64,000 bases of DNA. It comes from Blautia parvula (lineage in GTDB: Bacteria > Bacillota > Clostridia > Lachnospirales > Lachnospiraceae). The translations under genes were made by a program, and so were the position numbers. Below the pieces are notes generated by a model. The model saw only the letters and a program-made list of their open reading frames with translations, did no database searches and had not been told where the DNA came from. Numbering within the stretch: position 1 is the first letter of the stretch; each line of letters starts with the position of its first letter. Positions 1 through 64,000 of this stretch are shown piece by piece. Location of the stretch: assembly GCF_020215665.1 (NCBI RefSeq), contig NZ_CP084061.1:496001-560000 (forward strand). The letters are read 5' to 3'.

Positions 1-516
1 GTAATGGGAAGTATGCATGAGATTGGTTTCTTCGAAGGAAGTATCAATGAGAACACTCCATGCCATCCTACAACTCCTTACGGAATTGGAAAGAATGCCC
101 TTCGTGATTTGACACAGATGGTTTGTAAACAGAAGAACATTGTTTTTCAATGGATGAGAGGTTATTACATTGTTGGAAACTCTAAGTACGGAAGTTCTAT
201 TTTTTCTAAAATCACAGTTGCTGCCGAAGAAGGAAAAACTGAGTTTCCGTTTACGTTAGGCCAGAATCAGTATGATTTTATTGATTATCCGGATTTCTGT
301 GCCCAAGTTGCAGCAGTAGCCGGTCAGCAGAAGGAGCAGGGGATTATTAATATCTGTTCTGGAAGACCTGAGAAACTTGCGGATCGAGTTGAACGTTTTA
401 TTAAAGAGAATGGCTATAAAATCAAGCTTCAGTATGGAGCATTTCCTGATAGACCTTACGATTCCAAGGCAATTTGGGGGGATAGTAACAAGATTGAAAA
501 GATTATGCGTAAGTGA
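1..516 (+). CDS. NAD-dependent epimerase/dehydratase, C-terminal part (5' truncated by window)
   Basis: The reading frame is open from base 1, so the true start lies upstream; about 171 C-terminal codons are present. The segment GSMHEIG followed by YGIGK (about residues 26-31 of the fragment) matches the catalytic Ser/Tyr-x3-Lys region of extended short-chain dehydrogenases that act on nucleotide sugars. The later INICSG and YGAFPDRPYDSKAIWGD segments fit the substrate-binding half of this family. It probably makes or modifies an NDP-sugar for the polysaccharide cluster that follows. The next gene starts about 12 bases after the stop. Substrate cannot be told from the fragment. Confidence 0.8.
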   Translation, partial: VMGSMHEIGFFEGSINENTPCHPTTPYGIGKNALRDLTQMVCKQKNIVFQWMRGYYIVGNSKYGSSIFSKITVAAEEGKTEFPFTLGQNQYDFIDYPDFCAQVAAVAGQQKEQGIINICSGRPEKLADRVERFIKENGYKIKLQYGAFPDRPYDSKAIWGDSNKIEKIMRK

Positions 517-527
517 GGAAAAAAGTA

Positions 528-1520
528 ATGAAGAAATTGCTCTTAATAATGCCTAGGTTTTTTAACTATCCAGAATTAATAAAAGATGAATTGAATAACT
601 TGGGCTATGAAGTGGATTTCTTTGACGACCGTCCAAGTACAAATGCCTGGATTAAGGCGGCTATAAGAATAAATAAGAATATAATCTCTAAATATATCGA
701 ACGTTACTTTGATGAAGTAATGAACATAGTTCAATCAAAGAGATATGATATTGTGTTTCTTATTTCTGGACAATCACTTTCTTTCGGTGAAAATATGATT
801 GCAGAGATTAAAGCATGTCAACCACAGGCGAAATTTGTGTTATATCAATGGGATTCACAAACGAATTTTCCATATATAAAGAATGTACAGAGATTCTTTG
901 ACAAATGTTATTCCTTTGATAGAAGAGACATAGAAGAAACGCCCTCATTGAAGTTCCTTCCATTATTCTATTCCAGGACTTATGAAGAAATTGGTAAAAG
1001 AAATAATAAAAAATACAAATACGATTTCTGTTTTGTAGGAACTGCTCATCCTAAGAAATACAAGTTAATCAACATGATGAGTGCACAGTTAAAAGAGGTT
1101 TACCCAAATCAGTTTATTTATTATTTCTTCCCGTCTCCAATTGTGTACTTTTATAGAAAACTAATGAATAAGGAGCTAAGAAGCGCTAAGTATAGTGAAT
1201 TTCATTATGTCCCATTAAAGGGAAAAGAGATGAATGATATCTATGAAGGGTCAAAATGCGTATTAGATTCTGCACAAGCTGGTCAGCTTGGTTTAACTAT
1301 TAGAGTTCTTGAAGCATTAGGAGCCAAGAAAAAGATAATTACAACAAATGAAGATATCGTAAATTATGATTTTTATCGTCCGGAGAATATATACGTGTAT
1401 GACGGTAATATCGATTTGAATAATGTTTTCTTTAAGTCAGAGTGCGTTGAAGTAGAAGAATGTATTTATAAGAAGTACTCTTTAAGATGTTGGCTTACTG
1501 AAATAATAGATGGGGAATAG
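528..1520 (+). CDS. Putative glycosyltransferase, CgeB/YkvP-like
   Basis: A 330-residue cytoplasmic protein. I chose ATG 528 over an upstream in-frame GTG at 513 because GAGG (515-518) sits at a normal distance from 528. The N-terminal half has a Rossmann-like beginning (KKLLLIMPRFFNYPELIKDEL) and a DIVFLISGQ segment. The second half has YDFCFVGTAHPKKYKLI and a GQLGLTIRVLEALGAKKKIITTN stretch, the usual donor-side pattern of GT-B enzymes related to CgeB. It presumably adds a sugar to the lipid-linked repeat unit. Acceptor and donor are unknown. It lies between an epimerase and a GT4 enzyme, all in one direction. Confidence 0.6.
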   Translation: MKKLLLIMPRFFNYPELIKDELNNLGYEVDFFDDRPSTNAWIKAAIRINKNIISKYIERYFDEVMNIVQSKRYDIVFLISGQSLSFGENMIAEIKACQPQAKFVLYQWDSQTNFPYIKNVQRFFDKCYSFDRRDIEETPSLKFLPLFYSRTYEEIGKRNNKKYKYDFCFVGTAHPKKYKLINMMSAQLKEVYPNQFIYYFFPSPIVYFYRKLMNKELRSAKYSEFHYVPLKGKEMNDIYEGSKCVLDSAQAGQLGLTIRVLEALGAKKKIITTNEDIVNYDFYRPENIYVYDGNIDLNNVFFKSECVEVEECIYKKYSLRCWLTEIIDGE

Positions 1521-1522
1521 AG

Positions 1523-2704
1523 ATGAAAGTAGTCCAGATAAATCATTTTTCATACAAAGCAGCCGGTAATATTATGATAGGGTTACATGCGAGTATGATG
1601 GCGGAGAACATTGAATCATATGTTGTATGGGGAAGAGGCCGAGCTGCTACTACAAATAACGAATATTATATGGAAGACAAGGCAGGAGTGTATCTGCATG
1701 CATTGTATACTCGTTTTTCGGATAGAACAGGCTTTGCGTCAGTTCATTCCACGAAGCGTCTGATAACTTGGTTAGAACAGATTAAACCAGATATTATTCA
1801 TTTGCATTGTGTTCATGGCTATTACATAAATCTTCCGATTTTGTTTGATTACATCCGCAGAAAACACATAAAAGTATTTTGGACCCAGCATGATTGCTGG
1901 AGCTTTACTGGGCATTGTGCATATTTCGAATTGGTTGGATGTGAGAAATGGAAAGATGGTTGCCATCATTGTGAGCAGATTGTTACCTATCCTACAGCGT
2001 ATGTTGACGCATCAAAGCGAAATTGGCATGACAAAAAGAACATGTTTTCTGGATTAAACATTACAATTATTACTCCATGTGAATGGTTAAAAAATGTAAT
2101 GGAAAAGTCCTTCCTAAATCAGTATGAAATAAAGGTGATCCATAACGGTATAGATACTGATGTATTTAGGTTTAGAGAGAACAGTGTTAAGGAAATTTAT
2201 CAGATTGGAAAAAAAGATATCTTATTAGGCGTAGCTAGTGAATGGTCGGAAAGAAAAGGATTAAAAGATTTTCTAGGTTTAGACAAACTTATAGATCATG
2301 AAAAATATCAAATAGTGATTGTGGGTGTAACTGCAAAACAAAAAGCAACTCTGCCATCCACTATTATTGGCATTGAAAGAACGAACAATGTGCAAGAATT
2401 AGTAGAATTGTACTCTGCAGCAAGTTGTTTTATTAACCCGACTTATGAGGATAATTTCCCAACTACAAATTTGGAAGCCTTAGCTTGTGGAACACCAGTT
2501 ATTACGTATAAGACAGGAGGAAGTCCGGAATCAGTATGTAGCGGTGTTGGTTATGTTCTGGAAAAGGGAGATGTCGTTGGGATTCTTGAAAAAATACCTA
2601 CAATGTATAGATCGAAGGCATCATTATTAGATAACAATAGGTTTTCAAAGGAAGCTATGAATAGTAAATATTTGGAGTTGTATAAAAATGCACAAAATAA
2701 TTAA
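1523..2704 (+). CDS. Glycosyltransferase, GT4 family
   Basis: A 393-residue GT-B enzyme. The N-terminal domain has HLHCVHGYYINLP and TQHDCWSFTGHCAYF, typical of WcaI/WbuB-like GT4 proteins. The C-terminal domain has VIHNGIDTDVF, then DNFPTTNLEALACGTPVI near residues 310-326, the D/E-x7-E nucleotide-sugar motif. Several cysteines and histidines around residues 140-155 (GHCAYFELVGCEKWKDGCHHC) are a feature of this GT4 subset. It starts 2 bases after the previous stop and its end overlaps the acyltransferase gene by 17 bases, so the genes are translationally coupled. Role: one glycosyl transfer in capsule or exopolysaccharide repeat-unit assembly; substrate unknown. Confidence 0.85.
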   Translation: MKVVQINHFSYKAAGNIMIGLHASMMAENIESYVVWGRGRAATTNNEYYMEDKAGVYLHALYTRFSDRTGFASVHSTKRLITWLEQIKPDIIHLHCVHGYYINLPILFDYIRRKHIKVFWTQHDCWSFTGHCAYFELVGCEKWKDGCHHCEQIVTYPTAYVDASKRNWHDKKNMFSGLNITIITPCEWLKNVMEKSFLNQYEIKVIHNGIDTDVFRFRENSVKEIYQIGKKDILLGVASEWSERKGLKDFLGLDKLIDHEKYQIVIVGVTAKQKATLPSTIIGIERTNNVQELVELYSAASCFINPTYEDNFPTTNLEALACGTPVITYKTGGSPESVCSGVGYVLEKGDVVGILEKIPTMYRSKASLLDNNRFSKEAMNSKYLELYKNAQNN

Positions 2705-3215
2705 GGTGTTTTATGTTGTATTAAGAAATTTAATTAAAGTAGTTGATGGCTTTTCGCCTAGAAGATACATGAAACTATACAATTGGTATTTGAAAAAAAT
2801 AGGGGTGGACTTATATGGATACCCTAGATTCATACACCCGACTGTGTATTTTGATGGAAAAGGATATAAGAATACACATATTGGCGAAAATGTTGTGTTG
2901 TCAAAAAATGTTTTAATTCTAAACCACGATTATTCAATAACCTGTGGATTGCGTAGTATTGGTAAAAAAGTAGTTGACAACGAAGCATATTGGTTGAGAG
3001 ATATTTATATTGGAAATAATGTTTTCGTTGGAGCTAATGTTTCGATTTTGCCAGGAACTACTATAGGGGATAATTGTATCGTAGGAACTGGAGCAGTAAT
3101 AAAAGGTATTATACCTGAAAATTCAATTGTTATTGGTAACCCGGCTAAGATAGTTGGAAAAACAACAGAATGGGCCACAAAAAAGGAAGAGAAAGCAGAT
3201 TATCTGTTTGAATAA
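2688..3215 (+). CDS. Hexapeptide-repeat O-acyltransferase (left-handed beta helix)
   Basis: A 175-residue protein. Isoleucine/valine-rich hexapeptides (for example IGENVVLSKNVLIL, then IGNNVFVGANVSILPGTTIGDNCIVGTGAVI) run from about residue 63 to 155 and form a left-handed beta helix. The NHD tripeptide (LNHDYSI) carries the likely catalytic His. The pattern resembles maltose/serine acetyltransferase-like enzymes found in polysaccharide loci (WbbJ/Cap type). It probably adds an acetyl group to a sugar of the repeat unit, with acetyl-CoA as donor. The start overlaps the end of the GT4 gene, with GGAG about 11 bases upstream. Confidence 0.85.
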   Translation: MHKIIKVFYVVLRNLIKVVDGFSPRRYMKLYNWYLKKIGVDLYGYPRFIHPTVYFDGKGYKNTHIGENVVLSKNVLILNHDYSITCGLRSIGKKVVDNEAYWLRDIYIGNNVFVGANVSILPGTTIGDNCIVGTGAVIKGIIPENSIVIGNPAKIVGKTTEWATKKEEKADYLFE

Positions 3216-3248
3216 ATAGTTGCTGAATTTGGCGTGAGGATGATATAG

Positions 3249-4478
3249 ATGGGTAAAAAGAGTTCAAATTATATTTTTGAAAAGATTGGTATATTCGGAT
3301 ATGTGGCTGTTCTTCTGTTTAATGGAATTATTAAGCATATAGGGTTATCGATTTCCATCTTAGAACGAATTCGACCATTTCTTCCAGAAGTATTTATGGT
3401 GTTGATTCTTGTTGGGTGGATTGTTTCAAAGAAATATATTAAAAAGATTGATTTTTTCTTCATGTTTTGGGTTGTCTCTGTAATGTTGTTTAGCACATCA
3501 AATATACCTTCGGCAAATAGCGTGTTATCAGCAATAAGGGATTTGGTAGAACCGTTTGTTCTGTTATTTGTTATATCAAGTAGAAGAATAACAACTGTTC
3601 AAAAAAAGGACATTGATTTAATGTTGGAGCGCTTGTTTGCAGTTTTTATTTTGATTGGAATTACGTATGCAGTTGTGCAAAGAATCAATGGTTCGGTATG
3701 GACTTCTATTTATTTTGCGGGACATCAAGTATGGGGCGTAGATACAATAAGCGGAATTAGAGTTACATCAGGTTCCTTTGGATTTAAAGTGCTAGGAACG
3801 ACGGCTAGTGCTGAAACATTCGGCTTTTACAATATGTTAGCTATGATAGTTGTTATCTTTTCAAATAATTTCAAAAAATTCACGAAGATAGTATTTGTGA
3901 GTACCGCATTTATTAATATTTTTTTTTCTGGAATGAAAACGGCCTTCATAGTGGCCATTTTAATAGTCTATATCTGCTTTATGAGTAGATTTGGAAAGCA
4001 AATTAAGTTGTTTGCAAAATTAGGTTCAGCGATCCTATTGCTTGCATTGTTCTACTATATGACCTTTGTCTTGAGTGACTGGGAAGATTCGTCCGTTTTG
4101 CAAAGATTAATTCTATGGAAGTCATTGGGTGATAGTGGTTATGGAATGAATATTTTAATTCCTACGAATTTGTTCTTCTTTTCAGCAAAAGCTGGTAACA
4201 CAGGAATTATTAGTTTTTGGGATAATTCTTATCTATATCTTATTTTTTCTTCAGGAATTGTTGGTTTGATTTTATCAATCAATATGATTTATCAAAAAGT
4301 AAAGATGATTGCGTATAAAAATAGAAGCTGGTTAAATGTGGACGGAATTATTGCACTAAGTCTTGCATTATGTAGTATTAGCACCTGTTTGTTCCTGGGA
4401 AGAAATTACGTTGCAGTTGCATTGGTGATTATTGGCTATCATTATGCTGAGCAAAACCTAATAATGACTGAGCAATAA
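3249..4478 (+). CDS. O-antigen/capsule polymerase, Wzy-like membrane protein
   Basis: A 409-residue polytopic membrane protein with about ten hydrophobic segments. A large loop after the central helices (residues about 150-200, WTSIYFAGHQVW to TASAETFGF) is the usual extracellular loop of Wzy-type polymerases. Sequence similarity in this family is always low, so the call rests on topology, length and place in the cluster between glycosyltransferases and the flippase. It would join lipid-linked repeat units outside the membrane. A 290-base gap with decayed sequence follows. Confidence 0.7.
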   Translation: MGKKSSNYIFEKIGIFGYVAVLLFNGIIKHIGLSISILERIRPFLPEVFMVLILVGWIVSKKYIKKIDFFFMFWVVSVMLFSTSNIPSANSVLSAIRDLVEPFVLLFVISSRRITTVQKKDIDLMLERLFAVFILIGITYAVVQRINGSVWTSIYFAGHQVWGVDTISGIRVTSGSFGFKVLGTTASAETFGFYNMLAMIVVIFSNNFKKFTKIVFVSTAFINIFFSGMKTAFIVAILIVYICFMSRFGKQIKLFAKLGSAILLLALFYYMTFVLSDWEDSSVLQRLILWKSLGDSGYGMNILIPTNLFFFSAKAGNTGIISFWDNSYLYLIFSSGIVGLILSINMIYQKVKMIAYKNRSWLNVDGIIALSLALCSISTCLFLGRNYVAVALVIIGYHYAEQNLIMTEQ

Positions 4479-4768
4479 GCTCGACGGATATCCGTTTGGG
4501 AGGATATAGTGTGAAAGAATGTAAATTAAGCGGAAAACATGGTACAGACACAAAAAGAAAGCTCACGTAGTGAAACGCATTAAGAGTATTTTCACCTTAA
4601 TAAAGCGGGGCGCACCTGCACATCAACAGCTAACGGATGGGTGCATCAGATATTGATGCTGGGGGTGCCTAATAATTTGAATAAAGTGTATCAAGAAAGT
4701 TTGAAGGTGTAAACCACATTCATTATTATTTGTGTTGCCAACTGAAAGGCGGCGGAATGGAGATTAAA
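4479..4768. other. Intergenic stretch with two very short ORFs, probably decayed coding DNA
   Basis: No full gene is present. GGAGG at 4499-4503 precedes a 19-codon ORF (GTG 4511 to TAG 4570), and a 28-codon ORF runs from GTG 4570 to TGA 4656 in another frame. Neither is recognisable. Within an otherwise tightly packed cluster this looks like the remains of a removed gene, though a leader region for the next gene cannot be excluded. Confidence 0.4.
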
Positions 4769-6001
4769 ATGAAAAAGTTTATACTACTGTCCTATACCAT
4801 CTCTCGAATGGGAGGGGGACAGATGTATCAATATAATAAACTTAAGTACATGAAAAAAATGGGATACGATACATATGTTCTTTATGCAATTCCAGGAAAG
4901 ATTGTAATTACGGACTATGAGAACGTATCAAGTCAAATGTGCATAGAAGATATTAATGTATTTCCTGGGGTGTTAACACACAATCAGGTTAATAAAGTTT
5001 TGAAGAAAATCAAGGTTTTTGTTGGTGAAGGTGACTCTGAAACTGTTATAGAAGCCTGTAATAAACCTACTGCATTATGGGGAGAGTTGCTTGCGGCTAG
5101 GTTTGGTTGTACTTGCTTTAATTTTATTATTGATGAAAGAATTGGCTCCCTTGACCAAAGTATTGTTGATTTTTTTAAACATAAACGAAAAGTACATGAG
5201 TTGCGAGGAATCAAAAAAGAAACTTATGAAATGATATTTGGGAACACTCCGGCTGTTGACGATTATGAATACTGTTTATCTATCCCTGGAAATAATGTCG
5301 TTCAAGACTGCAGCACAAAATTGCTGGAAGATATTGGTTTTGAAAGATTTGATTATTCAATAGCAACTATTGGAAATTTAAATAAAGACTATGTGCCAAC
5401 GCTTATAAGTGAAGTTAAGAAAAGCGCAGCCCAAAATAATGAAAAGACTTATTTTTATTGTATGATTGGGGATTCCCCAAATTTGGATGATATGGAAAGA
5501 ATAAAAGCTTCATTTTCAGCTATATCCAATATTACAGTAAAACTTTTGGGTTCAGTGTACCCGATTCCTGAAAAATTACTTTACAAATTTGATTTATTTA
5601 TTTCCTCAGCAGGCAGTGCACGCGTATCTGGAGATAGAGCTATTCCTACGATTACAATTGATGCACGAGATTTCCAGTCAATTGGTATCTACCAATACGA
5701 AACAAATAATACTGTATTTAGGGATAGCGAAGCTGTAATTCCGATTTCTGAGAAAATGGAATACGTGTTTGAGCATTATGATGAAATCAAATCTGCGTTA
5801 TATGAGAAAACAAAAGATGATTTCGATAAATTGTTTGAGTTACATCTTGATTACTATTTAAATCATGTTCATACGGGTATGTATTACGATGTTATGTCCA
5901 TGAAACTAGATAAGAAAAAGAAAGTAGAGAAAATAATATACCAGTGTCTTGGAAAGAAAATGTATGACAAGATAAGAACATTTGTTTTCTCAAAAATGTA
6001 G
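4769..6001 (+). CDS. Putative glycosyltransferase, GT-B fold (GT4-like)
   Basis: About 410 residues from ATG 4769, which has GGAG six bases upstream; ATG 4757 is a possible alternative start. The N-terminus MKKFILLSYTISRMGGGQ has the glycine-rich opening of GT-B enzymes. The middle IATIGNLNKDYVPTLISEV and YFYCMIGDSPNLDDMERIKA resemble the donor-domain beginning of GT4 proteins. The expected E-x7-E motif is not obvious; the region FDLFISSAGSARVSGDRAIPTITID takes its place. It may be a divergent glycosyltransferase of the capsule cluster. Function is inferred mainly from fold-like pattern and context. Confidence 0.55.
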   Translation: MKKFILLSYTISRMGGGQMYQYNKLKYMKKMGYDTYVLYAIPGKIVITDYENVSSQMCIEDINVFPGVLTHNQVNKVLKKIKVFVGEGDSETVIEACNKPTALWGELLAARFGCTCFNFIIDERIGSLDQSIVDFFKHKRKVHELRGIKKETYEMIFGNTPAVDDYEYCLSIPGNNVVQDCSTKLLEDIGFERFDYSIATIGNLNKDYVPTLISEVKKSAAQNNEKTYFYCMIGDSPNLDDMERIKASFSAISNITVKLLGSVYPIPEKLLYKFDLFISSAGSARVSGDRAIPTITIDARDFQSIGIYQYETNNTVFRDSEAVIPISEKMEYVFEHYDEIKSALYEKTKDDFDKLFELHLDYYLNHVHTGMYYDVMSMKLDKKKKVEKIIYQCLGKKMYDKIRTFVFSKM

Positions 6002-6009
6002 GTGATATT

Positions 6010-7458
6010 ATGATTTCAAAGCAAGGAGTTATATCAAACTTTATATGGCGATTTGCTGAGCGTGTTGGCGCACAGGTAGTAGCCTTTATTGTATCCATTG
6101 TTCTAGCAAGAATATTGGAGCCGGATGCATATGGAACAGTAGCACTCATTACTGTTATTACAACAATCTTGCAAGTGTTTGTAGACAGTGGTTTGGGAAA
6201 TGCACTGGTACAGAAAAAGGATGCAGATAACTTAGACTTTTCTACAGTTTTTTTTACAAATTTGATTTTTTGCTCATTCATTTATATCTGTTTGTTTTTT
6301 GCATCACCTTATATTGCAGTATTTTACGAAGATGCTGCTCTAACTCCATATATCAGAGTATTAGGATTAACGGTACTGATTTCGGGAATTAAAAATGTTC
6401 AACAAGCATATGTTTCGAGGAACATGCTATTTAAAAAGTTCTTCTATTCAACCTTGGGAGGAACAATTCTCGCTGGTGTCATCGGTGTGGTAATGGCTTT
6501 TGGCGGAGCTGGGGTCTGGGCGCTTATTGCGCAGCAGGTAATAAATCTTACCGTTGATACAATCATTTTGTGGATTACAGTTAAGTGGAGACCGGAACTT
6601 AAATTCTCTTTTGAGCGATTAAAAGGATTATTTAATTTTGGATGGAAGCTTTTGGTGTCATCATTAATAGATAGTGTATATACAAATATAAGACAATTGA
6701 TTATAGGAAAAGTATACTCATCTGCGGATCTTGCTCAATATAACAGAGGTAGACAATTTCCTAATCTTATTGTTCAGAATGTTAATACATCTATTGATAG
6801 TGTACTCTTACCCGCAATGTCAAATGTGCAGGACGATAAAGAGCGGGTTAAGTCTATGACACGGAGATCAATTAAAGTTAGTACATACATAATGGCTCCA
6901 CTAATGATGGGGCTTGCGTTTGTCGGAGAACCGCTGGTCCGATTAGTTTTAACAGAGAAGTGGCTTCCAAGTGTTTTCTTTATGAGAGTTTTTTGCATAT
7001 CCTTTATGTTTTATCCTATCCATACAGCTAATTTGAACGCTATTAAAGCTATGGGAAGAAGCGACTTGTTTTTGAAACTCGAAATAGTAAAGAAAACACT
7101 AGGCATGATAGCTTTGCTTTCGACAATCTGGATTAGTGTTGAAGCAATGGCGTATAGCTTACTTGCCACTTCCTTTGTAAACCAAGTCGTAAATAGTTGG
7201 CCCAATAAGAAGTTGTTGGACTATGGATATAGACAGCAAATGAAGGACTTGATACCTGGGGTAATCTTAGCACTATTTATGGGATTTTGTATCTATCCAA
7301 TTCAGTGGCTCGGCTTACCGGATATTCTAACGTTGCTTTTACAGGCTATTGCCGGTGTTGTGATTTATCTGGTAGGTTCTATTGTTTTTAAGCTTGATTC
7401 GTTTATCTATCTTTGGAATATAATAAAGCCCTATATCAATAGGAGGAAGGAACATTAA
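6010..7458 (+). CDS. Lipid-linked oligosaccharide flippase, Wzx/MOP family
   Basis: A 482-residue membrane protein with about 12-14 predicted helices. The start MISKQGVISNFIWRFAERVGAQVVAFIVSIVLARIL and the later PDAYGTVALITVI are hallmarks of polysaccharide exporters of the MOP superfamily (WzxC/TuaB subgroup). The length is typical. It would flip undecaprenyl-linked repeat units across the membrane for the Wzy-like polymerase encoded two genes upstream. It lies 8 bases after the putative glycosyltransferase, and its TAA is directly followed by the ATG of the aminotransferase gene. Confidence 0.9.
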   Translation: MISKQGVISNFIWRFAERVGAQVVAFIVSIVLARILEPDAYGTVALITVITTILQVFVDSGLGNALVQKKDADNLDFSTVFFTNLIFCSFIYICLFFASPYIAVFYEDAALTPYIRVLGLTVLISGIKNVQQAYVSRNMLFKKFFYSTLGGTILAGVIGVVMAFGGAGVWALIAQQVINLTVDTIILWITVKWRPELKFSFERLKGLFNFGWKLLVSSLIDSVYTNIRQLIIGKVYSSADLAQYNRGRQFPNLIVQNVNTSIDSVLLPAMSNVQDDKERVKSMTRRSIKVSTYIMAPLMMGLAFVGEPLVRLVLTEKWLPSVFFMRVFCISFMFYPIHTANLNAIKAMGRSDLFLKLEIVKKTLGMIALLSTIWISVEAMAYSLLATSFVNQVVNSWPNKKLLDYGYRQQMKDLIPGVILALFMGFCIYPIQWLGLPDILTLLLQAIAGVVIYLVGSIVFKLDSFIYLWNIIKPYINRRKEH

Positions 7459-8559
7459 ATGGGAATTTTAGTTACACGTTCATCTATGCCTTCATACGAA
7501 GAGTATTGTGAAGCGATTAAAGATTTATGGGATAGCCACTGGCTTACCAACATGGGCGCAAAGCACAAAGAACTACAGAGAGTACTGGAGGGGTACCTAG
7601 ATGTTCCGCATGTCACCCTATATACTAATGGACATCTTGCACTTGAAAATGCGATTGCAGCTTTGAATCTGCCGAAGGGTGGAGAGGTTATTACCACTCC
7701 TTTTACATTTGCATCTACTACACATGCAATTGTTAGAAATGGATTAGTTCCTGTATTTTGCGATATTAAAGAGGATGATTATACAATTGACACATCAAAG
7801 ATTGAAGCACTGATTACTGATCAGACAGTTGCAATTGTTCCAGTTCATGTTTATGGTAACATCTGTGATGTAGAAGAAATCGGGAGAATCGCTAATAAAT
7901 ATGGTTTGAAAGTAATCTATGATGCAGCACATGCTTTTGCAGTAAAATACAAGGGTATTTCTTCAGCATGTTTTGGGGATGTATCCATGTTTAGCTTCCA
8001 TGCAACCAAAGTATTTAATACCATTGAGGGTGGTTGTGTGTGCTTTAAGAACGACTCATGGGTTCAGCTTTTAAATGACCAGAAAAATTTCGGTATTCAT
8101 GGGCCAGATGAAGTAGCTTATGTTGGCGGCAATGCAAAGATGAATGAGTTCCAGGCTGCTATGGGGATCTGTAACATGAGACATCTTGACGAGGAGATTG
8201 CAAAACGTAAGATTATCGTTGAACGTTATAGAGAAAGACTAGGTGGAAAAGAAGGAATTATCCTGAGCAAAATCCAGAAAAATGTAGAATCCAACTATGC
8301 ATATTTCCCTGTAGTATTTGATGGCTATAAATATACTAGAAATGAAGTGTTCAGCCGATTGGCAGAACAGGGTATTGGGGCAAGAAAGTATTTCTATCCA
8401 TTGACAAACAGCTTTGAATGCTATAGAAACTATCCGACTGCTGGAACCGAAAAGACACCTGCTGCACAACACATGGCACTCAGAGTATTAACACTTCCTC
8501 TGTATGCAGATCTTAGCTTGGAAGACGTTGATAGAATTTGTGATGTTATTTTAGGATGA
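7459..8559 (+). CDS. DegT/DnrJ/EryC1-type PLP-dependent aminotransferase
   Basis: A 366-residue sugar aminotransferase of fold type I. SFHATK (about residues 179-184) carries the PLP-binding lysine. DAAHAF (about 155-160) and EVITTPFTFASTTHAIVRNG are the usual cofactor and substrate segments. These enzymes aminate keto-sugars bound to a nucleotide, usually with glutamate as donor. AGGAGG lies before the ATG, which follows the flippase stop directly. Together with the ATP-grasp protein downstream it suggests an amino sugar that is then acylated with an amino acid or other acid; that last step is inference. Confidence 0.9.
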   Translation: MGILVTRSSMPSYEEYCEAIKDLWDSHWLTNMGAKHKELQRVLEGYLDVPHVTLYTNGHLALENAIAALNLPKGGEVITTPFTFASTTHAIVRNGLVPVFCDIKEDDYTIDTSKIEALITDQTVAIVPVHVYGNICDVEEIGRIANKYGLKVIYDAAHAFAVKYKGISSACFGDVSMFSFHATKVFNTIEGGCVCFKNDSWVQLLNDQKNFGIHGPDEVAYVGGNAKMNEFQAAMGICNMRHLDEEIAKRKIIVERYRERLGGKEGIILSKIQKNVESNYAYFPVVFDGYKYTRNEVFSRLAEQGIGARKYFYPLTNSFECYRNYPTAGTEKTPAAQHMALRVLTLPLYADLSLEDVDRICDVILG

Positions 8560-8567
8560 TTTAAATT

Positions 8568-9752
8568 ATGAAAAAAATACTTTTACTGGGTGGATCAGCC
8601 CAACAAATAGTCGCTATTAAGACAGCAAAACGACATGGTTACTATACTGTTCTTTGTGATTTTCTTCCAGATAATCCGGGACAATATGAAGCCGATAAAT
8701 TCTACCTTGTTTCTACTACAGATAAAGAAGCAGTTCTTAAAGTAGCAATTGAAGAAAAAATAGATGGAGTGCTTGCGTATGCTTCTGACCCAGCAGCTCC
8801 AACAGCAGCATATGTTGCTGAAAAACTAGGGTTACCAACCAATCCATTTGAGTCAGTTGAGACATTATGTAATAAGGATAAGTTTAGATTATTCTTAAAA
8901 GAAAATGGCTTTAACACACCGACTGCAATGGGATATGCAGATAAAAATGTTGATACGAGGATGTTCAACCTTCCAGTTATCATTAAGCCGGTAGATTCTT
9001 CTGGGTCCAAAGGTGCAACGGTTCTGCGCTCATGGGATGGACTTAATAAGGCATTGGACTTTGCATTTTCCTTCTCAAGATCTCACCGCATTATTATAGA
9101 AGAGTTCATTGAGAAAAAGCATGAGTATCTTATCGGTGGAGATATCTTTGTTTTTAATGGTAAGGTAATTCTTTGGGGCTTACTAAATTGCCATAGAGAT
9201 AACAATGTTAATTCTCTTGTGCCTGTAGGTAAGAGTTATCCGTTGATGCTTGAAGATAGTGATGTTCAATCGGTCGAGGACACACTCCAGAAAATGGTAG
9301 ATGATCTTGGACTGAGATTTGGTTCTGCCAATGTTGAACTTGTTGTAGACAGAAACAATAAGGTGTGGCCGATTGATGTAGGTCCTAGAGCTGGCGGAAA
9401 TATGATACCGGATCTTCTTGGAATGATATTTGGAGTCGATGTTGTGGAGATGGCGGTTCTCACAGCAATGGGAAAAGAAATTGATGCTCAGGTCAAAAGA
9501 GGAATTCCTTTCTTTGCAACTCACAATCTTCATTCTTCCCAAAATGGATATTATAAGACGATTGAGTTTTCAGCGGAACTAGAGAAGTACATAATAAAGA
9601 AGTGTTTTTATAAAAAAGAGGGTGATGTGGTGGAGTATTTTGACAATGCAGCAAAGGCTCTGGGTATCATCTTTATGAAGTTTGAGGATAAAGAAACAGC
9701 GAAAAATGTGCTGGTAAGAATAAATGATATGTATAAAGTGATTTTGGATTGA
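8568..9752 (+). CDS. ATP-grasp carboxylate-amine ligase
   Basis: A 394-residue ATP-grasp enzyme. The pre-ATP-grasp domain starts KKILLLGGSAQQIVAIKTA. The ATP-binding core has PVIIKPVDSSGSKGATVL (about residues 131-148), a RIIIEEFIE segment and VWPIDVGPRAGGNMIPDL, which holds the metal-binding acidic and arginine residues. Members activate a carboxylate as acyl-phosphate and join it to an amine or thiol. It follows an aminotransferase by 8 bases and is itself followed within 10 bases by another PLP-type protein. Coupling an amino acid to a sugar or building a small peptide-like decoration is plausible; the substrate is unknown. Confidence 0.85.
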   Translation: MKKILLLGGSAQQIVAIKTAKRHGYYTVLCDFLPDNPGQYEADKFYLVSTTDKEAVLKVAIEEKIDGVLAYASDPAAPTAAYVAEKLGLPTNPFESVETLCNKDKFRLFLKENGFNTPTAMGYADKNVDTRMFNLPVIIKPVDSSGSKGATVLRSWDGLNKALDFAFSFSRSHRIIIEEFIEKKHEYLIGGDIFVFNGKVILWGLLNCHRDNNVNSLVPVGKSYPLMLEDSDVQSVEDTLQKMVDDLGLRFGSANVELVVDRNNKVWPIDVGPRAGGNMIPDLLGMIFGVDVVEMAVLTAMGKEIDAQVKRGIPFFATHNLHSSQNGYYKTIEFSAELEKYIIKKCFYKKEGDVVEYFDNAAKALGIIFMKFEDKETAKNVLVRINDMYKVILD

Positions 9753-9760
9753 GGAGTAAT

Positions 9761-10702
9761 ATGAGAGAGATAGGTGGCTATATAGAATTTGAATATTATA
9801 ATAGACCGATGCTTCACGGTGATGGAATTAAGCTAAACTGCGGAAGAAATGCACTTTCGTATTTTGTGAAGTCAAAGAAAATAAAGAAAATTGCTATGCC
9901 TATCTTTATGTGCGATTCTTGCGATGGAGTTTTGAAGGATAATAGTGTATCAGTTCGATATTATTCTATTGGTCTCGACTTTAAGCCTGTGGATACAGTT
10001 TTGGCAGAGGACGAGTGGTTATATGTCGTGAATTTTTATGGTCAGCTTTCAAAAGAGTATATTCTCAAATTGAAAGAGCAATATGAGAGAGTAATCGTAG
10101 ATAATGCACAGGCCTACTTCGATGAACCTATTGAAGGAGTTCCCACATTATATACATGCAGAAAATTTTTTGGTGTTGCTGATGGAGCAATTCTCTACTC
10201 GGATGAGAAAATTGAAGTAGAAGAACAGGATGAATCCTTCGATAGGATGAGATTTCTGATGGGACGATTTGAAAGAACGGCGTCAGAATTCTATTCGGAC
10301 TATGTTGCAAATAATCATATCTTTGCAACTGAGCCAATTAAGAAAATGTCGAAGCTGACAGAAAACCTTCTTTGTGGTATCGATTATGAAGCTGTGTTTA
10401 AGAGACGAACAGACAATTTTTCATATCTGTATGAGAAGCTCGGTGCGATTAACAGACTGAAGTTGATCATTCCTGAAGGTCCATTTATGTATCCTCTTTA
10501 TAATGAGAATGGAGCGAAAATTAGAAAAAAACTTCAGGCTGAGAAGCTTTTTATTCCGACACTTTGGCCCGCAGTTTTTGAACGATGTGATGAAGGTACA
10601 TTGGAGTATGACATGGCTAAGAACATCCTTCCGATTCCTGTTGATCAGAGATATGGGATTCAGGATATGGAATATATCGTTAATGAAATAAAGCAGTTAT
10701 AA
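9761..10702 (+). CDS. PLP-dependent aminotransferase-like protein, divergent
   Basis: About 313 residues from ATG 9761, with GAGGAG at 9751-9756 deciding this start over 9749. The order of motifs follows DegT/AspC-like fold type I proteins: IAMPIFMCDSCDGVL, a VDNAQAYF segment where PLP stacks, then CRKFFGVADGAILYSD, whose lysine (about residue 133) could be the PLP base. The N-terminal region is short compared with normal aminotransferases. It probably works with the ATP-grasp protein directly upstream. Whether it is catalytic is uncertain. It is the last gene before the inverted repeat at 10705-10767. Confidence 0.55.
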   Translation: MREIGGYIEFEYYNRPMLHGDGIKLNCGRNALSYFVKSKKIKKIAMPIFMCDSCDGVLKDNSVSVRYYSIGLDFKPVDTVLAEDEWLYVVNFYGQLSKEYILKLKEQYERVIVDNAQAYFDEPIEGVPTLYTCRKFFGVADGAILYSDEKIEVEEQDESFDRMRFLMGRFERTASEFYSDYVANNHIFATEPIKKMSKLTENLLCGIDYEAVFKRRTDNFSYLYEKLGAINRLKLIIPEGPFMYPLYNENGAKIRKKLQAEKLFIPTLWPAVFERCDEGTLEYDMAKNILPIPVDQRYGIQDMEYIVNEIKQL

Positions 10703-10704
10703 AC

Positions 10705-10767
10705 ATAAGCTCTATTGGTAGTTAAGTAAACCACGGGTCGGTTGTTGGAACTAACGATAGAGCTTAT
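10705..10767. repeat. Long inverted repeat overlapping the promoter of the HTH-nucleotidyltransferase gene
   Basis: Perfect 11-base arms ATAAGCTCTAT (10705-10715) and ATAGAGCTTAT (10757-10767) enclose 41 bases; an inner TAGTT/AACTA pairing extends the stem. The right arm covers the end of the spacer and the start of the -10 box of the promoter at 10742-10770. It can be an operator for the downstream regulator, or an RNA hairpin ending the upstream operon, as ACTTTTATAT follows. Confidence 0.6.
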
Positions 10768-10770
10768 ACT
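10742..10770 (+). promoter_or_regulatory. Putative sigma-A promoter of the regulator operon
   Basis: TTGTTG (10742-10747), a 17-base spacer and TATACT (10765-10770), 28 bases before the start codon at 10798, with AGGAGG at 10783-10788. The inverted repeat overlaps it, which suggests repression or autoregulation. Confidence 0.5.
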
Positions 10771-10797
10771 TTTATATATAAGAGGAGGATGTCGTCG

Positions 10798-11700
10798 ATG
10801 GATGCTAAAAAGGTCGGGAAGGCGATTAAGGTTCTTAGAAGTAGAATTGGATATACGCAACATGATTTAGCCGATGTTTTAGGGGTGACAGATAAGGCTG
10901 TTTCTAAATGGGAGAGAGGTCTTAGTGTTCCTGACATTGCTATTATTACACAACTTTCTCTGATCTTGAATTGTGATGTCGACAATCTCCTTGAAGGAAA
11001 TATTACGTTTTTGGAAAAATCATGGCAAGGACTGCTAGTTATAGATGAAAATAACCAGAATATTTTTTCGGGAATGATGGTTTATAGTAAACCGCTAGTT
11101 TACTTTCTTCTAAGCTATTTTATGCTTGCCGGGATATGTAGCATCTATGTTAAGTGTTCTGAAAAGGATAAAAAGTTTATCAATATGGAAATAGGTGATG
11201 GATCCAAATTTGGTCTCTCTATTTTATACATACAGGATATATGTGAATTAAATCCAAGTAATACTATGATTGTGTTTGATAATCCGTTCATTTATGGACC
11301 CAATCTTACAAAGTACTTTCAAAGAGCAATGGGGCAGCAAAATAAAATAACGGTGTTGACTGTCTACAAAGGGAAAGGCGGAAACCGGTGCTCTGTTGAT
11401 TTTGATAATCATAAACTTCTGAAGATAAATCAAGAAGGAAAATGGTATTGTGTTCCAGTATATTTTGTGACGGATTATTGTTTGGGGGATTTACATAAGC
11501 TTCAGAGCCTAGATGAGATGCTTATGGGGCACAGGGTTTATGCAGAACCAATGGGTAACGGGATGATTGAATATTCTGTTAATACGGAAGAAGATGTATA
11601 TCAAACTGCAGGATTTATTCGCTATCTCGAAAATATGATGGGGAATAAAATCTATGATTTGAAAGAAATAGCAAAAAAGAGAAATTTGATAAGAGGATAA
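10798..11700 (+). CDS. XRE-type HTH regulator fused to a degenerate RmlA-like nucleotidyltransferase domain
   Basis: A 300-residue protein; ATG 10798 is chosen because the AGGAGG at 10783-10788 is 9 bases away, whereas ATG 10789 touches it. Residues 1-65 form a Cro/C1-type helix-turn-helix (LGVTDKAVSKWERGLSVPDI). The rest can be laid along glucose-1-phosphate thymidylyltransferase segment by segment: KPLVYFLLSYFMLAGI for [29 protein letters not shown] for [26 protein letters not shown] for [13 protein letters not shown]. The GGSGTRL nucleotide loop and the WLDTGT aspartate are missing, so the domain is probably a sensor, not an enzyme. It likely controls its own operon through the inverted repeat. 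ATP-grasp gene 4 bases downstream. Confidence 0.7.
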   Translation: MDAKKVGKAIKVLRSRIGYTQHDLADVLGVTDKAVSKWERGLSVPDIAIITQLSLILNCDVDNLLEGNITFLEKSWQGLLVIDENNQNIFSGMMVYSKPLVYFLLSYFMLAGICSIYVKCSEKDKKFINMEIGDGSKFGLSILYIQDICELNPSNTMIVFDNPFIYGPNLTKYFQRAMGQQNKITVLTVYKGKGGNRCSVDFDNHKLLKINQEGKWYCVPVYFVTDYCLGDLHKLQSLDEMLMGHRVYAEPMGNGMIEYSVNTEEDVYQTAGFIRYLENMMGNKIYDLKEIAKKRNLIRG

Positions 11701-11704
11701 ATAC

Positions 11705-12979
11705 ATGACGAAGCAATTGGAAGGAAAAAAATTACTACTGTTAGGTGGCGTGCAACCGGCATGTCAAATTGTTGAAGAAGCACACAAAATGGGTGTCACG
11801 GTTTATGTAACAGATTATTTGGCAAATTCTCCAGCAAAAGCTATCGCTGATAAATCTTTCATGGTTAATGCCATGGATGTTGATGCGGTAGTCGATTTGT
11901 GCAAAGCAGAAGGGATTGATGGTCTTATTACAGGATATGTTGATTCATTACTTCCTTATGCGGAAATGATCTGTAATAAACTTGGCTTCCCGTTTTGGGG
12001 CAATGCACTGAATATCGAAATGTGCATAAACAAAGAAACTTTCAAAGAAGCTTGTGAAAAATCTGGACTTCCTGTTGTTCCTTGGAGGAAGATAAACAGA
12101 GATAATTATCTTTGTGTAGGAGAAAAGATAGAGTTCCCTGTCGTTATAAAACCCGTAGATAATAGCGGATCAAGAGGAGTTTTCAAATGCTACGATAAAG
12201 AGAGTTATGCGGAATTCTGTTTAAAAGCATTTGAATTCAGCAAATGTGGGGTACTGTTGGTAGAAAGATTAATGAATGTTCATAATGAGTTTAGTGCTTA
12301 CTACATGATCAATCATGGAAAAGCAATACTAACTGGTATGGGTGATCGTTTTGTTAACATTATTGATGAGAGTATTGCACCGGTTGGACAGGGTATGCAG
12401 TTCCCTTCAAAAAAACTCACTCTTTGGTGTGAGAAAGTTGATAATGCAGTACAAAGATTCTTTTCTGATAATCTAATGAATGAAGGGTTCATTTTTATTC
12501 AAGGTTTTCATGAGGAAGAGAATTTTTATATCCATGAAATTGGATACAGATTAAATGGAGGATTTTCATATAAAATAATTGAGCATTTTTCAGAGTATAA
12601 TCAGGTACAAGAATTAATACGATTCTCACTTACAGGATCGGTTGATGCTAATGAGGTGAATAAAAGTAATCCCGCTTTTGATGGGTATGGATTTATTCTT
12701 ACCTTCGCATTGCAACCGGGAGAAATCAAAGAAATCTGTGGCGTAGATGATGCTGCGAAAGTCAAAGGTGTTATTGATTTTTGTCAGTTACACAATGTGG
12801 GCGATCGATTAGTGGCAAAAGGAACTACAGCACAAGTATTTGCATATGTGCTTTGCGCAGGTAAAACATTGGAAGATCTAAAGTTAACTATTAAGACTGT
12901 AAAAGATCTTGTGTCTGTGAAAGATATTGAAGGCAATGAACTTTTATATACTTCAATCGATATTGAGCGCATTAAATAA
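11705..12979 (+). CDS. ATP-grasp domain ligase
   Basis: A 424-residue ATP-grasp protein, a distant paralogue of the one at 8568-9752. The N-terminus has GKKLLLLGGVQPACQIVEEAHKMG; the core has FPVVIKPVDNSGSRGVFK (about residues 145-162) and later FYIHEIGYRLNGGFSY, corresponding to the metal-binding region. A C-terminal domain of about 100 residues follows, as in carboxylate-amine ligases of the BL00235/BacD-like group. It lies 4 bases behind the HTH gene and 19 bases before the ornithine-cyclodeaminase-like gene, so one transcript is likely. Probable reaction: ATP-dependent amide bond formation; partners unknown. Confidence 0.8.
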   Translation: MTKQLEGKKLLLLGGVQPACQIVEEAHKMGVTVYVTDYLANSPAKAIADKSFMVNAMDVDAVVDLCKAEGIDGLITGYVDSLLPYAEMICNKLGFPFWGNALNIEMCINKETFKEACEKSGLPVVPWRKINRDNYLCVGEKIEFPVVIKPVDNSGSRGVFKCYDKESYAEFCLKAFEFSKCGVLLVERLMNVHNEFSAYYMINHGKAILTGMGDRFVNIIDESIAPVGQGMQFPSKKLTLWCEKVDNAVQRFFSDNLMNEGFIFIQGFHEEENFYIHEIGYRLNGGFSYKIIEHFSEYNQVQELIRFSLTGSVDANEVNKSNPAFDGYGFILTFALQPGEIKEICGVDDAAKVKGVIDFCQLHNVGDRLVAKGTTAQVFAYVLCAGKTLEDLKLTIKTVKDLVSVKDIEGNELLYTSIDIERIK

Positions 12980-12998
12980 TAGGGAAAGAGGATAAAAT

Positions 12999-14126
12999 AT
13001 GAGCTTAGAGTTTAGATATTTAAATGAGGAAGAAATGATTCAAGCTGGCGTCAAGGATATGGCTAGATGCATTACAGCAATGGAAGATATGTTTATTCTT
13101 CTTAATAAAGAAGACTATAGAATGGGTGGTGAAAATGCAAACGAACATGGGATTCGAGTTTCTTTCCCTAAGACAACTACTATTGAGGGAATGCCAACTC
13201 ACAAGCCTGATTTTAGATTTATGGCTATGCCTGCATATTTAGGCGGACGATTTAAGATGTTCGGAATTAAAAGCTATGGTTCTAATCCAGATAATATTAA
13301 GAAGGAGTTACCAAGATCCATTCTTATGATGTCTCTTATGGATGCAACTACAGGTGCTCCTATCGCATATATGTCAGCAAACATTCTGAGTGCAATGAGA
13401 ACAGGTGCAACATGTGGACTTGGTGCAAAGCATCTCAGTGTTAAGACCTCTAAAGTTGTTGCTATCATCGGACCTGGTACCATGAGCAGATATACAATGG
13501 AGGCATTTGTTGAAGCTCAGCCTACTATTGAAACTGTTAAGATTAAAGGAAGAGGACAGGCAAATATTGAGAGATTTATTGATTTCTGCAAATCTGAGTT
13601 TCCTGGAATTAAGAACTATGTAGTTTGCGACACTCTTGAAGATGTATGTAATGATGCTGACATCGTGTTCTATGGAACAACGAATGCTGCAAAATATGAA
13701 GATAATCCTACAGTAAAGAAAGCATGGCTTAAGAAAGGGGCATTAGTAGTTGCTGCATCGGCGCTCCTTGTCGATACTGAATTCTTATCAGATTCAGGAG
13801 TAAAGCTCATCTCTGATAATTACAAAATGTATGATGGTTGGGGAAGTGGTCAGCCATTACCTACTCAGAAGAATGTATCTACACTCCTTGGTATGGGATT
13901 CTATGATGCAGTTACTGAAGGAAGAATTTCTAGAGATTCTATCACAGAAATCGGTGAAATCCTCTGCAATGAAAAGCCTGGTAGAGATTCTGAAGATCAG
14001 ATTATCCTCTATGCAGTTGGAGGTATGCCAATCGAAGACGTTGCATGGGCTAACGATGTTTATGATGTAGCCGTTGAAAAAGGAATCGGAACAGTATTAA
14101 AAGTTTGGAATCAGCCTGAATTATAA
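12999..14126 (+). CDS. Ornithine cyclodeaminase/mu-crystallin family protein
   Basis: A 375-residue NAD(P)-binding protein. ANILSAMRTGATCGLGAKHLS contains the conserved AxRTGA motif, and VVAIIGPGTMSRYTMEAF (about residues 150-167) is the dinucleotide fold. Homologues in Clostridia are often named tyramine oxidase subunit B, but the family includes ornithine cyclodeaminase, alanine dehydrogenase and imine reductases; the sequence alone does not choose. It is slightly longer than ornithine cyclodeaminase (about 330). With the ATP-grasp gene upstream and an amino-acid permease downstream, a role in amino-acid or opine-like compound metabolism is likely. Confidence 0.8.
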   Translation: MSLEFRYLNEEEMIQAGVKDMARCITAMEDMFILLNKEDYRMGGENANEHGIRVSFPKTTTIEGMPTHKPDFRFMAMPAYLGGRFKMFGIKSYGSNPDNIKKELPRSILMMSLMDATTGAPIAYMSANILSAMRTGATCGLGAKHLSVKTSKVVAIIGPGTMSRYTMEAFVEAQPTIETVKIKGRGQANIERFIDFCKSEFPGIKNYVVCDTLEDVCNDADIVFYGTTNAAKYEDNPTVKKAWLKKGALVVAASALLVDTEFLSDSGVKLISDNYKMYDGWGSGQPLPTQKNVSTLLGMGFYDAVTEGRISRDSITEIGEILCNEKPGRDSEDQIILYAVGGMPIEDVAWANDVYDVAVEKGIGTVLKVWNQPEL

Positions 14127-14135
14127 TTCTAATCA

Positions 14136-14186
14136 ATATGCGTATGAATGATTGGAGCAATGGCGCTCATGCGTTCATACGCATAT
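14136..14186 (+). repeat. Strong intergenic hairpin with 13-bp arms before the permease gene
   Basis: ATATGCGTATGAA (14136-14148) pairs perfectly with TTCATACGCATAT (14174-14186), and an inner GAGC/GCTC stem lies at 14155-14158/14165-14168. No T tract follows (next bases GTTGTATCAG), so a simple terminator is unlikely. It sits 10 bases after the enzyme stop and about 43 bases before the permease start. It may be an mRNA-stability or attenuation element, or an operator. Confidence 0.6.
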
Positions 14187-14229
14187 GTTGTATCAGCGCT
14201 ATTTCAACCAAGGAAGGTTGATAGAATTT

Positions 14230-15660
14230 ATGAAAGAAAATAAACGTGAGCTAAATAAAGTTCTAAATACGGGTGATGTTCTGGTTACAGCATTCGGAGC
14301 AATGATAGGCTGGGGATGGGTAGTCTCTTCAGGTGGTTGGATTGAAGCATCTGGGGCATTGGGAACGGCACTTGGATTTATTATTGGCGGTATTATGATC
14401 TACTTTGTTGGTATGGTATATGCGGAGTTAACTACAGCCATCCCAGAAACTGGAGGACCAAAAGTGTTCTCTGCTAAAGCATTTGGGCCGAATGTTTCAT
14501 TCGTGTGTTCATGGGCGATGTTTTTTAGTTATATAGGAGTTGTTTGCTTTGAAGCATGTTCACTCCCGACTATTATACAGTACATATTCCCTGAATTCTT
14601 AAAAGGTTATTTATACACAGTTGCAGGATTTGATATCTACGCTACTTGGCTGATTGTAGCAGTGATTGCAACTGCACTTATTACTGGAATCAATATTTTA
14701 GGTGTAAAGGCAGCAGCTACTTTACAGAAGATTCTCACAATTACAATTGCAACGGTTGGTATAATTCTCGTAGCTGTATCTGCGGTAAAGGGTAATTTTA
14801 ATAATCTTGCTGGACAGCTCATTGCTGGTTCAGACGGTGTTTCAGTAATCAAAAACATAATGAGTATAGCGGTAGTAGCACCTTTCTTCCTATTTGGGTT
14901 TGATGTTATTCCGCAGGCAGCGGAGGAAATTAACGTCCCATTAAAGAAAGTGGGAAAGTTGTTGGTATTTTCGATTATTTTGGCAGTAGCATTCTATGCT
15001 TTGGTTGTATTTGCAATTGGATATGGATTAAATTCAGAAGGTATTGAAAAATCAATGAGTTCAACTGGATTGGTTGCGGCTGATACAATGGCTAAGTTAT
15101 TCAACAGTGCTGTAATGGCCAAAGTACTTATCATAGGTGGCATGTGTGGTATTATTACAAGTTGGAATTCTTTTCTTATGGGTGGTAGTAGAGTATTATT
15201 CTCAATGGCTGAATCTAATATGGTTCCTAAAAGATTTGCAGTTTTACATTCTAAATATAGAACACCGGTTACTTCTCTTTTATTAATTGGAGCACTTTCG
15301 ATTGTGTCATTATTTTGTGGAAGAGTGATGCTTGTATGGATTTCTGATGTTGCAAGTTTTGCATGTTGTTTTTCGTATTGTATAGTTGCGTTGTCCTTCT
15401 TAAAACTTAGAAAAATTGCTCCCAATATGTCTAGACCATTCAAAATAAAGAGTGCAAGATTTGTTGGTATCATGGCAATTCTTATGTCTGGATTGATGTG
15501 TGTGTTATATATAATACCTAATTCCGGATGCACATTTACAGTCCAAGAATGGGTAATCGGCATAGTTTGGATAGTGTTGGGATTAGTCTTTGCGATTGTT
15601 TGTAAGACGAAATATAAAGATAATTTTGGAAAGACGACTAAAAGGTGCCAAAATGACTAA
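14230..15660 (+). CDS. APC-superfamily amino-acid permease
   Basis: About 476 residues from ATG 14230 (AGGAAGG at 14211-14217); a further upstream in-frame TTG would add 26 hydrophilic residues and overlap the hairpin. Around 12 hydrophobic segments are present. The first helix carries the GAMIGWGWVV motif typical of the APC family substrate site, and ETGGPKVFSAKAFGPNVSF follows helix 2-3. It imports or exchanges an amino acid or amine. It is the last gene of the operon that starts with the HTH regulator, suggesting that the regulator and two enzymes act on a compound this carrier brings in or releases. Confidence 0.85.
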   Translation: MKENKRELNKVLNTGDVLVTAFGAMIGWGWVVSSGGWIEASGALGTALGFIIGGIMIYFVGMVYAELTTAIPETGGPKVFSAKAFGPNVSFVCSWAMFFSYIGVVCFEACSLPTIIQYIFPEFLKGYLYTVAGFDIYATWLIVAVIATALITGINILGVKAAATLQKILTITIATVGIILVAVSAVKGNFNNLAGQLIAGSDGVSVIKNIMSIAVVAPFFLFGFDVIPQAAEEINVPLKKVGKLLVFSIILAVAFYALVVFAIGYGLNSEGIEKSMSSTGLVAADTMAKLFNSAVMAKVLIIGGMCGIITSWNSFLMGGSRVLFSMAESNMVPKRFAVLHSKYRTPVTSLLLIGALSIVSLFCGRVMLVWISDVASFACCFSYCIVALSFLKLRKIAPNMSRPFKIKSARFVGIMAILMSGLMCVLYIIPNSGCTFTVQEWVIGIVWIVLGLVFAIVCKTKYKDNFGKTTKRCQND

Positions 15661-16061
15661 AAGGTGTAAAAGGTTCCAGGTACCGCGAACACAATACGAA
15701 ATCAATTTCGTTTAATAATTTATGATGACAGGGGACAATGTGGTAAAGTTAACGTCAACTTAAGCAACAGCGTAGATTGATCAGCGGTTGAAACACGGAA
15801 AGTGAAGTAATAAAATACGAGAAACACTTGTTAACTAAACTGAAAGTTCAATTAGAAGGTGAACTATTAAAAAAGGGCGCACCGAATAAAGCTATTTGAA
15901 GATGATTACGAAAAAATTTAGAATGCGACTTTCTTGTTATTGAAATGAGTCCTACCAATGGCTTTGTTTTTCTTTCGGCTGAAGGAACGGCCTGGCTGTA
16001 TTTGAGACCGTGTTTGCAATGCAGCCTCGATTAGATCATTTATAGAGACTATGAAGAAAAG
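15661..16061. other. Non-coding, apparently decayed stretch between permease and IS256 element
   Basis: No ORF of useful length is seen on either strand. The element GACTAAAAGGTG occurs twice at the permease end (about 15638 and 15655), the first copy inside the last codons. Short phrases look like former coding sequence but none is recognisable. The stretch ends at the left inverted repeat of the IS256-family element. Confidence 0.4.
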
Positions 16062-16165
16062 TCTGTAAATAAGATTCTTCTATGATAATGAGTGGTGAAA
16101 AGTCTTAAGAATAGGCTTTTCACCCTTACTTTATATATAACAGTTACAAAAAGGCATGTCAACAG

Positions 16166-16190
16166 CAGGCGGTAAATCCGCCTGTTATTT
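16166..16190. terminator. Hairpin with short T tract at the left end of the IS256 element
   Basis: CAGGCGG (16166-16172) and CCGCCTG (16178-16184) pair around TAAAT, followed by TTATTT. A second hairpin GGTGAAAAG/CTTTTCACC at 16094-16124 lies next to it. They may shield the transposase from outside transcription. Confidence 0.45.
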
Positions 16191-16202
16191 GCTCATGTTC
16201 GA

Positions 16203-16407
16203 TCACTCCGGAAGCCGTCCTTCGTACATGATACTTAATTCTCCATACACCTGAGCCCAGTTCCGGATGGTTGTGGTCCATTTCTTTGTGGCCTCAAAGG
16301 TTGCTAAATATAACGCTTTGAGCAACGCTGTGTCGCTTGGAAATACGCTTCTCTGGCGGTTCAGCTTTCGATAAGTGGAATTCAGCGATTCAATGGCATT
16401 TGTCGTA
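16203..16407 (-). pseudogene. IS256-family transposase, C-terminal fragment
   Basis: The minus strand encodes the last 67 residues of a mutator-type transposase, from TNAIESLNSTYRKLNRQ to a stop after YEGRLPE. The glutamate of NAIESLN is the third member of the DDE triad. The matching N-terminal part lies at 19891-20927; placing the two side by side restores an uninterrupted reading frame (KVIYTT-NAIESLN). The fragment has no start and is not expected to be translated alone. Confidence 0.9.
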
Positions 16408-16427
16408 CTATCACGAAATCGGCATAG

Positions 16428-16520
16428 TACGACTTATGCCGACAAAAAAACTATACCGACATTTTTAACAAATCCCTCATTCACTGGCTCTTTCGAAAAA
16501 ATATCGGTATAGTTTTTGAC
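16428..16520. repeat. Left end of the RIT element, paired inverted recombinase sites
   Basis: The outer site is 16428-16466, and an opposite-facing inner site with the core ATCGGTATAG lies at 16496-16520. Just outside, GTCGTACTAT (16402-16411) and ATAGTACGAC (16424-16433) form a perfect 10-bp inverted repeat around 12 bases, a possible crossover site. Confidence 0.7.
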
Positions 16521-16568
16521 CTTTTCTTAAATATCCCTCATGATGGAACAAAAAGAAGGAGGTTTCCT

Positions 16569-17813
16569 ATGATGAGGGAAAAACAAAAGGAACTTAATGG
16601 ATCGATCCGGGAAGTAATGGATCAGATGGCCGAAAGAAGGTATGGAAAAAAGACACTTATACATTACCAGTCCAGTTACCAGCTTCTGATATCTCTGGCA
16701 CAGCATATGGGAGAGGGAAGGCTTTCGGAGGAACTCATAAAAACTTTTCTGGACAGTCCGGCCACATGCAGTGAAAAATGGATCCAGAAGGAACTGACCC
16801 ACCGAAAACGCTGTATCCGGCTGCTCCTGTCGCTTATACAAACAGGGACTGTTGACTGGAGAAGGCAGGATACAGAAGGTATATCCGAAAAACTTGTGAA
16901 TGAAGGATTCCGATTGGAAATAAAAAGCTTTGTCAAAGTTCTGGAACAGGAGGGACTCAGCCCCAATACCATAGCCGGATATCAGCGTATCGTTACCTAT
17001 TTTTTGTTGTTCTGCCAAAAAAACGGGTATGGGAAGTTATCCGATATCAGGACAGATGATGTGAGCACTTTTATCGTATCTCTTTACAAAGATGGACGGT
17101 ACCAGCCGTCCACGATCGGAAGCGGCCTGGCAGGATTGCGCAGGTTCCTTTCCAGTAATGGCCACACGGCACAGTTTCTTCTGGAGATACCGGTGCATCT
17201 GCCAAAGGAAATAAAGATCATAGAGATCTATCAGGAGGAGGAGCTTGCGGCTCTCAGAACAACGCTCTCATCAGGGCTTTTGACAAAAAGAGATACTGCT
17301 GTCTGTAAGCTTCTTTTAGAGACAGGGCTCCGGGGGACCGATGTCTGTTCTTTGAAGCTGAAAGATATCGACTGGGAGAAGGACTGCATTTCCATCATTC
17401 AGGATAAGACAGGGAAACCGCTCATCCTTCCCTTGAGGGCGTCTTACGGGAATGCTATCGCTGATTACATCCTGAAGGAACGCCCTAAGAGCGGATCAGA
17501 CAATGTTTTTTTGAAAACTTTTGCACCGTTTGGGCCCCTGGGTACGGGGAGCATTTATGAGATCCTGAAAAAACTGGAGGGGCTTGCCGGGATCAAAAAC
17601 GAAGGACGGCCTGTGGGGAGCCGGATGACAAGGCACCACGCCGCATCCTCCATGCTGCGGGCGGGCATCCCCATGCCAGATATCTCAGCAGTTCTCGGGC
17701 ACAGAGATCCAAACACGGTATCCGTATATCTTTCAACGGATGCCATCAGTCTGGCTGCTTGTACACTCCCGCTCCCTCCTGTTTGGAAAGGGGGTATCGC
17801 CCATGTACAGTAA
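16569..17813 (+). CDS. Tyrosine recombinase, first of the RIT trio
   Basis: A 414-residue integrase of the phage type. An N-terminal SAM-like core-binding domain (about residues 125-210, LEQEGLSPNTIAGYQRIVTYFLLFCQ) precedes the catalytic domain. TGLRGTDVCSLKLKDID holds the first Arg, TRHHAASSMLRAG the second box, LGHRDPNTVSVYLST the His and the nucleophilic Tyr. The first 120 residues are an additional N-terminal domain, as in the longest member of RIT sets. AGAAGGAGG lies about 7 bases before the ATG. It overlaps the second gene by 11 bases. It should act with its two partners to cut and join the element ends. Confidence 0.9.
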   Translation: MMREKQKELNGSIREVMDQMAERRYGKKTLIHYQSSYQLLISLAQHMGEGRLSEELIKTFLDSPATCSEKWIQKELTHRKRCIRLLLSLIQTGTVDWRRQDTEGISEKLVNEGFRLEIKSFVKVLEQEGLSPNTIAGYQRIVTYFLLFCQKNGYGKLSDIRTDDVSTFIVSLYKDGRYQPSTIGSGLAGLRRFLSSNGHTAQFLLEIPVHLPKEIKIIEIYQEEELAALRTTLSSGLLTKRDTAVCKLLLETGLRGTDVCSLKLKDIDWEKDCISIIQDKTGKPLILPLRASYGNAIADYILKERPKSGSDNVFLKTFAPFGPLGTGSIYEILKKLEGLAGIKNEGRPVGSRMTRHHAASSMLRAGIPMPDISAVLGHRDPNTVSVYLSTDAISLAACTLPLPPVWKGGIAHVQ

Positions 17814-18765
17814 ATCTCTTCCGGAACTTGCCAGCCAGTTTGTTTCTTATAAAAAGGCTAATGGGTATCAATACGAGACTGGAGCTTATTATCTAAAGAA
17901 GTATGTCCGGTTTGCCATGGAGACAGCTCCTGAAACCGCAGTTCCGGACAAAGCAAGCGTTGAGGGGTTTCTTGAAAGGCTCCAGGATACCCCGGGAGGC
18001 CTTTATAATGCGGCCGCATTCCTGCGTGAGTTCAGCAGATACCTTCATGCACGGGGCCTCAAAGCATATCTTATCCCGTCCGGAAGGCTGCATCCCCCCA
18101 CACCGGCCCAACCGTATTTTTTTACGGAGGATGAGATCATCGCGTTCTTCATGGAATGCGACCGAATGCCGGATACACCCTATTTAAAGGGAAGGCATCT
18201 GATCCTCCCCGCGATCTTCCGGCTTATGTACTGCTGTGGGCTCCGCTGTAAAGAGGCACGCACACTTGCCAGGCAAAACGTACATCTGGATCAGGGTTAT
18301 CTCGATGTCCTCCAGTCCAAGGGGCCCAAGAGCCGGAGAGTCTATATTTCCCAAGAACTTACGGAATATCTGGCTGGCTATGACAGCCGGATCAGCCGCC
18401 TGTTCCCGGACCGCACGTTCTTTTTCCCAAACAGGAAAGGCCGTCCATACGGTGCCTGCTGGCTGGAACGGAACTTCCTGCGTTTCTGGTATACCGCTTT
18501 CCCGGAAAAGAAGGATTCGGGCATCAGCATCCGTGCATATGATCTCCGACATCACTTTGTCTATGCCAACATGAACCGCTGGCTGCGGGAGGAGAAGGAC
18601 GTAAACGCCATGCTCCCTTACCTTATGCGGTATATGGGGCATTCCGAGATCAAAAATACCCTGTATTATTTCCATCTTGTGCCGGATATTTATGGCGGGA
18701 TCCTGGAGATGTCCGGGCATTCGGAAGGGCTGATACTGGAGGTGGATGATGGCAGGGAGGAATGA
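17803..18765 (+). CDS. Tyrosine recombinase, second of the RIT trio
   Basis: About 320 residues. ATG 17803 is preferred because AAAGGGGG lies 8 bases upstream and the protein then begins MYSKSLPELASQFVSYKK, a normal core-binding domain; further upstream codons only repeat the previous gene in another frame. Catalytic boxes: CCGLRCKEARTL (Arg), YDLRHHFVYANMNRW (His/Arg box), MGHSEIKNTLYYFH (His and Tyr). It overlaps both neighbours, so the three proteins are probably made in fixed ratio. The LRH version of box II differs from the first recombinase, which suggests separate roles in the complex. Confidence 0.9.
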   Translation: MYSKSLPELASQFVSYKKANGYQYETGAYYLKKYVRFAMETAPETAVPDKASVEGFLERLQDTPGGLYNAAAFLREFSRYLHARGLKAYLIPSGRLHPPTPAQPYFFTEDEIIAFFMECDRMPDTPYLKGRHLILPAIFRLMYCCGLRCKEARTLARQNVHLDQGYLDVLQSKGPKSRRVYISQELTEYLAGYDSRISRLFPDRTFFFPNRKGRPYGACWLERNFLRFWYTAFPEKKDSGISIRAYDLRHHFVYANMNRWLREEKDVNAMLPYLMRYMGHSEIKNTLYYFHLVPDIYGGILEMSGHSEGLILEVDDGREE

Positions 18766-19801
18766 TAAAAACACCCCCAAAAGGTTTGACAGCGTTTTCT
18801 TCTGGGAGACGGCCAGACGCTTTCTGGACCACGAGCTTCCAAAGATCAGGAAAAAGAGCGGGAATACAGTTGCTTCTTACCGCTCCTCGCTCAACACCTG
18901 TATTGACTTTCTGGAGGAGATGAAAGGTATCTGCCGTGAACGTGTATGTTTCAATGACCTGGACAGAAAAAGCCTGAAAGATTATCTTGTATGGATGGCT
19001 GATATCAAGAGCTGGAGTCCAAAGACCTGTAATCTCCGGCTGACCGCAGCGAGAGCCCTGCTGTCGTATGCATCGGAAGAATGCATCGATATTACCCCGC
19101 TCTTTGTTTCAAGCCAGACGATACATAGTTTGAATGTCCCCGGAGGCGAGATCAGGTATTTTGAAGATCATCAGATAAAGGCACTTCTTGACCCGCCTGG
19201 TAGGGAGAAACGGTCTGAACGCCGGAACCGGGTGCTCCTGGTCCTTGGATATGATGCCGCCATGCGGGTAGGGGAACTGACAGGGGTGAAGGTCCATGAC
19301 CTGCATCTTAATGCGGAAACACCTTATATCCGGATACTTGGAAAAGGCGAAAAATACAGGAGTGTCCCACTGATGAAAAAGACTGTGCAGCACCTGAGGG
19401 GATACCTCGGGGAATTTCATGGGGATCTCCCTGAACCGGACGCGCCTCTCTTTTATACGGCCACACATGGGGTGAGGCATGGGCTGTCAGATGACTGCAT
19501 CCAGAAAGTCTTGAAAAAGTATGCGGAAAAATGCCGGAATGAAGGGGTCCCAATGCCGGAGGACATCCATTTCCACATGGTAAGAAAGACCAGGGCGATG
19601 AGCTTATACCAGGAGGGATGTCCTTTATCCTATATCCAGCAGATGCTTGGACATGAAAATATCTCAACCACCTCCGGATTCTACGCCTTTGTGACCCTGG
19701 ATACATTAGCAAAGGTATTGGAACAGACAAATCCGGATGGAGGAGATGCAGAAAAGAACTGGAAGGATAAAAAAATATCGGAAGCTTTATACCGGCTATA
19801 A
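18746..19801 (+). CDS. Tyrosine recombinase, third of the RIT trio
   Basis: A 351-residue integrase. The core-binding domain (about 20-115) includes KSGNTVASYRSSLNTCIDFLEE. The catalytic boxes are DAAMRVGELTGVKVHDL (Arg), HFHMVRKTRAMSLYQEG (His-x2-Arg) and LGHENISTTSGFYAF (His and Tyr). It starts 20 bases before the end of the previous gene, with GGAGG upstream. Its stop at 19799-19801 falls inside the inner repeat of the right end of the element. All three recombinases keep complete active sites, so the element may still be able to move. Confidence 0.9.
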   Translation: MMAGRNDKNTPKRFDSVFFWETARRFLDHELPKIRKKSGNTVASYRSSLNTCIDFLEEMKGICRERVCFNDLDRKSLKDYLVWMADIKSWSPKTCNLRLTAARALLSYASEECIDITPLFVSSQTIHSLNVPGGEIRYFEDHQIKALLDPPGREKRSERRNRVLLVLGYDAAMRVGELTGVKVHDLHLNAETPYIRILGKGEKYRSVPLMKKTVQHLRGYLGEFHGDLPEPDAPLFYTATHGVRHGLSDDCIQKVLKKYAEKCRNEGVPMPEDIHFHMVRKTRAMSLYQEGCPLSYIQQMLGHENISTTSGFYAFVTLDTLAKVLEQTNPDGGDAEKNWKDKKISEALYRL

Positions 19802-19890
19802 AAACTATACCGACATTTTTTTAGAAAGACCTTGTAAATACGGGATTTCTTAGAAATGTCGGTATAGTTTCTTTGTCGGCATAAGTCGTA
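19799..19890. repeat. Right end of the RIT element, paired inverted recombinase sites
   Basis: The inner site TAAAAACTATACCGACATTT (19799-19818) faces away from the outer site at 19850-19890, which ends GGCATAAGTCGTA and is the inverted copy of the left outer site. Confidence 0.75.
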
Positions 19891-20927
19891 TATATGACCT
19901 TCCTGACCATTGCTGAAAACTTGAAAATTGGGGATATGGCATCCCAGTTATCCTTCCAGCGCTTCATGGAATTCGGATATTTGGGCGTCCATTTTTCTGT
20001 TACCCGGTCAAGTGCTGCCAGCGCCTTTTTTTCATCAGCTGCCTGGTAGATGGTCTTTAGATCTGCGGCAAATGCCTTCCTGTCTTTATCCGGAACATAT
20101 TTTAATGTGTTTCTTACCTGATGGACAATGCATCTCTGATATTCTGTTTTGGGGAATGCGGCAGCAATGGCTTCCTTTATTCCCGTAAGGCCGTCCGCAC
20201 AGATGATGAGGATGTCTTTTACCCCCCGGTTCTTCAGTTCATTTAAAACAGACAGCCAGTATTTTGAACTTTCATTCTCTCCCACATGGATTGTCAGTAC
20301 CTCTTTCTTTCCTTCTGTATTGATCCCAAGGATGACATAGGCGGCAAGCTTGCGGATCACACCATTGTCACGGACAGAATAGTGGATGGCGTCAATGTAA
20401 AGGATGGGATAGACATTATCCAGAGGACGGTTCTGCCAGTCTTCGATCTGAGGAAGGATCTTGTCTGTAACATCAGAAATAAATCCTTCCGAGGTCTCAA
20501 ATCCGTAGATATCTTCAATAGTTTCAGATATCTGCCGGGTAGTCATTCCCTTCGCATACATGGAAATGATCTTCTGGTCAATATCAGAAATGTCTTTCTG
20601 GCGTTTTTTGACCACCTGTGGTTCAAAGGTAGATTTTCGGTCTTGCGGCACATCGATTTCCATGGAACCGAAACTACTGTTGACCCGTTTTCGTTTGTAA
20701 CCGTTCCGGTAATCATCATTGTCTGAGCGTTCCGATTTTTGATATCCCAGGTGATCATCCAGCTCAGCCTCCATCATTTCCCTGATGGTTCCGCCAAGAA
20801 GATCTTTCAGGGCATCCTGAATGTCTTCAGCTGTCTGAATATCGTATTCTTCCAAAAGCTGATGGATAATGCTGCGCTTTCCTTCCGTCATTTGTACTCT
20901 GTGTACTGGTTTCTTTTGTCTTGCCAT
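19821..20927 (-). pseudogene. IS256-family transposase, N-terminal part cut by the RIT insertion
   Basis: The minus-strand frame starts at 20927 (MARQKKPVHRVQMTEG) and matches mutator-type transposases up to KVIYTT at 19891. The last 20 residues or so are read from the end of the inserted element. The first two acidic residues of the DDE triad are present (ILYIDAIH and IICADGLTGIK), but the third, in NAIESLN, lies 3.5 kb away at 16203-16407. The joined protein would be 413 residues, normal for the family. The truncated product should be inactive, though it keeps its DNA-binding half and could compete with intact copies. Confidence 0.9.
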
Positions 20928-21045
20928 AATAAAAGGCCCTCCTATGATTTTTATTTTATCATAGAAGAACCTTATAAATCCTATTTTACAGAAAAAGTTT
21001 CACACTCTCGCGGAAGAACCCCATTTAGAGCACACTGCACAGCGC

Positions 21046-22737
21046 TATAGGGTTCTTCCGCAATTATCCGTAAATAGGCTTCACTGCGTACATTAATTTT
21101 GCTGCCAACAGGAGCTTGCTACACCTTCCGTACATCGTACGTTTTACCATTTTAAGTTTGCTGTTAGTTCCTTCTACAAATCCATTCGATAATGTACTGG
21201 CCACTGAATTTTCAACAGCATCAAGGTCTTTTTCCAAACCTGTGGCGAAACGGGCAAGCTCTTTTAATTCTGATGTTTTATATTTCCCGATATACAAATA
21301 CAGTAGTGCCATATTTTTCTTCTCGTATATTTCACGAAATTCCCGGATGCACGCCATAAGCTCCCTAAGTTTTGGGTATGTCTGCAATAAACATGCTTTA
21401 TGGTTGCCTGTAAGTTCTGCCCCCATCCACAAGAAGCGGAACACACCGCTTCTGGATATACGGTCATACTTTTGCAATTTTTTCTTTTTTTGCACTGCTT
21501 CAGCAGAAGAACTCTTGTAAACAGCTATATCAATCTGAAACCGTTCTATAATTTTGTTCATAAAGTCGTAAGCCGCAGTCTGTCCGCCTTTATAGCCTTT
21601 TGCAAGGATGCTGCGGTATACGTCTTTCCGGCACAAGGCCTCATAATCCCCATTTAGATACTTTGTCACTGTGTTCCTGCTGCAATGCAGCATCTTAGAA
21701 ATTTGCCTTTTACTGTACCCGGCAGAATCGTATTCGTAGATTGCCTTATAAAGCTGTACACTTTTTTCATTATATTCAATGACATTATCCACACAGCATG
21801 GCGTTTTTTTTACCAGTTTCATCCTCACTGGTGTTTTCTCTGCTGTCATAATCAGAAGGAATCCTGATGTCAACAGGCAGTTCGGAATTCACTGTATTTT
21901 TTATTGCTTCCAAAAGATTCTGGTGGAGATGGAATCTGTCTGCGATCTGCATGGCATCCGGCAATATCTCGGTTATTGCAGAAGAATAGGCACTTGCCCG
22001 GTCTCTGGTCACCGCTTTTACATGCTTGTTCTTACTGAGCCATTCCTTCAGGGTATTGCCGTCACGTCCATCCAGAATTGCAACCGGATGATGTGTGGCT
22101 TCATCTACAATGATTGTCCCATAGGTGTGCCTCTTCTTAAACGCAAAGTCATCCACTCCGATGATGATCCCGCATTCTGCTTCCGGCTGCATGGAATATC
22201 TCTTAACCAGTAAACGGATCACACTGTCGCCGCTGGTTCTCAGATTCATGGCACGGCAGATTCGCGCACAGCCCTCGCAGCTTGTCTCCAGGGCCAGTGT
22301 GCATATAAAATCTGCGCAGCGATCTGTCATACGACTGTAATAGTTTAAGAATCCATTAATATTTTCAGCAAAGGTAGTCACATCACAGGCTGGGTTATCA
22401 CATTGATACTCATATGTATTTACCAAAAGGTATGTGCTCTTCCCTAAAATTGGAAGGTCTTGTATCTTTCTTTCATATGTCCCGTGCCTATGTTTGGAAA
22501 CAGTACTGCATTTTGGGCATTTACAGCTCTTGGAACGGGCAAACATTTTAACAAAGATTTCCTTGTCTCCCTGGCAAATCTGGGCGATTTCCATTTCTTT
22601 CGGATAAAATTTCTGTAGGTCCAACGTGGTTGTTATAGGCATAGGCTTTCCCCCCTGATAAAAATCTATGTCTAAATATTACCATGGTAAGGGGATTATA
22701 TCAATGCCGTGTACGGACAATTGCGGAAGAACCCCAT
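21046..22737 (-). mobile_element. ISL3-family insertion sequence
   Basis: Twenty-base terminal inverted repeats, TATAGGGTTCTTCCGCAATT (21046-21065) and the complement of 22718-22737, differ at one base. The element is about 1.69 kb and holds one split transposase frame on the minus strand. I found no matching 8-base target duplication. A further copy of the GCGGAAGAACCCC end lies just outside at 21010-21022. Confidence 0.8.
21064..22642 (-). pseudogene. ISL3-family transposase with a frameshift at an A8 tract
   Basis: Frame one (22642 down to 21785, 285 codons) gives a zinc-ribbon start (CKCPKCSTVSKHRHG, then CDNPAC), a helix-turn-helix and the first two acidic residues (GVDDFAFKKR and VTRDRASAYSS). 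Frame two (to 21064) continues with VDNVIEYNEKSVQLYKAI and ends with the third acidic residue in NGFVEGTNSKLKMVKR. The frames meet at eight A residues on the coding strand (T8 at 21804-21811 of the plus strand); one A fewer would restore a transposase of about 530 residues, the usual length. It may be inactivated, or rescued by slippage. Confidence 0.85.
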
Positions 22738-22772
22738 ACAGTGCACTCCTTCCGGTCATTAGAGCATTACTG

Positions 22773-22952
22773 TTAATCCGGAATCTTTATTCCGTTTTCT
22801 TTTAGCAATGATTCAAGTAACTTCACACGACCTAGCAGGTAATTGATTTCGCTCCAATTGGAGGAACATAATTCCGCGGCTTGAATATTCTGCTTCAAAA
22901 ACATCACATGTCCGGAAATATGGAAAGCATTTATCTGGTTATCGGAAATCAC
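22773..22952 (-). CDS. Small ORF downstream of the IS21 relic, function unknown
   Basis: A 59-residue minus-strand frame from GTG 22952 to TAA. The protein is helical and well formed (HVMFLKQNIQAAELCSSNW, then a LLGRVKLLESLLKENGI ending), unlike the decayed DNA around it. No good ribosome site is visible. It lies between the ISL3 end and another small ORF. I do not recognise it; it may be a conserved accessory ORF of the IS21-type element. Confidence 0.35.
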   Translation of the reverse strand: MISDNQINAFHISGHVMFLKQNIQAAELCSSNWSEINYLLGRVKLLESLLKENGIKIPD

Positions 22953-22974
22953 CTTAAATCAGCTTAACTATATA

Positions 22975-23220
22975 TCATTCTATGAGGATTGTTTTGTCAA
23001 GGACTTGCCGCCATTGGCGGTGCTTGCACCCTTGATAAATCAAGGCGCATAGAATATCATTTATATGCTGATTTCCATTCACCGGAATTATGATTTCCTT
23101 ACACCGGACTGGTGATGGATTCCACACCGGATTATTCACGGCTTCCTGTAAAGCTATCTGTGCTACTTGATGATTAATCAGTACTGCACATTTATTGTTG
23201 TTGAAGGGACATTCTTGCAT
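22975..23220 (-). CDS. Small cysteine-containing ORF coupled to istB, function unknown
   Basis: An 81-residue minus-strand frame. Its ATG overlaps the istB stop (TAATG), and GGAGG lies 9 bases upstream, inside the istB end. It starts MQECPFNNNKCAVLINHQ and has IALQEAVNNPVWNP in the middle. The strong ribosome site and overlap suggest that it belonged to the istA-istB transcription unit as a third gene. No family is recognised. Confidence 0.45.
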   Translation of the reverse strand: MQECPFNNNKCAVLINHQVAQIALQEAVNNPVWNPSPVRCKEIIIPVNGNQHINDILCALIYQGCKHRQWRQVLDKTILIE

Positions 23221-24007
23221 TATGATATGCCTCCTTCCGTTTTTGCCTTTAATCCATGCCGGCATCTCATTGATACTTTTCCTTCGATGAAAACGTCGTA
23301 TGCATTGTTTGTAATACGGTCCATGATAGCTTCCGCTATAGGGCTTCCTTCGTCGTATTCTGAATCAATACGTCCATACTACTCTTCATTATTGTACTGG
23401 CTACAAAGAATCATGGAACCTTTTGGACTATTAATCCTCTTTTCCACGGTTTCAAGAAGGTCATATCTTTCCTGTGCGGTAAGTTTTCGAATTAGCCATT
23501 CATCAATAATGAGAAGTTCTGCCTTACAGTAAGCATTCATTACCTTACGAAATGTTCCGTCTGATTTTGCGAGTGAAAGTTCATCAAGCAATTCAGGCAT
23601 TCTGATATATCGTACGGTTTTGAATTTCCGGCAGGCAGCATTCCCCAGTGCACATGCTATGTAGGTCTTGCCCGAACTGGCGGCTCCCTTCAGGATGATA
23701 TGATGACTTTCATTTATATACTGACATGTTGAAAACCTAATTAACCGGGCTTTATCAAGCTTGCGATCCGGCAGATACTCTAATCCTCAATACAAGCGGA
23801 AGATATAGAAAAGGTGGCTCTTTTTATAAGATTCTTTAGTTTGTTCGCCTGACGCCGGTTCCATTCAGCATCAACAAGAAGAGCTAAGCGTTCTTCGAAT
23901 CCCAATGAGTTGAATGACCTGAAATCGTTGATCTGATTTTGAAATTCATCAGCCATGGCACTACAGTTGAGAGCCTTCAGTTTTTCGAAAGTAGATGCGT
24001 TAATCAT
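23220..24007 (-). pseudogene. istB: istB, IS21-family helper ATPase (broken)
   Basis: The minus strand encodes an IstB-like AAA+ protein in pieces: MINASTFEKLKALNCSAMADEF to SACIED; then, after a one-base deletion near 23781, EYLPDRKLDKARLIRF, the Walker A region HHIILKGAASSGKTYIACALGNAA, LLIIDEWL (Walker B) and LCSQYNNEE; then an in-frame TAG at 23379-23381 (expected Trp) and the C-terminus [14 protein letters not shown]. IstB loads and stimulates the IstA transposase. With one frameshift and one nonsense change it should be inactive. Its ATG overlaps the istA stop. Confidence 0.85.
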
Positions 24008-24752
24008 TCTGCGTCACCTCCGTTTCTGTAGGCTGCATGACCACGGGTTATACCGTTGCTTCTTTTTTCATTTGGTTGTCTTATACCTTTGACATCAGAG
24101 GTAAGTTTATCCTGTCTATTCTTAAGGATGGTAATAATACTTCTTAATGATGGCTGTATTGTAACCGTTAAAAGTCTTTCACAGGCTTTTCTATACGGTA
24201 GTTTCCGTATTTTTCGGCAGCTTTCATTAATCCGATACAATACTTGTATCCCTGTTCCGGTTCTTTTTCGGAATATAAGAAATGATTAACCGTTTTTAAT
24301 ATAGATAACCCGATACTTTCAGCCCAAGCAACAAACTCGTCAGGATTATAAGAAAGATACTTCTGATGATTGAGTGGAATATGCATCCTTGATGCAGATA
24401 GAATCTCTCTGAGGGTTAGTTTTTCTGGCATGTGAGGCGACGCGGCCACCATGATAAAAAACCTCTACCATTGCATTGGTCAAACGAATATCTACCTGTT
24501 CCCCGATTTAATTAAATGGAATTGAGTATTTATTGATTCCGTCACTTATGAGATGGTCGTTTTGAACCTTTGCAGTGGACCAGACTGCCGGTTCGTAAGG
24601 GGCTTTGGGAAACGGCTGCATAAACATAACAGCTGCAGGAAAGTACAGCCATAAACAGGTATGCAGGAGTCGCTTCACCTGTAACTTCATCGAATATATC
24701 AATTGTCCCACCAGCCCAGTCAACTTCCATTTCATCACCCGGTCTTTACTTC
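24004..24752 (-). pseudogene. istA: istA, IS21-family transposase relic (5' and internal parts missing)
   Basis: Two pieces remain. The upstream one (about 24730-24542) reads EVDWAGGTIDIFDEVTGE, the first catalytic Asp region of IS21 transposases, and stops. The downstream one has the typical VDIRLTNAMVEVFYHGGRVASH segment, then, after a frameshift, the C-terminus that ends before istB. The first 120 or so residues and much of the DDE core are gone. The upstream break joins directly to the rfbA relic at about 24758, so a deletion or recombination removed the IS end. Confidence 0.8.
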
Positions 24753-24757
24753 TATCC

Positions 24758-25106
24758 GGCAGGCGTGTCGGATATGGCAAAGGATGTGAAGCCTTCTGCC
24801 CATGGCGAGCTTGAGATTATCACACTCAATGAGAGGTACCTCGATCAGAACCGCCTGGATGTGCAATTGTTAGGGAGTGGCTTTGCTTGGCTCGATATCG
24901 GCACGATGGAGAGTCGGCTTGAGGCGGCAGAATTTGTACATAAGGTAGAAACACGCCAGGGAGTGAAGATTTCAGCTCCGGAGAAAATCGCATTCCGATA
25001 TGGTTGGATTGATAAGGAAGAGCTGTTAAAGTCAGCCGAAAAATACGGAAAGAGTCCTTACGAACAACACTTAAAGGCGGTAGTAGAAGGGGAGGTACGT
25101 GGATAA
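24758..25106 (+). pseudogene. rfbA: rfbA (rmlA) C-terminal relic
   Basis: The frame encodes the last 113 or so residues of glucose-1-phosphate thymidylyltransferase: KDVKPSAHGELEIITLNERY, then WLDIGTMESRLEAAEFVHKV and the helical tail. The intact gene at 47913-48791 has the same segments ([40 protein letters not shown]). The N-terminal two thirds with the GGSGTR nucleotide loop are lost at the junction with the IS21 relic. Its TAA overlaps the ATG of the rfbC relic. Confidence 0.85.
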
Positions 25107-25504
25107 TGAAAGCAATAGAAACGTAGATTCCCGAAGTAGTGATTATCGAAACAGATGTATTTGCTGATTATAGAGGATACTTCACAGAGACATATAAGAA
25201 ACCAAAATATGAAGCAATTGGCATCACAACAGAATTTGTACAGGATAGCATGAGTTTCTCTGCGCAAAAGGGAACCTTGCGTGGTCTCCATTGGAAGAAT
25301 CCGCCTTCTGCTAAGGCAAAGCTGGTTTCCTACACAAAGGGAAAGGTGATTGATGTTGCCGTAGATATTCTCAAAAGCAGTCCAACATCTGGTTAGTGGG
25401 TAAGTTGCGAACTAAGTGAGGAGAATCACAGACAGTTTTTTATTACCCATGGGTTTGCACACGGATTCCTTATGTATACGGTTTGTTGCACAGTAAGTAG
25501 GTAA
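25106..25504 (+). pseudogene. rfbC: rfbC (rmlC) dTDP-4-dehydrorhamnose 3,5-epimerase relic
   Basis: From ATG 25106 the frame reads MKAIET, then a stop (TAG 25124-25126), then IPEVVIIETDVFADYRGYFTETY, DSMSFSAQKGTLRGLHW (the family's RGLH motif) and VDVAVDI-like sequence, a second stop at 25394-25396, then ENHRQFFITHGFAHGF before the reading breaks down. Two nonsense codons and a missing C-terminus make it non-functional. No intact rfbC occurs elsewhere in the window, although intact rfbA, rfbB and rfbD do. Confidence 0.85.
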
Positions 25505-25660
25505 TAATCCGTTCATAAAATTAGCCCTCCGTTTTCTGGAGTTTTAGGAGTTGCTTCCAAAACTCTAAAATTTAAAAACTAATTAAGATAGATTTTTACA
25601 AAAAATAGAAGTCACTATCTTATTTGACATTTACTGCCCCAGCGAATCGAGTTGCGGCTC

Positions 25661-25689
25661 TTGCAGATTAAACCTGTTTGTTGTAAAAT
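25661..25689 (+). promoter_or_regulatory. Putative promoter of the STAS-ATPase gene
   Basis: TTGCAG (25661-25666), 17 bases, TAAAAT (25684-25689). A palindrome TTGTAA-N7-TTACAA (25681-25699) overlaps the -10 box and could be an operator. It is different from the AAGTGA palindrome of the next operon. Confidence 0.4.
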
Positions 25690-25738
25690 ATAATTACAAA
25701 ATATAGCCTTAATTAAAGAAATCAATGGAGCATGTAAT

Positions 25739-26629
25739 ATGTCAAATATAAAAGAGTTAATATTTAAAAAAAATTGGGAAATTTGGGATAAAAAGGTTTT
25801 AGAAGAAGTTGAATTTTCACTGGACAGTATTCAATCAGAGGATATAATCTCTATATCTTTTGGTGAATTACAGGATTTTAATTCAAGGAATATGCCTGCT
25901 TTATTGGTGTTGATTTTTCGTATTTATGAAATAACTGGTAAACAGATTTCTCTTATAAACATAGCGGATAAAATCTATAACTATCTTTTGGTGAGAGGAA
26001 TCTTCAAACTTACACAGTTACGGGCTGACAGGAATCGGATTAAGAAGAAAGTAGAAGTTATTCAGGAATCAGAATCACTTATACCGATAATGTATATCCG
26101 GACCCAGGAAGGAATATTTGACTATCATGTTAAATTGCAGCAGGTATTGAATAGAAGCGGTATTAACGATCAATTTGCTCTTTTAAACATGATAATGGAA
26201 CTTCTGCAAAATGGGGAAGAGCATGGAAGAGGGGAGCTCGCAAAATCTGATGCTGAGAAGAAGGCAAGGTATGGAAAGATTGATCTTTATACATTTTGTG
26301 ATGAGTGGAATGGAAAGCTTTGTCTAGTGGTAATGGATTTTGGTATTGGATTTTTGGAAAGCCTACGTCAGAATAAGGGATACGAGAATCAAATTTTGAC
26401 TAATAAAGAGGCAATTACAAAAGTGCTGGAGGACCATATTTCCTGCAGAAACGTAAATGGAGGAATGGGATATATCTGCATTGAGAATATTATAGATAAA
26501 CATAATGGAAAGTTACTGATTTCATCAGGAGATGCAACGGTAATTTATCGGAATGGAACAGTATATTATTTGGATGACCATAGAAGAATTAGAGGATCAG
26601 TTGTATATATTGAAATTTGCAAATGCTAA
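25739..26629 (+). CDS. STAS domain fused to a GHKL-type ATPase, putative anti-sigma-like regulator
   Basis: A 296-residue soluble protein. Residues about 30-100 (ISISFGELQDFNSRNMPALLVLIFRIYE) resemble a STAS domain. From residue 140 a GHKL ATPase follows: LLNMIMELLQNGEEHG is the N box with the catalytic Glu/Asn, VVMDFGIGFLESL (about 199) the G1 box, GGMGYICIENI (about 240) the G2 box. No histidine-kinase dimerisation domain is present. Such proteins act as SpoIIAB/RsbW-like switch kinases or as ATP-dependent switches. It stands alone with its own promoter and terminator, directly before the tubulin-like operon, and may control it together with the STAS-like protein at 34977-35645. Confidence 0.65.
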   Translation: MSNIKELIFKKNWEIWDKKVLEEVEFSLDSIQSEDIISISFGELQDFNSRNMPALLVLIFRIYEITGKQISLINIADKIYNYLLVRGIFKLTQLRADRNRIKKKVEVIQESESLIPIMYIRTQEGIFDYHVKLQQVLNRSGINDQFALLNMIMELLQNGEEHGRGELAKSDAEKKARYGKIDLYTFCDEWNGKLCLVVMDFGIGFLESLRQNKGYENQILTNKEAITKVLEDHISCRNVNGGMGYICIENIIDKHNGKLLISSGDATVIYRNGTVYYLDDHRRIRGSVVYIEICKC

Positions 26630-26632
26630 ACA

Positions 26633-26670
26633 AAATACTGCTTACAATTTATTTGTAAGCAGTATTTTTA
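26633..26670 (+). terminator. Rho-independent terminator after the STAS-ATPase gene
   Basis: AAATACTGCTTACAA (26633-26647) pairs perfectly with TTGTAAGCAGTATTT (26653-26667), with a 5-base loop and TTTTT following. It separates the regulator from the operon downstream. Confidence 0.9.
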
Positions 26671-26727
26671 TGTAATATGATGAATAATGGGTATTAATTG
26701 TAGAAAAAAATTTTTTTTCAGAAACTA

Positions 26728-26788
26728 TTGTAAAAATTCATCAGATATGCTAAGATAAAGTTACTTGATATTCACTTATTAAAAGTGA
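26728..26788 (+). promoter_or_regulatory. Promoter P1 with operator O1 of the tubulin-like operon
   Basis: TTGTAA (26728-26733), 17 bases, TAAGAT (26751-26756), then 15 bases to the palindrome TCACTTATTAAAAGTGA (26772-26788). The operator lies where transcription starts or just after it, a position expected for a repressor. The same arrangement recurs at 26839-26899 and 34887-34946. Confidence 0.65.
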
Positions 26789-26804
26789 TGAATGGAGGAG
26801 GGGA

Positions 26805-26852
26805 ATGCGTGCGATGAGAATAATAGGGATAATTGGTTTTGAGTTAAAATAA
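26805..26852 (+). CDS. Possible 15-residue leader peptide
   Basis: GGAGGAGGGG (26794-26803) directly precedes ATG 26805; the frame MRAMRIIGIIGFELK stops at 26850-26852, inside promoter P2. The ribosome site is among the strongest in the window but the product is tiny. It may be a translated leader that affects transcription or RNA stability, or chance. Confidence 0.3.
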   Translation: MRAMRIIGIIGFELK

Positions 26853-26899
26853 AAAAATAGTATTATTTTTGGCTCTAATATTCACATTCTAAAAGTGAA
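26839..26899 (+). promoter_or_regulatory. Promoter P2 with operator O2 of the tubulin-like operon
   Basis: TTGAGT (26839-26844), 16 bases, TATTAT (26861-26866), then 14 bases to the operator TTCACATTCTAAAAGTGAA (26881-26899). The spacing repeats that of P1/O1. The 190-base leader before the first gene holds no further ORF with a clear ribosome site. Confidence 0.6.
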
Positions 26900-27087
26900 C
26901 AATATAAAAAACATTAACTTGATAATAATATTAAGAAACGATATATTTAGTGATTATTTTGAGCTTTTCACAATCATAGAGTTGACCGCAAGAAGAATTT
27001 GTGGAAAGTTTATGCAGAGATTATACAACAGGAAGAACTATAATAATTAAAAAGCAGGAGAAAACTGCAGGGAGGGAGAAAAATAAT

Positions 27088-28665
27088 ATGAAAAACAAAG
27101 TAATTACAGTATTTTTAATTGCTATTCTGACGATAGCAACATTTTCAGGATGTTCAGATCAAAGAGCAGACAGCATTCCTTATCCGGATGAATTTATTGT
27201 TCCAAAAGCAGAAAAAATAGAATCTTCTGCTCAGGATGAAGAGAAAGTCCTCCAAAAAGAGAAGAATGAACGCAGTGAGGACGCTACAGAGAAAAGCGGA
27301 GAGATAAGAAATAAAGTGGATGCAGCAGATAATACGACGCCTCATGTGGCCAATAATTTTTTCGACGTATCCGGAAGTATGAGACGTTCGGCGGAAGTTG
27401 TGAACATTCATTCGGCGGCCAGTAAATCCGAAGCAGGATTTGAGAGACATTACTACACATTAGATTCAAAGCAGAATCTAATGGAGACAGACGAAAGACT
27501 TAGTCTCAGCGGCCAGTACGGGGTCGGCGCAGTGATTGATTTGATTGGAACTGTAGATATTCCGACAGACTCGAACGGAGTCAATATCCTTACCACAGAT
27601 TTGCAGACTGGAACAAGCTGTACAGAGATTGGGGAGTGGCTTGTGAATACGGGAAGCACTGGATATACATTTTACGTGTTCACCATGACTTATGATGGAA
27701 GTCTTCAATTTAGGGCCTATACTTCCAACAGCGTTAAAGAAGATGTTTCCATATCGGATTGTTATTTCTCTGAAAAAGAGTTCCTGATGGTTGTCTTCGG
27801 TCAAAACAATCTGGTTGAGGCCTTTGATACGCGTTTTCAATCTAAAATTGGTGATTCTCTCAACTATGATAAGTGTCATGTTTCTCTTAACGTAAAAGAA
27901 GAACAGCCTAAGAGTTTTCTGGAATTGCATTCGAGCAAATGCTTTACAGACAATCTGGCCAATATTACATATGACGGGACAAACTACTGCTATGGATTAG
28001 CAGAAGCTGTTACCAGAGACACAGAGTTTACTTTGGATAATACATTTGTGTATATGAAAAGTAAGAAGTCTGCAAATGCTGATACAGATGCCGTTAAGGC
28101 TGTTCTTTATGGAACATCTGATGAGGGAATTCCTGAAATTATAAAAGACGAAACTAAAATAAAGGTGTTAGAGTTTGATCCTGAATCAAATATGTACAGG
28201 GACAGCAGTGTGGGATTTGATGTGGATATAGAATCATGTCCGAATGGTATGAAAGCAGCAGAGGATGAGGAGCTCAATGCTGAATTAGGCGGTAATCTTG
28301 TGGCAAAAGGCCCTGTACTTGCTGTTACTGCAGAGAACAAGGCGCTACCAAAAGGATTATATGCAGTGGAAGTACAGCTTGTATGCGCAGCAACAGGTGA
28401 AGCTGCTAGTCTGCAGAAGTTTGCTGTTTCCCATAGTGCAGGGCTGGAGGAATACATCTCTGCCCTGAAAACAGAATGTATATCAAAAAAGGTAAATGGC
28501 AAAGCTAGTACATCCAGATATAACTATGTAGGGAATCCGGATGATTCTGTGTTCACCAGTCTGCTGGAATTTGAACGGCTGGCTGATGAATTGATTGCTG
28601 CAGGGGTGGAGTCCGGGGCTGATAACAATGCTATTACATTCCGACTAATCATTGACAATAGATAG
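27088..28665 (+). CDS. Lipoprotein with a von Willebrand factor A-like domain
   Basis: About 525 residues from ATG 27088; the longer frame from 27001 would bury the signal sequence, and GAGGGAG precedes 27088. Residues 1-22 are a lipoprotein signal with lipobox FSGC (Cys22). After a charged linker, NFFDVSGSMRRS (about 92-103) has the D-x-S-x-S part of a MIDAS metal site, and ILTTDLQTG (about 166-174) the later Asp of vWA domains. The C-terminal 250 residues are unassigned. It would sit on the outer face of the membrane. It is the first gene of a five-gene operon; vWA partners are known beside FtsZ-like remodelling proteins, so it may sense or bind a surface ligand. Confidence 0.65.
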   Translation: MKNKVITVFLIAILTIATFSGCSDQRADSIPYPDEFIVPKAEKIESSAQDEEKVLQKEKNERSEDATEKSGEIRNKVDAADNTTPHVANNFFDVSGSMRRSAEVVNIHSAASKSEAGFERHYYTLDSKQNLMETDERLSLSGQYGVGAVIDLIGTVDIPTDSNGVNILTTDLQTGTSCTEIGEWLVNTGSTGYTFYVFTMTYDGSLQFRAYTSNSVKEDVSISDCYFSEKEFLMVVFGQNNLVEAFDTRFQSKIGDSLNYDKCHVSLNVKEEQPKSFLELHSSKCFTDNLANITYDGTNYCYGLAEAVTRDTEFTLDNTFVYMKSKKSANADTDAVKAVLYGTSDEGIPEIIKDETKIKVLEFDPESNMYRDSSVGFDVDIESCPNGMKAAEDEELNAELGGNLVAKGPVLAVTAENKALPKGLYAVEVQLVCAATGEAASLQKFAVSHSAGLEEYISALKTECISKKVNGKASTSRYNYVGNPDDSVFTSLLEFERLADELIAAGVESGADNNAITFRLIIDNR

Positions 28666-28716
28666 TATCTGTTTTGATATGAAGTATTATAGATAAAATG
28701 AATGGAGGACACAGTT

Positions 28717-29181
28717 ATGAACAGTGAATTTACTAATTTTTTCCGCAGTGTAGGAGTAATGATCATGTTAATGGTTTTGGTTACTTTGGGATTATACCGT
28801 ATTGCTTATATTACCGGGGCGGGAAATGCGGCATTTTATCAGAGCCTGTTGTTTGTCTTCGGACAGGCAGTGGTGCAGATTTTATTTTATGGTCTATGGT
28901 ACCGCAAGGTTAATCGTCTGGCAGCAGATATGTATGATACTACAGAAAAAAGAAGTATGGCATTCCGCTATAAAAACAGATATCTCCTATTGGCAGTAGT
29001 TGTAACAGGATTAATTGCAGGTATTGCTATATCAGCTATGTTGGTACATGTGATTTTTGTGGGAATTAGTTTTACATATTGCAGCAGTTCGGTATGGACT
29101 ATGTTTTTTGTAGGCAATGTTGCATTGTTTGTACTGATGCGTTTTTGTGGATTGCCAAACCGGGTGACCAATACATATTAA
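28717..29181 (+). CDS. Small membrane protein, four predicted helices
   Basis: A 154-residue protein; ATG 28717 has GGAGG 8 bases upstream and is preferred to ATG 28702. Hydrophobic segments lie at about 11-31, 40-60, 90-115 and 120-140. The loop between helices 2 and 3 (KVNRLAADMYDTTEKRSMAFRYKNR) is charged and probably cytoplasmic. No family is recognised. Its place between the vWA lipoprotein and the tubulin-like protein suggests a membrane link between the two. Confidence 0.6.
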   Translation: MNSEFTNFFRSVGVMIMLMVLVTLGLYRIAYITGAGNAAFYQSLLFVFGQAVVQILFYGLWYRKVNRLAADMYDTTEKRSMAFRYKNRYLLLAVVVTGLIAGIAISAMLVHVIFVGISFTYCSSSVWTMFFVGNVALFVLMRFCGLPNRVTNTY

Positions 29182-29214
29182 GGGAGATTTGACTATATAG
29201 GGAGGATATACATT

Positions 29215-30822
29215 ATGGATAATATGAATTATGTGTTCTTAGAGGGTGGTACCGGAGTCAGAGTCGGTCTGGCAGTCTGTCACTTGGCTGACTGTAAAGC
29301 TTATGCATCAAAAGGAAAAGCAGAAGGGTGGAATATGGTATATGAGACCATGGATGCAGGTGCTGAAGAAATCGGTGAGATATTGAAGCTTTTGTCAGAT
29401 GATGAGCAGTTGGATTTCTGTGATCCGTCCATTAACTTTGCATTTCTGAAGATGGCCGAGCGTGTCAAGAAAAAGCTGCAGGAAGAAGGTGATTTTTGCC
29501 TGGAGAAAGTGGCTCCGGAATGGTTTAAAAATGAGCTGCTTCTTACAAAGGAAGAATTGCAGAGAGATCTTCTTGGGGGGTATTACCGTGATCTTGTAAT
29601 TGGCAGCATTGCGTCTGCTCTGGCAATGGACTGTGCAATGGAAACCCAAGAAGACAAAAAGGCAGGATTCCAGGCTATTGTAGATGCGGTTGTAGCCTCA
29701 AATAACAGATATGAGGTAAGAGTGGCATTTGCAGGATCAGGAATCGGTGGTGAAGGTCGTACTAACTTGTGTATGCATCCGGCCATGCTTAAGAAACTCT
29801 GTATTGAAAGCGTCATAAAAGAGCTACACATGCAATATAACGATGCAGAGACGTATGTGGAGAAGAATTTGAAGATTGCTGTCATCATGCTTGGAGGTGC
29901 ATTTCGTTTTCCTGCAATTGAGGGGTTGGATCAGGATGTTGCAGGTCTGGTTGCCGGGACGCTTAGAAATTATCCGAAAGATTCTGCTGATGCGGTGAAT
30001 CTGTTTTATCTACTGGAGCATGACTGTATGCCGGTACAAGCAGAGTTTCCTTCTGATTCTGGGCTGCAGTTTAAACATGCACATGCCATTGAGCTTGTAG
30101 CTGTAGCAATGATTGAGAATTTTTTTAATAGAACCACAGAAGAGGTAGAAAAAAGATGTCCCGTTATTCCACATTACTCTCTTCCAGGCAATTCACGGAC
30201 AAATTGGGAGAATCTTGGCCTTCCTGATAGTTACCGTATGGCAATGAGTGCTCGTCTTCGGTTTGATGCTGCCTTGTTTTACTGGGTTCGTCCGCAACTA
30301 ATCTTATCCTCTAAAGAGAGAAATGCAGGTAAGATTTATGATTCAGAGATACTAAGTAAGATGTTTGGCGGGAAAACAGGAAAACGATTGGAGTCTGCAA
30401 TAGCGGATATTGGATTTGATGTGGACAGTAAGATGATAACCCCCCTCTCAGTTCTTTTGGATAAAGAGACAAGATGGCTTTCTTATCTTAGGGATGTGTG
30501 CCTAACAGGAAAGAATTGGGAGACTGGGGCAATGCCTGCAGAATCATTTGGAACAAGTCTTTTTCCTGTAGATCAGATAGATAAACTTTTGGAGCATACA
30601 CATATTCGGTATGTGGGAGGAATGACAGGTTATAAGCTTGATGCACTGACAGATTGTCCAGAAAGTAACAGATATCATACGGGAATGACACTTGACAGAA
30701 TCCGTTCACAGATAACATATACCAATCATGGAACACCCAGGGACTTTAAGGAAATCATGGGCGGGCTGTATGAGATGTGCAGTAAAGTAAAGGAGAAAAA
30801 ATATGGCATTTTCGGAAAGTAG
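29215..30822 (+). CDS. Tubulin/FtsZ-like GTPase candidate (Tubulin_2-like)
   Basis: A 535-residue protein. The N-terminus YVFLEGGTGVRVGLAVCHL (residues 6-24) resembles the glycine-rich first loop of tubulin-like proteins of the Tubulin_2 group. VAFAGSGIGGEGRTN (170-184) lies where that group has GStfGGTGAS, the counterpart of the tubulin T4 phosphate loop; here the Thr is replaced by Glu. KIAVIMLGGAFRFP follows, again in the expected order. The C-terminal 250 residues are helical and unassigned. FtsZ-like proteins of this kind are found beside vWA proteins and are proposed to remodel membranes. The gene overlaps the next by 20 bases. Assignment rests on motifs read by eye. Confidence 0.5.
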   Translation: MDNMNYVFLEGGTGVRVGLAVCHLADCKAYASKGKAEGWNMVYETMDAGAEEIGEILKLLSDDEQLDFCDPSINFAFLKMAERVKKKLQEEGDFCLEKVAPEWFKNELLLTKEELQRDLLGGYYRDLVIGSIASALAMDCAMETQEDKKAGFQAIVDAVVASNNRYEVRVAFAGSGIGGEGRTNLCMHPAMLKKLCIESVIKELHMQYNDAETYVEKNLKIAVIMLGGAFRFPAIEGLDQDVAGLVAGTLRNYPKDSADAVNLFYLLEHDCMPVQAEFPSDSGLQFKHAHAIELVAVAMIENFFNRTTEEVEKRCPVIPHYSLPGNSRTNWENLGLPDSYRMAMSARLRFDAALFYWVRPQLILSSKERNAGKIYDSEILSKMFGGKTGKRLESAIADIGFDVDSKMITPLSVLLDKETRWLSYLRDVCLTGKNWETGAMPAESFGTSLFPVDQIDKLLEHTHIRYVGGMTGYKLDALTDCPESNRYHTGMTLDRIRSQITYTNHGTPRDFKEIMGGLYEMCSKVKEKKYGIFGK

Positions 30823-33800
30823 AGAGATAAATAGTGTCAGAAACAGCGAAGTAAATGGCTGCATGGATTTGGAAGGCATTACAATTCAGGAAACTGCTGA
30901 TTTGATTATGACTGCTGCTTCCAGAGATAATACATATCAGAATGCAAAGAACATTTTAAATGTGTTTGGTAATATTAAAGCCTGGATGCTGAATGCCAAT
31001 TGCGAGAATGAAAAAATTGCAAAGGCAAATATAAACCATATGAAAGTAATGTATACTTATTGGGCCGGAGCTATTTATAAAGGGTATAAGGTGGAATTTA
31101 GAACATATGCCTTTAACAAGGAGAATCCAATAGAAAACAGGTGTATCAATGATCTGAAAAAGATGAGTGGCTGGAGAGAGTCGTCGGAGGCTATACTGGA
31201 AATGGCAATTGGAGACCGTACGGTTGGTATTTTTGTTCCTGAATGGAAATGTTTTATTCCAGGAGCCAGTTTCTGTGAAGAATCTATCGACGGGGAAACT
31301 CCTGATGATTATTTGAATGCAAATCTCCACATAAAGAAACGCTGTAGGGCTATGTTGGGAAATTTAGTAGAAAATGGGACGGATGTAAAAGTTATCAAGG
31401 TACTTTTGGAGCAGCTCGGAGGAAATATTTCTCCAGAAGAACGCAGGATTTATGAAGGTGAAGTGGCAGAGATGCTTTCCGTTGATGTGACCACATATAT
31501 AGAAAAGACAGCGTCAGGCGCCAATGCCGCAACTATATGCGGACATATGGGGACCAATCATGAGGAAAAACTCCTGAGCCGTCCGGTTTTGGTCAATACG
31601 GATGTAAACCCGGTTATCGGACCGGGTATGAAGCAAATTGGAAATAACTTTGTCGTTATTCCGCCCGTGATTCATGTGGACAAGATTAATGATTCGGAAT
31701 ATGCTTTTGGGGAACTGGATATGTATGGGATTCCTGAATGGATTGAGTATACAGCTGAACTGGATGGGAATCTATACCATCAGGTGTATGCTAAGGGTGA
31801 TAAAGGGTTTAAAACGTGTCGCCCGCAGAACTATATAGATATGTCCTATATGATCCCGGAGGGAATTTTGAAAAAGTATAATTATCTTGTGCAGGATTCG
31901 GCAGCGGGTTCCCTGGGGCTGGACGAGGTGGATGTAGGTTGGAATGTTTATCCATATGACGATGAGACTAATGTGGCTAAGCTTGTTACTAAGCAGCATC
32001 CGGATGAGAAGTGTGAAATTCATCAGCGGACAGAGAAAATCACACGAATGGAGCTGTGCGATACCCATGGCAATATTCTGGGGACTATCTTTCCGGAAGT
32101 AAGAGCGGATTTTGAAAAAAAAGACAATATAGCTTATTTATCTCTGGACCCTGCGGGAGCAGTTAGCGTAAGGCTTATGACGCTTTCCGGTAGCGGTCGG
32201 TCAGGAGATATTTGCTATATGAATCTAATACATCCGGTGACACCGATGGCAAAAGGTGAACTGCATCGTGCGGTGGAGCGATGCCTGTTTCCTTTAGAAG
32301 GCAAAGGGACACATTTTGATTCTCTTTTGCAGAAGTTCTTTCCTAAAGGCTTTGGCGGATGGGCTGGATTAATGGTAGAAGGCAGAGTATGGCTGCCGGA
32401 TCAGAATGCATTGTTTGATGCATTGAAGGCTTGTCCGGGTACAATGAGTGCTGCTATGACCGATTTAGGAGTTGTAAGCAATATGAAAGAGATGTTGACC
32501 CGTTCCAATTTGAGTCCAAAGGATAAGGAGTCCTGTATGTCAGCTTTGAAGTTATATATTGGTACCATGATTTTGGAAGGAGTTTTTGCTCTTGCCAAAG
32601 AGGGGTATGCAGTTAGGGCTGAAAATCTGAAAGTTTTAATCTCTTATCCTGAAAACGGCTCAGGGGAAGGTGTTACCAGATTAATAATACGCGCCATAAG
32701 AGGGGCTTTAAGCTTAGTTAACGAATATATGGTGCCGGATAATCAGTTGGTGGTTGATGAAAATGTATTCTTTTACTCAGAAAGTGAAGCAACTGCAGAG
32801 TGGCATAAAAATAATCCGCCTGGAAAAAGCTTTATGGGAAGAAATGTTGCAGCGGGAACTCCAGATTATGGACATTCCACTCACGATTATTCTCTCAGAG
32901 TAAATGATCATTTATATATGTTTTCCATTCCTTATGCTGCTCAATATATCACGAACGCTACCCTGGCGAAGGTTTATGATGGAAATGCATGTGCTCTGAT
33001 GCGATGTTTTTTAGGCGGAAGTCAGGAACTTAAAATCAGGGCACTTGAGTCTATTGAGCAATCTATGGAGTCTTCACAGGGGAAGCTTTATGAACGACTC
33101 GGGTTTGTCCTTTCATTAAACAGGCTGTTTAGTAGTTGTGTTTTTAAAGTGACGGGAAGTAATGCAGATATTTTTCAGATGAAGGTTCAACAGATTACAG
33201 AGGCAAAACTTAATATTGCAATTCCTGCTTATGCTTATACGGTTATTCGTGCACTTAAGGACGGAGAACTTAAGCTTGACAGTAGTATAATATTGGCTCC
33301 GGTTGGAAAAGGATCTTTGGCAATAGATAATACTGTAGATGATTTTGAGCGGCGTTTTATTCAGCGTTTAAATAATCAGATTCAGTATATGATCAATAAC
33401 GATGAAAAATTCCCGAAGAATACAGTTTTTACTGGGGTAATTCAGCTTCTTCCAAATAATGACAGGGAAAAAATCAGTGTTGCCCAGGGAATGATTGATA
33501 TTGAAGAGAATAGTGGAGCAGATAGGTCAGGCTATATCTCTGTAATTCCTGATCCGATTGAGTATTATCTTGATCTGGCATATAGTGTAGATCAGTCCGG
33601 TATAGCTGCCAGGGAGGAAGTGAGCATAGAATTGGAGAAGTTTAATACTCCTGCAATGAGAGCAAGATATAATGCCATGCGGGAAGAGATTTATGATCAG
33701 GCATTTGATGCACTTGTCAACAGTTATAGATATGAACAGTTTGAGGAGAGTTTTAATCGTTGGGGATATACGGGTATTGAAGAGGGCGTAGCATACGATG

Positions 33801-33967
33801 AGGCAGGCATCCTGGATGATACAATTCGCACAATAGTAAAGCAACAGTTTCAAAACCTGGTCGCTGAATTGAAACAGTGCAGAAAAGAGCTCGTTATGTC
33901 TTGTCCCTACATCGAAAAGGAGATGATGTGCAGTGCCATGATTGACCTTGCAATTGAGAGATTGTGA
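30803..33967 (+). CDS. Very large protein with possible actin/Hsp70-type ATPase motifs
   Basis: A 1054-residue soluble protein; AAGGAG at 30789-30794 fixes ATG 30803, inside the previous gene. The first 440 residues are unassigned. LSLDPAGAVSVRLMTLSGSG (about 446-465) could be a phosphate-1 loop of the actin/Hsp70 fold, GTPDYGHSTHDYSLRV (about 684-699) a phosphate-2 loop with DxG-x-ST-x-D, and LAPVGKGSLAID (about 830) might belong to the nucleotide site. The last 150 residues are acidic and helical. If correct, the operon pairs a tubulin-like with an actin-like protein. No closer family is recognised. Confidence 0.45.
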   Translation: MAFSESREINSVRNSEVNGCMDLEGITIQETADLIMTAASRDNTYQNAKNILNVFGNIKAWMLNANCENEKIAKANINHMKVMYTYWAGAIYKGYKVEFRTYAFNKENPIENRCINDLKKMSGWRESSEAILEMAIGDRTVGIFVPEWKCFIPGASFCEESIDGETPDDYLNANLHIKKRCRAMLGNLVENGTDVKVIKVLLEQLGGNISPEERRIYEGEVAEMLSVDVTTYIEKTASGANAATICGHMGTNHEEKLLSRPVLVNTDVNPVIGPGMKQIGNNFVVIPPVIHVDKINDSEYAFGELDMYGIPEWIEYTAELDGNLYHQVYAKGDKGFKTCRPQNYIDMSYMIPEGILKKYNYLVQDSAAGSLGLDEVDVGWNVYPYDDETNVAKLVTKQHPDEKCEIHQRTEKITRMELCDTHGNILGTIFPEVRADFEKKDNIAYLSLDPAGAVSVRLMTLSGSGRSGDICYMNLIHPVTPMAKGELHRAVERCLFPLEGKGTHFDSLLQKFFPKGFGGWAGLMVEGRVWLPDQNALFDALKACPGTMSAAMTDLGVVSNMKEMLTRSNLSPKDKESCMSALKLYIGTMILEGVFALAKEGYAVRAENLKVLISYPENGSGEGVTRLIIRAIRGALSLVNEYMVPDNQLVVDENVFFYSESEATAEWHKNNPPGKSFMGRNVAAGTPDYGHSTHDYSLRVNDHLYMFSIPYAAQYITNATLAKVYDGNACALMRCFLGGSQELKIRALESIEQSMESSQGKLYERLGFVLSLNRLFSSCVFKVTGSNADIFQMKVQQITEAKLNIAIPAYAYTVIRALKDGELKLDSSIILAPVGKGSLAIDNTVDDFERRFIQRLNNQIQYMINNDEKFPKNTVFTGVIQLLPNNDREKISVAQGMIDIEENSGADRSGYISVIPDPIEYYLDLAYSVDQSGIAAREEVSIELEKFNTPAMRARYNAMREEIYDQAFDALVNSYRYEQFEESFNRWGYTGIEEGVAYDEAGILDDTIRTIVKQQFQNLVAELKQCRKELVMSCPYIEKEMMCSAMIDLAIERL

Positions 33968-33976
33968 GGTGAGAAT

Positions 33977-34714
33977 ATGTTTGAAGCAGCAGAAGGAGTA
34001 ATTATAGGGGCTCAGTCAACCTCTTTAAGTGAGGACTCTTTATTTTGTGTTGTGTTGGTGATGATTCTGGTATTACAGATATTGCTTACGGCTGGCATGG
34101 TTATCATAATAATGAAACATATAGATTCTTCCAGAGACCTGAGAAATATACTAAGAAAAGTTGATAAAATGGAGGAAAAGCTTGCAAGGAATGCAGGAAA
34201 AAGACAGAAAGAAAAAACTTTTGTATCATACGGTAACGAGAATGATACTCCTCCCCTTGCAAATATATATTATCAGGAATCAACAGACAACATAGTGCAG
34301 AATTCGGATAGGCAAAAAAGCATGGAAACACAACCTGATTCTAGTAATCAGGTGATAAATGATCTGGCAGATAGATGTCAGTGTTGTGGTCTGTCTGTCA
34401 ACGGTTCCGTTCACTACAATCCTGAGGGACCGGCAAAATTCGATGTAAAAGAACTGGAGGAAGCAGAATTCGTTCTACGCTCGGACATGACAGTTATACC
34501 TGTGAGTAGTAGCTTTTTGGGATATAATAATGATCAATATTATAGAAGCCGAGAGTTTTTCGTCGTATATGATTTTCAAGATAAAAATGGTAGAGATGTT
34601 GTTTGGCAGGAGCCAGTAAAGCTGGTTGCAGTCCAAAAACCGGCAGTTGTAGAAAAGATAGATAACGGTTACCAATTATTAAAAAAAGGCATTCTGATTG
34701 TTGAAAAAAAATAA
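33977..34714 (+). CDS. Membrane-anchored coiled-coil protein with C-terminal beta domain
   Basis: A 245-residue protein. One membrane helix (about residues 24-47) is followed by a short coiled coil (SSRDLRNILRKVDKMEEKLARN), a low-complexity linker, a CQCCG cysteine cluster (about 135-139) and a C-terminal domain of short strands (about 160-245). The domain is probably cytoplasmic, since positive charge follows the helix. It is the last gene of the operon, 10 bases after the large protein, and is followed by a terminator. It may tether the large ATPase or the tubulin-like protein to the membrane. Confidence 0.6.
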   Translation: MFEAAEGVIIGAQSTSLSEDSLFCVVLVMILVLQILLTAGMVIIIMKHIDSSRDLRNILRKVDKMEEKLARNAGKRQKEKTFVSYGNENDTPPLANIYYQESTDNIVQNSDRQKSMETQPDSSNQVINDLADRCQCCGLSVNGSVHYNPEGPAKFDVKELEEAEFVLRSDMTVIPVSSSFLGYNNDQYYRSREFFVVYDFQDKNGRDVVWQEPVKLVAVQKPAVVEKIDNGYQLLKKGILIVEKK

Positions 34715-34720
34715 TTTTTT

Positions 34721-34762
34721 CATTACAGAGAAAATGTTGTAAAATTTTCTCTGTAATGATTA
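34721..34762 (+). terminator. Rho-independent terminator of the tubulin-like operon
   Basis: CATTACAGAGAAAAT (34721-34735) pairs perfectly with ATTTTCTCTGTAATG (34744-34758) around an 8-base loop, followed by ATTATCTTTATT. Confidence 0.85.
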
Positions 34763-34886
34763 TCTTTATTCATATTAAATCAAATCTCTGGTGAAAAAGC
34801 TGCTTTTTACACCATCTTTTTCGGCTCGGAATCGAATCCTAAGTATTAAATAAAATAATATATATTTTTTTTGTGGGATAATACTA

Positions 34887-34946
34887 TTGTAAAAGAGGAT
34901 TGATTGTGGTATTATGTCTTTGTTTGGAATCACTTATATAAAGTGA
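34887..34946 (+). promoter_or_regulatory. Promoter P3 with operator O3, before the STAS-like/winged-helix gene
   Basis: TTGTAA (34887-34892), 17 bases, TATTAT (34910-34915), 14 bases, then the palindrome TCACTTATATAAAGTGA (34930-34946). ACTATTGTAAAA is shared word for word with P1. This is the third copy of the promoter-operator arrangement and points to joint control with the operon upstream. Confidence 0.65.
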
Positions 34947-34976
34947 GCGTGTTTTAGAAAGAGAGTTGTATAGGTT

Positions 34977-35645
34977 ATGATTATAAATTTAATGGAAATC
35001 ATAAGACAGATTTCCAATGCGGATTACTGGTATCTTGCTGGACGTGATAAAGCACAACAAATATTTTCATTAGCATTGGAAGAAAAACTGTCAGACAATA
35101 CTGAAGTGAATAGAAGGGTTATTGTTGATTGTAAAGATATTCCCCTGGCAACATCTTCTTTTATAGATGAATTGTTTTTTATCCATATTTTTGATTCAAA
35201 TTGTCGTCATGGTAATTCTATATTAATTTTAAAAAATGTTAGTGATGAGCTTTATTTTAATCTGAAAATGGCTGTTGAAGGCAAAAAAGGATTAATTGAG
35301 GAAGCAAAAAAGAAAAATAAATTCTTTTTGACCATAGAGGATTTAAAAAAGTATAAGGAAAGCCATAGCAATGTTAGCAGCTGTCAAGTGGGAAGCCCCT
35401 ATTTATTATGCGAGCGTAATGGGGGATTAGAAATCCTCGGTTTTTCAGAAGGCGAAAAACAAAAAGTGCTACTGGAAAATATTATACAAGGAGCCAGGTA
35501 CACAACAAGTCTTTTGGCTTTAAAAGAAAATATTTCAAATACAGCTGCTGCAAACAGGCTGACACGCTTGTACGAGAAGAATCTGGTATTTCGCCAAATA
35601 AAGCCAGAGTCAGTTCCGGAAATCTATGAATATTTTTATTCTTGA
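34977..35645 (+). CDS. STAS-like (DUF4325-type) protein with C-terminal winged-helix-like region
   Basis: A 222-residue protein. The N-terminal half has RRVIVDCKDIPLATSSFIDELFFI (about 44-67), the pattern of the STAS-like DUF4325 domain, where the serine-rich turn is the possible phosphorylation site. The C-terminal half has SLLALKENISNTAAANRLTRLYEKNLV (about 179-205), which reads as a winged helix. It is transcribed alone from P3/O3. A likely role is a switch regulator that binds the shared palindrome and is itself controlled by the STAS-ATPase protein at 25739-26629. The regulatory link is inference. Confidence 0.55.
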   Translation: MIINLMEIIRQISNADYWYLAGRDKAQQIFSLALEEKLSDNTEVNRRVIVDCKDIPLATSSFIDELFFIHIFDSNCRHGNSILILKNVSDELYFNLKMAVEGKKGLIEEAKKKNKFFLTIEDLKKYKESHSNVSSCQVGSPYLLCERNGGLEILGFSEGEKQKVLLENIIQGARYTTSLLALKENISNTAAANRLTRLYEKNLVFRQIKPESVPEIYEYFYS

Positions 35646-36368
35646 TATAAATAAATCAGCGCCTTTTTATGCCAACAGCAGAAGAATAAATCTAAAGGAC
35701 AGTTTACAAAATCTCAAGCTCAAGATAAAACTTTTATATATCCCCCTCCCTTATGTATAATGAAACTAGCAAAACATTCTTGTATACTCAAGACGCAACA
35801 GGGGCAGGAGGTTTTATGGGGATACATAATTGCATTGCTGCTAAAGAATCATTACCGAAAAAATGTGGAACAATGGGAAAATTCATACCGGCAGATACCA
35901 GGCTGACATTTTGTCGTATAAAACACTAGAGGAAATGAAAGACAGCTTTCTCACAGTAAAAGGAGATTATGACGGTTTTTATGTGAGTGGAATTATACTT
36001 TATCATGCAATCCAGACCTTTGGTAAAAAGGGCAGAGATGTAGTGATTGGTTATTCCCCTATAGATATAAAGAATACATAAAGGATTTTCATCCAGAAAA
36101 TGATATCAGTAAAAAATCAGCAGTTTATCATCAGAAGTTAGATTATTGAGATAAAATCCGGCATTGAAATGCGGAAATGCAATAATACAGAATTATGGGT
36201 AGATTAATTAAATTAGATTAATAAAAACGTCTGGGCATTCTTTATATTCTAAAGATTACTCAGATGTTTTTATATATGACTTTAATGTGTTGTTGCTCAA
36301 AGACAAGAAAGAATCGCAGGACAGACGTAAGCGATATATAACAACCTGTGTGCTCGAACTAGGGAACC
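35646..36368. other. Mostly non-coding stretch with a broken small ORF
   Basis: AGGAGG (about 35807-35812) precedes ATG 35817, a 37-codon frame that stops at 35930. An overlapping frame at 35863-36081 gives 72 codons (entered separately). The remainder shows no ORF, RNA gene or clear repeat. Confidence 0.35.
35817..36150 (+). pseudogene. Unrecognised broken coding fragment
   Basis: The frame from 35863 encodes MWNNGKIHTGRYQADILSYK and GFYVSGIILYHAIQTFGKKG, stops after IDIKNT at 36081, and then continues in the same frame with KDFHPENDISKKSAVYHQKL. A ribosome site lies instead before ATG 35817 in another frame. The pattern suggests a gene broken by a frameshift and a nonsense change. I cannot name the family. 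Confidence 0.3.
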
Positions 36369-37030
36369 CTACACAGTCAGGTTCTCAGGGGGGTTCTGTA
36401 ATTCCAGGTTATCATCAATGATTCCAGAACACTTCTTTTGTATCAATGGACTCGATGGCGTCAGCTGTTCTATGCCTGTGAGCTCATCTTTGGAATACGG
36501 CATATACAGGAGCAGGGTATACAGATATTTGAATGCGTTCAGGTTGTTTGCCCTTGCTGGTTCGATAAAGCTCATTACGATGGTGGTCACTTTGGCACAT
36601 TCCATGGTTAAGGGGGTAATTCACTGCTATCCAGGGCCAGAATTTAGTCCAGACAGGCGCCTCTTCTAAAGACGTTTCTGCTTACGCTCTTCAGCCGCAA
36701 GGTCTTTAAACAGACGTTCTTTAAAAACAGGCGGTTACAAAAGGTAACACCCTTTACAGTTGGTAGGAGGGATATATCATCTGTCGCCCCTTCCGCTGGT
36801 TTATCCATAGTCTGTTCGGAATGGATATCCAAAAGATTCAGGAATTTCTGCCGTTCCTTTGGGAATGTTTCAAAAAATTTCCTGCGGCAGTGAGCTATGC
36901 AGCATACCTCAACGATATCCAAGGTGCGTCCATATGCGGTTCTGTAAGCAATTGACTCGTGTGCCTGTGGTTTATAGTAGTGTCTTGAAATCCAGTGGTA
37001 TACAGGGTAAGGTTGGCGCCTGTGATAGAT
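36369..37030 (-). pseudogene. IS66-family transposase relic
   Basis: Minus-strand fragments match IS66 TnpC. VEVCCIAHCRRKFFETFP (about 36916-36863) is the conserved CxAHxRRKF segment; SFIEPARANNLNAFKYLYTLL (about 36570-36510) is the ETAKANGLNPYxYL segment close to the C-terminus, followed by a TPSSP region. Several frameshifts separate them, the N-terminus is absent, and no ends are recognisable. It is an old inactive remnant between the accessory operon and the conserved genes at 37362. Confidence 0.75.
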
Positions 37031-37285
37031 AAAATAGGCTGTATGGTGGAGTAACGGTAACTGACTTTACCATGTCGGAAGAGCTGATTGCCGGAGAAAC
37101 CTCTCCATCTTATGAACGAAATCGGACAGGTATTTTGAGATACTTTTCCCTAAAGGCTCTACACGGATCATATTCGAACCAACATATTTTTTTGAAAATT
37201 GGGTACATAATTTGCTGAATATCTTCGGTAATTAAAAGAAAGAACTAACCGTTTAATTAATATCCGCTTAGACGCTATCTTTCAG

Positions 37286-37314
37286 TTGCACCTTTTCAAA
37301 TTTAAATGTAAAAT
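37286..37314 (+). promoter_or_regulatory. Putative promoter of the 97-residue protein gene
   Basis: TTGCAC (37286-37291), 17 bases, TAAAAT (37309-37314), with GAGAGG and ATG 37362 downstream. Confidence 0.45.
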
Positions 37315-37361
37315 ACAATAAAGATATCAGCAATAAATTATACCTAAGAGAGGAATCGCAC

Positions 37362-37655
37362 ATGAGCAACGCAGCGGAAACCGTTACTATAGACAATCTC
37401 TGGCAAGCAATCACATCCCACCAGGGAGAAACCTTCTACACAAAGAAAATGCTCCCCTTTACCTATACCATCAAAGGCGGCGAGATGTTCACAGACCGCA
37501 GAGAGCGCTCCATCACCAGGAGCACCTTTGAAAACGCATACAAAAAAATAAAAAATGCCCCCGACAAAATCACCGGCCCCAAAGCATTGAACATGTACGG
37601 CGCCCCATATGTGTGGGCAGTTTTGGCAAAGGTGACAGATATTTGCCAATCATAA
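37362..37655 (+). CDS. Small conserved protein of unknown function
   Basis: A 97-residue soluble protein starting MSNAAETVTIDNLWQAITSH. It is basic, with RRERSITRSTFENAYKKIKNA in the middle, and ends YGAPYVWAVLAKVTDICQS. GAGAGG precedes the ATG. It has no signal peptide or membrane segment. Its length and compact composition indicate a real gene; I know similar short proteins in Lachnospiraceae but no function. It is followed by the phospholipase-C-like gene in the same direction, 81 bases away. Confidence 0.65.
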   Translation: MSNAAETVTIDNLWQAITSHQGETFYTKKMLPFTYTIKGGEMFTDRRERSITRSTFENAYKKIKNAPDKITGPKALNMYGAPYVWAVLAKVTDICQS

Positions 37656-37736
37656 CCGATACATTCCTATACCTTTAAAAATCATTTTACCATATAAAAA
37701 TAAGCCAACAAACTCATAAGTGAGGTATTAAAAACC

Positions 37737-38423
37737 ATGCCCGGCTACATCATCCACTTAACCGCAGCGAATTTTTTCCTAAATTCGCTGCCATTTTCAC
37801 ACCCGTTAAATCAGCCAAAAGCCAAAAACGCCTTCCTGGTCGGCAATTTACTGCCCGACACCGTTAAAGACAAATTCCAATCCCATTTCCGAAGCCCTGA
37901 CACCTTGCAGGAAATTGTCCAATATCCCATACTGTCCAAATTTCTTGATAAATACCGTGACCTTCTCCCGGATCCAAGCGTCCAGGGTTATCTCTTCCAT
38001 CTATACACAGACTACCGTTTTTTCACGGAATACATGCCCCGCATTGTGCGTTTTACAGACATTCAAGGCAGGTATACCACAAAGAAAGACGACATCGTCT
38101 GGGCTCAAATTCAGAAAACCAAGAAAAAAGTAAAGGCAGCAGACTTCTTCTCCGAAGACTATTATTACGGTGATTACACCCGCATGAACACATGGCTGGT
38201 CATCCATTACAGACTTCCTCTCCAGATGGATGTCAATATAAAAAATCCCGGCATTTCTGAGGTAGTATATTCCGATATTTCAGAAATCCTGGAGGAACTG
38301 AAGTCCTATCTGCTGATGCCTCCGGAAGCGGCAGATGATCTTGCTGTTTTTAATAGGAAGGAACTTCTCAATTACATTTACTCCATTGCCAACCCAAAAG
38401 AATTAAAAAAAGTAATTGATTAA
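37737..38423 (+). CDS. Putative zinc-dependent phospholipase C-like/HD-like hydrolase
   Basis: A 228-residue protein. The N-terminus MPGYIIHLTAANFFL with its early His, then AFLVGNLLPDTVKD and YLFHLYTDYRFF, resembles the metal-binding pattern of the PF00882-type phospholipase C proteins found in Clostridia, where spaced His and Asp residues bind zinc. No signal peptide is visible, so it would be intracellular. The similarity is by pattern only, and the substrate is unknown. C-rich codons distinguish it, and the gene before it, from the AT-rich region upstream. Confidence 0.5.
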   Translation: MPGYIIHLTAANFFLNSLPFSHPLNQPKAKNAFLVGNLLPDTVKDKFQSHFRSPDTLQEIVQYPILSKFLDKYRDLLPDPSVQGYLFHLYTDYRFFTEYMPRIVRFTDIQGRYTTKKDDIVWAQIQKTKKKVKAADFFSEDYYYGDYTRMNTWLVIHYRLPLQMDVNIKNPGISEVVYSDISEILEELKSYLLMPPEAADDLAVFNRKELLNYIYSIANPKELKKVID

Positions 38424-38444
38424 TGATTTATGTAATGTTAATAT
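38416..38444 (+). promoter_or_regulatory. Putative promoter of the DUF5011-like protein gene
   Basis: TTGATT (38416-38421), 17 bases, TAATAT (38439-38444). It overlaps the end of the preceding gene; the ATG is at 38529 with GAGGAATGGAAAGAAG before it. Confidence 0.4.
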
Positions 38445-38528
38445 AATAATGTTGTTTGAAATGGGAAAGAATAGAAATGATGGCAACACTTTCTTATTTT
38501 AAATATATACGAGAGGAATGGAAAGAAG

Positions 38529-39344
38529 ATGAAAAAAGGATTAATTGCAGCAGCAATTATTGTATGCATCGGAATTACCGCCGGTACCGTATTTCTGGTA
38601 CTTAATCGGGACAAGACAGCACCGGAGATAAAAGTTCCTGGGGACAATACGCTGACTTATGTGGCGGGGCAGGATAAGAAGCTTCTTCTGGAAGGCATCA
38701 CGGCAGTGGATGACAAGGACGGGGATGTATCAGATACCCTTATGGTGGAATCCGTAAAACCAACTGCTGACGGAACCCAGGCTGAAGTAACCTATACGGC
38801 AATGGACAACAGCCGCAATGTTACAAAAAAGAAACTTATGGTAAATTATCAGGCTTCCGGTGAAACAGCACCGGCGGACAGCGGCCAGGCTCCGGAAGGA
38901 ACGGAGGAAGGCCAGGAAAGCGGGGAAGCAGGAACAGAAGCGCCGGCTCCCGAAGGGGAAACAACAGGTGAAGGTACGGGAGAGGGCGAAGCTGCCCCGG
39001 CAGATCCGTCTGCCGACCCGGCTGCCCAAGAGCAGCCTCCTCAGGAAACTGCAGGCGGTGCAGAGGCAGCGGAGGCGGCGATTGCACAGCTTCCGGCCGG
39101 CAGCCCACAGTTTCGTCTGAATGAATATGAAGTGACGCTGCCTGTGGGAAGCAAGTTTGATTACAGTACATATATTCAGGATATCACCGACGATAAAGAT
39201 GACAGAAGCACCCTTTTCAGACAGATTCAGCTGCAGAATCCGGTGGATACCAATACACCGGGAACCTATGAAGTAGTGTATTATGTTGTCGACAGCGATG
39301 GAAATCAGTCAAATACTGCCATTTTAAAGGTAAATATCCAGTAG
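38529..39344 (+). CDS. Membrane-anchored protein with DUF5011/bacterial Ig-like domains
   Basis: A 271-residue protein. An N-terminal membrane anchor (about residues 4-25, IAAAIIVCIGITAGTVFLVL) is followed by a first Ig-like DUF5011 domain (DKTAPEIKVPGDN to VTKKKLMVNY), a 75-residue linker rich in Glu, Gly, Ala and Pro, and a second, related domain (QFRLNEYEVTLPVGSKFDYSTYIQDI to the C-terminus, with GTYEVVYYVVDSDGNQS). The protein would be outside the membrane, spanning part of the wall. It lies just before the capsule regulatory genes and may bind polysaccharide, which is inference. Confidence 0.75.
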   Translation: MKKGLIAAAIIVCIGITAGTVFLVLNRDKTAPEIKVPGDNTLTYVAGQDKKLLLEGITAVDDKDGDVSDTLMVESVKPTADGTQAEVTYTAMDNSRNVTKKKLMVNYQASGETAPADSGQAPEGTEEGQESGEAGTEAPAPEGETTGEGTGEGEAAPADPSADPAAQEQPPQETAGGAEAAEAAIAQLPAGSPQFRLNEYEVTLPVGSKFDYSTYIQDITDDKDDRSTLFRQIQLQNPVDTNTPGTYEVVYYVVDSDGNQSNTAILKVNIQ

Positions 39345-39405
39345 ACAAACAGAGGACTTTCCTTTATAATGGTGGGTGAATTTATGGTAAAGGTGGATAA
39401 GATTA

Positions 39406-40128
39406 TTGATTATAGACACACACTGCCACATTTTGCCCGGTGTAGATGACGGAGCAAAAAATGCGGACGAAACACGCAGGATGCTGCGAATGGCGTTTAA
39501 GGACGGCATCGATGAAATTATTGCTACACCACATTTTAACTGCGACATGGACGCGTCTGTGTTGGAAAAAAGGATGGGAGCCTATCTGCGTACCTGTAAG
39601 TACGCAAAGGAAATGAATCCAAAAGCCAGGATATATCTCGGAAACGAGTTGTATTACAGTGAGGGAGTGGTGGATGCCCTTGACAGAGGCGATGCGCTGA
39701 CTCTGAATCAGACAAAGTATGTTTTGGTAGAATTTCCTGTTTATTCGGAATTCCGCTATATACGGCAGGCTGTGCAGAATCTGCAGTATGCCGGATATCT
39801 GCCTGTGATTGCTCATATTGAGCGCTATCAGGGCATGAAGAAAGAAGAACAGGTTGCAGAGCTGGCCGGAATGGGAGCCTGCATGCAGGTTAATGTTTCC
39901 AGCGTTATGGGTAAAGCAGGCTGGAGTACAAGATGGTATTTATTAAAATTAATGAGGCACGGACTCATTCATGTACTGGGCACAGATGCCCACGGTGCGA
40001 CACACAGACGCCCGGAGATGAGAGATTGCCTTTCTTACATAGATAAAAAAATCGGAAAGACATACCGTGAGGAAATCAGCACAATAAATCCGTCAAGAAT
40101 TATCAGAGGAGAATACATAAGTGGATAA
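39406..40128 (+). CDS. cpsB: CpsB/CapC-type tyrosine-protein phosphatase, PHP fold
   Basis: A 240-residue metal-dependent phosphatase. MIIDTHCHILPGVDDGA gives the HxH motif, then IATPHF, LVEFP, AHIERY and LGTDAHG supply the other metal ligands of the PHP fold. The start is TTG 39406; this gives the family's usual N-terminus, and AAAGGTGG lies upstream. It removes phosphate from the CpsD tyrosine kinase, encoded next, and so controls capsule length and output. Its end overlaps the kinase gene by 8 bases. Confidence 0.9.
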   Translation: MIIDTHCHILPGVDDGAKNADETRRMLRMAFKDGIDEIIATPHFNCDMDASVLEKRMGAYLRTCKYAKEMNPKARIYLGNELYYSEGVVDALDRGDALTLNQTKYVLVEFPVYSEFRYIRQAVQNLQYAGYLPVIAHIERYQGMKKEEQVAELAGMGACMQVNVSSVMGKAGWSTRWYLLKLMRHGLIHVLGTDAHGATHRRPEMRDCLSYIDKKIGKTYREEISTINPSRIIRGEYISG

Positions 40129-40816
40129 GTTAGAAATCAAAGGAGAAATTTCATTATCAAGCCGGGAACGTGAAGTTTACCGTACCTTGAGAACCAACCT
40201 GGAATTTACGGGTGTGGAGAACCGGGTCATTGCAGTCACAAGCTGTACACCGAATGATGGAAAGAGTACAGTCGCTTACAATCTGGCGCTGGCGCTGGCA
40301 GAGAGCGGCAGGAATACACTGCTCATCGATGCGGATATGAGAAAATCCGTAATGGTTCACCGTTTGAAACTGGAAGGTGCTGTTAAGGGACTCAGCCATT
40401 ATCTTTCCGGCCAGGCTGAATTGGGAGATGTGGTATATGGAACGAACAAGAGGAATCTTTTCCTGGTTCCAACGGGAATTTTCCCCAGCAACCCTACAGA
40501 GCTTTTGGGAAATGAGAGACTGCTGAAACTGCTCACAGGTCTGAAGAACACATTTGATTATATTATCATTGATACGCCACCTCTCGGAAGCGTTATCGAT
40601 GCAGCGGTTATCGCTCAGGTGTGTGACGGATCCATTCTGGTTCTGGCAGCGGATAATTCCTCCAGGTCAGAGGCGAAAGGTGTGGTCGGACAGCTGAAGG
40701 CAGCTAACAGCAACCTTCTGGGTGTTGTTCTTAACAAGGTGGATGTACATACAGGAAGCTACTACGGCAAGAAGTATGGCGGGTATTATGGAAATAAATA
40801 CGGCGGATACTATTAA
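40121..40816 (+). CDS. cpsD: CpsD/CapB-type tyrosine kinase
   Basis: A 231-residue bacterial tyrosine (BY) kinase, starting at GTG 40121. CTPNDGKSTVAYNLA (about 42-56) is Walker A, LLIDADMRKS the A' motif, DYIIIDTPPLG the Walker B. The tail YGKKYGGYYGNKYGGYY is the tyrosine cluster that is autophosphorylated. It needs the cytoplasmic end of the Wzz-like protein encoded 48 bases downstream for activation. The cycle of phosphorylation by CpsD and removal by CpsB regulates polysaccharide polymerisation and attachment. Confidence 0.95.
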   Translation: MDKLEIKGEISLSSREREVYRTLRTNLEFTGVENRVIAVTSCTPNDGKSTVAYNLALALAESGRNTLLIDADMRKSVMVHRLKLEGAVKGLSHYLSGQAELGDVVYGTNKRNLFLVPTGIFPSNPTELLGNERLLKLLTGLKNTFDYIIIDTPPLGSVIDAAVIAQVCDGSILVLAADNSSRSEAKGVVGQLKAANSNLLGVVLNKVDVHTGSYYGKKYGGYYGNKYGGYY

Positions 40817-40864
40817 AATCAACAAGACACCGTAAGAAAAATTTTGCAATGAAAGAGGAACAAA

Positions 40865-41629
40865 ATGAATAATAAAGAATACGATGACGAAATGGAGATT
40901 GATTTAGGTGCCCTGTTCCATGTACTGATACGGAAATGGTGGCTGATCGCCATCTGTGCGATTATGGGCGGAGTGATCGCATTAGGCGGTACAGCGCTCC
41001 TTATCACGCCTAAGTATGAATCAAAAGCGCAGCTTTATATTTTAAATAAGACGACAAGTGTTACATCCCTGGCAGATATTCAGATTGGTAGTGAACTGAC
41101 AGCCGACTTTGAGGTGATCGCCACCAGTAAGCCGGTTATTGATGCCGCTATTGAACGCATCAAAGAGGAAGAGGACAAAACATTTTCCAGAAAAGAGATA
41201 CTGGATGTTCTGACTGTAGTAAATAAATCCGGTACACGAATTCTGGAAGTGAAAGCTATAGATGAGAATCCGGCAGATGCCTGTATCATCGCAAATGCAG
41301 TTGCCGAGGAAACAGCAGACAGAATGGCAAGTATTATGAAATCTGACCCGCCTACAACTGTGGAGAGCGCGGAGGTTTCAGAAAAACCTGTCAGCCCCAG
41401 CCTGCTGAAGAATACCGCTATCGGTATTTTGCTGGGTATCCTGCTTGTGTGCGGCGTGCTTACCGTGAGGTTTATCATTAACGACAATATCAAGACAGAA
41501 GAAGATGTTGAGAAATATCTTGGTCTTTCCACACTGGCGATCGTTCCCTATGTGAAAGGCAAGGATAAGAAGAAAGAGGAGCTTCGCAAATTGAAAGAGG
41601 CAGACAATGGAAAAGAAAAGAAGAAGTAA
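40865..41629 (+). CDS. Wzz/CapA-type chain-length determinant, kinase activator
   Basis: A 254-residue membrane protein. It has a membrane helix at about residues 22-46 (WLIAICAIMGGVIALGGTALLI), a Wzz extracellular domain, and a second helix at about 180-200 (LLKNTAIGILLGILLVCGVLTV). The C-terminal cytoplasmic tail is lysine-rich. YKSKAQLY-like text (YESKAQLYILNKTTSV) is the conserved Wzz segment. It sets polysaccharide chain length and activates CpsD. Its 3' end overlaps the sortase gene by 23 bases. Confidence 0.9.
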   Translation: MNNKEYDDEMEIDLGALFHVLIRKWWLIAICAIMGGVIALGGTALLITPKYESKAQLYILNKTTSVTSLADIQIGSELTADFEVIATSKPVIDAAIERIKEEEDKTFSRKEILDVLTVVNKSGTRILEVKAIDENPADACIIANAVAEETADRMASIMKSDPPTTVESAEVSEKPVSPSLLKNTAIGILLGILLVCGVLTVRFIINDNIKTEEDVEKYLGLSTLAIVPYVKGKDKKKEELRKLKEADNGKEKKK

Positions 41630-42401
41630 ATTATTCTGGGTATTTTTGATCATATTTCTGGCAGCCGTGGCTTTTGCTGTATATTACTATACCAGTCAGC
41701 AGAAGAAAGAAGAAGTATATGATAAGCTGAAAGAAAGCAATAAGACAGAAGAGACAAAGGATACTGAAGAACCGAAACAGGAGCCGGCAAAGGAAGCGGC
41801 AGCAGAGCCGGAGAAAGAGCCTGTGGAGATTCCCATTGATTTTGCAGAGCTGCAGAAAATGAACCCGGAAATCTATGCATGGATACGGATTCCCGGCACA
41901 GAAGTGGATTATCCTATTGTGCAGCGGCCCGAGGATGACGCCTACTATCTGGATCACACGATAGAGGGCGAAGAGGGACTGCCCGGATCTATTTACACGG
42001 AATCCCTCAACAAAAAAGATTTTACGGACAAGAATACAGTGATATACGGACATAATATGAAAGACTGTACCATGTTCGGCGGCCTGAAGGATTATAAGGA
42101 CAGTGCTTATATGGATGAGCATTCAGAGGTGTATATTTATACACCGGAGCACATTTTTACTTATAAGATTTTTGCGGCGGTTACTTATGACAGCAGACAT
42201 ATTATGGTGGCTTTTGATTTTACCCAGGAAGAGCAGTTCCAGGCGTATCTGGATTCACTCAGCCAGGTGAGAAATATGGCATCCTATATCAATACAGACA
42301 TTCCGGTCACAACATCTGACCGAATTATTACAATGTCAACCTGCAATGGAAATAATGATCAGCGTTTTCTTGTAGAGGCGGTACTGATAGATGAAAAGTA
42401 A
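41607..42401 (+). CDS. Class B sortase
   Basis: A 264-residue membrane-bound transpeptidase. It has an N-terminal helix (about 9-27), a charged linker to residue 70, then the SrtB fold. WIRIPGTEVDYPIVQ is the family opening; VIYGHNMKDCTMF carries the catalytic His (about 148); ITMSTCNGNNDQRFLVEA has the Cys (about 246) and Arg (about 252). It overlaps the Wzz gene and the LCP gene, so one transcript is likely. A candidate substrate is the SPKTG protein encoded at 43901-44491. Class B enzymes anchor heme or pilin proteins, or act in capsule loci. Confidence 0.9.
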   Translation: MEKKRRSKLFWVFLIIFLAAVAFAVYYYTSQQKKEEVYDKLKESNKTEETKDTEEPKQEPAKEAAAEPEKEPVEIPIDFAELQKMNPEIYAWIRIPGTEVDYPIVQRPEDDAYYLDHTIEGEEGLPGSIYTESLNKKDFTDKNTVIYGHNMKDCTMFGGLKDYKDSAYMDEHSEVYIYTPEHIFTYKIFAAVTYDSRHIMVAFDFTQEEQFQAYLDSLSQVRNMASYINTDIPVTTSDRIITMSTCNGNNDQRFLVEAVLIDEK

Positions 42402-43398
42402 AGAAAAAAAGAGACTGGTTGTGATAGTTTCTGTACTGATCCTTCTGCTGCTGACTCTGGCTGTGGTGGTTTATGTTGTGAAAAATAACAGCAGAGCAAA
42501 GACAGTTGCGGACAATATGGAGAAAAGCACAGGCGCATCCGTTTCCCAGGCCAGCGATGATACCATCACTTATAATGGCCAGAAATATGAGTATAATAAA
42601 AATCTTACAAATATTTTATTCATGGGTGTGGATAAAAAAGAAACGGTTACTCTGAAGGACACGCCGGGAGTAGCAGGACAGGCGGATTGTGTTATGATCA
42701 TATCTTTGGATAAGGAGACACAGACAGCGCGTATTCTGCAGATATCCAGGGATTCCATGACAGATATTGATATCTATGACGCAAACGGCAATTATTATAC
42801 CTCCGTAAATGCGCAGCTTGCCACCCAATATGCCTACGGCAATGGGGAGCAGAGCAGCTGCTGGGCCATGAAGAAGACGGTATCGGAGCTGCTTTTTGAT
42901 TTGCCGATAGACGGCTATGTGTCGTTGAATATTGACGCGATCAGCACAATGAACGACGCAGTGGGCGGTGTGGAGATCACCATACCGGAAGATTATACGA
43001 TGATTGACCCTGCGTTCGTAAAAGGTGAGACTGTGAAACTGACAGGAGAGCAGGCGGAGAAATATGTGCGTTACAGGGATACGGATGTACAGGGCAGCAA
43101 TAATGGGCGTATGCAGCGCCAGGTGCAGTATATTCCGGCTCTGATCTCCTCCCTGAGGAATAAAGTCGGCGCGGCCGGTGATTACTATGAGGCGTTTTAT
43201 CCGGTGATCAAGCCGTATCTGGTGACAGACCTGAATGCTGACCAGATTAACGATTTAGCCCGCTATCAGCTTGGTGACAGCGAAACCCAGTATGTTCCGG
43301 GAGAAGCCGTTGCAGGCGCGGAACATGAAGAGTTTTATGTGAATGATGAAGAATTACAAAAAATGTTGATAGAAACGTTTTATACATTGCGAAAGTAG
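42391..43398 (+). CDS. LytR-CpsA-Psr (LCP) family glycopolymer ligase
   Basis: A 335-residue protein with an N-terminal membrane helix (about 8-28) and an extracellular LCP domain: NILFMGVDKKE (about 70-80), a DCVMIISLDKETQTARILQISRDS segment with the conserved Arg/Asp residues, then GGVEITIPEDY and LTGEQAEKYVRYRD. LCP enzymes move polysaccharide from the lipid carrier to peptidoglycan. This fits as the last step of the capsule pathway. It overlaps the sortase gene by 11 bases and ends the operon; a terminator follows. A decayed copy of its 3' end lies at 43721-43835. Confidence 0.9.
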   Translation: MKSKEKKRLVVIVSVLILLLLTLAVVVYVVKNNSRAKTVADNMEKSTGASVSQASDDTITYNGQKYEYNKNLTNILFMGVDKKETVTLKDTPGVAGQADCVMIISLDKETQTARILQISRDSMTDIDIYDANGNYYTSVNAQLATQYAYGNGEQSSCWAMKKTVSELLFDLPIDGYVSLNIDAISTMNDAVGGVEITIPEDYTMIDPAFVKGETVKLTGEQAEKYVRYRDTDVQGSNNGRMQRQVQYIPALISSLRNKVGAAGDYYEAFYPVIKPYLVTDLNADQINDLARYQLGDSETQYVPGEAVAGAEHEEFYVNDEELQKMLIETFYTLRK

Positions 43399-43406
43399 AT
43401 GAAAAT

Positions 43407-43455
43407 ATACCCGTAATCCCACTAATATCAAGGGATTGCGGGTATGTTCATTTTT
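43407..43455 (+). terminator. Rho-independent terminator of the CpsB-LCP operon
   Basis: ATACCCGTAATCCC (43407-43420) pairs with GGGATTGCGGGTAT (43432-43445), one G-U pair, followed by GTTCATTTTT. Confidence 0.85.
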
Positions 43456-43720
43456 GACAAAGTGTGAATCGGTTTTTTGAAACAACATCTGCGCTTATCG
43501 GTGAAGGTCCTTTTAAAGCGGAAACGGACAGTTTTGCATCCGCCGTTCATAATAAATTTGGGGGAAATGGCATGACTGAAATTTTCTGAAAATTATCACC
43601 GAATCAAAGGTCAGAGCGTCGTACTGCCTCTTCGGTCCAGGAGTGCGGCCTGCATAAATGCGGAAAAAACTAGAAGAAATTTCACTTGAATCCATATATA
43701 TACCGCCTATGAACTGCTGG
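43456..43720. other. Intergenic stretch without a recognisable gene
   Basis: Only a minus-strand 70-codon frame without start signal or family resemblance overlaps this stretch. No repeat or RNA gene is visible. It separates the LCP terminator from the decayed LCP copy. Confidence 0.4.
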
Positions 43721-43835
43721 AACACAATATATCCCCGGCGAGGCGGCAGCTGGTCCGAAACATGAGAAGTTTTATATAAATGATGAAAAATTAAAAAAAA
43801 TATTGATAGAAATGTTTTACAAATTACGAAACTAG
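43721..43835 (+). pseudogene. Decayed 3' end of a second LCP gene
   Basis: The frame reads QYIPGEAAAGPKHEKFYIND and on to ILIEMFYKLRN before TAG 43833-43835. The end of the intact LCP gene reads QYVPGEAVAGAEHEEFYVND and MLIETFYTLRK. The similarity starts abruptly near 43721. It is a remnant of a duplicated LCP gene, and now contains the promoter of the SPKTG protein gene. Confidence 0.85.
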
Positions 43836-43844
43836 TGTTATAAT
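43816..43844 (+). promoter_or_regulatory. Promoter of the SPKTG protein gene
   Basis: TTTACA (43816-43821), 17 bases, TATAAT (43839-43844), starting within the LCP relic; AGGAGG lies before ATG 43901. Confidence 0.65.
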
Positions 43845-43900
43845 AACTTCAAGCTTGTTAAATGTAATAAAGCAAGAAGAAACAAAAGGAGGATTTTATC

Positions 43901-44491
43901 ATGAAGAAACTTATTGCTTTAGTGTGCGCAGCTGTTATGACTGTTAGCTCAGCCGTTGCAGTATTCGCACAGCCAAGTGTACAGGTTACAGGTGTTGTAA
44001 CCAAAGCTCAGGCAGCTACAGATGCCAACGGTAACGCAGTTACTGTTGAGATCAAGGCAGTTCCTGACGAGTACAAAGAGGCCGTTGAGAACGTTAAAAA
44101 AGAGGAAACTCTGAAAGAGGTTCTTGGCGCTGACTTCAAAGAAGGCATGCAGGTTGTAGATGTAAAAGACATCTCTGTTCCGGACGGAACAACATTCCCT
44201 GTAACCATCACATTTGAAGTAGCTGGTGTTACAGAAGGTTCTTCTGTTGCAGTTCTGCACTACAACGGAAGCGCTTGGGAGAAGGTAGAAGCAAAAGCTG
44301 GTGCTGGTACAATCACAGCAACCTTCACATCTCTGTCTCCAGTAGCATTTGTTGTTGACAAAGACGCAGCAGCAAAAGCATCCACATCACCTAAAACAGG
44401 CGAAACAAACGTTATGATGTGGACAGGTATCGTAGCTGTTATTGCAGTAGCTGGAATGGCTGTTACATACAAAAAAAGAAAAGAAGCATAA
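43901..44491 (+). CDS. Sortase-anchored surface protein with SPKTG motif
   Basis: A 196-residue secreted protein. Residues 1-23 are a signal peptide ending AVFA. The middle part (about 30-150) is a beta-rich domain with PVTITFEVAGVTEGSSVAVLHYNGSAWEKVE, similar to domains in clostridial surface proteins. The C-terminus has SPKTG (163-167), a hydrophobic stretch and the KKRKEA tail, a cell-wall sorting signal. The codon use is that of a highly expressed gene, and AAAGGAGG gives a strong ribosome site. The sortase at 41607-42401 is a candidate enzyme. It has its own promoter and a strong terminator. Function beyond anchoring is unknown. Confidence 0.85.
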   Translation: MKKLIALVCAAVMTVSSAVAVFAQPSVQVTGVVTKAQAATDANGNAVTVEIKAVPDEYKEAVENVKKEETLKEVLGADFKEGMQVVDVKDISVPDGTTFPVTITFEVAGVTEGSSVAVLHYNGSAWEKVEAKAGAGTITATFTSLSPVAFVVDKDAAAKASTSPKTGETNVMMWTGIVAVIAVAGMAVTYKKRKEA

Positions 44492-44504
44492 TTTTTAATG
44501 CTTA

Positions 44505-44536
44505 GGAACCCGGGCGAAAGCCTGGGTTCTTTTTTT
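44505..44536 (+). terminator. Rho-independent terminator after the SPKTG protein gene
   Basis: GAACCCGGGC (44506-44515) and GCCTGGGTTC (44520-44529) form a stem with one G-U pair around a GAAA tetraloop, followed by TTTTTTT (44530-44536). Confidence 0.95.
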
Positions 44537-44548
44537 CTGAAAAAACCC

Positions 44549-44579
44549 TTGACAGTGACCTTACGTCACCCCTTATAGT
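44549..44579 (+). promoter_or_regulatory. Promoter with 19-base spacer and central dyad, MerR-type candidate
   Basis: TTGACA (44549-44554), 19 bases, TATAGT (44574-44579). The spacer holds the dyad GTGAC-CTTAC-GTCAC (44555-44569). Over-long spacers with a dyad between the boxes are the mark of promoters twisted open by MerR-family activators. A MerR-methyltransferase gene is two genes into this unit. Confidence 0.55.
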
Positions 44580-44614
44580 AACCTTATCAGAGAAAAAGCA
44601 AAGGAGAATACCAC

Positions 44615-45640
44615 ATGAAAGTATTAGTAACAGGCGGTGCCGGTTTTATCGGAGGAAACTTTGTACATCACATGGTGAATAAATACCCGGATTATGAGAT
44701 CGTAAACCTGGATCTGCTCACCTACGCCGGCAATCTGGAAACTTTGAAACCAGTGGAAGATAAACCGAATTACAAATTTGTCAAAGGTGATATTGCGGAC
44801 GAACCGTTTATTATGGATCTGTTTGAGAAAGAAAAATTTGATATTGTAGTGAATTTCGCGGCAGAGAGCCATGTAGACCGTTCCATTGAAGACCCGGGCA
44901 TTTTTGTGCAGACCAATGTTATGGGAACAAGAGTGCTGCTGGATGCCTCTAAAAAATATGGTGTAAAGCGTTACCATCAGGTATCCACCGATGAAGTTTA
45001 CGGGGATCTGCCCCTTGACAGACCGGACCTGTTCTTCACAGAGGAAACACCGATTCACACTTCAAGCCCCTATTCCTCCTCAAAGGCCAGCGCCGATTTA
45101 TTTGTACTTGCTTATTACAGAACCTTTGGACTGCCGGTGACCATTTCCAGATGTTCCAACAACTATGGTCCCTATCATTTTCCGGAAAAACTGATTCCGC
45201 TGATGATCAGCCGCGCCCTGGCAGATGAGGAGCTTCCGGTATACGGAAACGGTGAAAATGTGAGAGACTGGCTGCATGTGTCAGACCACTGCGAAGCGAT
45301 TGATCTGATCATCCATAACGGAAGAGTCGGTGAGGTTTACAATGTGGGCGGACATAATGAGAGAACAAATCTTCAGGTTGTACAGACAATTCTCAAAGCC
45401 TTGAATAAACCGGAAAGTTTGATCAAATATGTCAAAGACCGTCCGGGACATGACATGAGATATGCCATTGACCCGACAAAACTGGAAACAGAGCTGGGAT
45501 GGAAGCCGAAATATAACTTCGACACAGGAATTGCACAGACCATACAGTGGTATCTGGACAATGAGGACTGGTGGAAACATATTCTCAGCGGCGAATATTC
45601 CAACTATTTTGATAAAATGTACGGAGAGCGCCTGGCTTAA
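44615..45640 (+). CDS. rfbB: dTDP-glucose 4,6-dehydratase
   Basis: A 341-residue extended short-chain dehydrogenase. VTGGAGFIGGNFVHH (about 4-18) binds NAD; STDEVYGDL and PYSSSKASADLFV (about 149-161) carry the catalytic Thr, Asp-Glu and Tyr-x3-Lys; RCSNNYGPYHFPEKLIPLMI is the sugar-nucleotide segment of RmlB. It makes dTDP-4-keto-6-deoxyglucose, the second step to dTDP-rhamnose. AAAGGAG precedes the ATG. It is followed by the MerR-methyltransferase fusion, then rfbD and rfbA, all in one direction. Confidence 0.95.
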   Translation: MKVLVTGGAGFIGGNFVHHMVNKYPDYEIVNLDLLTYAGNLETLKPVEDKPNYKFVKGDIADEPFIMDLFEKEKFDIVVNFAAESHVDRSIEDPGIFVQTNVMGTRVLLDASKKYGVKRYHQVSTDEVYGDLPLDRPDLFFTEETPIHTSSPYSSSKASADLFVLAYYRTFGLPVTISRCSNNYGPYHFPEKLIPLMISRALADEELPVYGNGENVRDWLHVSDHCEAIDLIIHNGRVGEVYNVGGHNERTNLQVVQTILKALNKPESLIKYVKDRPGHDMRYAIDPTKLETELGWKPKYNFDTGIAQTIQWYLDNEDWWKHILSGEYSNYFDKMYGERLA

Positions 45641-45680
45641 GCGCGCGGCAGGATAGAAGCAGACGGAAGGGAGGGATTTT

Positions 45681-46862
45681 GTGGCGCATTATTATACCAC
45701 CGGGGAGTTTGCCCGGATGGCTCATGTGACAATCCGAACCATACGGTATTATGATAAGAAAGGTCTTTTAAAGCCCAGTTTTGTCAATGAATCGGGATAC
45801 CGCATGTATTCCGATGAAGATTTTCTGAGACTCCAGAAAATCCTCTCCCTGAAATATCTGGGATTTTCATTAAAAGAAATATCAAATATGACCATACATG
45901 ATACCAGTTCCGATATTCTGGAATCCCTGAAGATGCAGATCGATTTGGTGCAGAAGAAGATTGAGAATATGAACCAGATGGAGCACGCCCTGCAGAATAC
46001 CATGCAGATTGTTCAGCAGACAAACCAGATTGACTGGAATGAGATCCTCAATCTGATCCATCTGACCGATATGGAGAAGATGCTGGTGGAGCAATATAAA
46101 AACGGAGCCAATTTAAATATCCGCATTTCCCTCCACGAACGGTATTCCTCCAACCCCCAAGGGTGGTTTGCTTGGCTCTGCGAACAGATCGATCTGGACC
46201 AGGTGAAAAATGTCCTGGAAGTGGGATGCGGCAACGGGCAGCTCTGGAAACACGCACCTGATGCGGTGCTGCAGGGAAAATATATCTGCCTGTCTGACGC
46301 TTCGGGCGGAATGGTGCACGATGCTGCAGTGAACATTGGAAACGAGAGAAAGAAGTATTTTGATTTCAGAGTTCTGGACTGTCAGAAGCTTCCATTTCCG
46401 GACGGGCACTTCCAGCGGGTGGTTGCCAATCATGTGCTTTTCTATGTACAGAACATAGCAAAAGCTCTGGAAGAGAACAGCCGTGTATTGAGTGAGGACG
46501 GCATCTTTTACTGCAGCACCTACGGGACGGGGCATATGCATGAGATCACAGAGCTGGTGAAGGAGTTTGATCCCAGGATATCTCTGTCAGAGGTGGCCCT
46601 CTATAAGCTGTTCGGGCTGGAAAACGGACAGAAGCTGTTGGAGCCGTATTTCTCCTCTGTGGAGAAACGTATGTACGATGACAGTCTGTGGGTAGATAAG
46701 CCGGAGCCGCTGCTTGATTATATTTTGTCCTGTCATGGGAACCAGAGTGAACTTCTCTATCCCAGACAGAGAGAGTTTAAGCAGTTTTTGGAGGAGAAGA
46801 TCCAAAGAGACGGAGGCATCTCCATCAGTAAAGAAGCGGGGATTTTTATTTGCAGGAAATAA
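45681..46862 (+). CDS. MerR-family regulator fused to a SAM-dependent methyltransferase
   Basis: A 393-residue protein, GTG start at 45681 with GGGAGG upstream. Residues 4-75 are a MerR winged helix (YYTTGEFARMAHVTIRTIRYY, YRMYSDEDFLRLQKI), followed by a coiled coil (about 85-115). From about 150 a class I methyltransferase begins: VLEVGCGNGQLWKHA (about 179-193) is the SAM site, and LDCQKLPFPDGHFQRVVANHVLFYV the following motifs. The fusion places a possible enzyme where MerR proteins carry their ligand domain. It may sense or methylate a small molecule. It sits between rfbB and rfbD and could act on the dyad promoter at 44549. Confidence 0.85.
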   Translation: MAHYYTTGEFARMAHVTIRTIRYYDKKGLLKPSFVNESGYRMYSDEDFLRLQKILSLKYLGFSLKEISNMTIHDTSSDILESLKMQIDLVQKKIENMNQMEHALQNTMQIVQQTNQIDWNEILNLIHLTDMEKMLVEQYKNGANLNIRISLHERYSSNPQGWFAWLCEQIDLDQVKNVLEVGCGNGQLWKHAPDAVLQGKYICLSDASGGMVHDAAVNIGNERKKYFDFRVLDCQKLPFPDGHFQRVVANHVLFYVQNIAKALEENSRVLSEDGIFYCSTYGTGHMHEITELVKEFDPRISLSEVALYKLFGLENGQKLLEPYFSSVEKRMYDDSLWVDKPEPLLDYILSCHGNQSELLYPRQREFKQFLEEKIQRDGGISISKEAGIFICRK

Positions 46863-46910
46863 ATCGTCTCTGCCGGGTATAACGGGCAGGGAAAAGAAAG
46901 GATGAAGGTT

Positions 46911-47777
46911 ATGAGAGTTTTAGTGACAGGTGTAAAGGGACAGTTGGGACATGACGTAATGAACGAGCTGGCTAAGAGAGGCCATATAGGCGTTGGCGTG
47001 GATGTGGAGGAGATGGATATCACAGATCCCCAGGCATGCAGAAAAGTGATCGGGGAGGCGGATGTGGAAGCTGTTGTCCACTGTGCTGCCTACACGGCTG
47101 TGGATGCTGCAGAGGATAATGTGGAGGTCTGCCGCAAAGTCAATGCTTACGGTACAGAGAACATTGCGAAAGTATGCCGGGAGCTGGGTCTGAAAATGAT
47201 GTATATCAGCACGGACTACGTGTTTGACGGGGAGGGCACAAGACCCTGGGAACCGGATGATGAGAGAGATCCGCTGAATGTGTACGGGCAGACCAAGTAT
47301 GAGGGTGAAGTGGCAGTGACAGACCATGTGGAGAAATTCTTCATCGTGAGGATCGCCTGGGTCTTTGGCGTGAACGGCAAAAATTTTATCAAGACCATGC
47401 TGAATCTGGGCAAGAAACACACGGATATCAATGTGGTGGAAGATCAGATCGGTTCTCCGACCTATACTTATGATCTGGCTGTTCTGCTTGTGGATATGAT
47501 CGAGACAGAAAAATACGGCTTTTATCATGCCACAAATGAAGGTCTCTGCAGTTGGTTTGAATTTGCTTCTGAAATCTTCCGTCAGGCGGGCATGAACGTA
47601 AATGTACATCCTGTAAGCTCTGAGGAGTTCCCGGCAAAGGCAAAAAGACCTCATAACAGCAGGATGAGCAAGGATAAACTGGAGGCAAACGGCTTTAACC
47701 GCCTTCCTGCATGGCAGGATGCCCTGGCGCGTTACCTGCAGACCGATGAGCTGCAGAAACTGCTCCACGAAAATTAA
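46911..47777 (+). CDS. rfbD: dTDP-4-dehydrorhamnose reductase
   Basis: A 288-residue reductase; ATG 46911 gives the family start MRVLVTGVKGQLG, while ATG 46902 would add three residues. VTGVKGQLGHDVMNEL binds NAD(P)H; YISTDYVFDGEG and NVYGQTKYEGE (about 124-134) hold the catalytic Thr, Tyr and Lys; RIAWVFG follows. It performs the last step of dTDP-L-rhamnose synthesis. It lies between the MerR fusion and rfbA. Confidence 0.95.
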   Translation: MRVLVTGVKGQLGHDVMNELAKRGHIGVGVDVEEMDITDPQACRKVIGEADVEAVVHCAAYTAVDAAEDNVEVCRKVNAYGTENIAKVCRELGLKMMYISTDYVFDGEGTRPWEPDDERDPLNVYGQTKYEGEVAVTDHVEKFFIVRIAWVFGVNGKNFIKTMLNLGKKHTDINVVEDQIGSPTYTYDLAVLLVDMIETEKYGFYHATNEGLCSWFEFASEIFRQAGMNVNVHPVSSEEFPAKAKRPHNSRMSKDKLEANGFNRLPAWQDALARYLQTDELQKLLHEN

Positions 47778-47817
47778 AAAATGCGGGATTCACGTGCTTT
47801 TTGACCGGAAAAAATAT

Positions 47818-47843
47818 ACTTGCGCAGCCGGGTCTGCGCAAGT
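47818..47843 (+). repeat. Perfect 10-bp hairpin in the rfbD-rfbA intergenic region
   Basis: ACTTGCGCAG (47818-47827) pairs with CTGCGCAAGT (47834-47843) around CCGGGT. No T tract follows. A similar phrase, GCCGGGTCAGCGCAGCAAAT, occurs at about 51447-51466 before rnhB, so it may be a small intergenic repeat. Confidence 0.6.
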
Positions 47844-47912
47844 AATGCGCTGCCTGTGCATAAGAGCAGGTGCCGGAAATCTAAAATACAGGAAGAAACA
47901 GAGGTACAGAGT

Positions 47913-48791
47913 ATGAAGGGAATTATTTTAGCAGGCGGATCAGGAACAAGACTGTATCCACTGACCAAGGTGACATCAAAACAGCTTTTACCTATCTATG
48001 ATAAACCTATGATCTATTATCCGCTGTCCGTACTTATGGAGGCGGGAATCAGAGAGATACTGATCATTTCCACACCGGAGGATACTCCCAGGTTTGAGGC
48101 TCTTTTGGGAGATGGGCATCAGTTTGGCATTGAACTGTCCTATGCGGTACAGCCAAGCCCGGACGGACTGGCACAGGCATTTGTCATCGGTGAGGATTTC
48201 ATCGGAGATGACGGTGTTGCCATGATCCTGGGTGACAATATTTTCTACGGACACGGACTGAAAAAGAGACTGTGCGCAGCGGCAGCCCGTACAGAAGGAG
48301 CTACCGTGTTCGGTTATTATGTGGATGATCCGGAGCGGTTTGGAATCGTGGAGTTTGACAGTGAGGGCAAGGCGGTTTCCATTGAAGAGAAACCGGCACA
48401 GCCAAAGTCCAATTACTGTGTCACTGGCCTTTACTTCTATGACAATAAGGTGGTGGAGTATGCCAAGAATCTGAAGCCGTCCGCAAGGGGAGAGCTGGAG
48501 ATCACGGATTTGAACAGGATCTATCTGGAGCAGAACGAGCTGAACGTGGAACTTCTGGGCCAGGGATTTACCTGGCTGGATACAGGAACACATGAGTCTC
48601 TGGTGGAGGCAACTAATTTCGTAAAGACCATGGAAGACCATCAGCACAGAAAAATTGCCTGCCTGGAGGAGATCGCTTACCACAATAAATGGATTTCCAG
48701 GGAAGAGGTCATAGAGGCATATGAGGTTCTGAAAAAGAACGAGTACGGTGCCTATTTAAAAGATGTACTGGACGGAAAATATCTGGTATAG
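47913..48791 (+). CDS. rfbA: Glucose-1-phosphate thymidylyltransferase
   Basis: A 292-residue nucleotidyltransferase; ATG 47913 yields the classic start [18 protein letters not shown] with the nucleotide loop. [33 protein letters not shown] (metal-binding Asp), [14 protein letters not shown] and [10 protein letters not shown] (second Asp) follow in order. It makes dTDP-glucose, the first step of the rhamnose pathway. A relic of a second copy is at 24758-25106, and the regulator at 10798-11700 carries a degenerate copy of this fold. Confidence 0.95.
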
Positions 48792-48905
48792 TAACCGCGC
48801 TGGCTGCCTCGGGATTTTCCGCGGGACAGTGGCGTGTGAACAGGAAATAGAAAGTATTCCAAGTGCCGCGGCGGTTTTTGCCATAGTCTGACAGAGTGGG
48901 AGTAC

Positions 48906-49475
48906 ATGGGTATGGGACAGTATACAGGCGAACTGATACACTATTTAATAAGAGATATCGCGGATGTGGGGAAATACTTTTTTGCAGGACTTGCCGCATT
49001 TTTTGCGGCTGGCCTGACGATTTCTCTGCTGACAAAAGTCCGGGGACAGAATGAGGGACAGCGCAGGCGCTTTTTAGGCGCGGCAGTTCTTGCGGGATAT
49101 CTGTGTATGCTTCTGTTCATCACATTTTTGTCAAGAGAACCGGGCAGCAGGGACGGGATTGACTGGATGCCTTTCAGTACCCTTGGCAGTGGGCCGCGCG
49201 GGGATGCTTTTGTCCTGGAAAATGTCCTGCTGTTTGTTCCGTTTGGTGTATTGCTGCCCGTGGTCTCCGTGAAAATGAGGCGGGTTTGGAGTACATTATG
49301 TATGGGATGTGCAGTCAGTCTGTCCATTGAACTTTTCCAGTTCCTCACAAAAAGAGGATATGCCCAGACAGACGATGTGCTCACCAATGTGCTGGGGACG
49401 ATTTTGGGGTATGCCGGTTATGCAGTATTTTGCCGCTGCAAGAAAAAAATACTTGCAATCTCGCAGCACTCATAG
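48906..49475 (+). CDS. VanZ-like family membrane protein
   Basis: A 189-residue protein with four to five membrane helices. The segment LFITFLSREPGSRDGIDWMPFSTL, then ENVLLFVPFGVLLPV and SIELFQFLTKRGYAQTDDVLTNVLGTILGY, are the conserved VanZ pattern, with Asn-Val-Leu-Leu-F-x-P-F-G and D-D-x-x-x-N. VanZ proteins change glycopeptide tolerance by an unknown route and are common next to surface-polysaccharide genes. GGGAG lies before ATG 48906. The promoter of rplS overlaps its end. Confidence 0.85.
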   Translation: MGMGQYTGELIHYLIRDIADVGKYFFAGLAAFFAAGLTISLLTKVRGQNEGQRRRFLGAAVLAGYLCMLLFITFLSREPGSRDGIDWMPFSTLGSGPRGDAFVLENVLLFVPFGVLLPVVSVKMRRVWSTLCMGCAVSLSIELFQFLTKRGYAQTDDVLTNVLGTILGYAGYAVFCRCKKKILAISQHS

Positions 49476-49481
49476 TATAAT
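49453..49481 (+). promoter_or_regulatory. Promoter of rplS
   Basis: TTGCAA (49453-49458), 17 bases, TATAAT (49476-49481), about 78 bases before ATG 49559. The leader may carry a ribosomal-protein control element but I cannot fold one convincingly. Confidence 0.75.
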
Positions 49482-49558
49482 TATACTCGTTGTAAAAAAG
49501 AGATGGTCCTCTGCTGCACACTGCATTAAGAACATCCAGAGTATAAGGAGAAAAGATT

Positions 49559-49906
49559 ATGAACGAAATCATCAAAAACATCGAAGCTGCTCAGATGAAA
49601 GCAGAAGTTCCGCAGTTTAATGTGGGAGATACCGTAAGAGTACACGGTAAGATCAAAGAGGGTAACCGCGAGAGAATCCAGATTTTTGAAGGCGTTGTGC
49701 TGAAAAAACAGGGTGGAAGCAATCGTGAGACCTTCACTGTAAGAAAGAATTCCAACGGAATCGGCGTTGAGAAAACATGGCCGCTGCATTCCCCCAATGT
49801 GGAGAAAGTGGAAGTGATCAGACGCGGTAAAGTAAGACGTGCAAAACTGAACTACTTAAGACAGCGCGTTGGTAAAGCAGCTAAGGTAAAAGAATTAGTA
49901 AAATAA
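49559..49906 (+). CDS. rplS: 50S ribosomal protein L19
   Basis: A 115-residue protein. [83 protein letters not shown] spans nearly the complete L19 fold; [11 protein letters not shown] is the signature part. It lies at the bridge between ribosomal subunits. AAGGAG is 8 bases before the ATG. It starts the conserved block rplS-lepB-rbgA-rnhB of Firmicutes. Confidence 0.98.
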
Positions 49907-49911
49907 TAATG

Positions 49912-49958
49912 TTTAGAAAACAGGGACACATACTTATGTATATGTCCCTGTTTCTAAA
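49912..49958 (+). terminator. Long near-perfect hairpin after rplS
   Basis: TTTAGAAAACAGGGACACAT (49912-49931) pairs with the complementary 49939-49958 around a short loop, with one mismatch and a one-base slip. Only CTAAATGG follows, so termination would be partial. It may set the level of lepB and rbgA below that of rplS. Confidence 0.6.
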
Positions 49959-49977
49959 TGGATAAGAGGATGCTGCC

Positions 49978-50550
49978 ATGAAGAAAAAAGAAAGTAAAGG
50001 ACCGGAGTTTTCCAAAGACGGCCATGTGCGCCCTCTGCTCATATGGGTATTCGAGATCGCAGTGGTTCTTGTATTAGCTGCAGTGGTATCCATTTTTTTC
50101 TGCCAGACCATTGTCATGCAGGAGGGCGGCATGGAACCCACACTGGCTACGGGAGACAAGGTATTGATCAATAAAGTGTCATACAAGCTGGGCGAGCCGG
50201 AGAGGGGCGATATTGTGGCCTTTAAGAAGGACGCCAAGCAGCATTCCAGTATGCATGTAAAGCGCATCATCGGTCTGCCGGGTGAGACGGTGCAGATTAA
50301 GGACGGGCTGATCCTGATCAATGGGGAGACTTATATGGAGAAGAAGGATTTTCCAAAAATCAGCAATCCCGGACTGGCAGAGACACAGATCACACTGGGA
50401 AAAAACGAATATTTTGTACTTGGAGACAACCGGAACAACAGTGAGGACAGCCGTTTTGCCGAGGTGGAAAATGTAAAGCAGAAATATATTGTGGGCAAAA
50501 TATGGCTGAGAGTTTCTCCTTTTGGAAAATTCGGCCTCATCAAGAGCTGA
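49978..50550 (+). CDS. lepB: Signal peptidase I family protein lacking the catalytic serine
   Basis: A 190-residue protein with one N-terminal membrane helix (about 20-43) and the S26 fold. The usual box with SMxPT reads EGGMEPTLATGDKVLINK here (about 51-68), so Gly stands in the place of the nucleophilic Ser. The catalytic Lys box is kept (HVKRIIGLPGETVQIKDG, about 90-107), as are GDNRNNSEDSRF and the GKIWLRVSPF end. Signal peptidase I cuts signal peptides outside the membrane; this one should not, unless another residue serves. Position between rplS and rbgA is normal for the family. Confidence 0.8.
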   Translation: MKKKESKGPEFSKDGHVRPLLIWVFEIAVVLVLAAVVSIFFCQTIVMQEGGMEPTLATGDKVLINKVSYKLGEPERGDIVAFKKDAKQHSSMHVKRIIGLPGETVQIKDGLILINGETYMEKKDFPKISNPGLAETQITLGKNEYFVLGDNRNNSEDSRFAEVENVKQKYIVGKIWLRVSPFGKFGLIKS

Positions 50551-50569
50551 CAGACAGAGAGGAACAATT

Positions 50570-51409
50570 ATGAATTATCAATGGTATCCCGGGCACATGA
50601 CGAAAGCAAAGCGCATGATGCAGGAGAATATAAAGCTGATCGATCTGATCATTGAGGTGGTGGATGCCAGAATCCCCGTTTCCAGCAGAAATCCTGATAT
50701 CGACGAGCTGGGCAAAAATAAAGCCCGGCTGATTCTGCTGAACAAATCGGATCTGGCAGACGAGCGGCAGAATGAAAAGTGGACCCAGCACTTTACGGAG
50801 AAAGGGTTCTTTGTCGTGAAGGCAAATTCCAAAAGCGGGGCAGGCATCCGCCAGGTGCTTCCTGTGATCATGGAGGCCTGTAAGGAAAAAATAGAGAGAG
50901 ACAGGAAAAGAGGCATTCAGAACCGTCCGGTCAGAGCTATGGTAGTGGGGATTCCCAATGTGGGGAAATCCACATTTATCAATTCCTTTGCCGGAAAAGC
51001 CTGTACAAAGACCGGCAATAAGCCGGGTGTGACAAAAGGAAAGCAGTGGATACGCATCAATAAAAATGTGGAGCTTCTGGATACACCGGGCATTCTCTGG
51101 CCAAAATTCGAGGACCAGAGCGTAGGCGCCAAGCTGGCTATGGTGGGCTCCATAAAAGATGAGATTCTGAATCTGGAGGAACTTTCCCTGGAGCTTCTGG
51201 GATATCTCCATAGAGATTATGAGGGTATTTTAAAAGAGCGCTATGACGTGGAGGAATCCGAGGACCGCCTGAAAATGCTGGAGGCCATTGCCGTAAACAG
51301 AAACTGCCTGCAGAAAGGCAGCGAGCTGGATTATGGAAAAGCATCCAACATTCTGCTGGAGGAGTTCCGGAACGGAAAAATCGGCAGAATTACGCTGGAA
51401 CAGGTGTGA
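50570..51409 (+). CDS. rbgA: Ribosome biogenesis GTPase YlqF/RbgA
   Basis: About 279 residues from ATG 50570 (GAGAGGAAC upstream); the family start MNYQWYPGHMTKAKRMM fixes it. The G motifs are in circularly permuted order: LLNKSDL (G4) first, then GIPNVGKSTFINSF (G1) and DTPGILWPKF (G3). The C-terminal helical domain binds 23S rRNA. It promotes late assembly of the large ribosomal subunit. It follows lepB by about 20 bases. Confidence 0.95.
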   Translation: MNYQWYPGHMTKAKRMMQENIKLIDLIIEVVDARIPVSSRNPDIDELGKNKARLILLNKSDLADERQNEKWTQHFTEKGFFVVKANSKSGAGIRQVLPVIMEACKEKIERDRKRGIQNRPVRAMVVGIPNVGKSTFINSFAGKACTKTGNKPGVTKGKQWIRINKNVELLDTPGILWPKFEDQSVGAKLAMVGSIKDEILNLEELSLELLGYLHRDYEGILKERYDVEESEDRLKMLEAIAVNRNCLQKGSELDYGKASNILLEEFRNGKIGRITLEQV

Positions 51410-51527
51410 AACCCGCAGCCGGCCATTAAATCCGTTTTACAGTGGGCCGGGTCAGCGCAGCAAATGCGCAGATCTGTCTGTACTGCTGCAGCGGGGTGTT
51501 ATTGAAAAACAAAGGATGAGACAGAAG

Positions 51528-52286
51528 ATGAAAAGTATTCAGGAAATCCGTACAGAATTTCAGAATGCAGCGGAAACAGAGCTGGATGATCTGTGCGCTC
51601 TTTATCTGGAGGATGAGCGGAAAGGTGTGCAGGCCCTGATCGGGAAGGCCAGAAAACAGCAGGAAAAGCTGGAGGCGGAGCGTGCACGTATTGAAAAAAT
51701 GAAAGCCTATGAGTATCAGTATGAGCATCTGGGCTATGTCTGCGGCATCGACGAAGCCGGAAGAGGCCCTCTTGCAGGTCCTGTGGTTGCCGGAGCCGTG
51801 ATCCTTCCAAAAGACTGCAGACTGCTCTATTTAAACGATTCCAAGCAGCTCTCCGAGAAGAGGCGGGAGGAGCTGTATGATGTGATCATGGAAGAGGCAG
51901 TCAGTGTTGGCGTGGGATATGCAGGGCCTGCCAGGATTGACGAGATCAATATTCTGCAGGCAACCTATGAAGCCATGCGGGAGGCGGTATCCAAACTCAC
52001 AGTCCGGCCCCAGATCCTGTTAAATGATGCGGTGACCATACCGCAGATGTATATTCCCCAGGTTCCTATTATAAAGGGCGATGCCAAAAGTATTTCCATT
52101 GCCGCTGCCAGTATTATCGCCAAGGTGACCAGGGACCGGCTTATGAGGGAGTATGACAAGGTGATGCCGGAATACGGGTTTGCCTCCCATAAAGGATACG
52201 GAGCGGCGTCCCATATAGAGGCGATCAGGAAATACGGGCCATCTCCCATTCACCGTGCCACTTTTATCAGGAATTTTATAGACTGA
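51528..52286 (+). CDS. rnhB: Ribonuclease HII
   Basis: A 252-residue nuclease from ATG 51528; ATG 51516 is possible. An N-terminal 65-residue helical extension precedes the core, as in other Firmicutes. GIDEAGRGPLAGPVVAGAV holds Asp-Glu of the active site, LNDSKQLSEKRREELYD and VLLNDAV-like LLNDAVTIP follow, then KGDAKSISIAAASIIAKVTRDRLM with the last Asp. It removes RNA from RNA-DNA hybrids. It lies 118 bases behind rbgA. Confidence 0.95.
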   Translation: MKSIQEIRTEFQNAAETELDDLCALYLEDERKGVQALIGKARKQQEKLEAERARIEKMKAYEYQYEHLGYVCGIDEAGRGPLAGPVVAGAVILPKDCRLLYLNDSKQLSEKRREELYDVIMEEAVSVGVGYAGPARIDEINILQATYEAMREAVSKLTVRPQILLNDAVTIPQMYIPQVPIIKGDAKSISIAAASIIAKVTRDRLMREYDKVMPEYGFASHKGYGAASHIEAIRKYGPSPIHRATFIRNFID

Positions 52287-52298
52287 GGATGACAAAAT

Positions 52299-52658
52299 AT
52301 GAAAAGATCCGCAAGAGAGACAGGAACGTGGTATGAAGAGAACGCTGCCCGGTATCTGGAGCAGCAGGGTTACAAGATTCTGGAGAAGAACTTCCGCTGC
52401 CGGCAGGGTGAGATCGATCTGATCGCCATGGACGGGGAGTACCTTTGTTTTATTGAGGTGAAATTCCGGGAGAACGCTGACTGCGGCGGTCCGTTTCTTG
52501 CAGTGGATAACAAAAAACAGCGCCGGATATGTCATACGGCGCTGTTTTATCTTATGGAAAGAGGACTGCCGGAGGACACAGCCTGCAGGTTTGATGTGGT
52601 GGGGATCACGCCGGATGAAACGGTGCTTATAAAGGATGCGTTTTTATACCACATATAA
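52299..52658 (+). CDS. YraN/UPF0102 nuclease-fold protein
   Basis: A 119-residue protein. GTWYEENAARYLEQQGYKILEKNFRCRQGEIDLIAMDGEYLCFIEVKFRE is the full UPF0102 motif set, with the E-x-D-L and F-I-E-V-K residues of a restriction-endonuclease-like fold. Its cellular role is not settled; it is almost always beside rnhB, as here (12 bases). No signal peptide. Confidence 0.95.
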   Translation: MKRSARETGTWYEENAARYLEQQGYKILEKNFRCRQGEIDLIAMDGEYLCFIEVKFRENADCGGPFLAVDNKKQRRICHTALFYLMERGLPEDTACRFDVVGITPDETVLIKDAFLYHI

Positions 52659-52680
52659 AGAAAAAAGGGAGGACACAGAT

Positions 52681-53538
52681 ATGGAAATTCATTGGAAATC
52701 CGAGACAGAAAATCATATGAAGATACATGAAACAAATGGTGTCACATACCTGACATTCCAGGCTTTTGAAGAGCTTCCGGGCATTGTGCATGGATTTTCC
52801 ACCAGACTGGGCGGGGTGAGCCGGGGCGACTGCGCTTCCATGAACCTGAGTTTTTCCAGAGGCGACCGCGAGGAGGATGTGAGGGAAAATTACAGAAGGC
52901 TTGCCGCCGCGGTAGGATTTTCACCGGAACAGATTGTCTGCTCTGACCAGACACATACCACGAATGTACGTGTGGTCACAGAGGCGGACAGAGGCAAAGG
53001 GTTTGCCGCTGACCGGGACTACACGGATGTTGACGGGCTTGTGACAAATGTACCGGGACTGGTGCTTGCCACATTTTATGCGGATTGTGTCCCCCTGTAT
53101 TTTGTGGACCCCGGGAAGCGGGTTATCGGCCTATCCCATTCCGGCTGGAAGGGAACAGTGGGCAGGATCGGTAAGGTGACTGTGGAGACCATGCAGAGGG
53201 AATACGGCTGCAGGCCGGAGGATATTCTGGCGGCTATAGGGCCTTCCATCTGTCAGGAATGCTATGAGGTGAGTGAGGACGTGGCAGAACAGTTTATGAG
53301 CGCGTTTCCGGCTTCAGAACACGGGAAGATACTGATAAACAAAGGTCATGGCAAGTATCTTCTGGATCTCTGGGCAGCCAATGCGCTGATCTTTGCTGAG
53401 TCGGGTATTCTTCCTGCTCATATTTCTTATCCGGGAATCTGTACCTGCTGTAATCCTGACTTTTTATTCTCCCACAGAGCCAGTAAGGGAAAAAGGGGGA
53501 ATCTGGGAGCTTTCCTCGGATTGTGCGAAATCAATTGA
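52681..53538 (+). CDS. pgeF: Laccase-domain purine nucleoside phosphorylase, YfiH/PgeF family
   Basis: About 285 residues from ATG 52681 (GGGAGGACACAG upstream). GIVHGFSTRLGGVSRG opens the family; DQTHTTNVRVV, YADCVPLYFVD, SHSGWKGTVGRI and IGPSICQECYEV supply the zinc-binding His and Cys residues; ICTCCNPDFLFSHRAS closes it. Known members phosphorolyse purine nucleosides and correct misincorporated serine in peptidoglycan precursors. It lies 22 bases after yraN. Confidence 0.92.
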   Translation: MEIHWKSETENHMKIHETNGVTYLTFQAFEELPGIVHGFSTRLGGVSRGDCASMNLSFSRGDREEDVRENYRRLAAAVGFSPEQIVCSDQTHTTNVRVVTEADRGKGFAADRDYTDVDGLVTNVPGLVLATFYADCVPLYFVDPGKRVIGLSHSGWKGTVGRIGKVTVETMQREYGCRPEDILAAIGPSICQECYEVSEDVAEQFMSAFPASEHGKILINKGHGKYLLDLWAANALIFAESGILPAHISYPGICTCCNPDFLFSHRASKGKRGNLGAFLGLCEIN

Positions 53539-53608
53539 CTTAATGCATAAATTTCAGGGTTGTTTTTTTGTGAATATTACATAGTTGTTACAAAAAACGT
53601 AAAAAAGC

Positions 53609-53637
53609 TTTGCATTTAGTAATCTATGTGTTATAAT
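53609..53637 (+). promoter_or_regulatory. Promoter of the coiled-coil/3D-domain gene
   Basis: TTTGCA (53609-53614), 17 bases, TATAAT (53632-53637), 30 bases before ATG 53668 with AAGGAG in between. Confidence 0.7.
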
Positions 53638-53667
53638 TATGCTCGTAATAAAAAAGGAGCTTAGAAT

Positions 53668-54903
53668 ATGAGAAATAAAAAATGTACAAGCTTATTTTTG
53701 ACATTCCTGATTGCAAGTCTTACCATAACTCCGGTATACGCGTCTGCAACACAGAAAAAGATTACAGAAGCGGAACAGCAGAAAACTGAGACACAGAGTA
53801 ATTTGAACGCCTCACAGGATAAGATCAGCTCTCTGGAAGCCAAAAAAGGTGATCTGGAGGCATACCTTACGGAGTTAAACCAGCAGCTTACGGACCTGAG
53901 TAAGAACCTCTCAGATTTACAGGAAAAGTCAGATGCTAAGCAGGCAGAGTTACAACAGATCGAGAAAGAACTGGATGATGCGAAAGCCCGCAGGGAAGAG
54001 CAGTATGAGAGCATGAAGCTTCGGATTCAGTACATGTATGAGAACGGCAATGATTCCTACATGACTATGCTGACAGAGGCAAAGGACTTCACTGATTTCC
54101 TGAACAAGGCAGAGAACATTATGCAGCTTACAAAGTACGACCGGAAGATGCTGGACCTCTACAAAGAGACACAGCAGGAGATTGAAGACAAAGAAGCCGG
54201 TGTAAAAAAAGAGCAGGAAGCGCTTGAAGAACTGAAGCAGGAAAGTATGGACAAGCAGGCGGAGGTATCCGACCTGGTGAGAAATACAACCAAGCAGATC
54301 GATACATATAGTTCACAGATTGACAGTGAACAGAGCGCGGCAAAAGAGCTGCTGGAGAAAGTGAATTCCCAGGAAGCCGTGATTGACAGCTTGATGAAGC
54401 AGCAGAAGGATGAGGAAGCGGCAGCAGCGCTTGCAGCGCAGAAAGCAGCCCAGGAGGAAGCAGCAAGAAAGGCACAGCAGGAGGCCGCAGAACAGCAGGC
54501 AGCCGCACAGCAGAGTGCCTCACAGGAATCCTCTGAGAGCTATAATGATGTACAGGAAGAGACTTCTTCCGATACAGAGACATCACAGGAGATCACAGAA
54601 CAGGAAGATACCTCCTCTGATGATTCTCAGGGAAAATATCTGGGCAGGTTCAGACTGACCGGATATTGTAACTGTGCCCTATGTCATGGACAGGGATACA
54701 CAGCCAGCGGAACTGTTCCCCAGGCGGGAAGGACTGTTGCCATGAATGGTATTCCGTTTGGAACAAAGCTTCTGATTAATGGAGGCGTCTATGTAGTGGA
54801 AGACAGAGGAGTACCTTACGGTAATGTGGATATCTATCACGATACCCATGACCAGGCACTTTCCTTTGGTGTGGGATATGCAGATGTATATCAGTTAAAT
54901 TAA
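53668..54903 (+). CDS. Secreted coiled-coil (CwlO/PcsB-like) protein with C-terminal 3D domain
   Basis: A 411-residue secreted protein. Signal peptide about 1-27. Residues 30-255 form a long coiled coil like the N-terminal part of CwlO/PcsB. A low-complexity linker rich in Gln, Ala, Glu and Ser runs to about 322. The 3D domain (about 325-411) has FRLTGYCNCALCHGQGYTASG, MNGIPFGTKLLI and VEDRGVPYGNVDIYHDTHDQAL with the three Asp residues of the lytic-transglycosylase-like barrel. It likely cleaves peptidoglycan and may be controlled by FtsEX through its coiled coil. Confidence 0.88.
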   Translation: MRNKKCTSLFLTFLIASLTITPVYASATQKKITEAEQQKTETQSNLNASQDKISSLEAKKGDLEAYLTELNQQLTDLSKNLSDLQEKSDAKQAELQQIEKELDDAKARREEQYESMKLRIQYMYENGNDSYMTMLTEAKDFTDFLNKAENIMQLTKYDRKMLDLYKETQQEIEDKEAGVKKEQEALEELKQESMDKQAEVSDLVRNTTKQIDTYSSQIDSEQSAAKELLEKVNSQEAVIDSLMKQQKDEEAAAALAAQKAAQEEAARKAQQEAAEQQAAAQQSASQESSESYNDVQEETSSDTETSQEITEQEDTSSDDSQGKYLGRFRLTGYCNCALCHGQGYTASGTVPQAGRTVAMNGIPFGTKLLINGGVYVVEDRGVPYGNVDIYHDTHDQALSFGVGYADVYQLN

Positions 54904-54908
54904 AAAAG

Positions 54909-54955
54909 ACCTCCGTACAGGCGTTTGGATACGCTGTGTACGGAGGATTTTTTTG
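54909..54955. terminator. Bidirectional terminator between the 3D-domain gene and prs
   Basis: CCTCCGTACA (54911-54920) and TGTACGGAGG (about 54937-54946) form a long stem, with TTTTTTT on the right and AAAAAA on the left, so it can serve both convergent genes. Confidence 0.85.
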
Positions 54956-54986
54956 CTTTTCGACGTGCCGAAAACCGTGTGCGGAT

Positions 54987-56153
54987 TTATGAGAAACGGT
55001 TCAGCAGCATATTGATTTTCTTCGTTGTAGAGCGGACTTTTTCCACAGACAGGTCATGGTTCAGAATGTCCATAATACTTGCAAGATATTTGCTCATATC
55101 TGCTTCCAGATAATAAGGACGGTTTAAAAGGTCCGGATTTCTGTAGTTCAGGTTGGTGGTGATGACGCGGTAAATATACCCTTTTTCATAATATTCATCA
55201 AATTTTTCCAGGCCGTCAGTGAAGAGTCCGAATGTGGTACAGACAATGACACGCCTTGCTTTCCGGTCTTTTAACTGTTTTGCCACATCCAGCATGCTTT
55301 CCCCTGAGGAGATCATGTCGTCAATGACGATCACATCTTTTCCCTCCACGGAGTCACCTAAGAACTCATGGGCCACAATGGGGTTCTTGCCGTTTATGAT
55401 GGTAGAGTAATCGCGGCGTTTGTAGAACATACCCATATCCACGCCGAGGATATTGGAAAAATACACAGCCCTCTGCATGGCGCCCTCATCCGGGCTGATG
55501 ATCATCAGATGCTCATTGTCAATCCTGAAGTTGTCGATGGACGCGCACAGGGTTTTCAGGAACTGATAAGTGGGCATAAAGTTGTCAAAACCGGACAGGG
55601 GAATAGAATTCTGCACCCGCGGATCATGTGCGTCAAAGGTGATGATATTGGATACCCCCATCTGCACCAGCTCCTGCAGTGCCAGCGCGCAGTCCAGGGA
55701 TTCCCTCTTGCTTCTCTTGTGCTGACGGCTTTCGTATAGGAAAGGCATGATCACGTTGATCCTGTGCGCTTTTCCCGTAGCAGTGGCGATGATCCTTTTT
55801 AAATCCTGGTAGTGGTCATCCGGAGACATGTGGTTGACATGTCCGCTGACTTTATAGGTCAGGCTGTGGTTGCATACATCTACCATAATAAAGAGGTCCG
55901 TGCCGCGCACGGATTCATTGATGATGCCCTTCGCTTCACCTGAGCCAAAGCGTGGACACTTGCAGTCAAGAAGAAAAGTATCTGCTGTGTAGCCGCGGAA
56001 ATTAAGTCCGGACTGATTGTGAGAATCTAATTCCTTTCTGAATTGTACCAGATGGGAATCCACCTGCTGGGCCAGCTCTTTGCAGCTGTCCAGGGCTGCT
56101 ATTTTAATAGGTGCCACCGGAATGGACTTCTCCAATAAACTGATATTGACCAT
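54987..56153 (-). CDS. prs: Ribose-phosphate pyrophosphokinase, long form
   Basis: A 388-residue PRPP synthase homologue. DDHYQDLKRIIATATGKAHRINVIMPFLYESRQHKR is the ATP and metal region; IITFDAHDP the flexible loop; VIVIDDMISSGESMLD (about 280-295) the PRPP-binding motif. It makes PRPP from ribose-5-phosphate and ATP. It is about 70 residues longer than the common form, because of an N-terminal extension seen in clostridial members. Transcribed against the rest of this block, from the promoter at 56199-56227. Confidence 0.92.
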   Translation of the reverse strand: MVNISLLEKSIPVAPIKIAALDSCKELAQQVDSHLVQFRKELDSHNQSGLNFRGYTADTFLLDCKCPRFGSGEAKGIINESVRGTDLFIMVDVCNHSLTYKVSGHVNHMSPDDHYQDLKRIIATATGKAHRINVIMPFLYESRQHKRSKRESLDCALALQELVQMGVSNIITFDAHDPRVQNSIPLSGFDNFMPTYQFLKTLCASIDNFRIDNEHLMIISPDEGAMQRAVYFSNILGVDMGMFYKRRDYSTIINGKNPIVAHEFLGDSVEGKDVIVIDDMISSGESMLDVAKQLKDRKARRVIVCTTFGLFTDGLEKFDEYYEKGYIYRVITTNLNYRNPDLLNRPYYLEADMSKYLASIMDILNHDLSVEKVRSTTKKINMLLNRFS

Positions 56154-56198
56154 AATGACCTCCGTTAGAGTTTTTTTGACATATAATTACACATTAAG

Positions 56199-56227
56199 TT
56201 ATAACATCAGAAAGTGAGCAGCGTCAA
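56199..56227 (-). promoter_or_regulatory. Promoter of prs
   Basis: On the minus strand TTGACG (56227-56222), 17 bases, TTATAA (56204-56199), about 45 bases before the prs start; back to back with the promoter at 56236-56264. Confidence 0.6.
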
Positions 56228-56235
56228 GGAAATTA

Positions 56236-56264
56236 TTGCTTTTTTTATGCTTTATTGGTATGAT
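56236..56264 (+). promoter_or_regulatory. Promoter of the DUF512 gene
   Basis: TTGCTT (56236-56241), 17 bases, TATGAT (56259-56264), 47 bases before GTG 56312 with GAGGAG in between. Confidence 0.55.
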
Positions 56265-56311
56265 AATAAATAGCGGGTATAAAAAGACCCGTTTAGAAAT
56301 GAGGAGAAATT

Positions 56312-57694
56312 GTGAAAAAATGCAGACATATCATCCGGGAAGTGGAAGCCGGAAGCATTGCCGAGGAGCTGGAACTGGCTCCGGGGGATGAGCTTTTGTC
56401 TATCAACGGACAGGAGATTGAGGATGTCTTTGACTACCACTATTTGATGAATGATGAGTATATAGAGGTTCTTGTGCAGAAAGCGGACGGTGAGCAATGG
56501 GAGCTGGAGGTGGAGAAGGATTACGAGGAAGACTTGGGAATCGTATTTGAGAACAGTCTCATGGACGAATACCGTTCCTGCAGCAATCATTGTGTCTTCT
56601 GCTTTATTGACCAGATGCCCCCGGGCATGAGAGAGACCCTCTATTTTAAAGATGATGATTCCCGTCTCTCCTTTTTACAGGGAAATTATGTGACGCTCAC
56701 CAATATGAGCGACCATGATATTGACAGGATCATCCACTATCATCTGGGGCCTATCAACATTTCTTTCCATACGACCAACCCCGAGCTTCGCTGTAAAATG
56801 CTGCACAACCGTTTTGCCGGGGACATTTTCCCTAAAGTGCAGAGACTCTATGAGGCGGGAATTGAGATGAATGGCCAGATTGTGCTCTGCAAAGGGCTCA
56901 ATGACGGCAAAGAGCTGGAGAGAAGTATTGAGGAGCTGGCAAAATACCTGCCCCACCTGAAAAGCGTTTCTGTTGTGCCTGTGGGGCTGAGCAAATACAG
57001 GGATGGACTGTATCCGCTTCAGTCCTTTGGAAAAGAAGATGCCGAAAATGTGATTTCCCTGATTGAAACATGGCAGAAACGGTTATATGAAGAATATGGA
57101 TTACATTTTATCCACGCAAGTGATGAATGGTATCTGACTGCCGGGCGCAAGCTGCCCCCTGAAGAGAGGTATGACGGCTACCTGCAGCTTGAGAACGGTG
57201 TGGGTATGCTGCGCCTGCTGGAGAACGAAGTAGAGGAGGCTGTCGCTGGACTTTCCGGAGATGAGCGGGCGCTGGAGGTGTCCTTTGCCACCGGTTCCCT
57301 GGCGTATCCTTTTATCCGCAGATACGCGGACCGGATCGAAACACTTTATCCAAAGGTTAAGATCCACGGATACTGTATCCGCAACCATTTCTTCGGAGAG
57401 AAGATCACAGTGTCCGGTCTTCTGACCGGGCAGGATATCATAGCACAGCTTCAGGGCAGGCCTCTGGGAGAATACCTGCTTCTGCCCTGCAATCTGCTCA
57501 GGAGCGGGGAGAATGTATTTCTGGATGATGTAACCGTAGAGCAGGTGGAAGAACAGTTAAAAATTCCCGTAAAAATAGTGGAAGAGGACGGCGCCTCCCT
57601 GGTGTCAGCCCTTCTGGAAAAAGAGGCGGGAAGAGCACATAGAAGGAGACAGATGTATGAGCAAACCGATAGTAGCAATTGTTGGACGACCTAA
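56312..57694 (+). CDS. DUF512 family protein, PDZ domain plus radical-SAM-like cysteine cluster
   Basis: A 460-residue protein, GTG start at 56312. Residues 3-65 are a PDZ-like domain ([28 protein letters not shown]). [20 protein letters not shown] (about 88-107) has C-x3-C-x2-C, the cluster ligand pattern of radical SAM enzymes, and the next 150 residues fit that barrel ([27 protein letters not shown]). The DUF512 domain (about 300-440) ends it. The substrate is unknown. It overlaps der by 38 bases and is commonly found beside it in Clostridia. Confidence 0.88.
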
Positions 57695-58982
57695 TGTGGG
57701 AAAGTCCACACTTTTTAACGCCCTGGCAGGAGAGAAGATATCCATTGTAAAGGATACGCCGGGGGTGACCAGGGACCGTATTTATGCGGATGTGAACTGG
57801 CTGGATAAATCCTTTACGTTAATTGACACCGGTGGTATTGAGCCGGACAGCAGGGATATTATCCTGTCACAGATGCGGGAGCAGGCGCAGATCGCCATAG
57901 ATACTGCAGATGTGATCATTTTCATTACAGATGTGCGTCAGGGTCTTGTGGATTCCGATGCCAAGGTGGCGGACATGCTCAGAAGAAGCGGTAAGCCCGT
58001 GATTCTGGTGGTGAATAAGGTAGATAATTTTGACAAGTTTATTATGGATACCTATGAGTTCTATAATCTGGGGATTGGGGAGCCGGTGCCGGTTTCTGCC
58101 ACCGGAAAGCTGGGAATCGGTGATATGCTGGAAAAAGTGGTGGAGTACTTTGATGAGGACGCAGAAGACGGTGAGGAGGAAGATATTCCTAAGATCGCCG
58201 TGGTGGGAAAACCAAACGTGGGAAAATCCTCACTGATCAACAAGCTGATCGGGGAATCCCGTGTCATCGTATCCGATATTGCGGGAACCACCAGAGATGC
58301 CATTGATACAAAGGTGGAATGGAAGGATAAAGAGTATATTTTCATCGATACGGCAGGACTCAGAAGGAAGAGCAAGATCAAAGAGGAGCTGGAGCGCTAC
58401 AGTATTATCCGTACCGTGACGGCTGTGGAGCGCGCGGATGTGGTAGTCATGATGATCGATGCCACAGAGGGCGTCACAGAGCAGGATGCCAAGATCGCAG
58501 GTATTGCCCATGAGAGAGGCAAGGGTATCATCATTGCAGTGAACAAGTGGGATGCCATCGAGAAAAATGATAAGACGATCTACAAGTTTACCAATAAAGT
58601 CAGAGAGGTTCTGTCCTACATGCCGTACGCGGAGATCATTTTTATTTCCGCTGAGACAGGGCAGAGGATACCAAAGCTTTTTGAGACCATTGATATGGTA
58701 TTGGAGAATCAGACACTGCGGGTGCAGACCGGTGTGCTCAATGAGATCATGACAGAGGCCGTTGCCATGCAGCAGCCGCCTTCTGACAAGGGCAAGCGCC
58801 TGAAGCTGTTTTACATTACCCAGGTGGCGGTTAAGCCTCCTACATTCGTTATTTTCGTCAATGACAAGGAACTGATGCATTTCTCCTACACCAGATATCT
58901 GGAGAATAAGATCAGAGATACCTTTGGATTTAAGGGAACCTCCCTGAAATTCATCATAAGGGAACGCAAAGAAAAGGAGTAG
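57657..58982 (+). CDS. der: GTPase Der (EngA)
   Basis: A 441-residue protein with two G domains and a KH-like end. Domain 1: [33 protein letters not shown]. Domain 2: [14 protein letters not shown] (about 182-195), DTAGLR, NKWD. It is essential for large-subunit ribosome assembly. The start at 57657 lies inside the end of the DUF512 gene, with AGGAGA upstream. Confidence 0.97.
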
Positions 58983-58990
58983 GATGACAA

Positions 58991-59632
58991 ATGCTGGTAC
59001 GAATTGTAAGTCTGCTGATTGGTTATGCGTTTGGTCTGTTCCAGACCTCTTATATTTACGGAAGAAAAAACGGAATTGATATCCGGGAACACGGAAGCGG
59101 GAATGCGGGGACTACCAATGCGCTCCGCACCCTGGGCAAGAAGGCAGGGGCGGTTACCCTTCTGGGGGACTGCCTCAAATGCGCCCTGGCGATCCTGGCC
59201 GTTTATCTGCTCTTCGGCAGGAGCCACCCGCAGCTTGTCAGGCTGCTGGAGCTGTACGCCGGAGCCGGATGTATCCTGGGACATAACTTTCCCTTCTATC
59301 TGCATTTTAAAGGAGGGAAAGGGATCGCAGCCTCTGTGGGGCTGGTGGCAGCTTTTGACTGGCGGTTGTTTTTGATTTGTGCCGTGGTATTTTTTACGGC
59401 CTTTTTCCTGAGCCACTATGTGTCTCTGGGATCTCTGCTGGGATACTTCTTTTTTGCTGTGGGCGTGATCGTCTCAGGGCAGATCGGCAGATATGATGTG
59501 GACCCGGGAGTGCTCCATGAGATGTACATACTGGCTCTGCTTCTGATGGCGCTGGCCTTCTGGCGGCACAGACAGAACATTGTGCGTTTGATCCGCGGCA
59601 ATGAGAACAAGATTTATCTGGGGAAACATTAA
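58991..59632 (+). CDS. plsY: Glycerol-3-phosphate acyltransferase PlsY
   Basis: A 213-residue membrane protein with five helices. REHGSGNAGTTNALRTLGKKAG (about 33-54) is motif 1, GHNFPFYLHFKGGKGIAASVG (about 97-117) motif 2, and the third motif lies in the later loop. It transfers acyl groups from acyl-phosphate to glycerol-3-phosphate, the first step of phospholipid synthesis. It follows der by 8 bases and precedes gpsA, which provides its substrate. Confidence 0.95.
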   Translation: MLVRIVSLLIGYAFGLFQTSYIYGRKNGIDIREHGSGNAGTTNALRTLGKKAGAVTLLGDCLKCALAILAVYLLFGRSHPQLVRLLELYAGAGCILGHNFPFYLHFKGGKGIAASVGLVAAFDWRLFLICAVVFFTAFFLSHYVSLGSLLGYFFFAVGVIVSGQIGRYDVDPGVLHEMYILALLLMALAFWRHRQNIVRLIRGNENKIYLGKH

Positions 59633-59656
59633 GGAAATACAGTATGGAGGGATAGC

Positions 59657-60667
59657 ATGGCAAAAGTAAGTGTGATTGGAGCAGGAAGCTGGGGAACCGC
59701 CCTGTCCATGCTGCTTTGCGGCAATGGGCACGACACGGTTCTGTGGTCTCACAGGGAGGAACAGGCGGAGGAGCTGCGAAGGACAAGGGAGCATAAAGCA
59801 AAGCTGCCCGGTGTCAGACTGCCGGAAAAGCTTCACATTACCAGCAGTCTGGAGGAGGCGCTGGCGGGAAAAGATGTGATCGTTCTGGCAGTGCCGTCCG
59901 TGGCGGTCCGCTCTACCGCAAGGAAGATGAATCCTTATATCCGTTACGGACAGCTTATTGTCAATGTGGCGAAGGGGATTGAGGAGCACACCCTCACAAC
60001 CCTGACGGATATGATAGAGGAGGAAATCCCCAATTCCCAGGCATGCGTTCTCTCAGGACCCAGCCACGCGGAGGAAGTCAGCAGGAATCTGCCTACGACC
60101 TGCGTGGTGGGGGCAAAAAGAAAAGAAACTGCGGAATATCTGCAGAATATCTTTATGAGTCCCGCGTTCCGCGTGTATATCAGCCCGGACATGCTGGGGA
60201 TAGAACTGGGCGGAGCCCTGAAAAATGTCATTGCCCTGGCAGCGGGAACCGCGGACGGCCTTGGATACGGGGACAACACGAAAGCGGCGCTGATCACCCG
60301 CGGAATGGCGGAGATCGCAAGACTGGGAATCGCCATGGGAGCACGTCCGGATACCTTTTACGGACTTTCCGGAATCGGCGACCTGATCGTTACCTGCGCC
60401 AGCGTCCACAGCCGTAACCGCAGGGCAGGATTTCTCATGGGGCAGGGGCGCTCCATGCAGGAGGCCATGGATGAGGTGAATATGGTGGTGGAAGGCGTTT
60501 TCTCCGCGAAAGCCGGAAGGGAACTGGCAGAAAAATACGGGGTGGAGATGCCGATCATCGAACAGGTGAACCGGGTGCTCTTTGAGGGCAAGACTCCGGC
60601 GGAGGCCGTATCTGACCTGATGGTGAGAGATAAGAAAATTGAATCCTGGGATGAAAGTTGGAAGTGA
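59657..60667 (+). CDS. gpsA: Glycerol-3-phosphate dehydrogenase [NAD(P)+]
   Basis: A 336-residue enzyme. VSVIGAGSWGTALSMLL (about 4-20) binds NAD(P); VNVAKGIE and LSGPSHAEEV follow; GVELGGALKNVIALAAG-like IELGGALKNVIALAAGTADGLGYGDNTKAALITRG (about 184-218) is the catalytic Lys region; LSGIGDLIVTC ends the signature. It reduces dihydroxyacetone phosphate to sn-glycerol-3-phosphate for PlsY. GGAGGG precedes the ATG. A terminator follows. Confidence 0.97.
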   Translation: MAKVSVIGAGSWGTALSMLLCGNGHDTVLWSHREEQAEELRRTREHKAKLPGVRLPEKLHITSSLEEALAGKDVIVLAVPSVAVRSTARKMNPYIRYGQLIVNVAKGIEEHTLTTLTDMIEEEIPNSQACVLSGPSHAEEVSRNLPTTCVVGAKRKETAEYLQNIFMSPAFRVYISPDMLGIELGGALKNVIALAAGTADGLGYGDNTKAALITRGMAEIARLGIAMGARPDTFYGLSGIGDLIVTCASVHSRNRRAGFLMGQGRSMQEAMDEVNMVVEGVFSAKAGRELAEKYGVEMPIIEQVNRVLFEGKTPAEAVSDLMVRDKKIESWDESWK

Positions 60668-60694
60668 GGGCGCAGTATGCCCTCATTTCTTTTC
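60665..60694 (+). terminator. Terminator after gpsA
   Basis: GAGGGC (60667-60672) pairs with GCCCTC (60680-60685), followed by ATTTCTTTT. Confidence 0.7.
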
Positions 60695-60741
60695 TAAAGA
60701 ATTCTTTAGGGAACGTTAAGAAAAGTTTTCGGATTTCCAAA

Positions 60742-60791
60742 TTGACAATTTAATAATTGTGATGTATGGTTGTACTAATGATGTAGTACAA
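60742..60791 (+). promoter_or_regulatory. Promoter and operator of the ABC exporter operon
   Basis: TTGACA (60742-60747), 17 bases, TATGGT (60765-60770). A perfect palindrome TTGTACT-N8-AGTACAA (60770-60791) begins at the end of the -10 box and covers the start point. GntR/YtrA-type repressors of ABC exporters use sites of this kind; no such regulator gene is in the window. Confidence 0.6.
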
Positions 60792-60836
60792 TGATAAAAA
60801 TTGCACTGCATGAAAGATGCAGGGGAGGATGTGTGT

Positions 60837-61595
60837 ATGGAAAACAATACAGAAGTGAAAAGAGAAGAGTCGCCGCAGAATCTGATTCGGCTTTCCGGAA
60901 TCTGCAAAATATATAATCCGGGCGAGAATGAGGTGCGTGCACTGGACCATGTGGACCTGCAGATCGATGAAGGGGAATTTGTTGCGATCATCGGACAGTC
61001 CGGCTCAGGAAAATCCACACTTATGAATATGCTGGGGTGTCTGGATGTGCCCACAGAGGGGTCCTACTGTCTCCACGGACAGGATGTATCTCATTTAAAG
61101 GATAACCAGCTTTCAGAGATACGCAACCGGGAGATTGGATTTATCTTCCAGGGATTTAATCTGATCGCCAATCTGAACGCACTGGAGAATGTGGAGCTGC
61201 CTCTTATTTACAGAGGTCTCGGCAGACAGAAGAGAAGGGAGCTTTCCCGGGATGCCCTGAAGATGGTAGGTCTGGAGAACCGTATGGACCACAAGCCCTC
61301 GGAGATGTCCGGCGGACAGCAGCAGAGGGTTGCCATAGCCAGAGCTATTGCCGCCAGGCCGCCTGTGATCCTGGCAGATGAGCCTACAGGTAACCTGGAT
61401 TCCGCATCCAGCAAGGAAATCCTGCAGATTTTGAAGGAGCTGCACAAGGAAGGCAGGACAGTTATCCTGATCACCCATGATGACGGCATTGCCGCCCAGG
61501 CCCGCCGTATTATCCGTATTATGGACGGAAAAATCGAATCAGACAGATTAAATGAGCATTACGAGGAAGGAGCACACCATGTTGAGAAAGAATAA
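60837..61595 (+). CDS. ABC transporter ATP-binding protein, MacB/LolD type
   Basis: A 252-residue ATPase from ATG 60837 (GGGGAGG upstream). [20 protein letters not shown] is Walker [22 protein letters not shown] the Q loop with the MacB-type signature, [19 protein letters not shown] the ABC signature, [13 protein letters not shown] Walker B and [11 protein letters not shown] the switch His. It powers a MacB-like exporter together with the adaptor and permease encoded next. It overlaps the adaptor gene by 17 bases. Confidence 0.95.
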
Positions 61596-63276
61596 AGAAA
61601 ATCTTCCCGACACTGTGAAAACAGGAAAGAAAAAGAAAAAAGTGCCGCTGATCATCGGCGGTGTCGTTGTAGCTATTATTGCTGTGAGTTTTGCGGCATC
61701 AAAAATGACGCCGAAGGCTCTGCCCCAGGTACCGGTAAGCGCTGTCACCAAAGAGGATCTGACGGCAAAGGTGGATACCAGCGGTACTGTGGAGAGTCTC
61801 AGGACAAAGACATATTTTTCGCCCGTCAATGCCGCTATAGCCCAGTATCCTCTCAAGGTGGGGGAAGTGGTGAAGCCGGGAGACTCTCTGGTTGCTTTTG
61901 ATGTGTCCACACTGGAACAGGATAACCAGAAGGCACAGCTCAATGTAAGCGCCACGGTAAACGGTTCCAAGGACAGTATGGCAAAGGCAGCCCAGACACA
62001 GCAGAAGGCCAATGAAGCAGCCGGTAAAGTCCCCACACTGCAGGCCAATGTGGACAGCTACCAGGAGTATGTGGCATCTCTGAAAACGGCCATTGCGGAC
62101 AGGACAAGGGAACTGAGCGATTGGGCAAAGCAGACATCCACAGATGTCAGCGTGGCTCTGACCCAGGCACAGGCAGATCTGACCAAGCTGCAGCAGGACC
62201 TTGAAGCCCAGAAAGGCGAACAGCAGCAGATAAATGCCCAGGCAGAGGAGCTGCAGGCGTCTATTGCCGAGGCAAAGAAAAATAATCAGGATACCGCAGA
62301 TCTGGAAAGACAAATGAAGGATTTAAAGGCCCAGGCGGAAAACATGGAGCCGGCGATCGATGATTTGACTTCACAGATCAATGACAAGAGTGATGAGGTG
62401 ACACAGCTTCAGATTGATCAGATCGAAAGCCAGTCTGCTTCTGACCCGACAACCGATGCCCAGATTGTAGAGTGGCAGAATGAACTGGAGAGTGCCACCA
62501 CAGAGCTCTCAGAGCTGCAGTCAGAACTTGCCGAACAGAAGAGTCTGGCAGACAGCGCGGATGGTGTACAGGTGACAGAAGCAGCCAAAGCGCAGATGCA
62601 GGCCACCAACAATATAGCCGAGCTGGAGGCAGCTACCCTGGAAGAACTGCTGGAAAAGGGGAAACAGGGACTTCAGGCTGAGTTTTCAGGAATCGTCTCC
62701 AAAGCAGACGCGTCGCAGGGCTCTGCAGCCACACAGGGCATGGAGCTTATTACCATTGCCAGCAACGAGGAGGTGGCAGTCAATGTGACCGTGTCAAAAT
62801 ACGATTATGACAAGCTGAAGGAAGGCCAGAAGGCATCCATCACCATAGCAGACCATACATACAAGGGAACTGTCTCACGTATCAGCAAGATGGCTACCAC
62901 CAATGAAAAAGGTGCGCCGGTCATCTGGGCTGAGGTTAAGATCGACAATCCGGATGACAACATTTTCTTAGGCGTGGAGGCAAAGGTATCGATTGAGACC
63001 GGCAGTGCCAAGGGCGTTGTGAGTGTTCCTGTCAATGCGGTGAACACAGGAAAGGACAGTACCTTCTGCTATGTGGTCAAAGACGGCGTGATCGCCAGGC
63101 AGGAAGTGGAGACCGGAATTTCATCTTCTGAGTACACAGAGATCAAGAGCGGCCTGAAGCCGGGCGATTCCGTGATTACTGAGCTTCCGGACGGATTTGC
63201 GGAGGGCATGAAGGTGGATGAGGCGGCTGCGGGCAGCACGTCCGGCGCGCAGACTGCAGATGTGGTAAAGGAGTAG
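61579..63276 (+). CDS. HlyD/MacA-like membrane fusion protein
   Basis: A 565-residue protein from ATG 61579 (AAGGAG upstream). It has an N-terminal membrane helix (about 20-38), a biotinyl-lipoyl half (LTAKVDTSGTVESLRTKTYFSPVNAAI and GEVVKPGDSLVAFDVSTL), a very long coiled-coil hairpin (about 115-345), the second lipoyl half (AEFSGIVSKADASQGSAATQGMELITI) and a beta-barrel domain (VAVNVTVSKYDYDKLKEGQKASI). The coiled coil is much longer than in Gram-negative MacA. It should connect the permease to the outside. The permease gene starts 3 bases after. Confidence 0.92.
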   Translation: MLRKNKENLPDTVKTGKKKKKVPLIIGGVVVAIIAVSFAASKMTPKALPQVPVSAVTKEDLTAKVDTSGTVESLRTKTYFSPVNAAIAQYPLKVGEVVKPGDSLVAFDVSTLEQDNQKAQLNVSATVNGSKDSMAKAAQTQQKANEAAGKVPTLQANVDSYQEYVASLKTAIADRTRELSDWAKQTSTDVSVALTQAQADLTKLQQDLEAQKGEQQQINAQAEELQASIAEAKKNNQDTADLERQMKDLKAQAENMEPAIDDLTSQINDKSDEVTQLQIDQIESQSASDPTTDAQIVEWQNELESATTELSELQSELAEQKSLADSADGVQVTEAAKAQMQATNNIAELEAATLEELLEKGKQGLQAEFSGIVSKADASQGSAATQGMELITIASNEEVAVNVTVSKYDYDKLKEGQKASITIADHTYKGTVSRISKMATTNEKGAPVIWAEVKIDNPDDNIFLGVEAKVSIETGSAKGVVSVPVNAVNTGKDSTFCYVVKDGVIARQEVETGISSSEYTEIKSGLKPGDSVITELPDGFAEGMKVDEAAAGSTSGAQTADVVKE

Positions 63277-63279
63277 CCT

Positions 63280-64000
63280 ATGGCACAGTTAGCAGAATAC
63301 TTGAAGATGGCTCTGCAGAATATCAGGGCAAACAAAGGCCGCTCCCTTCTGACCATGCTGGGAATCATTATAGGTATCTCCTCTGTTATCACCATTATGT
63401 CAGTGGGTTCCGGATTTCAGGGTGAGATGAACCGGCAGCTCAATTCCATTGCCGGGGGACAGATCTGCATTTATTCCAATGAAGAGGGGCTCAAGCGGGA
63501 GGAATATATGAACGCGGATGATTTCGCCGCGATCGAGCAGGAAATCCCCGGAGTGACAGGAACTTCCCCTATATTTTCCGATTCGGGTACGACCCAGTCC
63601 TCAAAGGGCCAGTTTGATCTGTCCGTTACAGGCGGAGGAACGGCCCAGCAGGAGATTTCCAAATGGAAAGTGGTAAGCGGACGCTATTTTAACCAGAGTG
63701 ATATCGATACAGGAAATAAAGTCTGTGTGATCAGTAAAAAAGATGCCATTTCCCTTTTCGGCACAGATGATGTTCTGGGCATGAATCTGGAATTCAGTGT
63801 CTACCAGAGCACTGTGGACTTTACCATCATCGGAATCGTGGAGCAGGAGAATCTGGGAAATATGGTTTCCGTGGATTATGGGGATGTGAAAAGAATATCC
63901 GCGGATATTCCTTATACGGCCATGGAGAATTTCGGCTATGACACTTCTGTGACCAATTATCTGTACATCACCACAGACGGCAGTGCAGATACCGGTCAGG
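63280..64000 (+). CDS. MacB-like ABC transporter permease (3' truncated by window)
   Basis: The first 240 residues are in the window. KMALQNIRANKGRSLLTMLGIIIGISSVITIMSVGSGF is the typical start with the first membrane helix of the FtsX/MacB permease family, followed by the extracellular MacB core domain (WKVVSGRYFNQSDIDTGNKVCVISKK, FTIIGIVEQEN). The remaining three helices are outside the window. It forms a tripartite exporter with the two preceding genes; the substrate is unknown, perhaps a peptide or antibiotic. Confidence 0.92.
   Translation, partial: MAQLAEYLKMALQNIRANKGRSLLTMLGIIIGISSVITIMSVGSGFQGEMNRQLNSIAGGQICIYSNEEGLKREEYMNADDFAAIEQEIPGVTGTSPIFSDSGTTQSSKGQFDLSVTGGGTAQQEISKWKVVSGRYFNQSDIDTGNKVCVISKKDAISLFGTDDVLGMNLEFSVYQSTVDFTIIGIVEQENLGNMVSVDYGDVKRISADIPYTAMENFGYDTSVTNYLYITTDGSADTGQ

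Follow-up and report, generated by a model that had tools for sequence, protein, structure and literature searches.

A far-diverged five-gene operon of Blautia parvula with homologs of short Tubulin_2-type and large actin/Hsp70-type proteins

Introduction

Tubulins and actins of bacteria mostly belong to separate systems, the textbook exception being FtsZ with FtsA. A stretch of 64,000 nucleotides from Blautia parvula (contig NZ_CP084061.1, positions 496,001 to 560,000; here called the window) raises the question of whether members of both superfamilies also meet in one operon with membrane proteins. A first-pass annotation, made from the letters and open reading frames, had read five consecutive genes as a vWA lipoprotein, a membrane protein, a tubulin-like protein, a large actin-like candidate and a membrane anchor. 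This assignment of the parts proved largely right; the mechanism is one that we infer.

Results and discussion

Layout of the operon

The ORF reading of the window gives five intact, closely spaced ORFs on the plus strand, spanning 27088-34714 (Table 1), and all motifs that had been named for them are present. Genes 1 and 2 are separated by 36 nt, genes 2 and 3 by 33 nt and genes 4 and 5 by 9 nt, while genes 3 and 4 overlap by 20 nt. The listed ORF of gene 1 permits a GTG start at 27001; the ATG at 27088 has GGGAGGGAG about 9 bases 5' of it. None of the five proteins matches a curated family model.

The proposal of one promoter and one terminator stands for the terminator-like hairpin behind gene 5 (13 such sites were found in the region versus 6.9 expected). 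The promoter evidence is only a consensus match, of a quality reached by 46 sites versus 37.7 expected, so that a single promoter is no more than plausible. A palindrome that may serve as an operator lies on both sides of the operon; with five matches in the window versus a shuffle mean of 3.54, its placement alone is suggestive.

Table 1. Coordinates of the operon genes, their motifs and flanking signals (window positions)
Feature	Position	Strand	Basis or remark
Palindrome TCACTT-N5-AAGTGA	26772-26788	.	possible operator
Palindrome, second copy, one mismatch	26882-26898	.	possible operator
Promoter-like TTGATA-17-TATATT	26919-26947	+	consensus match only, 10/12
Gene 1, lipoprotein with vWA-like metal-site motif	27088-28665	+	motifs and one short profile match
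Lipobox FSGC, residues 19-22	27142-27153	+	sequence motif
DVSGSM, residues 93-98	27364-27381	+	sequence motif
TTDL, residues 169-172	27592-27603	+	sequence motif
Gene 2, small multi-pass membrane protein	28702-29181	+	hydropathy count; position and size as in relatives
Gene 3, homolog of short Tubulin_2-type (FtsZ/tubulin-like) proteins, 535 aa	29215-30822	+	profile-profile match
T1-like loop GGTG, residues 11-14, kept	29245-29256	+	aligns with GG[TSAV]G of relatives
T4-like loop GSGIGGEG(RTN), residues 174-181	29734-29757	+	family has SxFGGTGASG
Gene 4, homolog of large actin/Hsp70-type (ASKHA) family, 1054 aa	30803-33967	+	ATPase-type domain in C-terminal part
LDPAGAVS, residues 448-455, candidate phosphate-1 remnant (family DFGTS)	32144-32167	+	position only
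DYGHSTHD, residues 688-695, phosphate-2 loop	32864-32887	+	aligned by hhalign and MAFFT
Gene 5, single-span membrane protein with CQCC	33977-34714	+	sequence; 1 hydrophobic window by crude hydropathy count
Intrinsic-terminator-like hairpin	34720-34759	+	3' of gene 5; arms 95% complementary
Palindrome, third copy	34930-34946	.	possible operator

Homology of genes 3 and 4

On the profile-profile evidence, gene 3 is a homolog of short Tubulin_2-type proteins, as the first-pass annotation had supposed. Compared with the profile of its relatives, it scores 98.4% in hhalign (E 6.2e-15, residues 4-529), and the best of 20 shuffles reaches 0.8%. Shuffled, reversed and other window proteins served as controls for genes 3 and 4, the six other window proteins reaching at most 0.7% each against either family. 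The relation is distant: the window protein has no Pfam match, PF13809 included, and was undetected by HMMER with the first gene-3 profile (A2) at E<=0.01, the threshold at which PF13809 matches 79/79 relatives (every one of the 80 rows except that of the window). PF00091 matches 37/80.

Models of genes 3 and 4 were built from alignments that include relatives. For gene 3 (AF2, pLDDT 73.6, pTM 0.81), Foldseek returned nothing at E<=0.001; FtsZ has the highest probability among the 50 listed matches (0.90) at an E-value of 0.18, and dehydrogenases rank above it by E-value. Nothing was found at E<=0.001 among viral structures, and a search of the PDB with profile A6 found no tubulin.

Gene 4 is, by the same type of comparison, a homolog of an ASKHA (actin/Hsp70) family. 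It aligns with the profile of the partner family over residues 472-721 (hhalign 63.5%, E 6.8e-5; best of 20 shuffles 1.0%), and this family profile, searched against the PDB, matches MreB (1.2e-6), FtsA (2.2e-5), DnaK and a member of the actin family, which bears out the earlier actin-like reading. The model of gene 4 is poor (pLDDT 53.5); 48 of its 50 listed Foldseek matches are ASKHA entries, some of which we take to be such from general knowledge (best probability 0.99, E 0.003). The proposal that gene 4 is SrfB, and a downstream gene of about 700 aa SrfC, was unsupported by Pfam on the proteins of loci L120, L061 and L099.

Genes 1, 2 and 5

The vWA lipoprotein of the first-pass annotation was retained in part. 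The lipobox, DVSGSM and TTDL are present, and gene 1 has a motif in common with the upstream proteins of related operons (hhalign against 40 gene-1 candidates 43.6%, E 2.4e-4; best of 20 shuffles 1.7%), the match being limited to 15 columns at residues 85-99, a MIDAS-like (metal-site-like) motif. Pattern search recovered both vWA-type motifs in 11 of these 40 relatives. Gene 1 has no Pfam match, and Pfam VWA matches neither the window protein nor 28 relatives; the relative set A8 (28 rows) includes one wrong pick, which matches peptidase M20. No match was obtained against a first set of four relatives' gene 1, nor for the gene-1 relatives in the PDB.

Gene 2 had been described as having four helices. 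It appears to be multi-pass, with five rather than four hydrophobic windows in a crude hydropathy count, and has no sequence match to the gene-2 family of the relatives (hhalign 1.6%; shuffles up to 1.4%). Gene 5 has the expected membrane span and CQCC; its C-terminal end matches gene 5 of ten loci weakly (16.4%, E 0.0016, 24 columns), and the comparison with gene 5 of three loci gave 1.9%.

Relatives of the operon

Loci of relatives were found by a T4-loop pattern, and 80 of 394, picked by this pattern and by similarity, were fetched for the survey. The tubulin-like gene is followed by a large gene in 69 of the 71 loci with room, recognised by the gene-4 profile in 67/71, and is preceded by a small membrane gene in 71/76. 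Tubulin-like and large ASKHA-type genes are neighbours in nearly all of these loci with room, the outcome that the first-pass annotation had asked of a neighbourhood survey, and the same layout is seen in further genomes of the window's order. Genes 3 and 4 of the window are likewise adjacent, each being homologous to its family in this short tubulin and ASKHA operon. In two plasmid annotations the large gene is a 'hypothetical protein'; the tubulin-like gene is a 'tubulin-like doman-containing protein' in one and a 'hypothetical protein' in the other. Several loci with weak PF13809 matches and other layouts were set aside, namely L062, L065, L068 and L069 (276-345 aa, with a look that we take to be TubZ-like) and L058 and L063 (about 435-453 aa).

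The gene-3 tree covers eight named phyla. The scattered presence of the set in the window's order (13/295 genomes at E < 1e-30) would fit a phage-defence or other conflict system with a membrane scaffold, as would an AbiH gene directly upstream in locus L059 (E 2.6e-29) and a ZorA/ZorB-like pair downstream in L120 (ZorA1 1.1e-15, ZorB1 3.1e-16). Against such a role, seven window proteins have no PADLOC match, and the same holds for genes 1, 3, 4 and 5 of L120 (its gene 2 being outside the scan) and for gene 3 of L159; the sole PADLOC match among the core genes scanned is a weak DrmC (E 0.007) for gene 4 of L159. Moreover, all 38 rows from Cyanobacteria group in a single clade and the gene set also occurs in Pelagibacteraceae records, which would suggest long-term upkeep. 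We consider a defence system very unlikely.

Divergence of the window copy

No close relative of the window operon was found in the genomes searched. Single-sequence searches retrieved gene 3 from its own genome only among 299 genomes of the family and 398 of the phylum (best others at chance level, E 0.001-0.1), and gene 4 likewise among 20 genomes of the genus and 392 of the order (best other, also at chance level, E 0.008). Such searches of viral contigs and plasmids retrieved no relatives, and a first gene-4 scan of genome contigs gave nothing above chance.

Much of both nucleotide-binding sites seems to have been lost. In gene 3 the T4-like GGTGASG has become GGEGRTN (T180E, A182R, S183T, G184N). 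The Thr-to-Glu change, already pointed out in the first-pass annotation, is real: FGGTGASG is found in all 79 full relatives, and the search pattern would also have permitted Glu. Of the columns conserved at 90%, the window row keeps 22/48, the lowest other row 34/49 and the median row all. By this count the gene-4 row of the window does not stand out clearly (27/58, lowest other row 32/64). The phosphate-2 loop of gene 4 reads DYGHSTHD for the DIGGGTSD of the family, with two glycines lost, and its LKW motif lacks the Lys. LDPAGAVS, the other motif named for gene 4, is not placed on the phosphate-1 loop by the alignments. In the relatives, the phosphate-1 pattern is found in 69/71 and the phosphate-2 pattern in 48/71. 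Since phosphate-2 is degraded and phosphate-1 unplaced, we name gene 4 a homolog of an ASKHA family and refrain from the label ASKHA ATPase. Of the tubulin-type and actin-type ATPase pair that had been proposed, the homology of both genes stands, and the motifs argue against active NTPases.

One explanation would be a decaying operon, its genes nearing loss and its motifs degraded under relaxed selection after capture near mobile elements. The degraded loops of genes 3 and 4 fit this, and so does the restriction of gene 3 to the own genome among the 299 of the family and of gene 4 among the 20 of the genus, as do the very long branch of gene 3 (5.71 versus a median of 0.22) and, at about 16.5-25.4 kb, recombinase- and transposase-like ORFs and short pieces of sugar genes, which were named by eye. 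Against decay, all five frames are open across some 2,500 codons, a sequence like a ribosome site and a hairpin like a terminator are present, and gene 3 keeps several positions that its relatives conserve (W331, W421, Y253, Y265 and E293). We regard decay as unlikely.

Alternatively, the system may be active with shifted nucleotide chemistry, the replaced loop residues still binding nucleotide and both proteins remaining switches or filaments. T1 GGTG is kept, as are D688, G690, T693 and D695 of phosphate-2 and, around the adenosine site, G835 and S838. The losses, however, concern residues near-invariant in relatives (including Thr, Ala and Ser of T4 and Lys of the gene-4 LKW), and we judge this explanation improbable. 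With both nucleotide sites degraded and all five frames open, the window copy is probably a static scaffold or uses nucleotide in an altered way.

Comparison with known systems

FtsA is an adaptor that links FtsZ to the membrane. Here too a tubulin-type and an actin-type partner would work together at the membrane, and the gene-4 family profile matches FtsA (for L120, TIGR01174 with 3.1e-5, under the cut-off). The resemblance is distant, however; gene 4 is extended by a long N-terminal part, and the pair is accompanied by genes for membrane proteins and a lipoprotein.

Zorya defence combines ZorA and ZorB with additional Zor proteins. Besides the pair in L120, locus L159 has one gene resembling ZorB1 and another with weak similarity to ZorA3, and 15 of the 57 loci with room show a MotB-type motif. 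Such a pair is absent beside the window operon, where PADLOC gave no match.

Passages of Makarova and Koonin (2010; PMC2875224) describe FtsZl1 systems in which a Tubulin_2-type domain occurs with vWA and membrane proteins, OmpA-type in some, and propose membrane remodelling for them. The likeness to the window operon lies in this combination. Most FtsZl1 proteins are described there as ending in a helical domain and as containing a coiled coil (an example has 1051 aa), whereas the window-type protein, of about 500 aa, is encoded beside a large ASKHA protein; where that paper mentions actin, it assigns no actin-like gene to the operons. Gene 3 of the window, with 535 aa, and its relatives, with about 465-590 aa after start trimming, are shorter than the long FtsZl1 form. 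The one long-type operon compared, L072, encodes in the 16 kb read a vWA protein, a 1128-aa tubulin-like protein, a 773-aa protein and membrane proteins, and no ORF with ASKHA motifs. Some cyanobacterial members in the lists of Makarova and Koonin may be of the short type. In the literature searched, no description of the tubulin-like and ASKHA gene pair was found.

Proposed working and implications

The gene set, as read from sequence, would comprise a vWA-like lipoprotein, a small multi-pass membrane protein, a short Tubulin_2-type protein, a large actin/Hsp70-type protein and a single-span membrane protein. The window operon is linked to it by homology of genes 3 and 4, by one motif of gene 1, and mainly by position and type for genes 2 and 5. 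We consider it rather likely that the operon is a far-diverged relative of this widespread set and forms a membrane-bound tubulin/actin-type scaffold, FtsZ-FtsA-like and probably devoid of normal NTP hydrolysis. The tubulin-like protein would assemble at the cytoplasmic side of the membrane, and the actin-like protein would connect it with the membrane proteins in the adaptor role that FtsA plays for FtsZ. The external lipoprotein, for which the first-pass annotation had proposed a sensor role, may contact the surface or cell wall and so couple the internal scaffold to the envelope. The MotA/ZorA- and MotB/ZorB-like pair downstream in some members suggests that ion flow adds force there.

A bolder reading, which we advance tentatively, is that the set represents a widespread unnamed machine in which tubulin-type and actin-type filament proteins form one membrane-coupled unit, joined in some diderms by an ion-motive stator; the window version would have lost NTP hydrolysis in both partners and be a passive scaffold.

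In records that range from Cyanobacteria to Pelagibacteraceae, a tubulin-type gene is the neighbour of an actin-type gene, accompanied by membrane genes. If the conserved pair is real, the cooperation of two cytoskeletal superfamilies outside cell division becomes testable, and the window copy would offer a naturally occurring variant in which the sites of both partners are altered.

Organization of the operon and its flanks

The window covers positions 496001–560000 of a single-contig genome of 6,247,046 bases. The five genes claimed in the first-pass annotation are borne out as intact, tightly packed ORFs, and all motifs quoted there were found in place. The proposed common terminator is matched by a terminator-type hairpin after the operon, but the promoter is a consensus match only. 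None of seven proteins (genes 1–5 and the two flanking genes) reached the curated cut-offs of Pfam or NCBIfam, and a PADLOC scan of the same seven gave no matches. Since palindromes of the form TCACTT-N5-AAGTGA precede both the operon and the downstream flanking gene, the flanking HATPase_c-like/DUF4325-like pair, so named from weak sequence matches, may regulate the operon.

Features of the window operon, its flanks and selected loci from other genomes (L-numbers)
Sequence	Position	Strand	Feature	Match or remark
Window	16569–25396		Recombinase-/transposase-like ORFs, short sugar-nucleotide gene pieces	Named by eye; between exopolysaccharide-type genes and operon
Window	25739–26629		Upstream flanking gene	HATPase_c, E 0.0014, under cut-off
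Window	26772; 26882		Palindromes	Before operon
Window	27088–28665	+	Gene 1	Lipoprotein with vWA-like metal-site motif
Window	28702–29181	+	Gene 2	Small membrane protein
Window	29215–30822	+	Gene 3	Tubulin-like
Window	30803–33967	+	Gene 4	Homolog of an ASKHA family
Window	33977–34714	+	Gene 5	Single-span membrane protein
Window	34930		Palindrome	Before downstream flanking gene
Window	34977–35645		Downstream flanking gene	DUF4325 (STAS-like), E 3e-4; MarR, E 0.012; both under cut-off
L059	8778–9962		AbiH phage-resistance gene	PF14253, E 2.6e-29; directly upstream of operon; contig is that of L103, there titled Defluviitaleaceae
L097	9750–13499		Two divergently oriented gene-1 relatives	E 1.2e-54, 5.3e-50; adjoin one operon
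L120 (Poribacteria)	15141–18045		ZorA-like and ZorB-like genes	Downstream of tubulin/ASKHA genes
L159 (Bacteroides operon version)	5467–5841		DUF4325-like protein	E 3.2e-4, under cut-off; ~1.4 kb upstream of gene 1

Relatives within the order

Single-sequence searches for relatives returned weak matches at most. PF13809 (Tubulin_2) matched 57 of 295 genomes of the order, the window genome not being among the 57; strong matches lay mostly in open frames of >850 aa, and some weak ones in frames of 515–575 aa. The loci of these weak matches, once opened, have the same layout as the window operon: a lipoprotein of 504–565 aa (gene 1, incomplete in L064), a membrane protein of 155–162 aa (gene 2), a GGTG protein of 510–568 aa (gene 3), a protein of 1100–1640 aa (gene 4, incomplete in L060 and L064, which end at contig ends) and, wherever the contig extends far enough, another membrane protein. 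Gene 4 of these relatives carries textbook actin/Hsp70 motifs (LGLDFGTTSTT, CVDIGGGSTDIS and FLAGNGAK in L061).

A profile of five gene-3 proteins (A2), by which window gene 3 is not detected, matched 21 of the 295 genomes at E<=0.01, 13 of them with E below 1e-30 and the remaining eight weakly (E 2.2e-4 or higher). All 13 genomes with strong matches have a gene-4 relative after gene 3, called by profile in 12 (four being rows of that profile itself) and by the phosphate-2 motif only in L101. In one locus (L081, genome G435), gene 3 is split into ORFs of 337 and 167 aa, through decay or an assembly error, and adjoins a short gene-4 ORF. Loci L062, L065, L068 and L069 encode proteins of 276–345 aa that match Tubulin_2 weakly and begin with sequences like GQAGGNIGKL, in some cases next to recombinase- or replication-type genes; these are apparently a separate TubZ-like family.

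The long-type Tubulin_2 control is a single locus (L072, n=1), the flanks of 30 other loci (one of which is the same place) being too short. Over 16 kb, L072 encodes proteins of 593 aa (with VIDASGSM), 1128 aa (tubulin-like), 773 aa and 404 aa (membrane-type); no ORF has both ASKHA motifs and none matches the gene-4 profile. It is a known kind of operon, with a long tubulin-like protein, unlike the window set with its ASKHA-type gene.

Wide distribution of the gene set

Genome contigs of 84,980 species were scanned using the single pattern SxFGG[TE]GAS[GA] and 13 aligned gene-3 proteins, one of them from the window. The pattern was matched by 455 stretches, 394 of which were confirmed, and the best 80 of the 394 were taken for neighbourhood analysis (L103–L106 duplicate the places L059, L064, L096 and L098). 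Because this set was selected by similarity, its rates hold for near relatives. Gene 3 is full in 79/80 loci. Among loci with room, a large ORF lies directly 3' of gene 3 in 69/71 (recognised by the gene-4 profile in 67/71), a small multi-pass membrane gene 5' of it in 71/76, and a membrane gene after gene 4 in 39/67; a lipobox ORF on either strand (36/65) and a DxSxS-type motif (16/65) occur upstream, and a MotB/ZorB-type motif downstream (15/57).

The gene-3 tree (88 proteins, quick method) spans eight named phyla. The 38 rows of Cyanobacteriota, the 12 of Pseudomonadota and the 11 of Poribacteria each make up one whole side of a branch, many source records being bins and possibly misassigned. 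With one cyanobacterial gene 3 as query, six records of the plasmid collection matched, five from cyanobacteria and the sixth a 1.77-Mb Prevotella replicon; in two of the six, the genes adjoining gene 3, the large one included, are known by their annotation as 'hypothetical protein'. A Pelagibacteraceae gene 3 had no match among phage records.

Homology and divergence of genes 3 and 4

Window gene 3 itself matches neither PF13809 nor PF00091 (Tubulin). Against 79 relatives, it aligns over residues 4–529 (hhalign 98.4%, E 6.2e-15), compared with 0.8% for the best of 20 shuffles, 0.3% for the reversed sequence and <=0.7% for six other window proteins. Each of the 79 relatives reaches E<=0.01 with PF13809 (1.3e-12 at best), 37/80 rows match PF00091, and the relatives' profile aligns with long Tubulin_2 proteins via the T1 and T4 loops (91%, E 1.1e-6). 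Another gene-3 profile (A6) found no tubulin in the PDB. For the AF2 model of window gene 3 (pLDDT 73.6, pTM 0.81), Foldseek gave no match at E<=0.001; among the 50 listed, FtsZ had the top probability (0.90, E 0.18) and a dehydrogenase came first by E-value. The sequence profiles point to a tubulin-type protein.

Window gene 4 aligns with its relatives over residues 472–721 (hhalign 63.5%, E 6.8e-5; best shuffle 1.0%). In the PDB, the profile of the family finds MreB (1.2e-6), FtsA (2.2e-5), one member of the actin family (5.8e-5) and DnaK (2.7e-4), the aligned segments being short and located at the phosphate-1 and phosphate-2 loops. Of 50 Foldseek matches listed for the weak window model (best E 0.003), 48 are entries that name an ASKHA protein, by itself or within a complex (Hsp70/Hsp110, actin/Arp, MreB, FtsA, PilM, ParM, CorM, BeeR or pantothenate kinase); the other two are axoneme entries with no chain named.

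Among gene-3 columns conserved in >=90% of relatives, the window keeps 22/48 (lowest other row 34/49; median row, all). The T4 loop has lost T180, A182, S183 and G184, and D45, N50 and G51 are gone as well; the T1 glycines, S175, G178, G179, G181, W331 and W421 are retained. In gene 4, 27/58 columns are kept versus 32/64 in the lowest other row (L174), so that by this count, in which some kept columns depend on a doubtful alignment (DFEK, 436–439), gene 4 is not far beyond the family spread. Its phosphate-2 motif reads DYGHSTHD versus DIGGGTSD in the family, and the LKW motif no longer has its near-invariant K. A candidate for phosphate-1 is LDPAGAVS; MAFFT placed DFEK there instead, and the confident hhalign region stops short of LDPAGAVS.

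The window gene-3 branch measures 5.71 (median 0.22), its placement in the tree being unsure. In its own genome, A6 finds the window gene alone and A2 gives no match, though A2 also misses the window gene. Across 280 genomes of the family, the window is the sole clear A6 match; three further matches, with E from 1.1e-5 to 0.0099, are weak, and one of them lies within a 1201-aa frame.

Genes 1, 2 and 5

Gene 1 has a single 15-column match to relatives around DVSGSM (43.6%, E 2.4e-4, compared with 1.7% for the best shuffle); a previous comparison with four relatives gave none. In its relatives, IYFDQSLSM together with IVTDL is an example of the corresponding motifs (a pattern search finds the two in 11/40), and no library searched calls these proteins vWA. 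Gene 2 has no sequence match to relatives. Gene 5 reaches 16.4% (E 0.0016, 24 columns) against ten relatives and 1.9% against three.

Published systems and possible function

In the available text of Makarova and Koonin (2010; PMC2875224), FtsZl1 has vWA, GTPase and OmpA-type neighbours and membrane remodelling is suggested; where 'actin' occurs in that text, no actin-like gene is named for FtsZl1 operons. One published account, in its accessible part, puts Tubulin_2 proteins to one side as divergent, and tubulin goes unmentioned in the available main text of PMC12204202, which deals with vWA proteins as force transducers next to TolQ-type motors. By title or abstract start, no paper describing a tubulin-like/actin-type pair was found in the searched literature, which covers few subscription journals or preprints, and a prior description is possible.

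In L120, the first post-core gene is of MotA/ExbB type (PF01618, 8.5e-5, just under cut-off; ZorA1, 1.1e-15, a score that may partly reflect coiled coil because SMC and JetC models match too) and the second of OmpA/MotB type (PF00691, 2e-10; ZorB1, 3.1e-16). Judged from these matches, the pair is a possible ion-driven stator.

Working from raw sequence, the first-pass annotation was largely right about the parts; it also proposed that a tubulin-type and an actin-type ATPase act together at the membrane beneath a vWA sensor. Gene content and order, the homology of genes 3 and 4 and the state of the motifs are established here. The proteins would assemble at the membrane, with gene 4 as an FtsA-like adaptor and gene 1 as envelope contact; the window copy would have lost hydrolysis. 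The operon is genuine and belongs, as a far-diverged relative, with a widespread gene set of tubulin-plus-actin type; for the actin-type half of that set we found no prior description in the literature searched.
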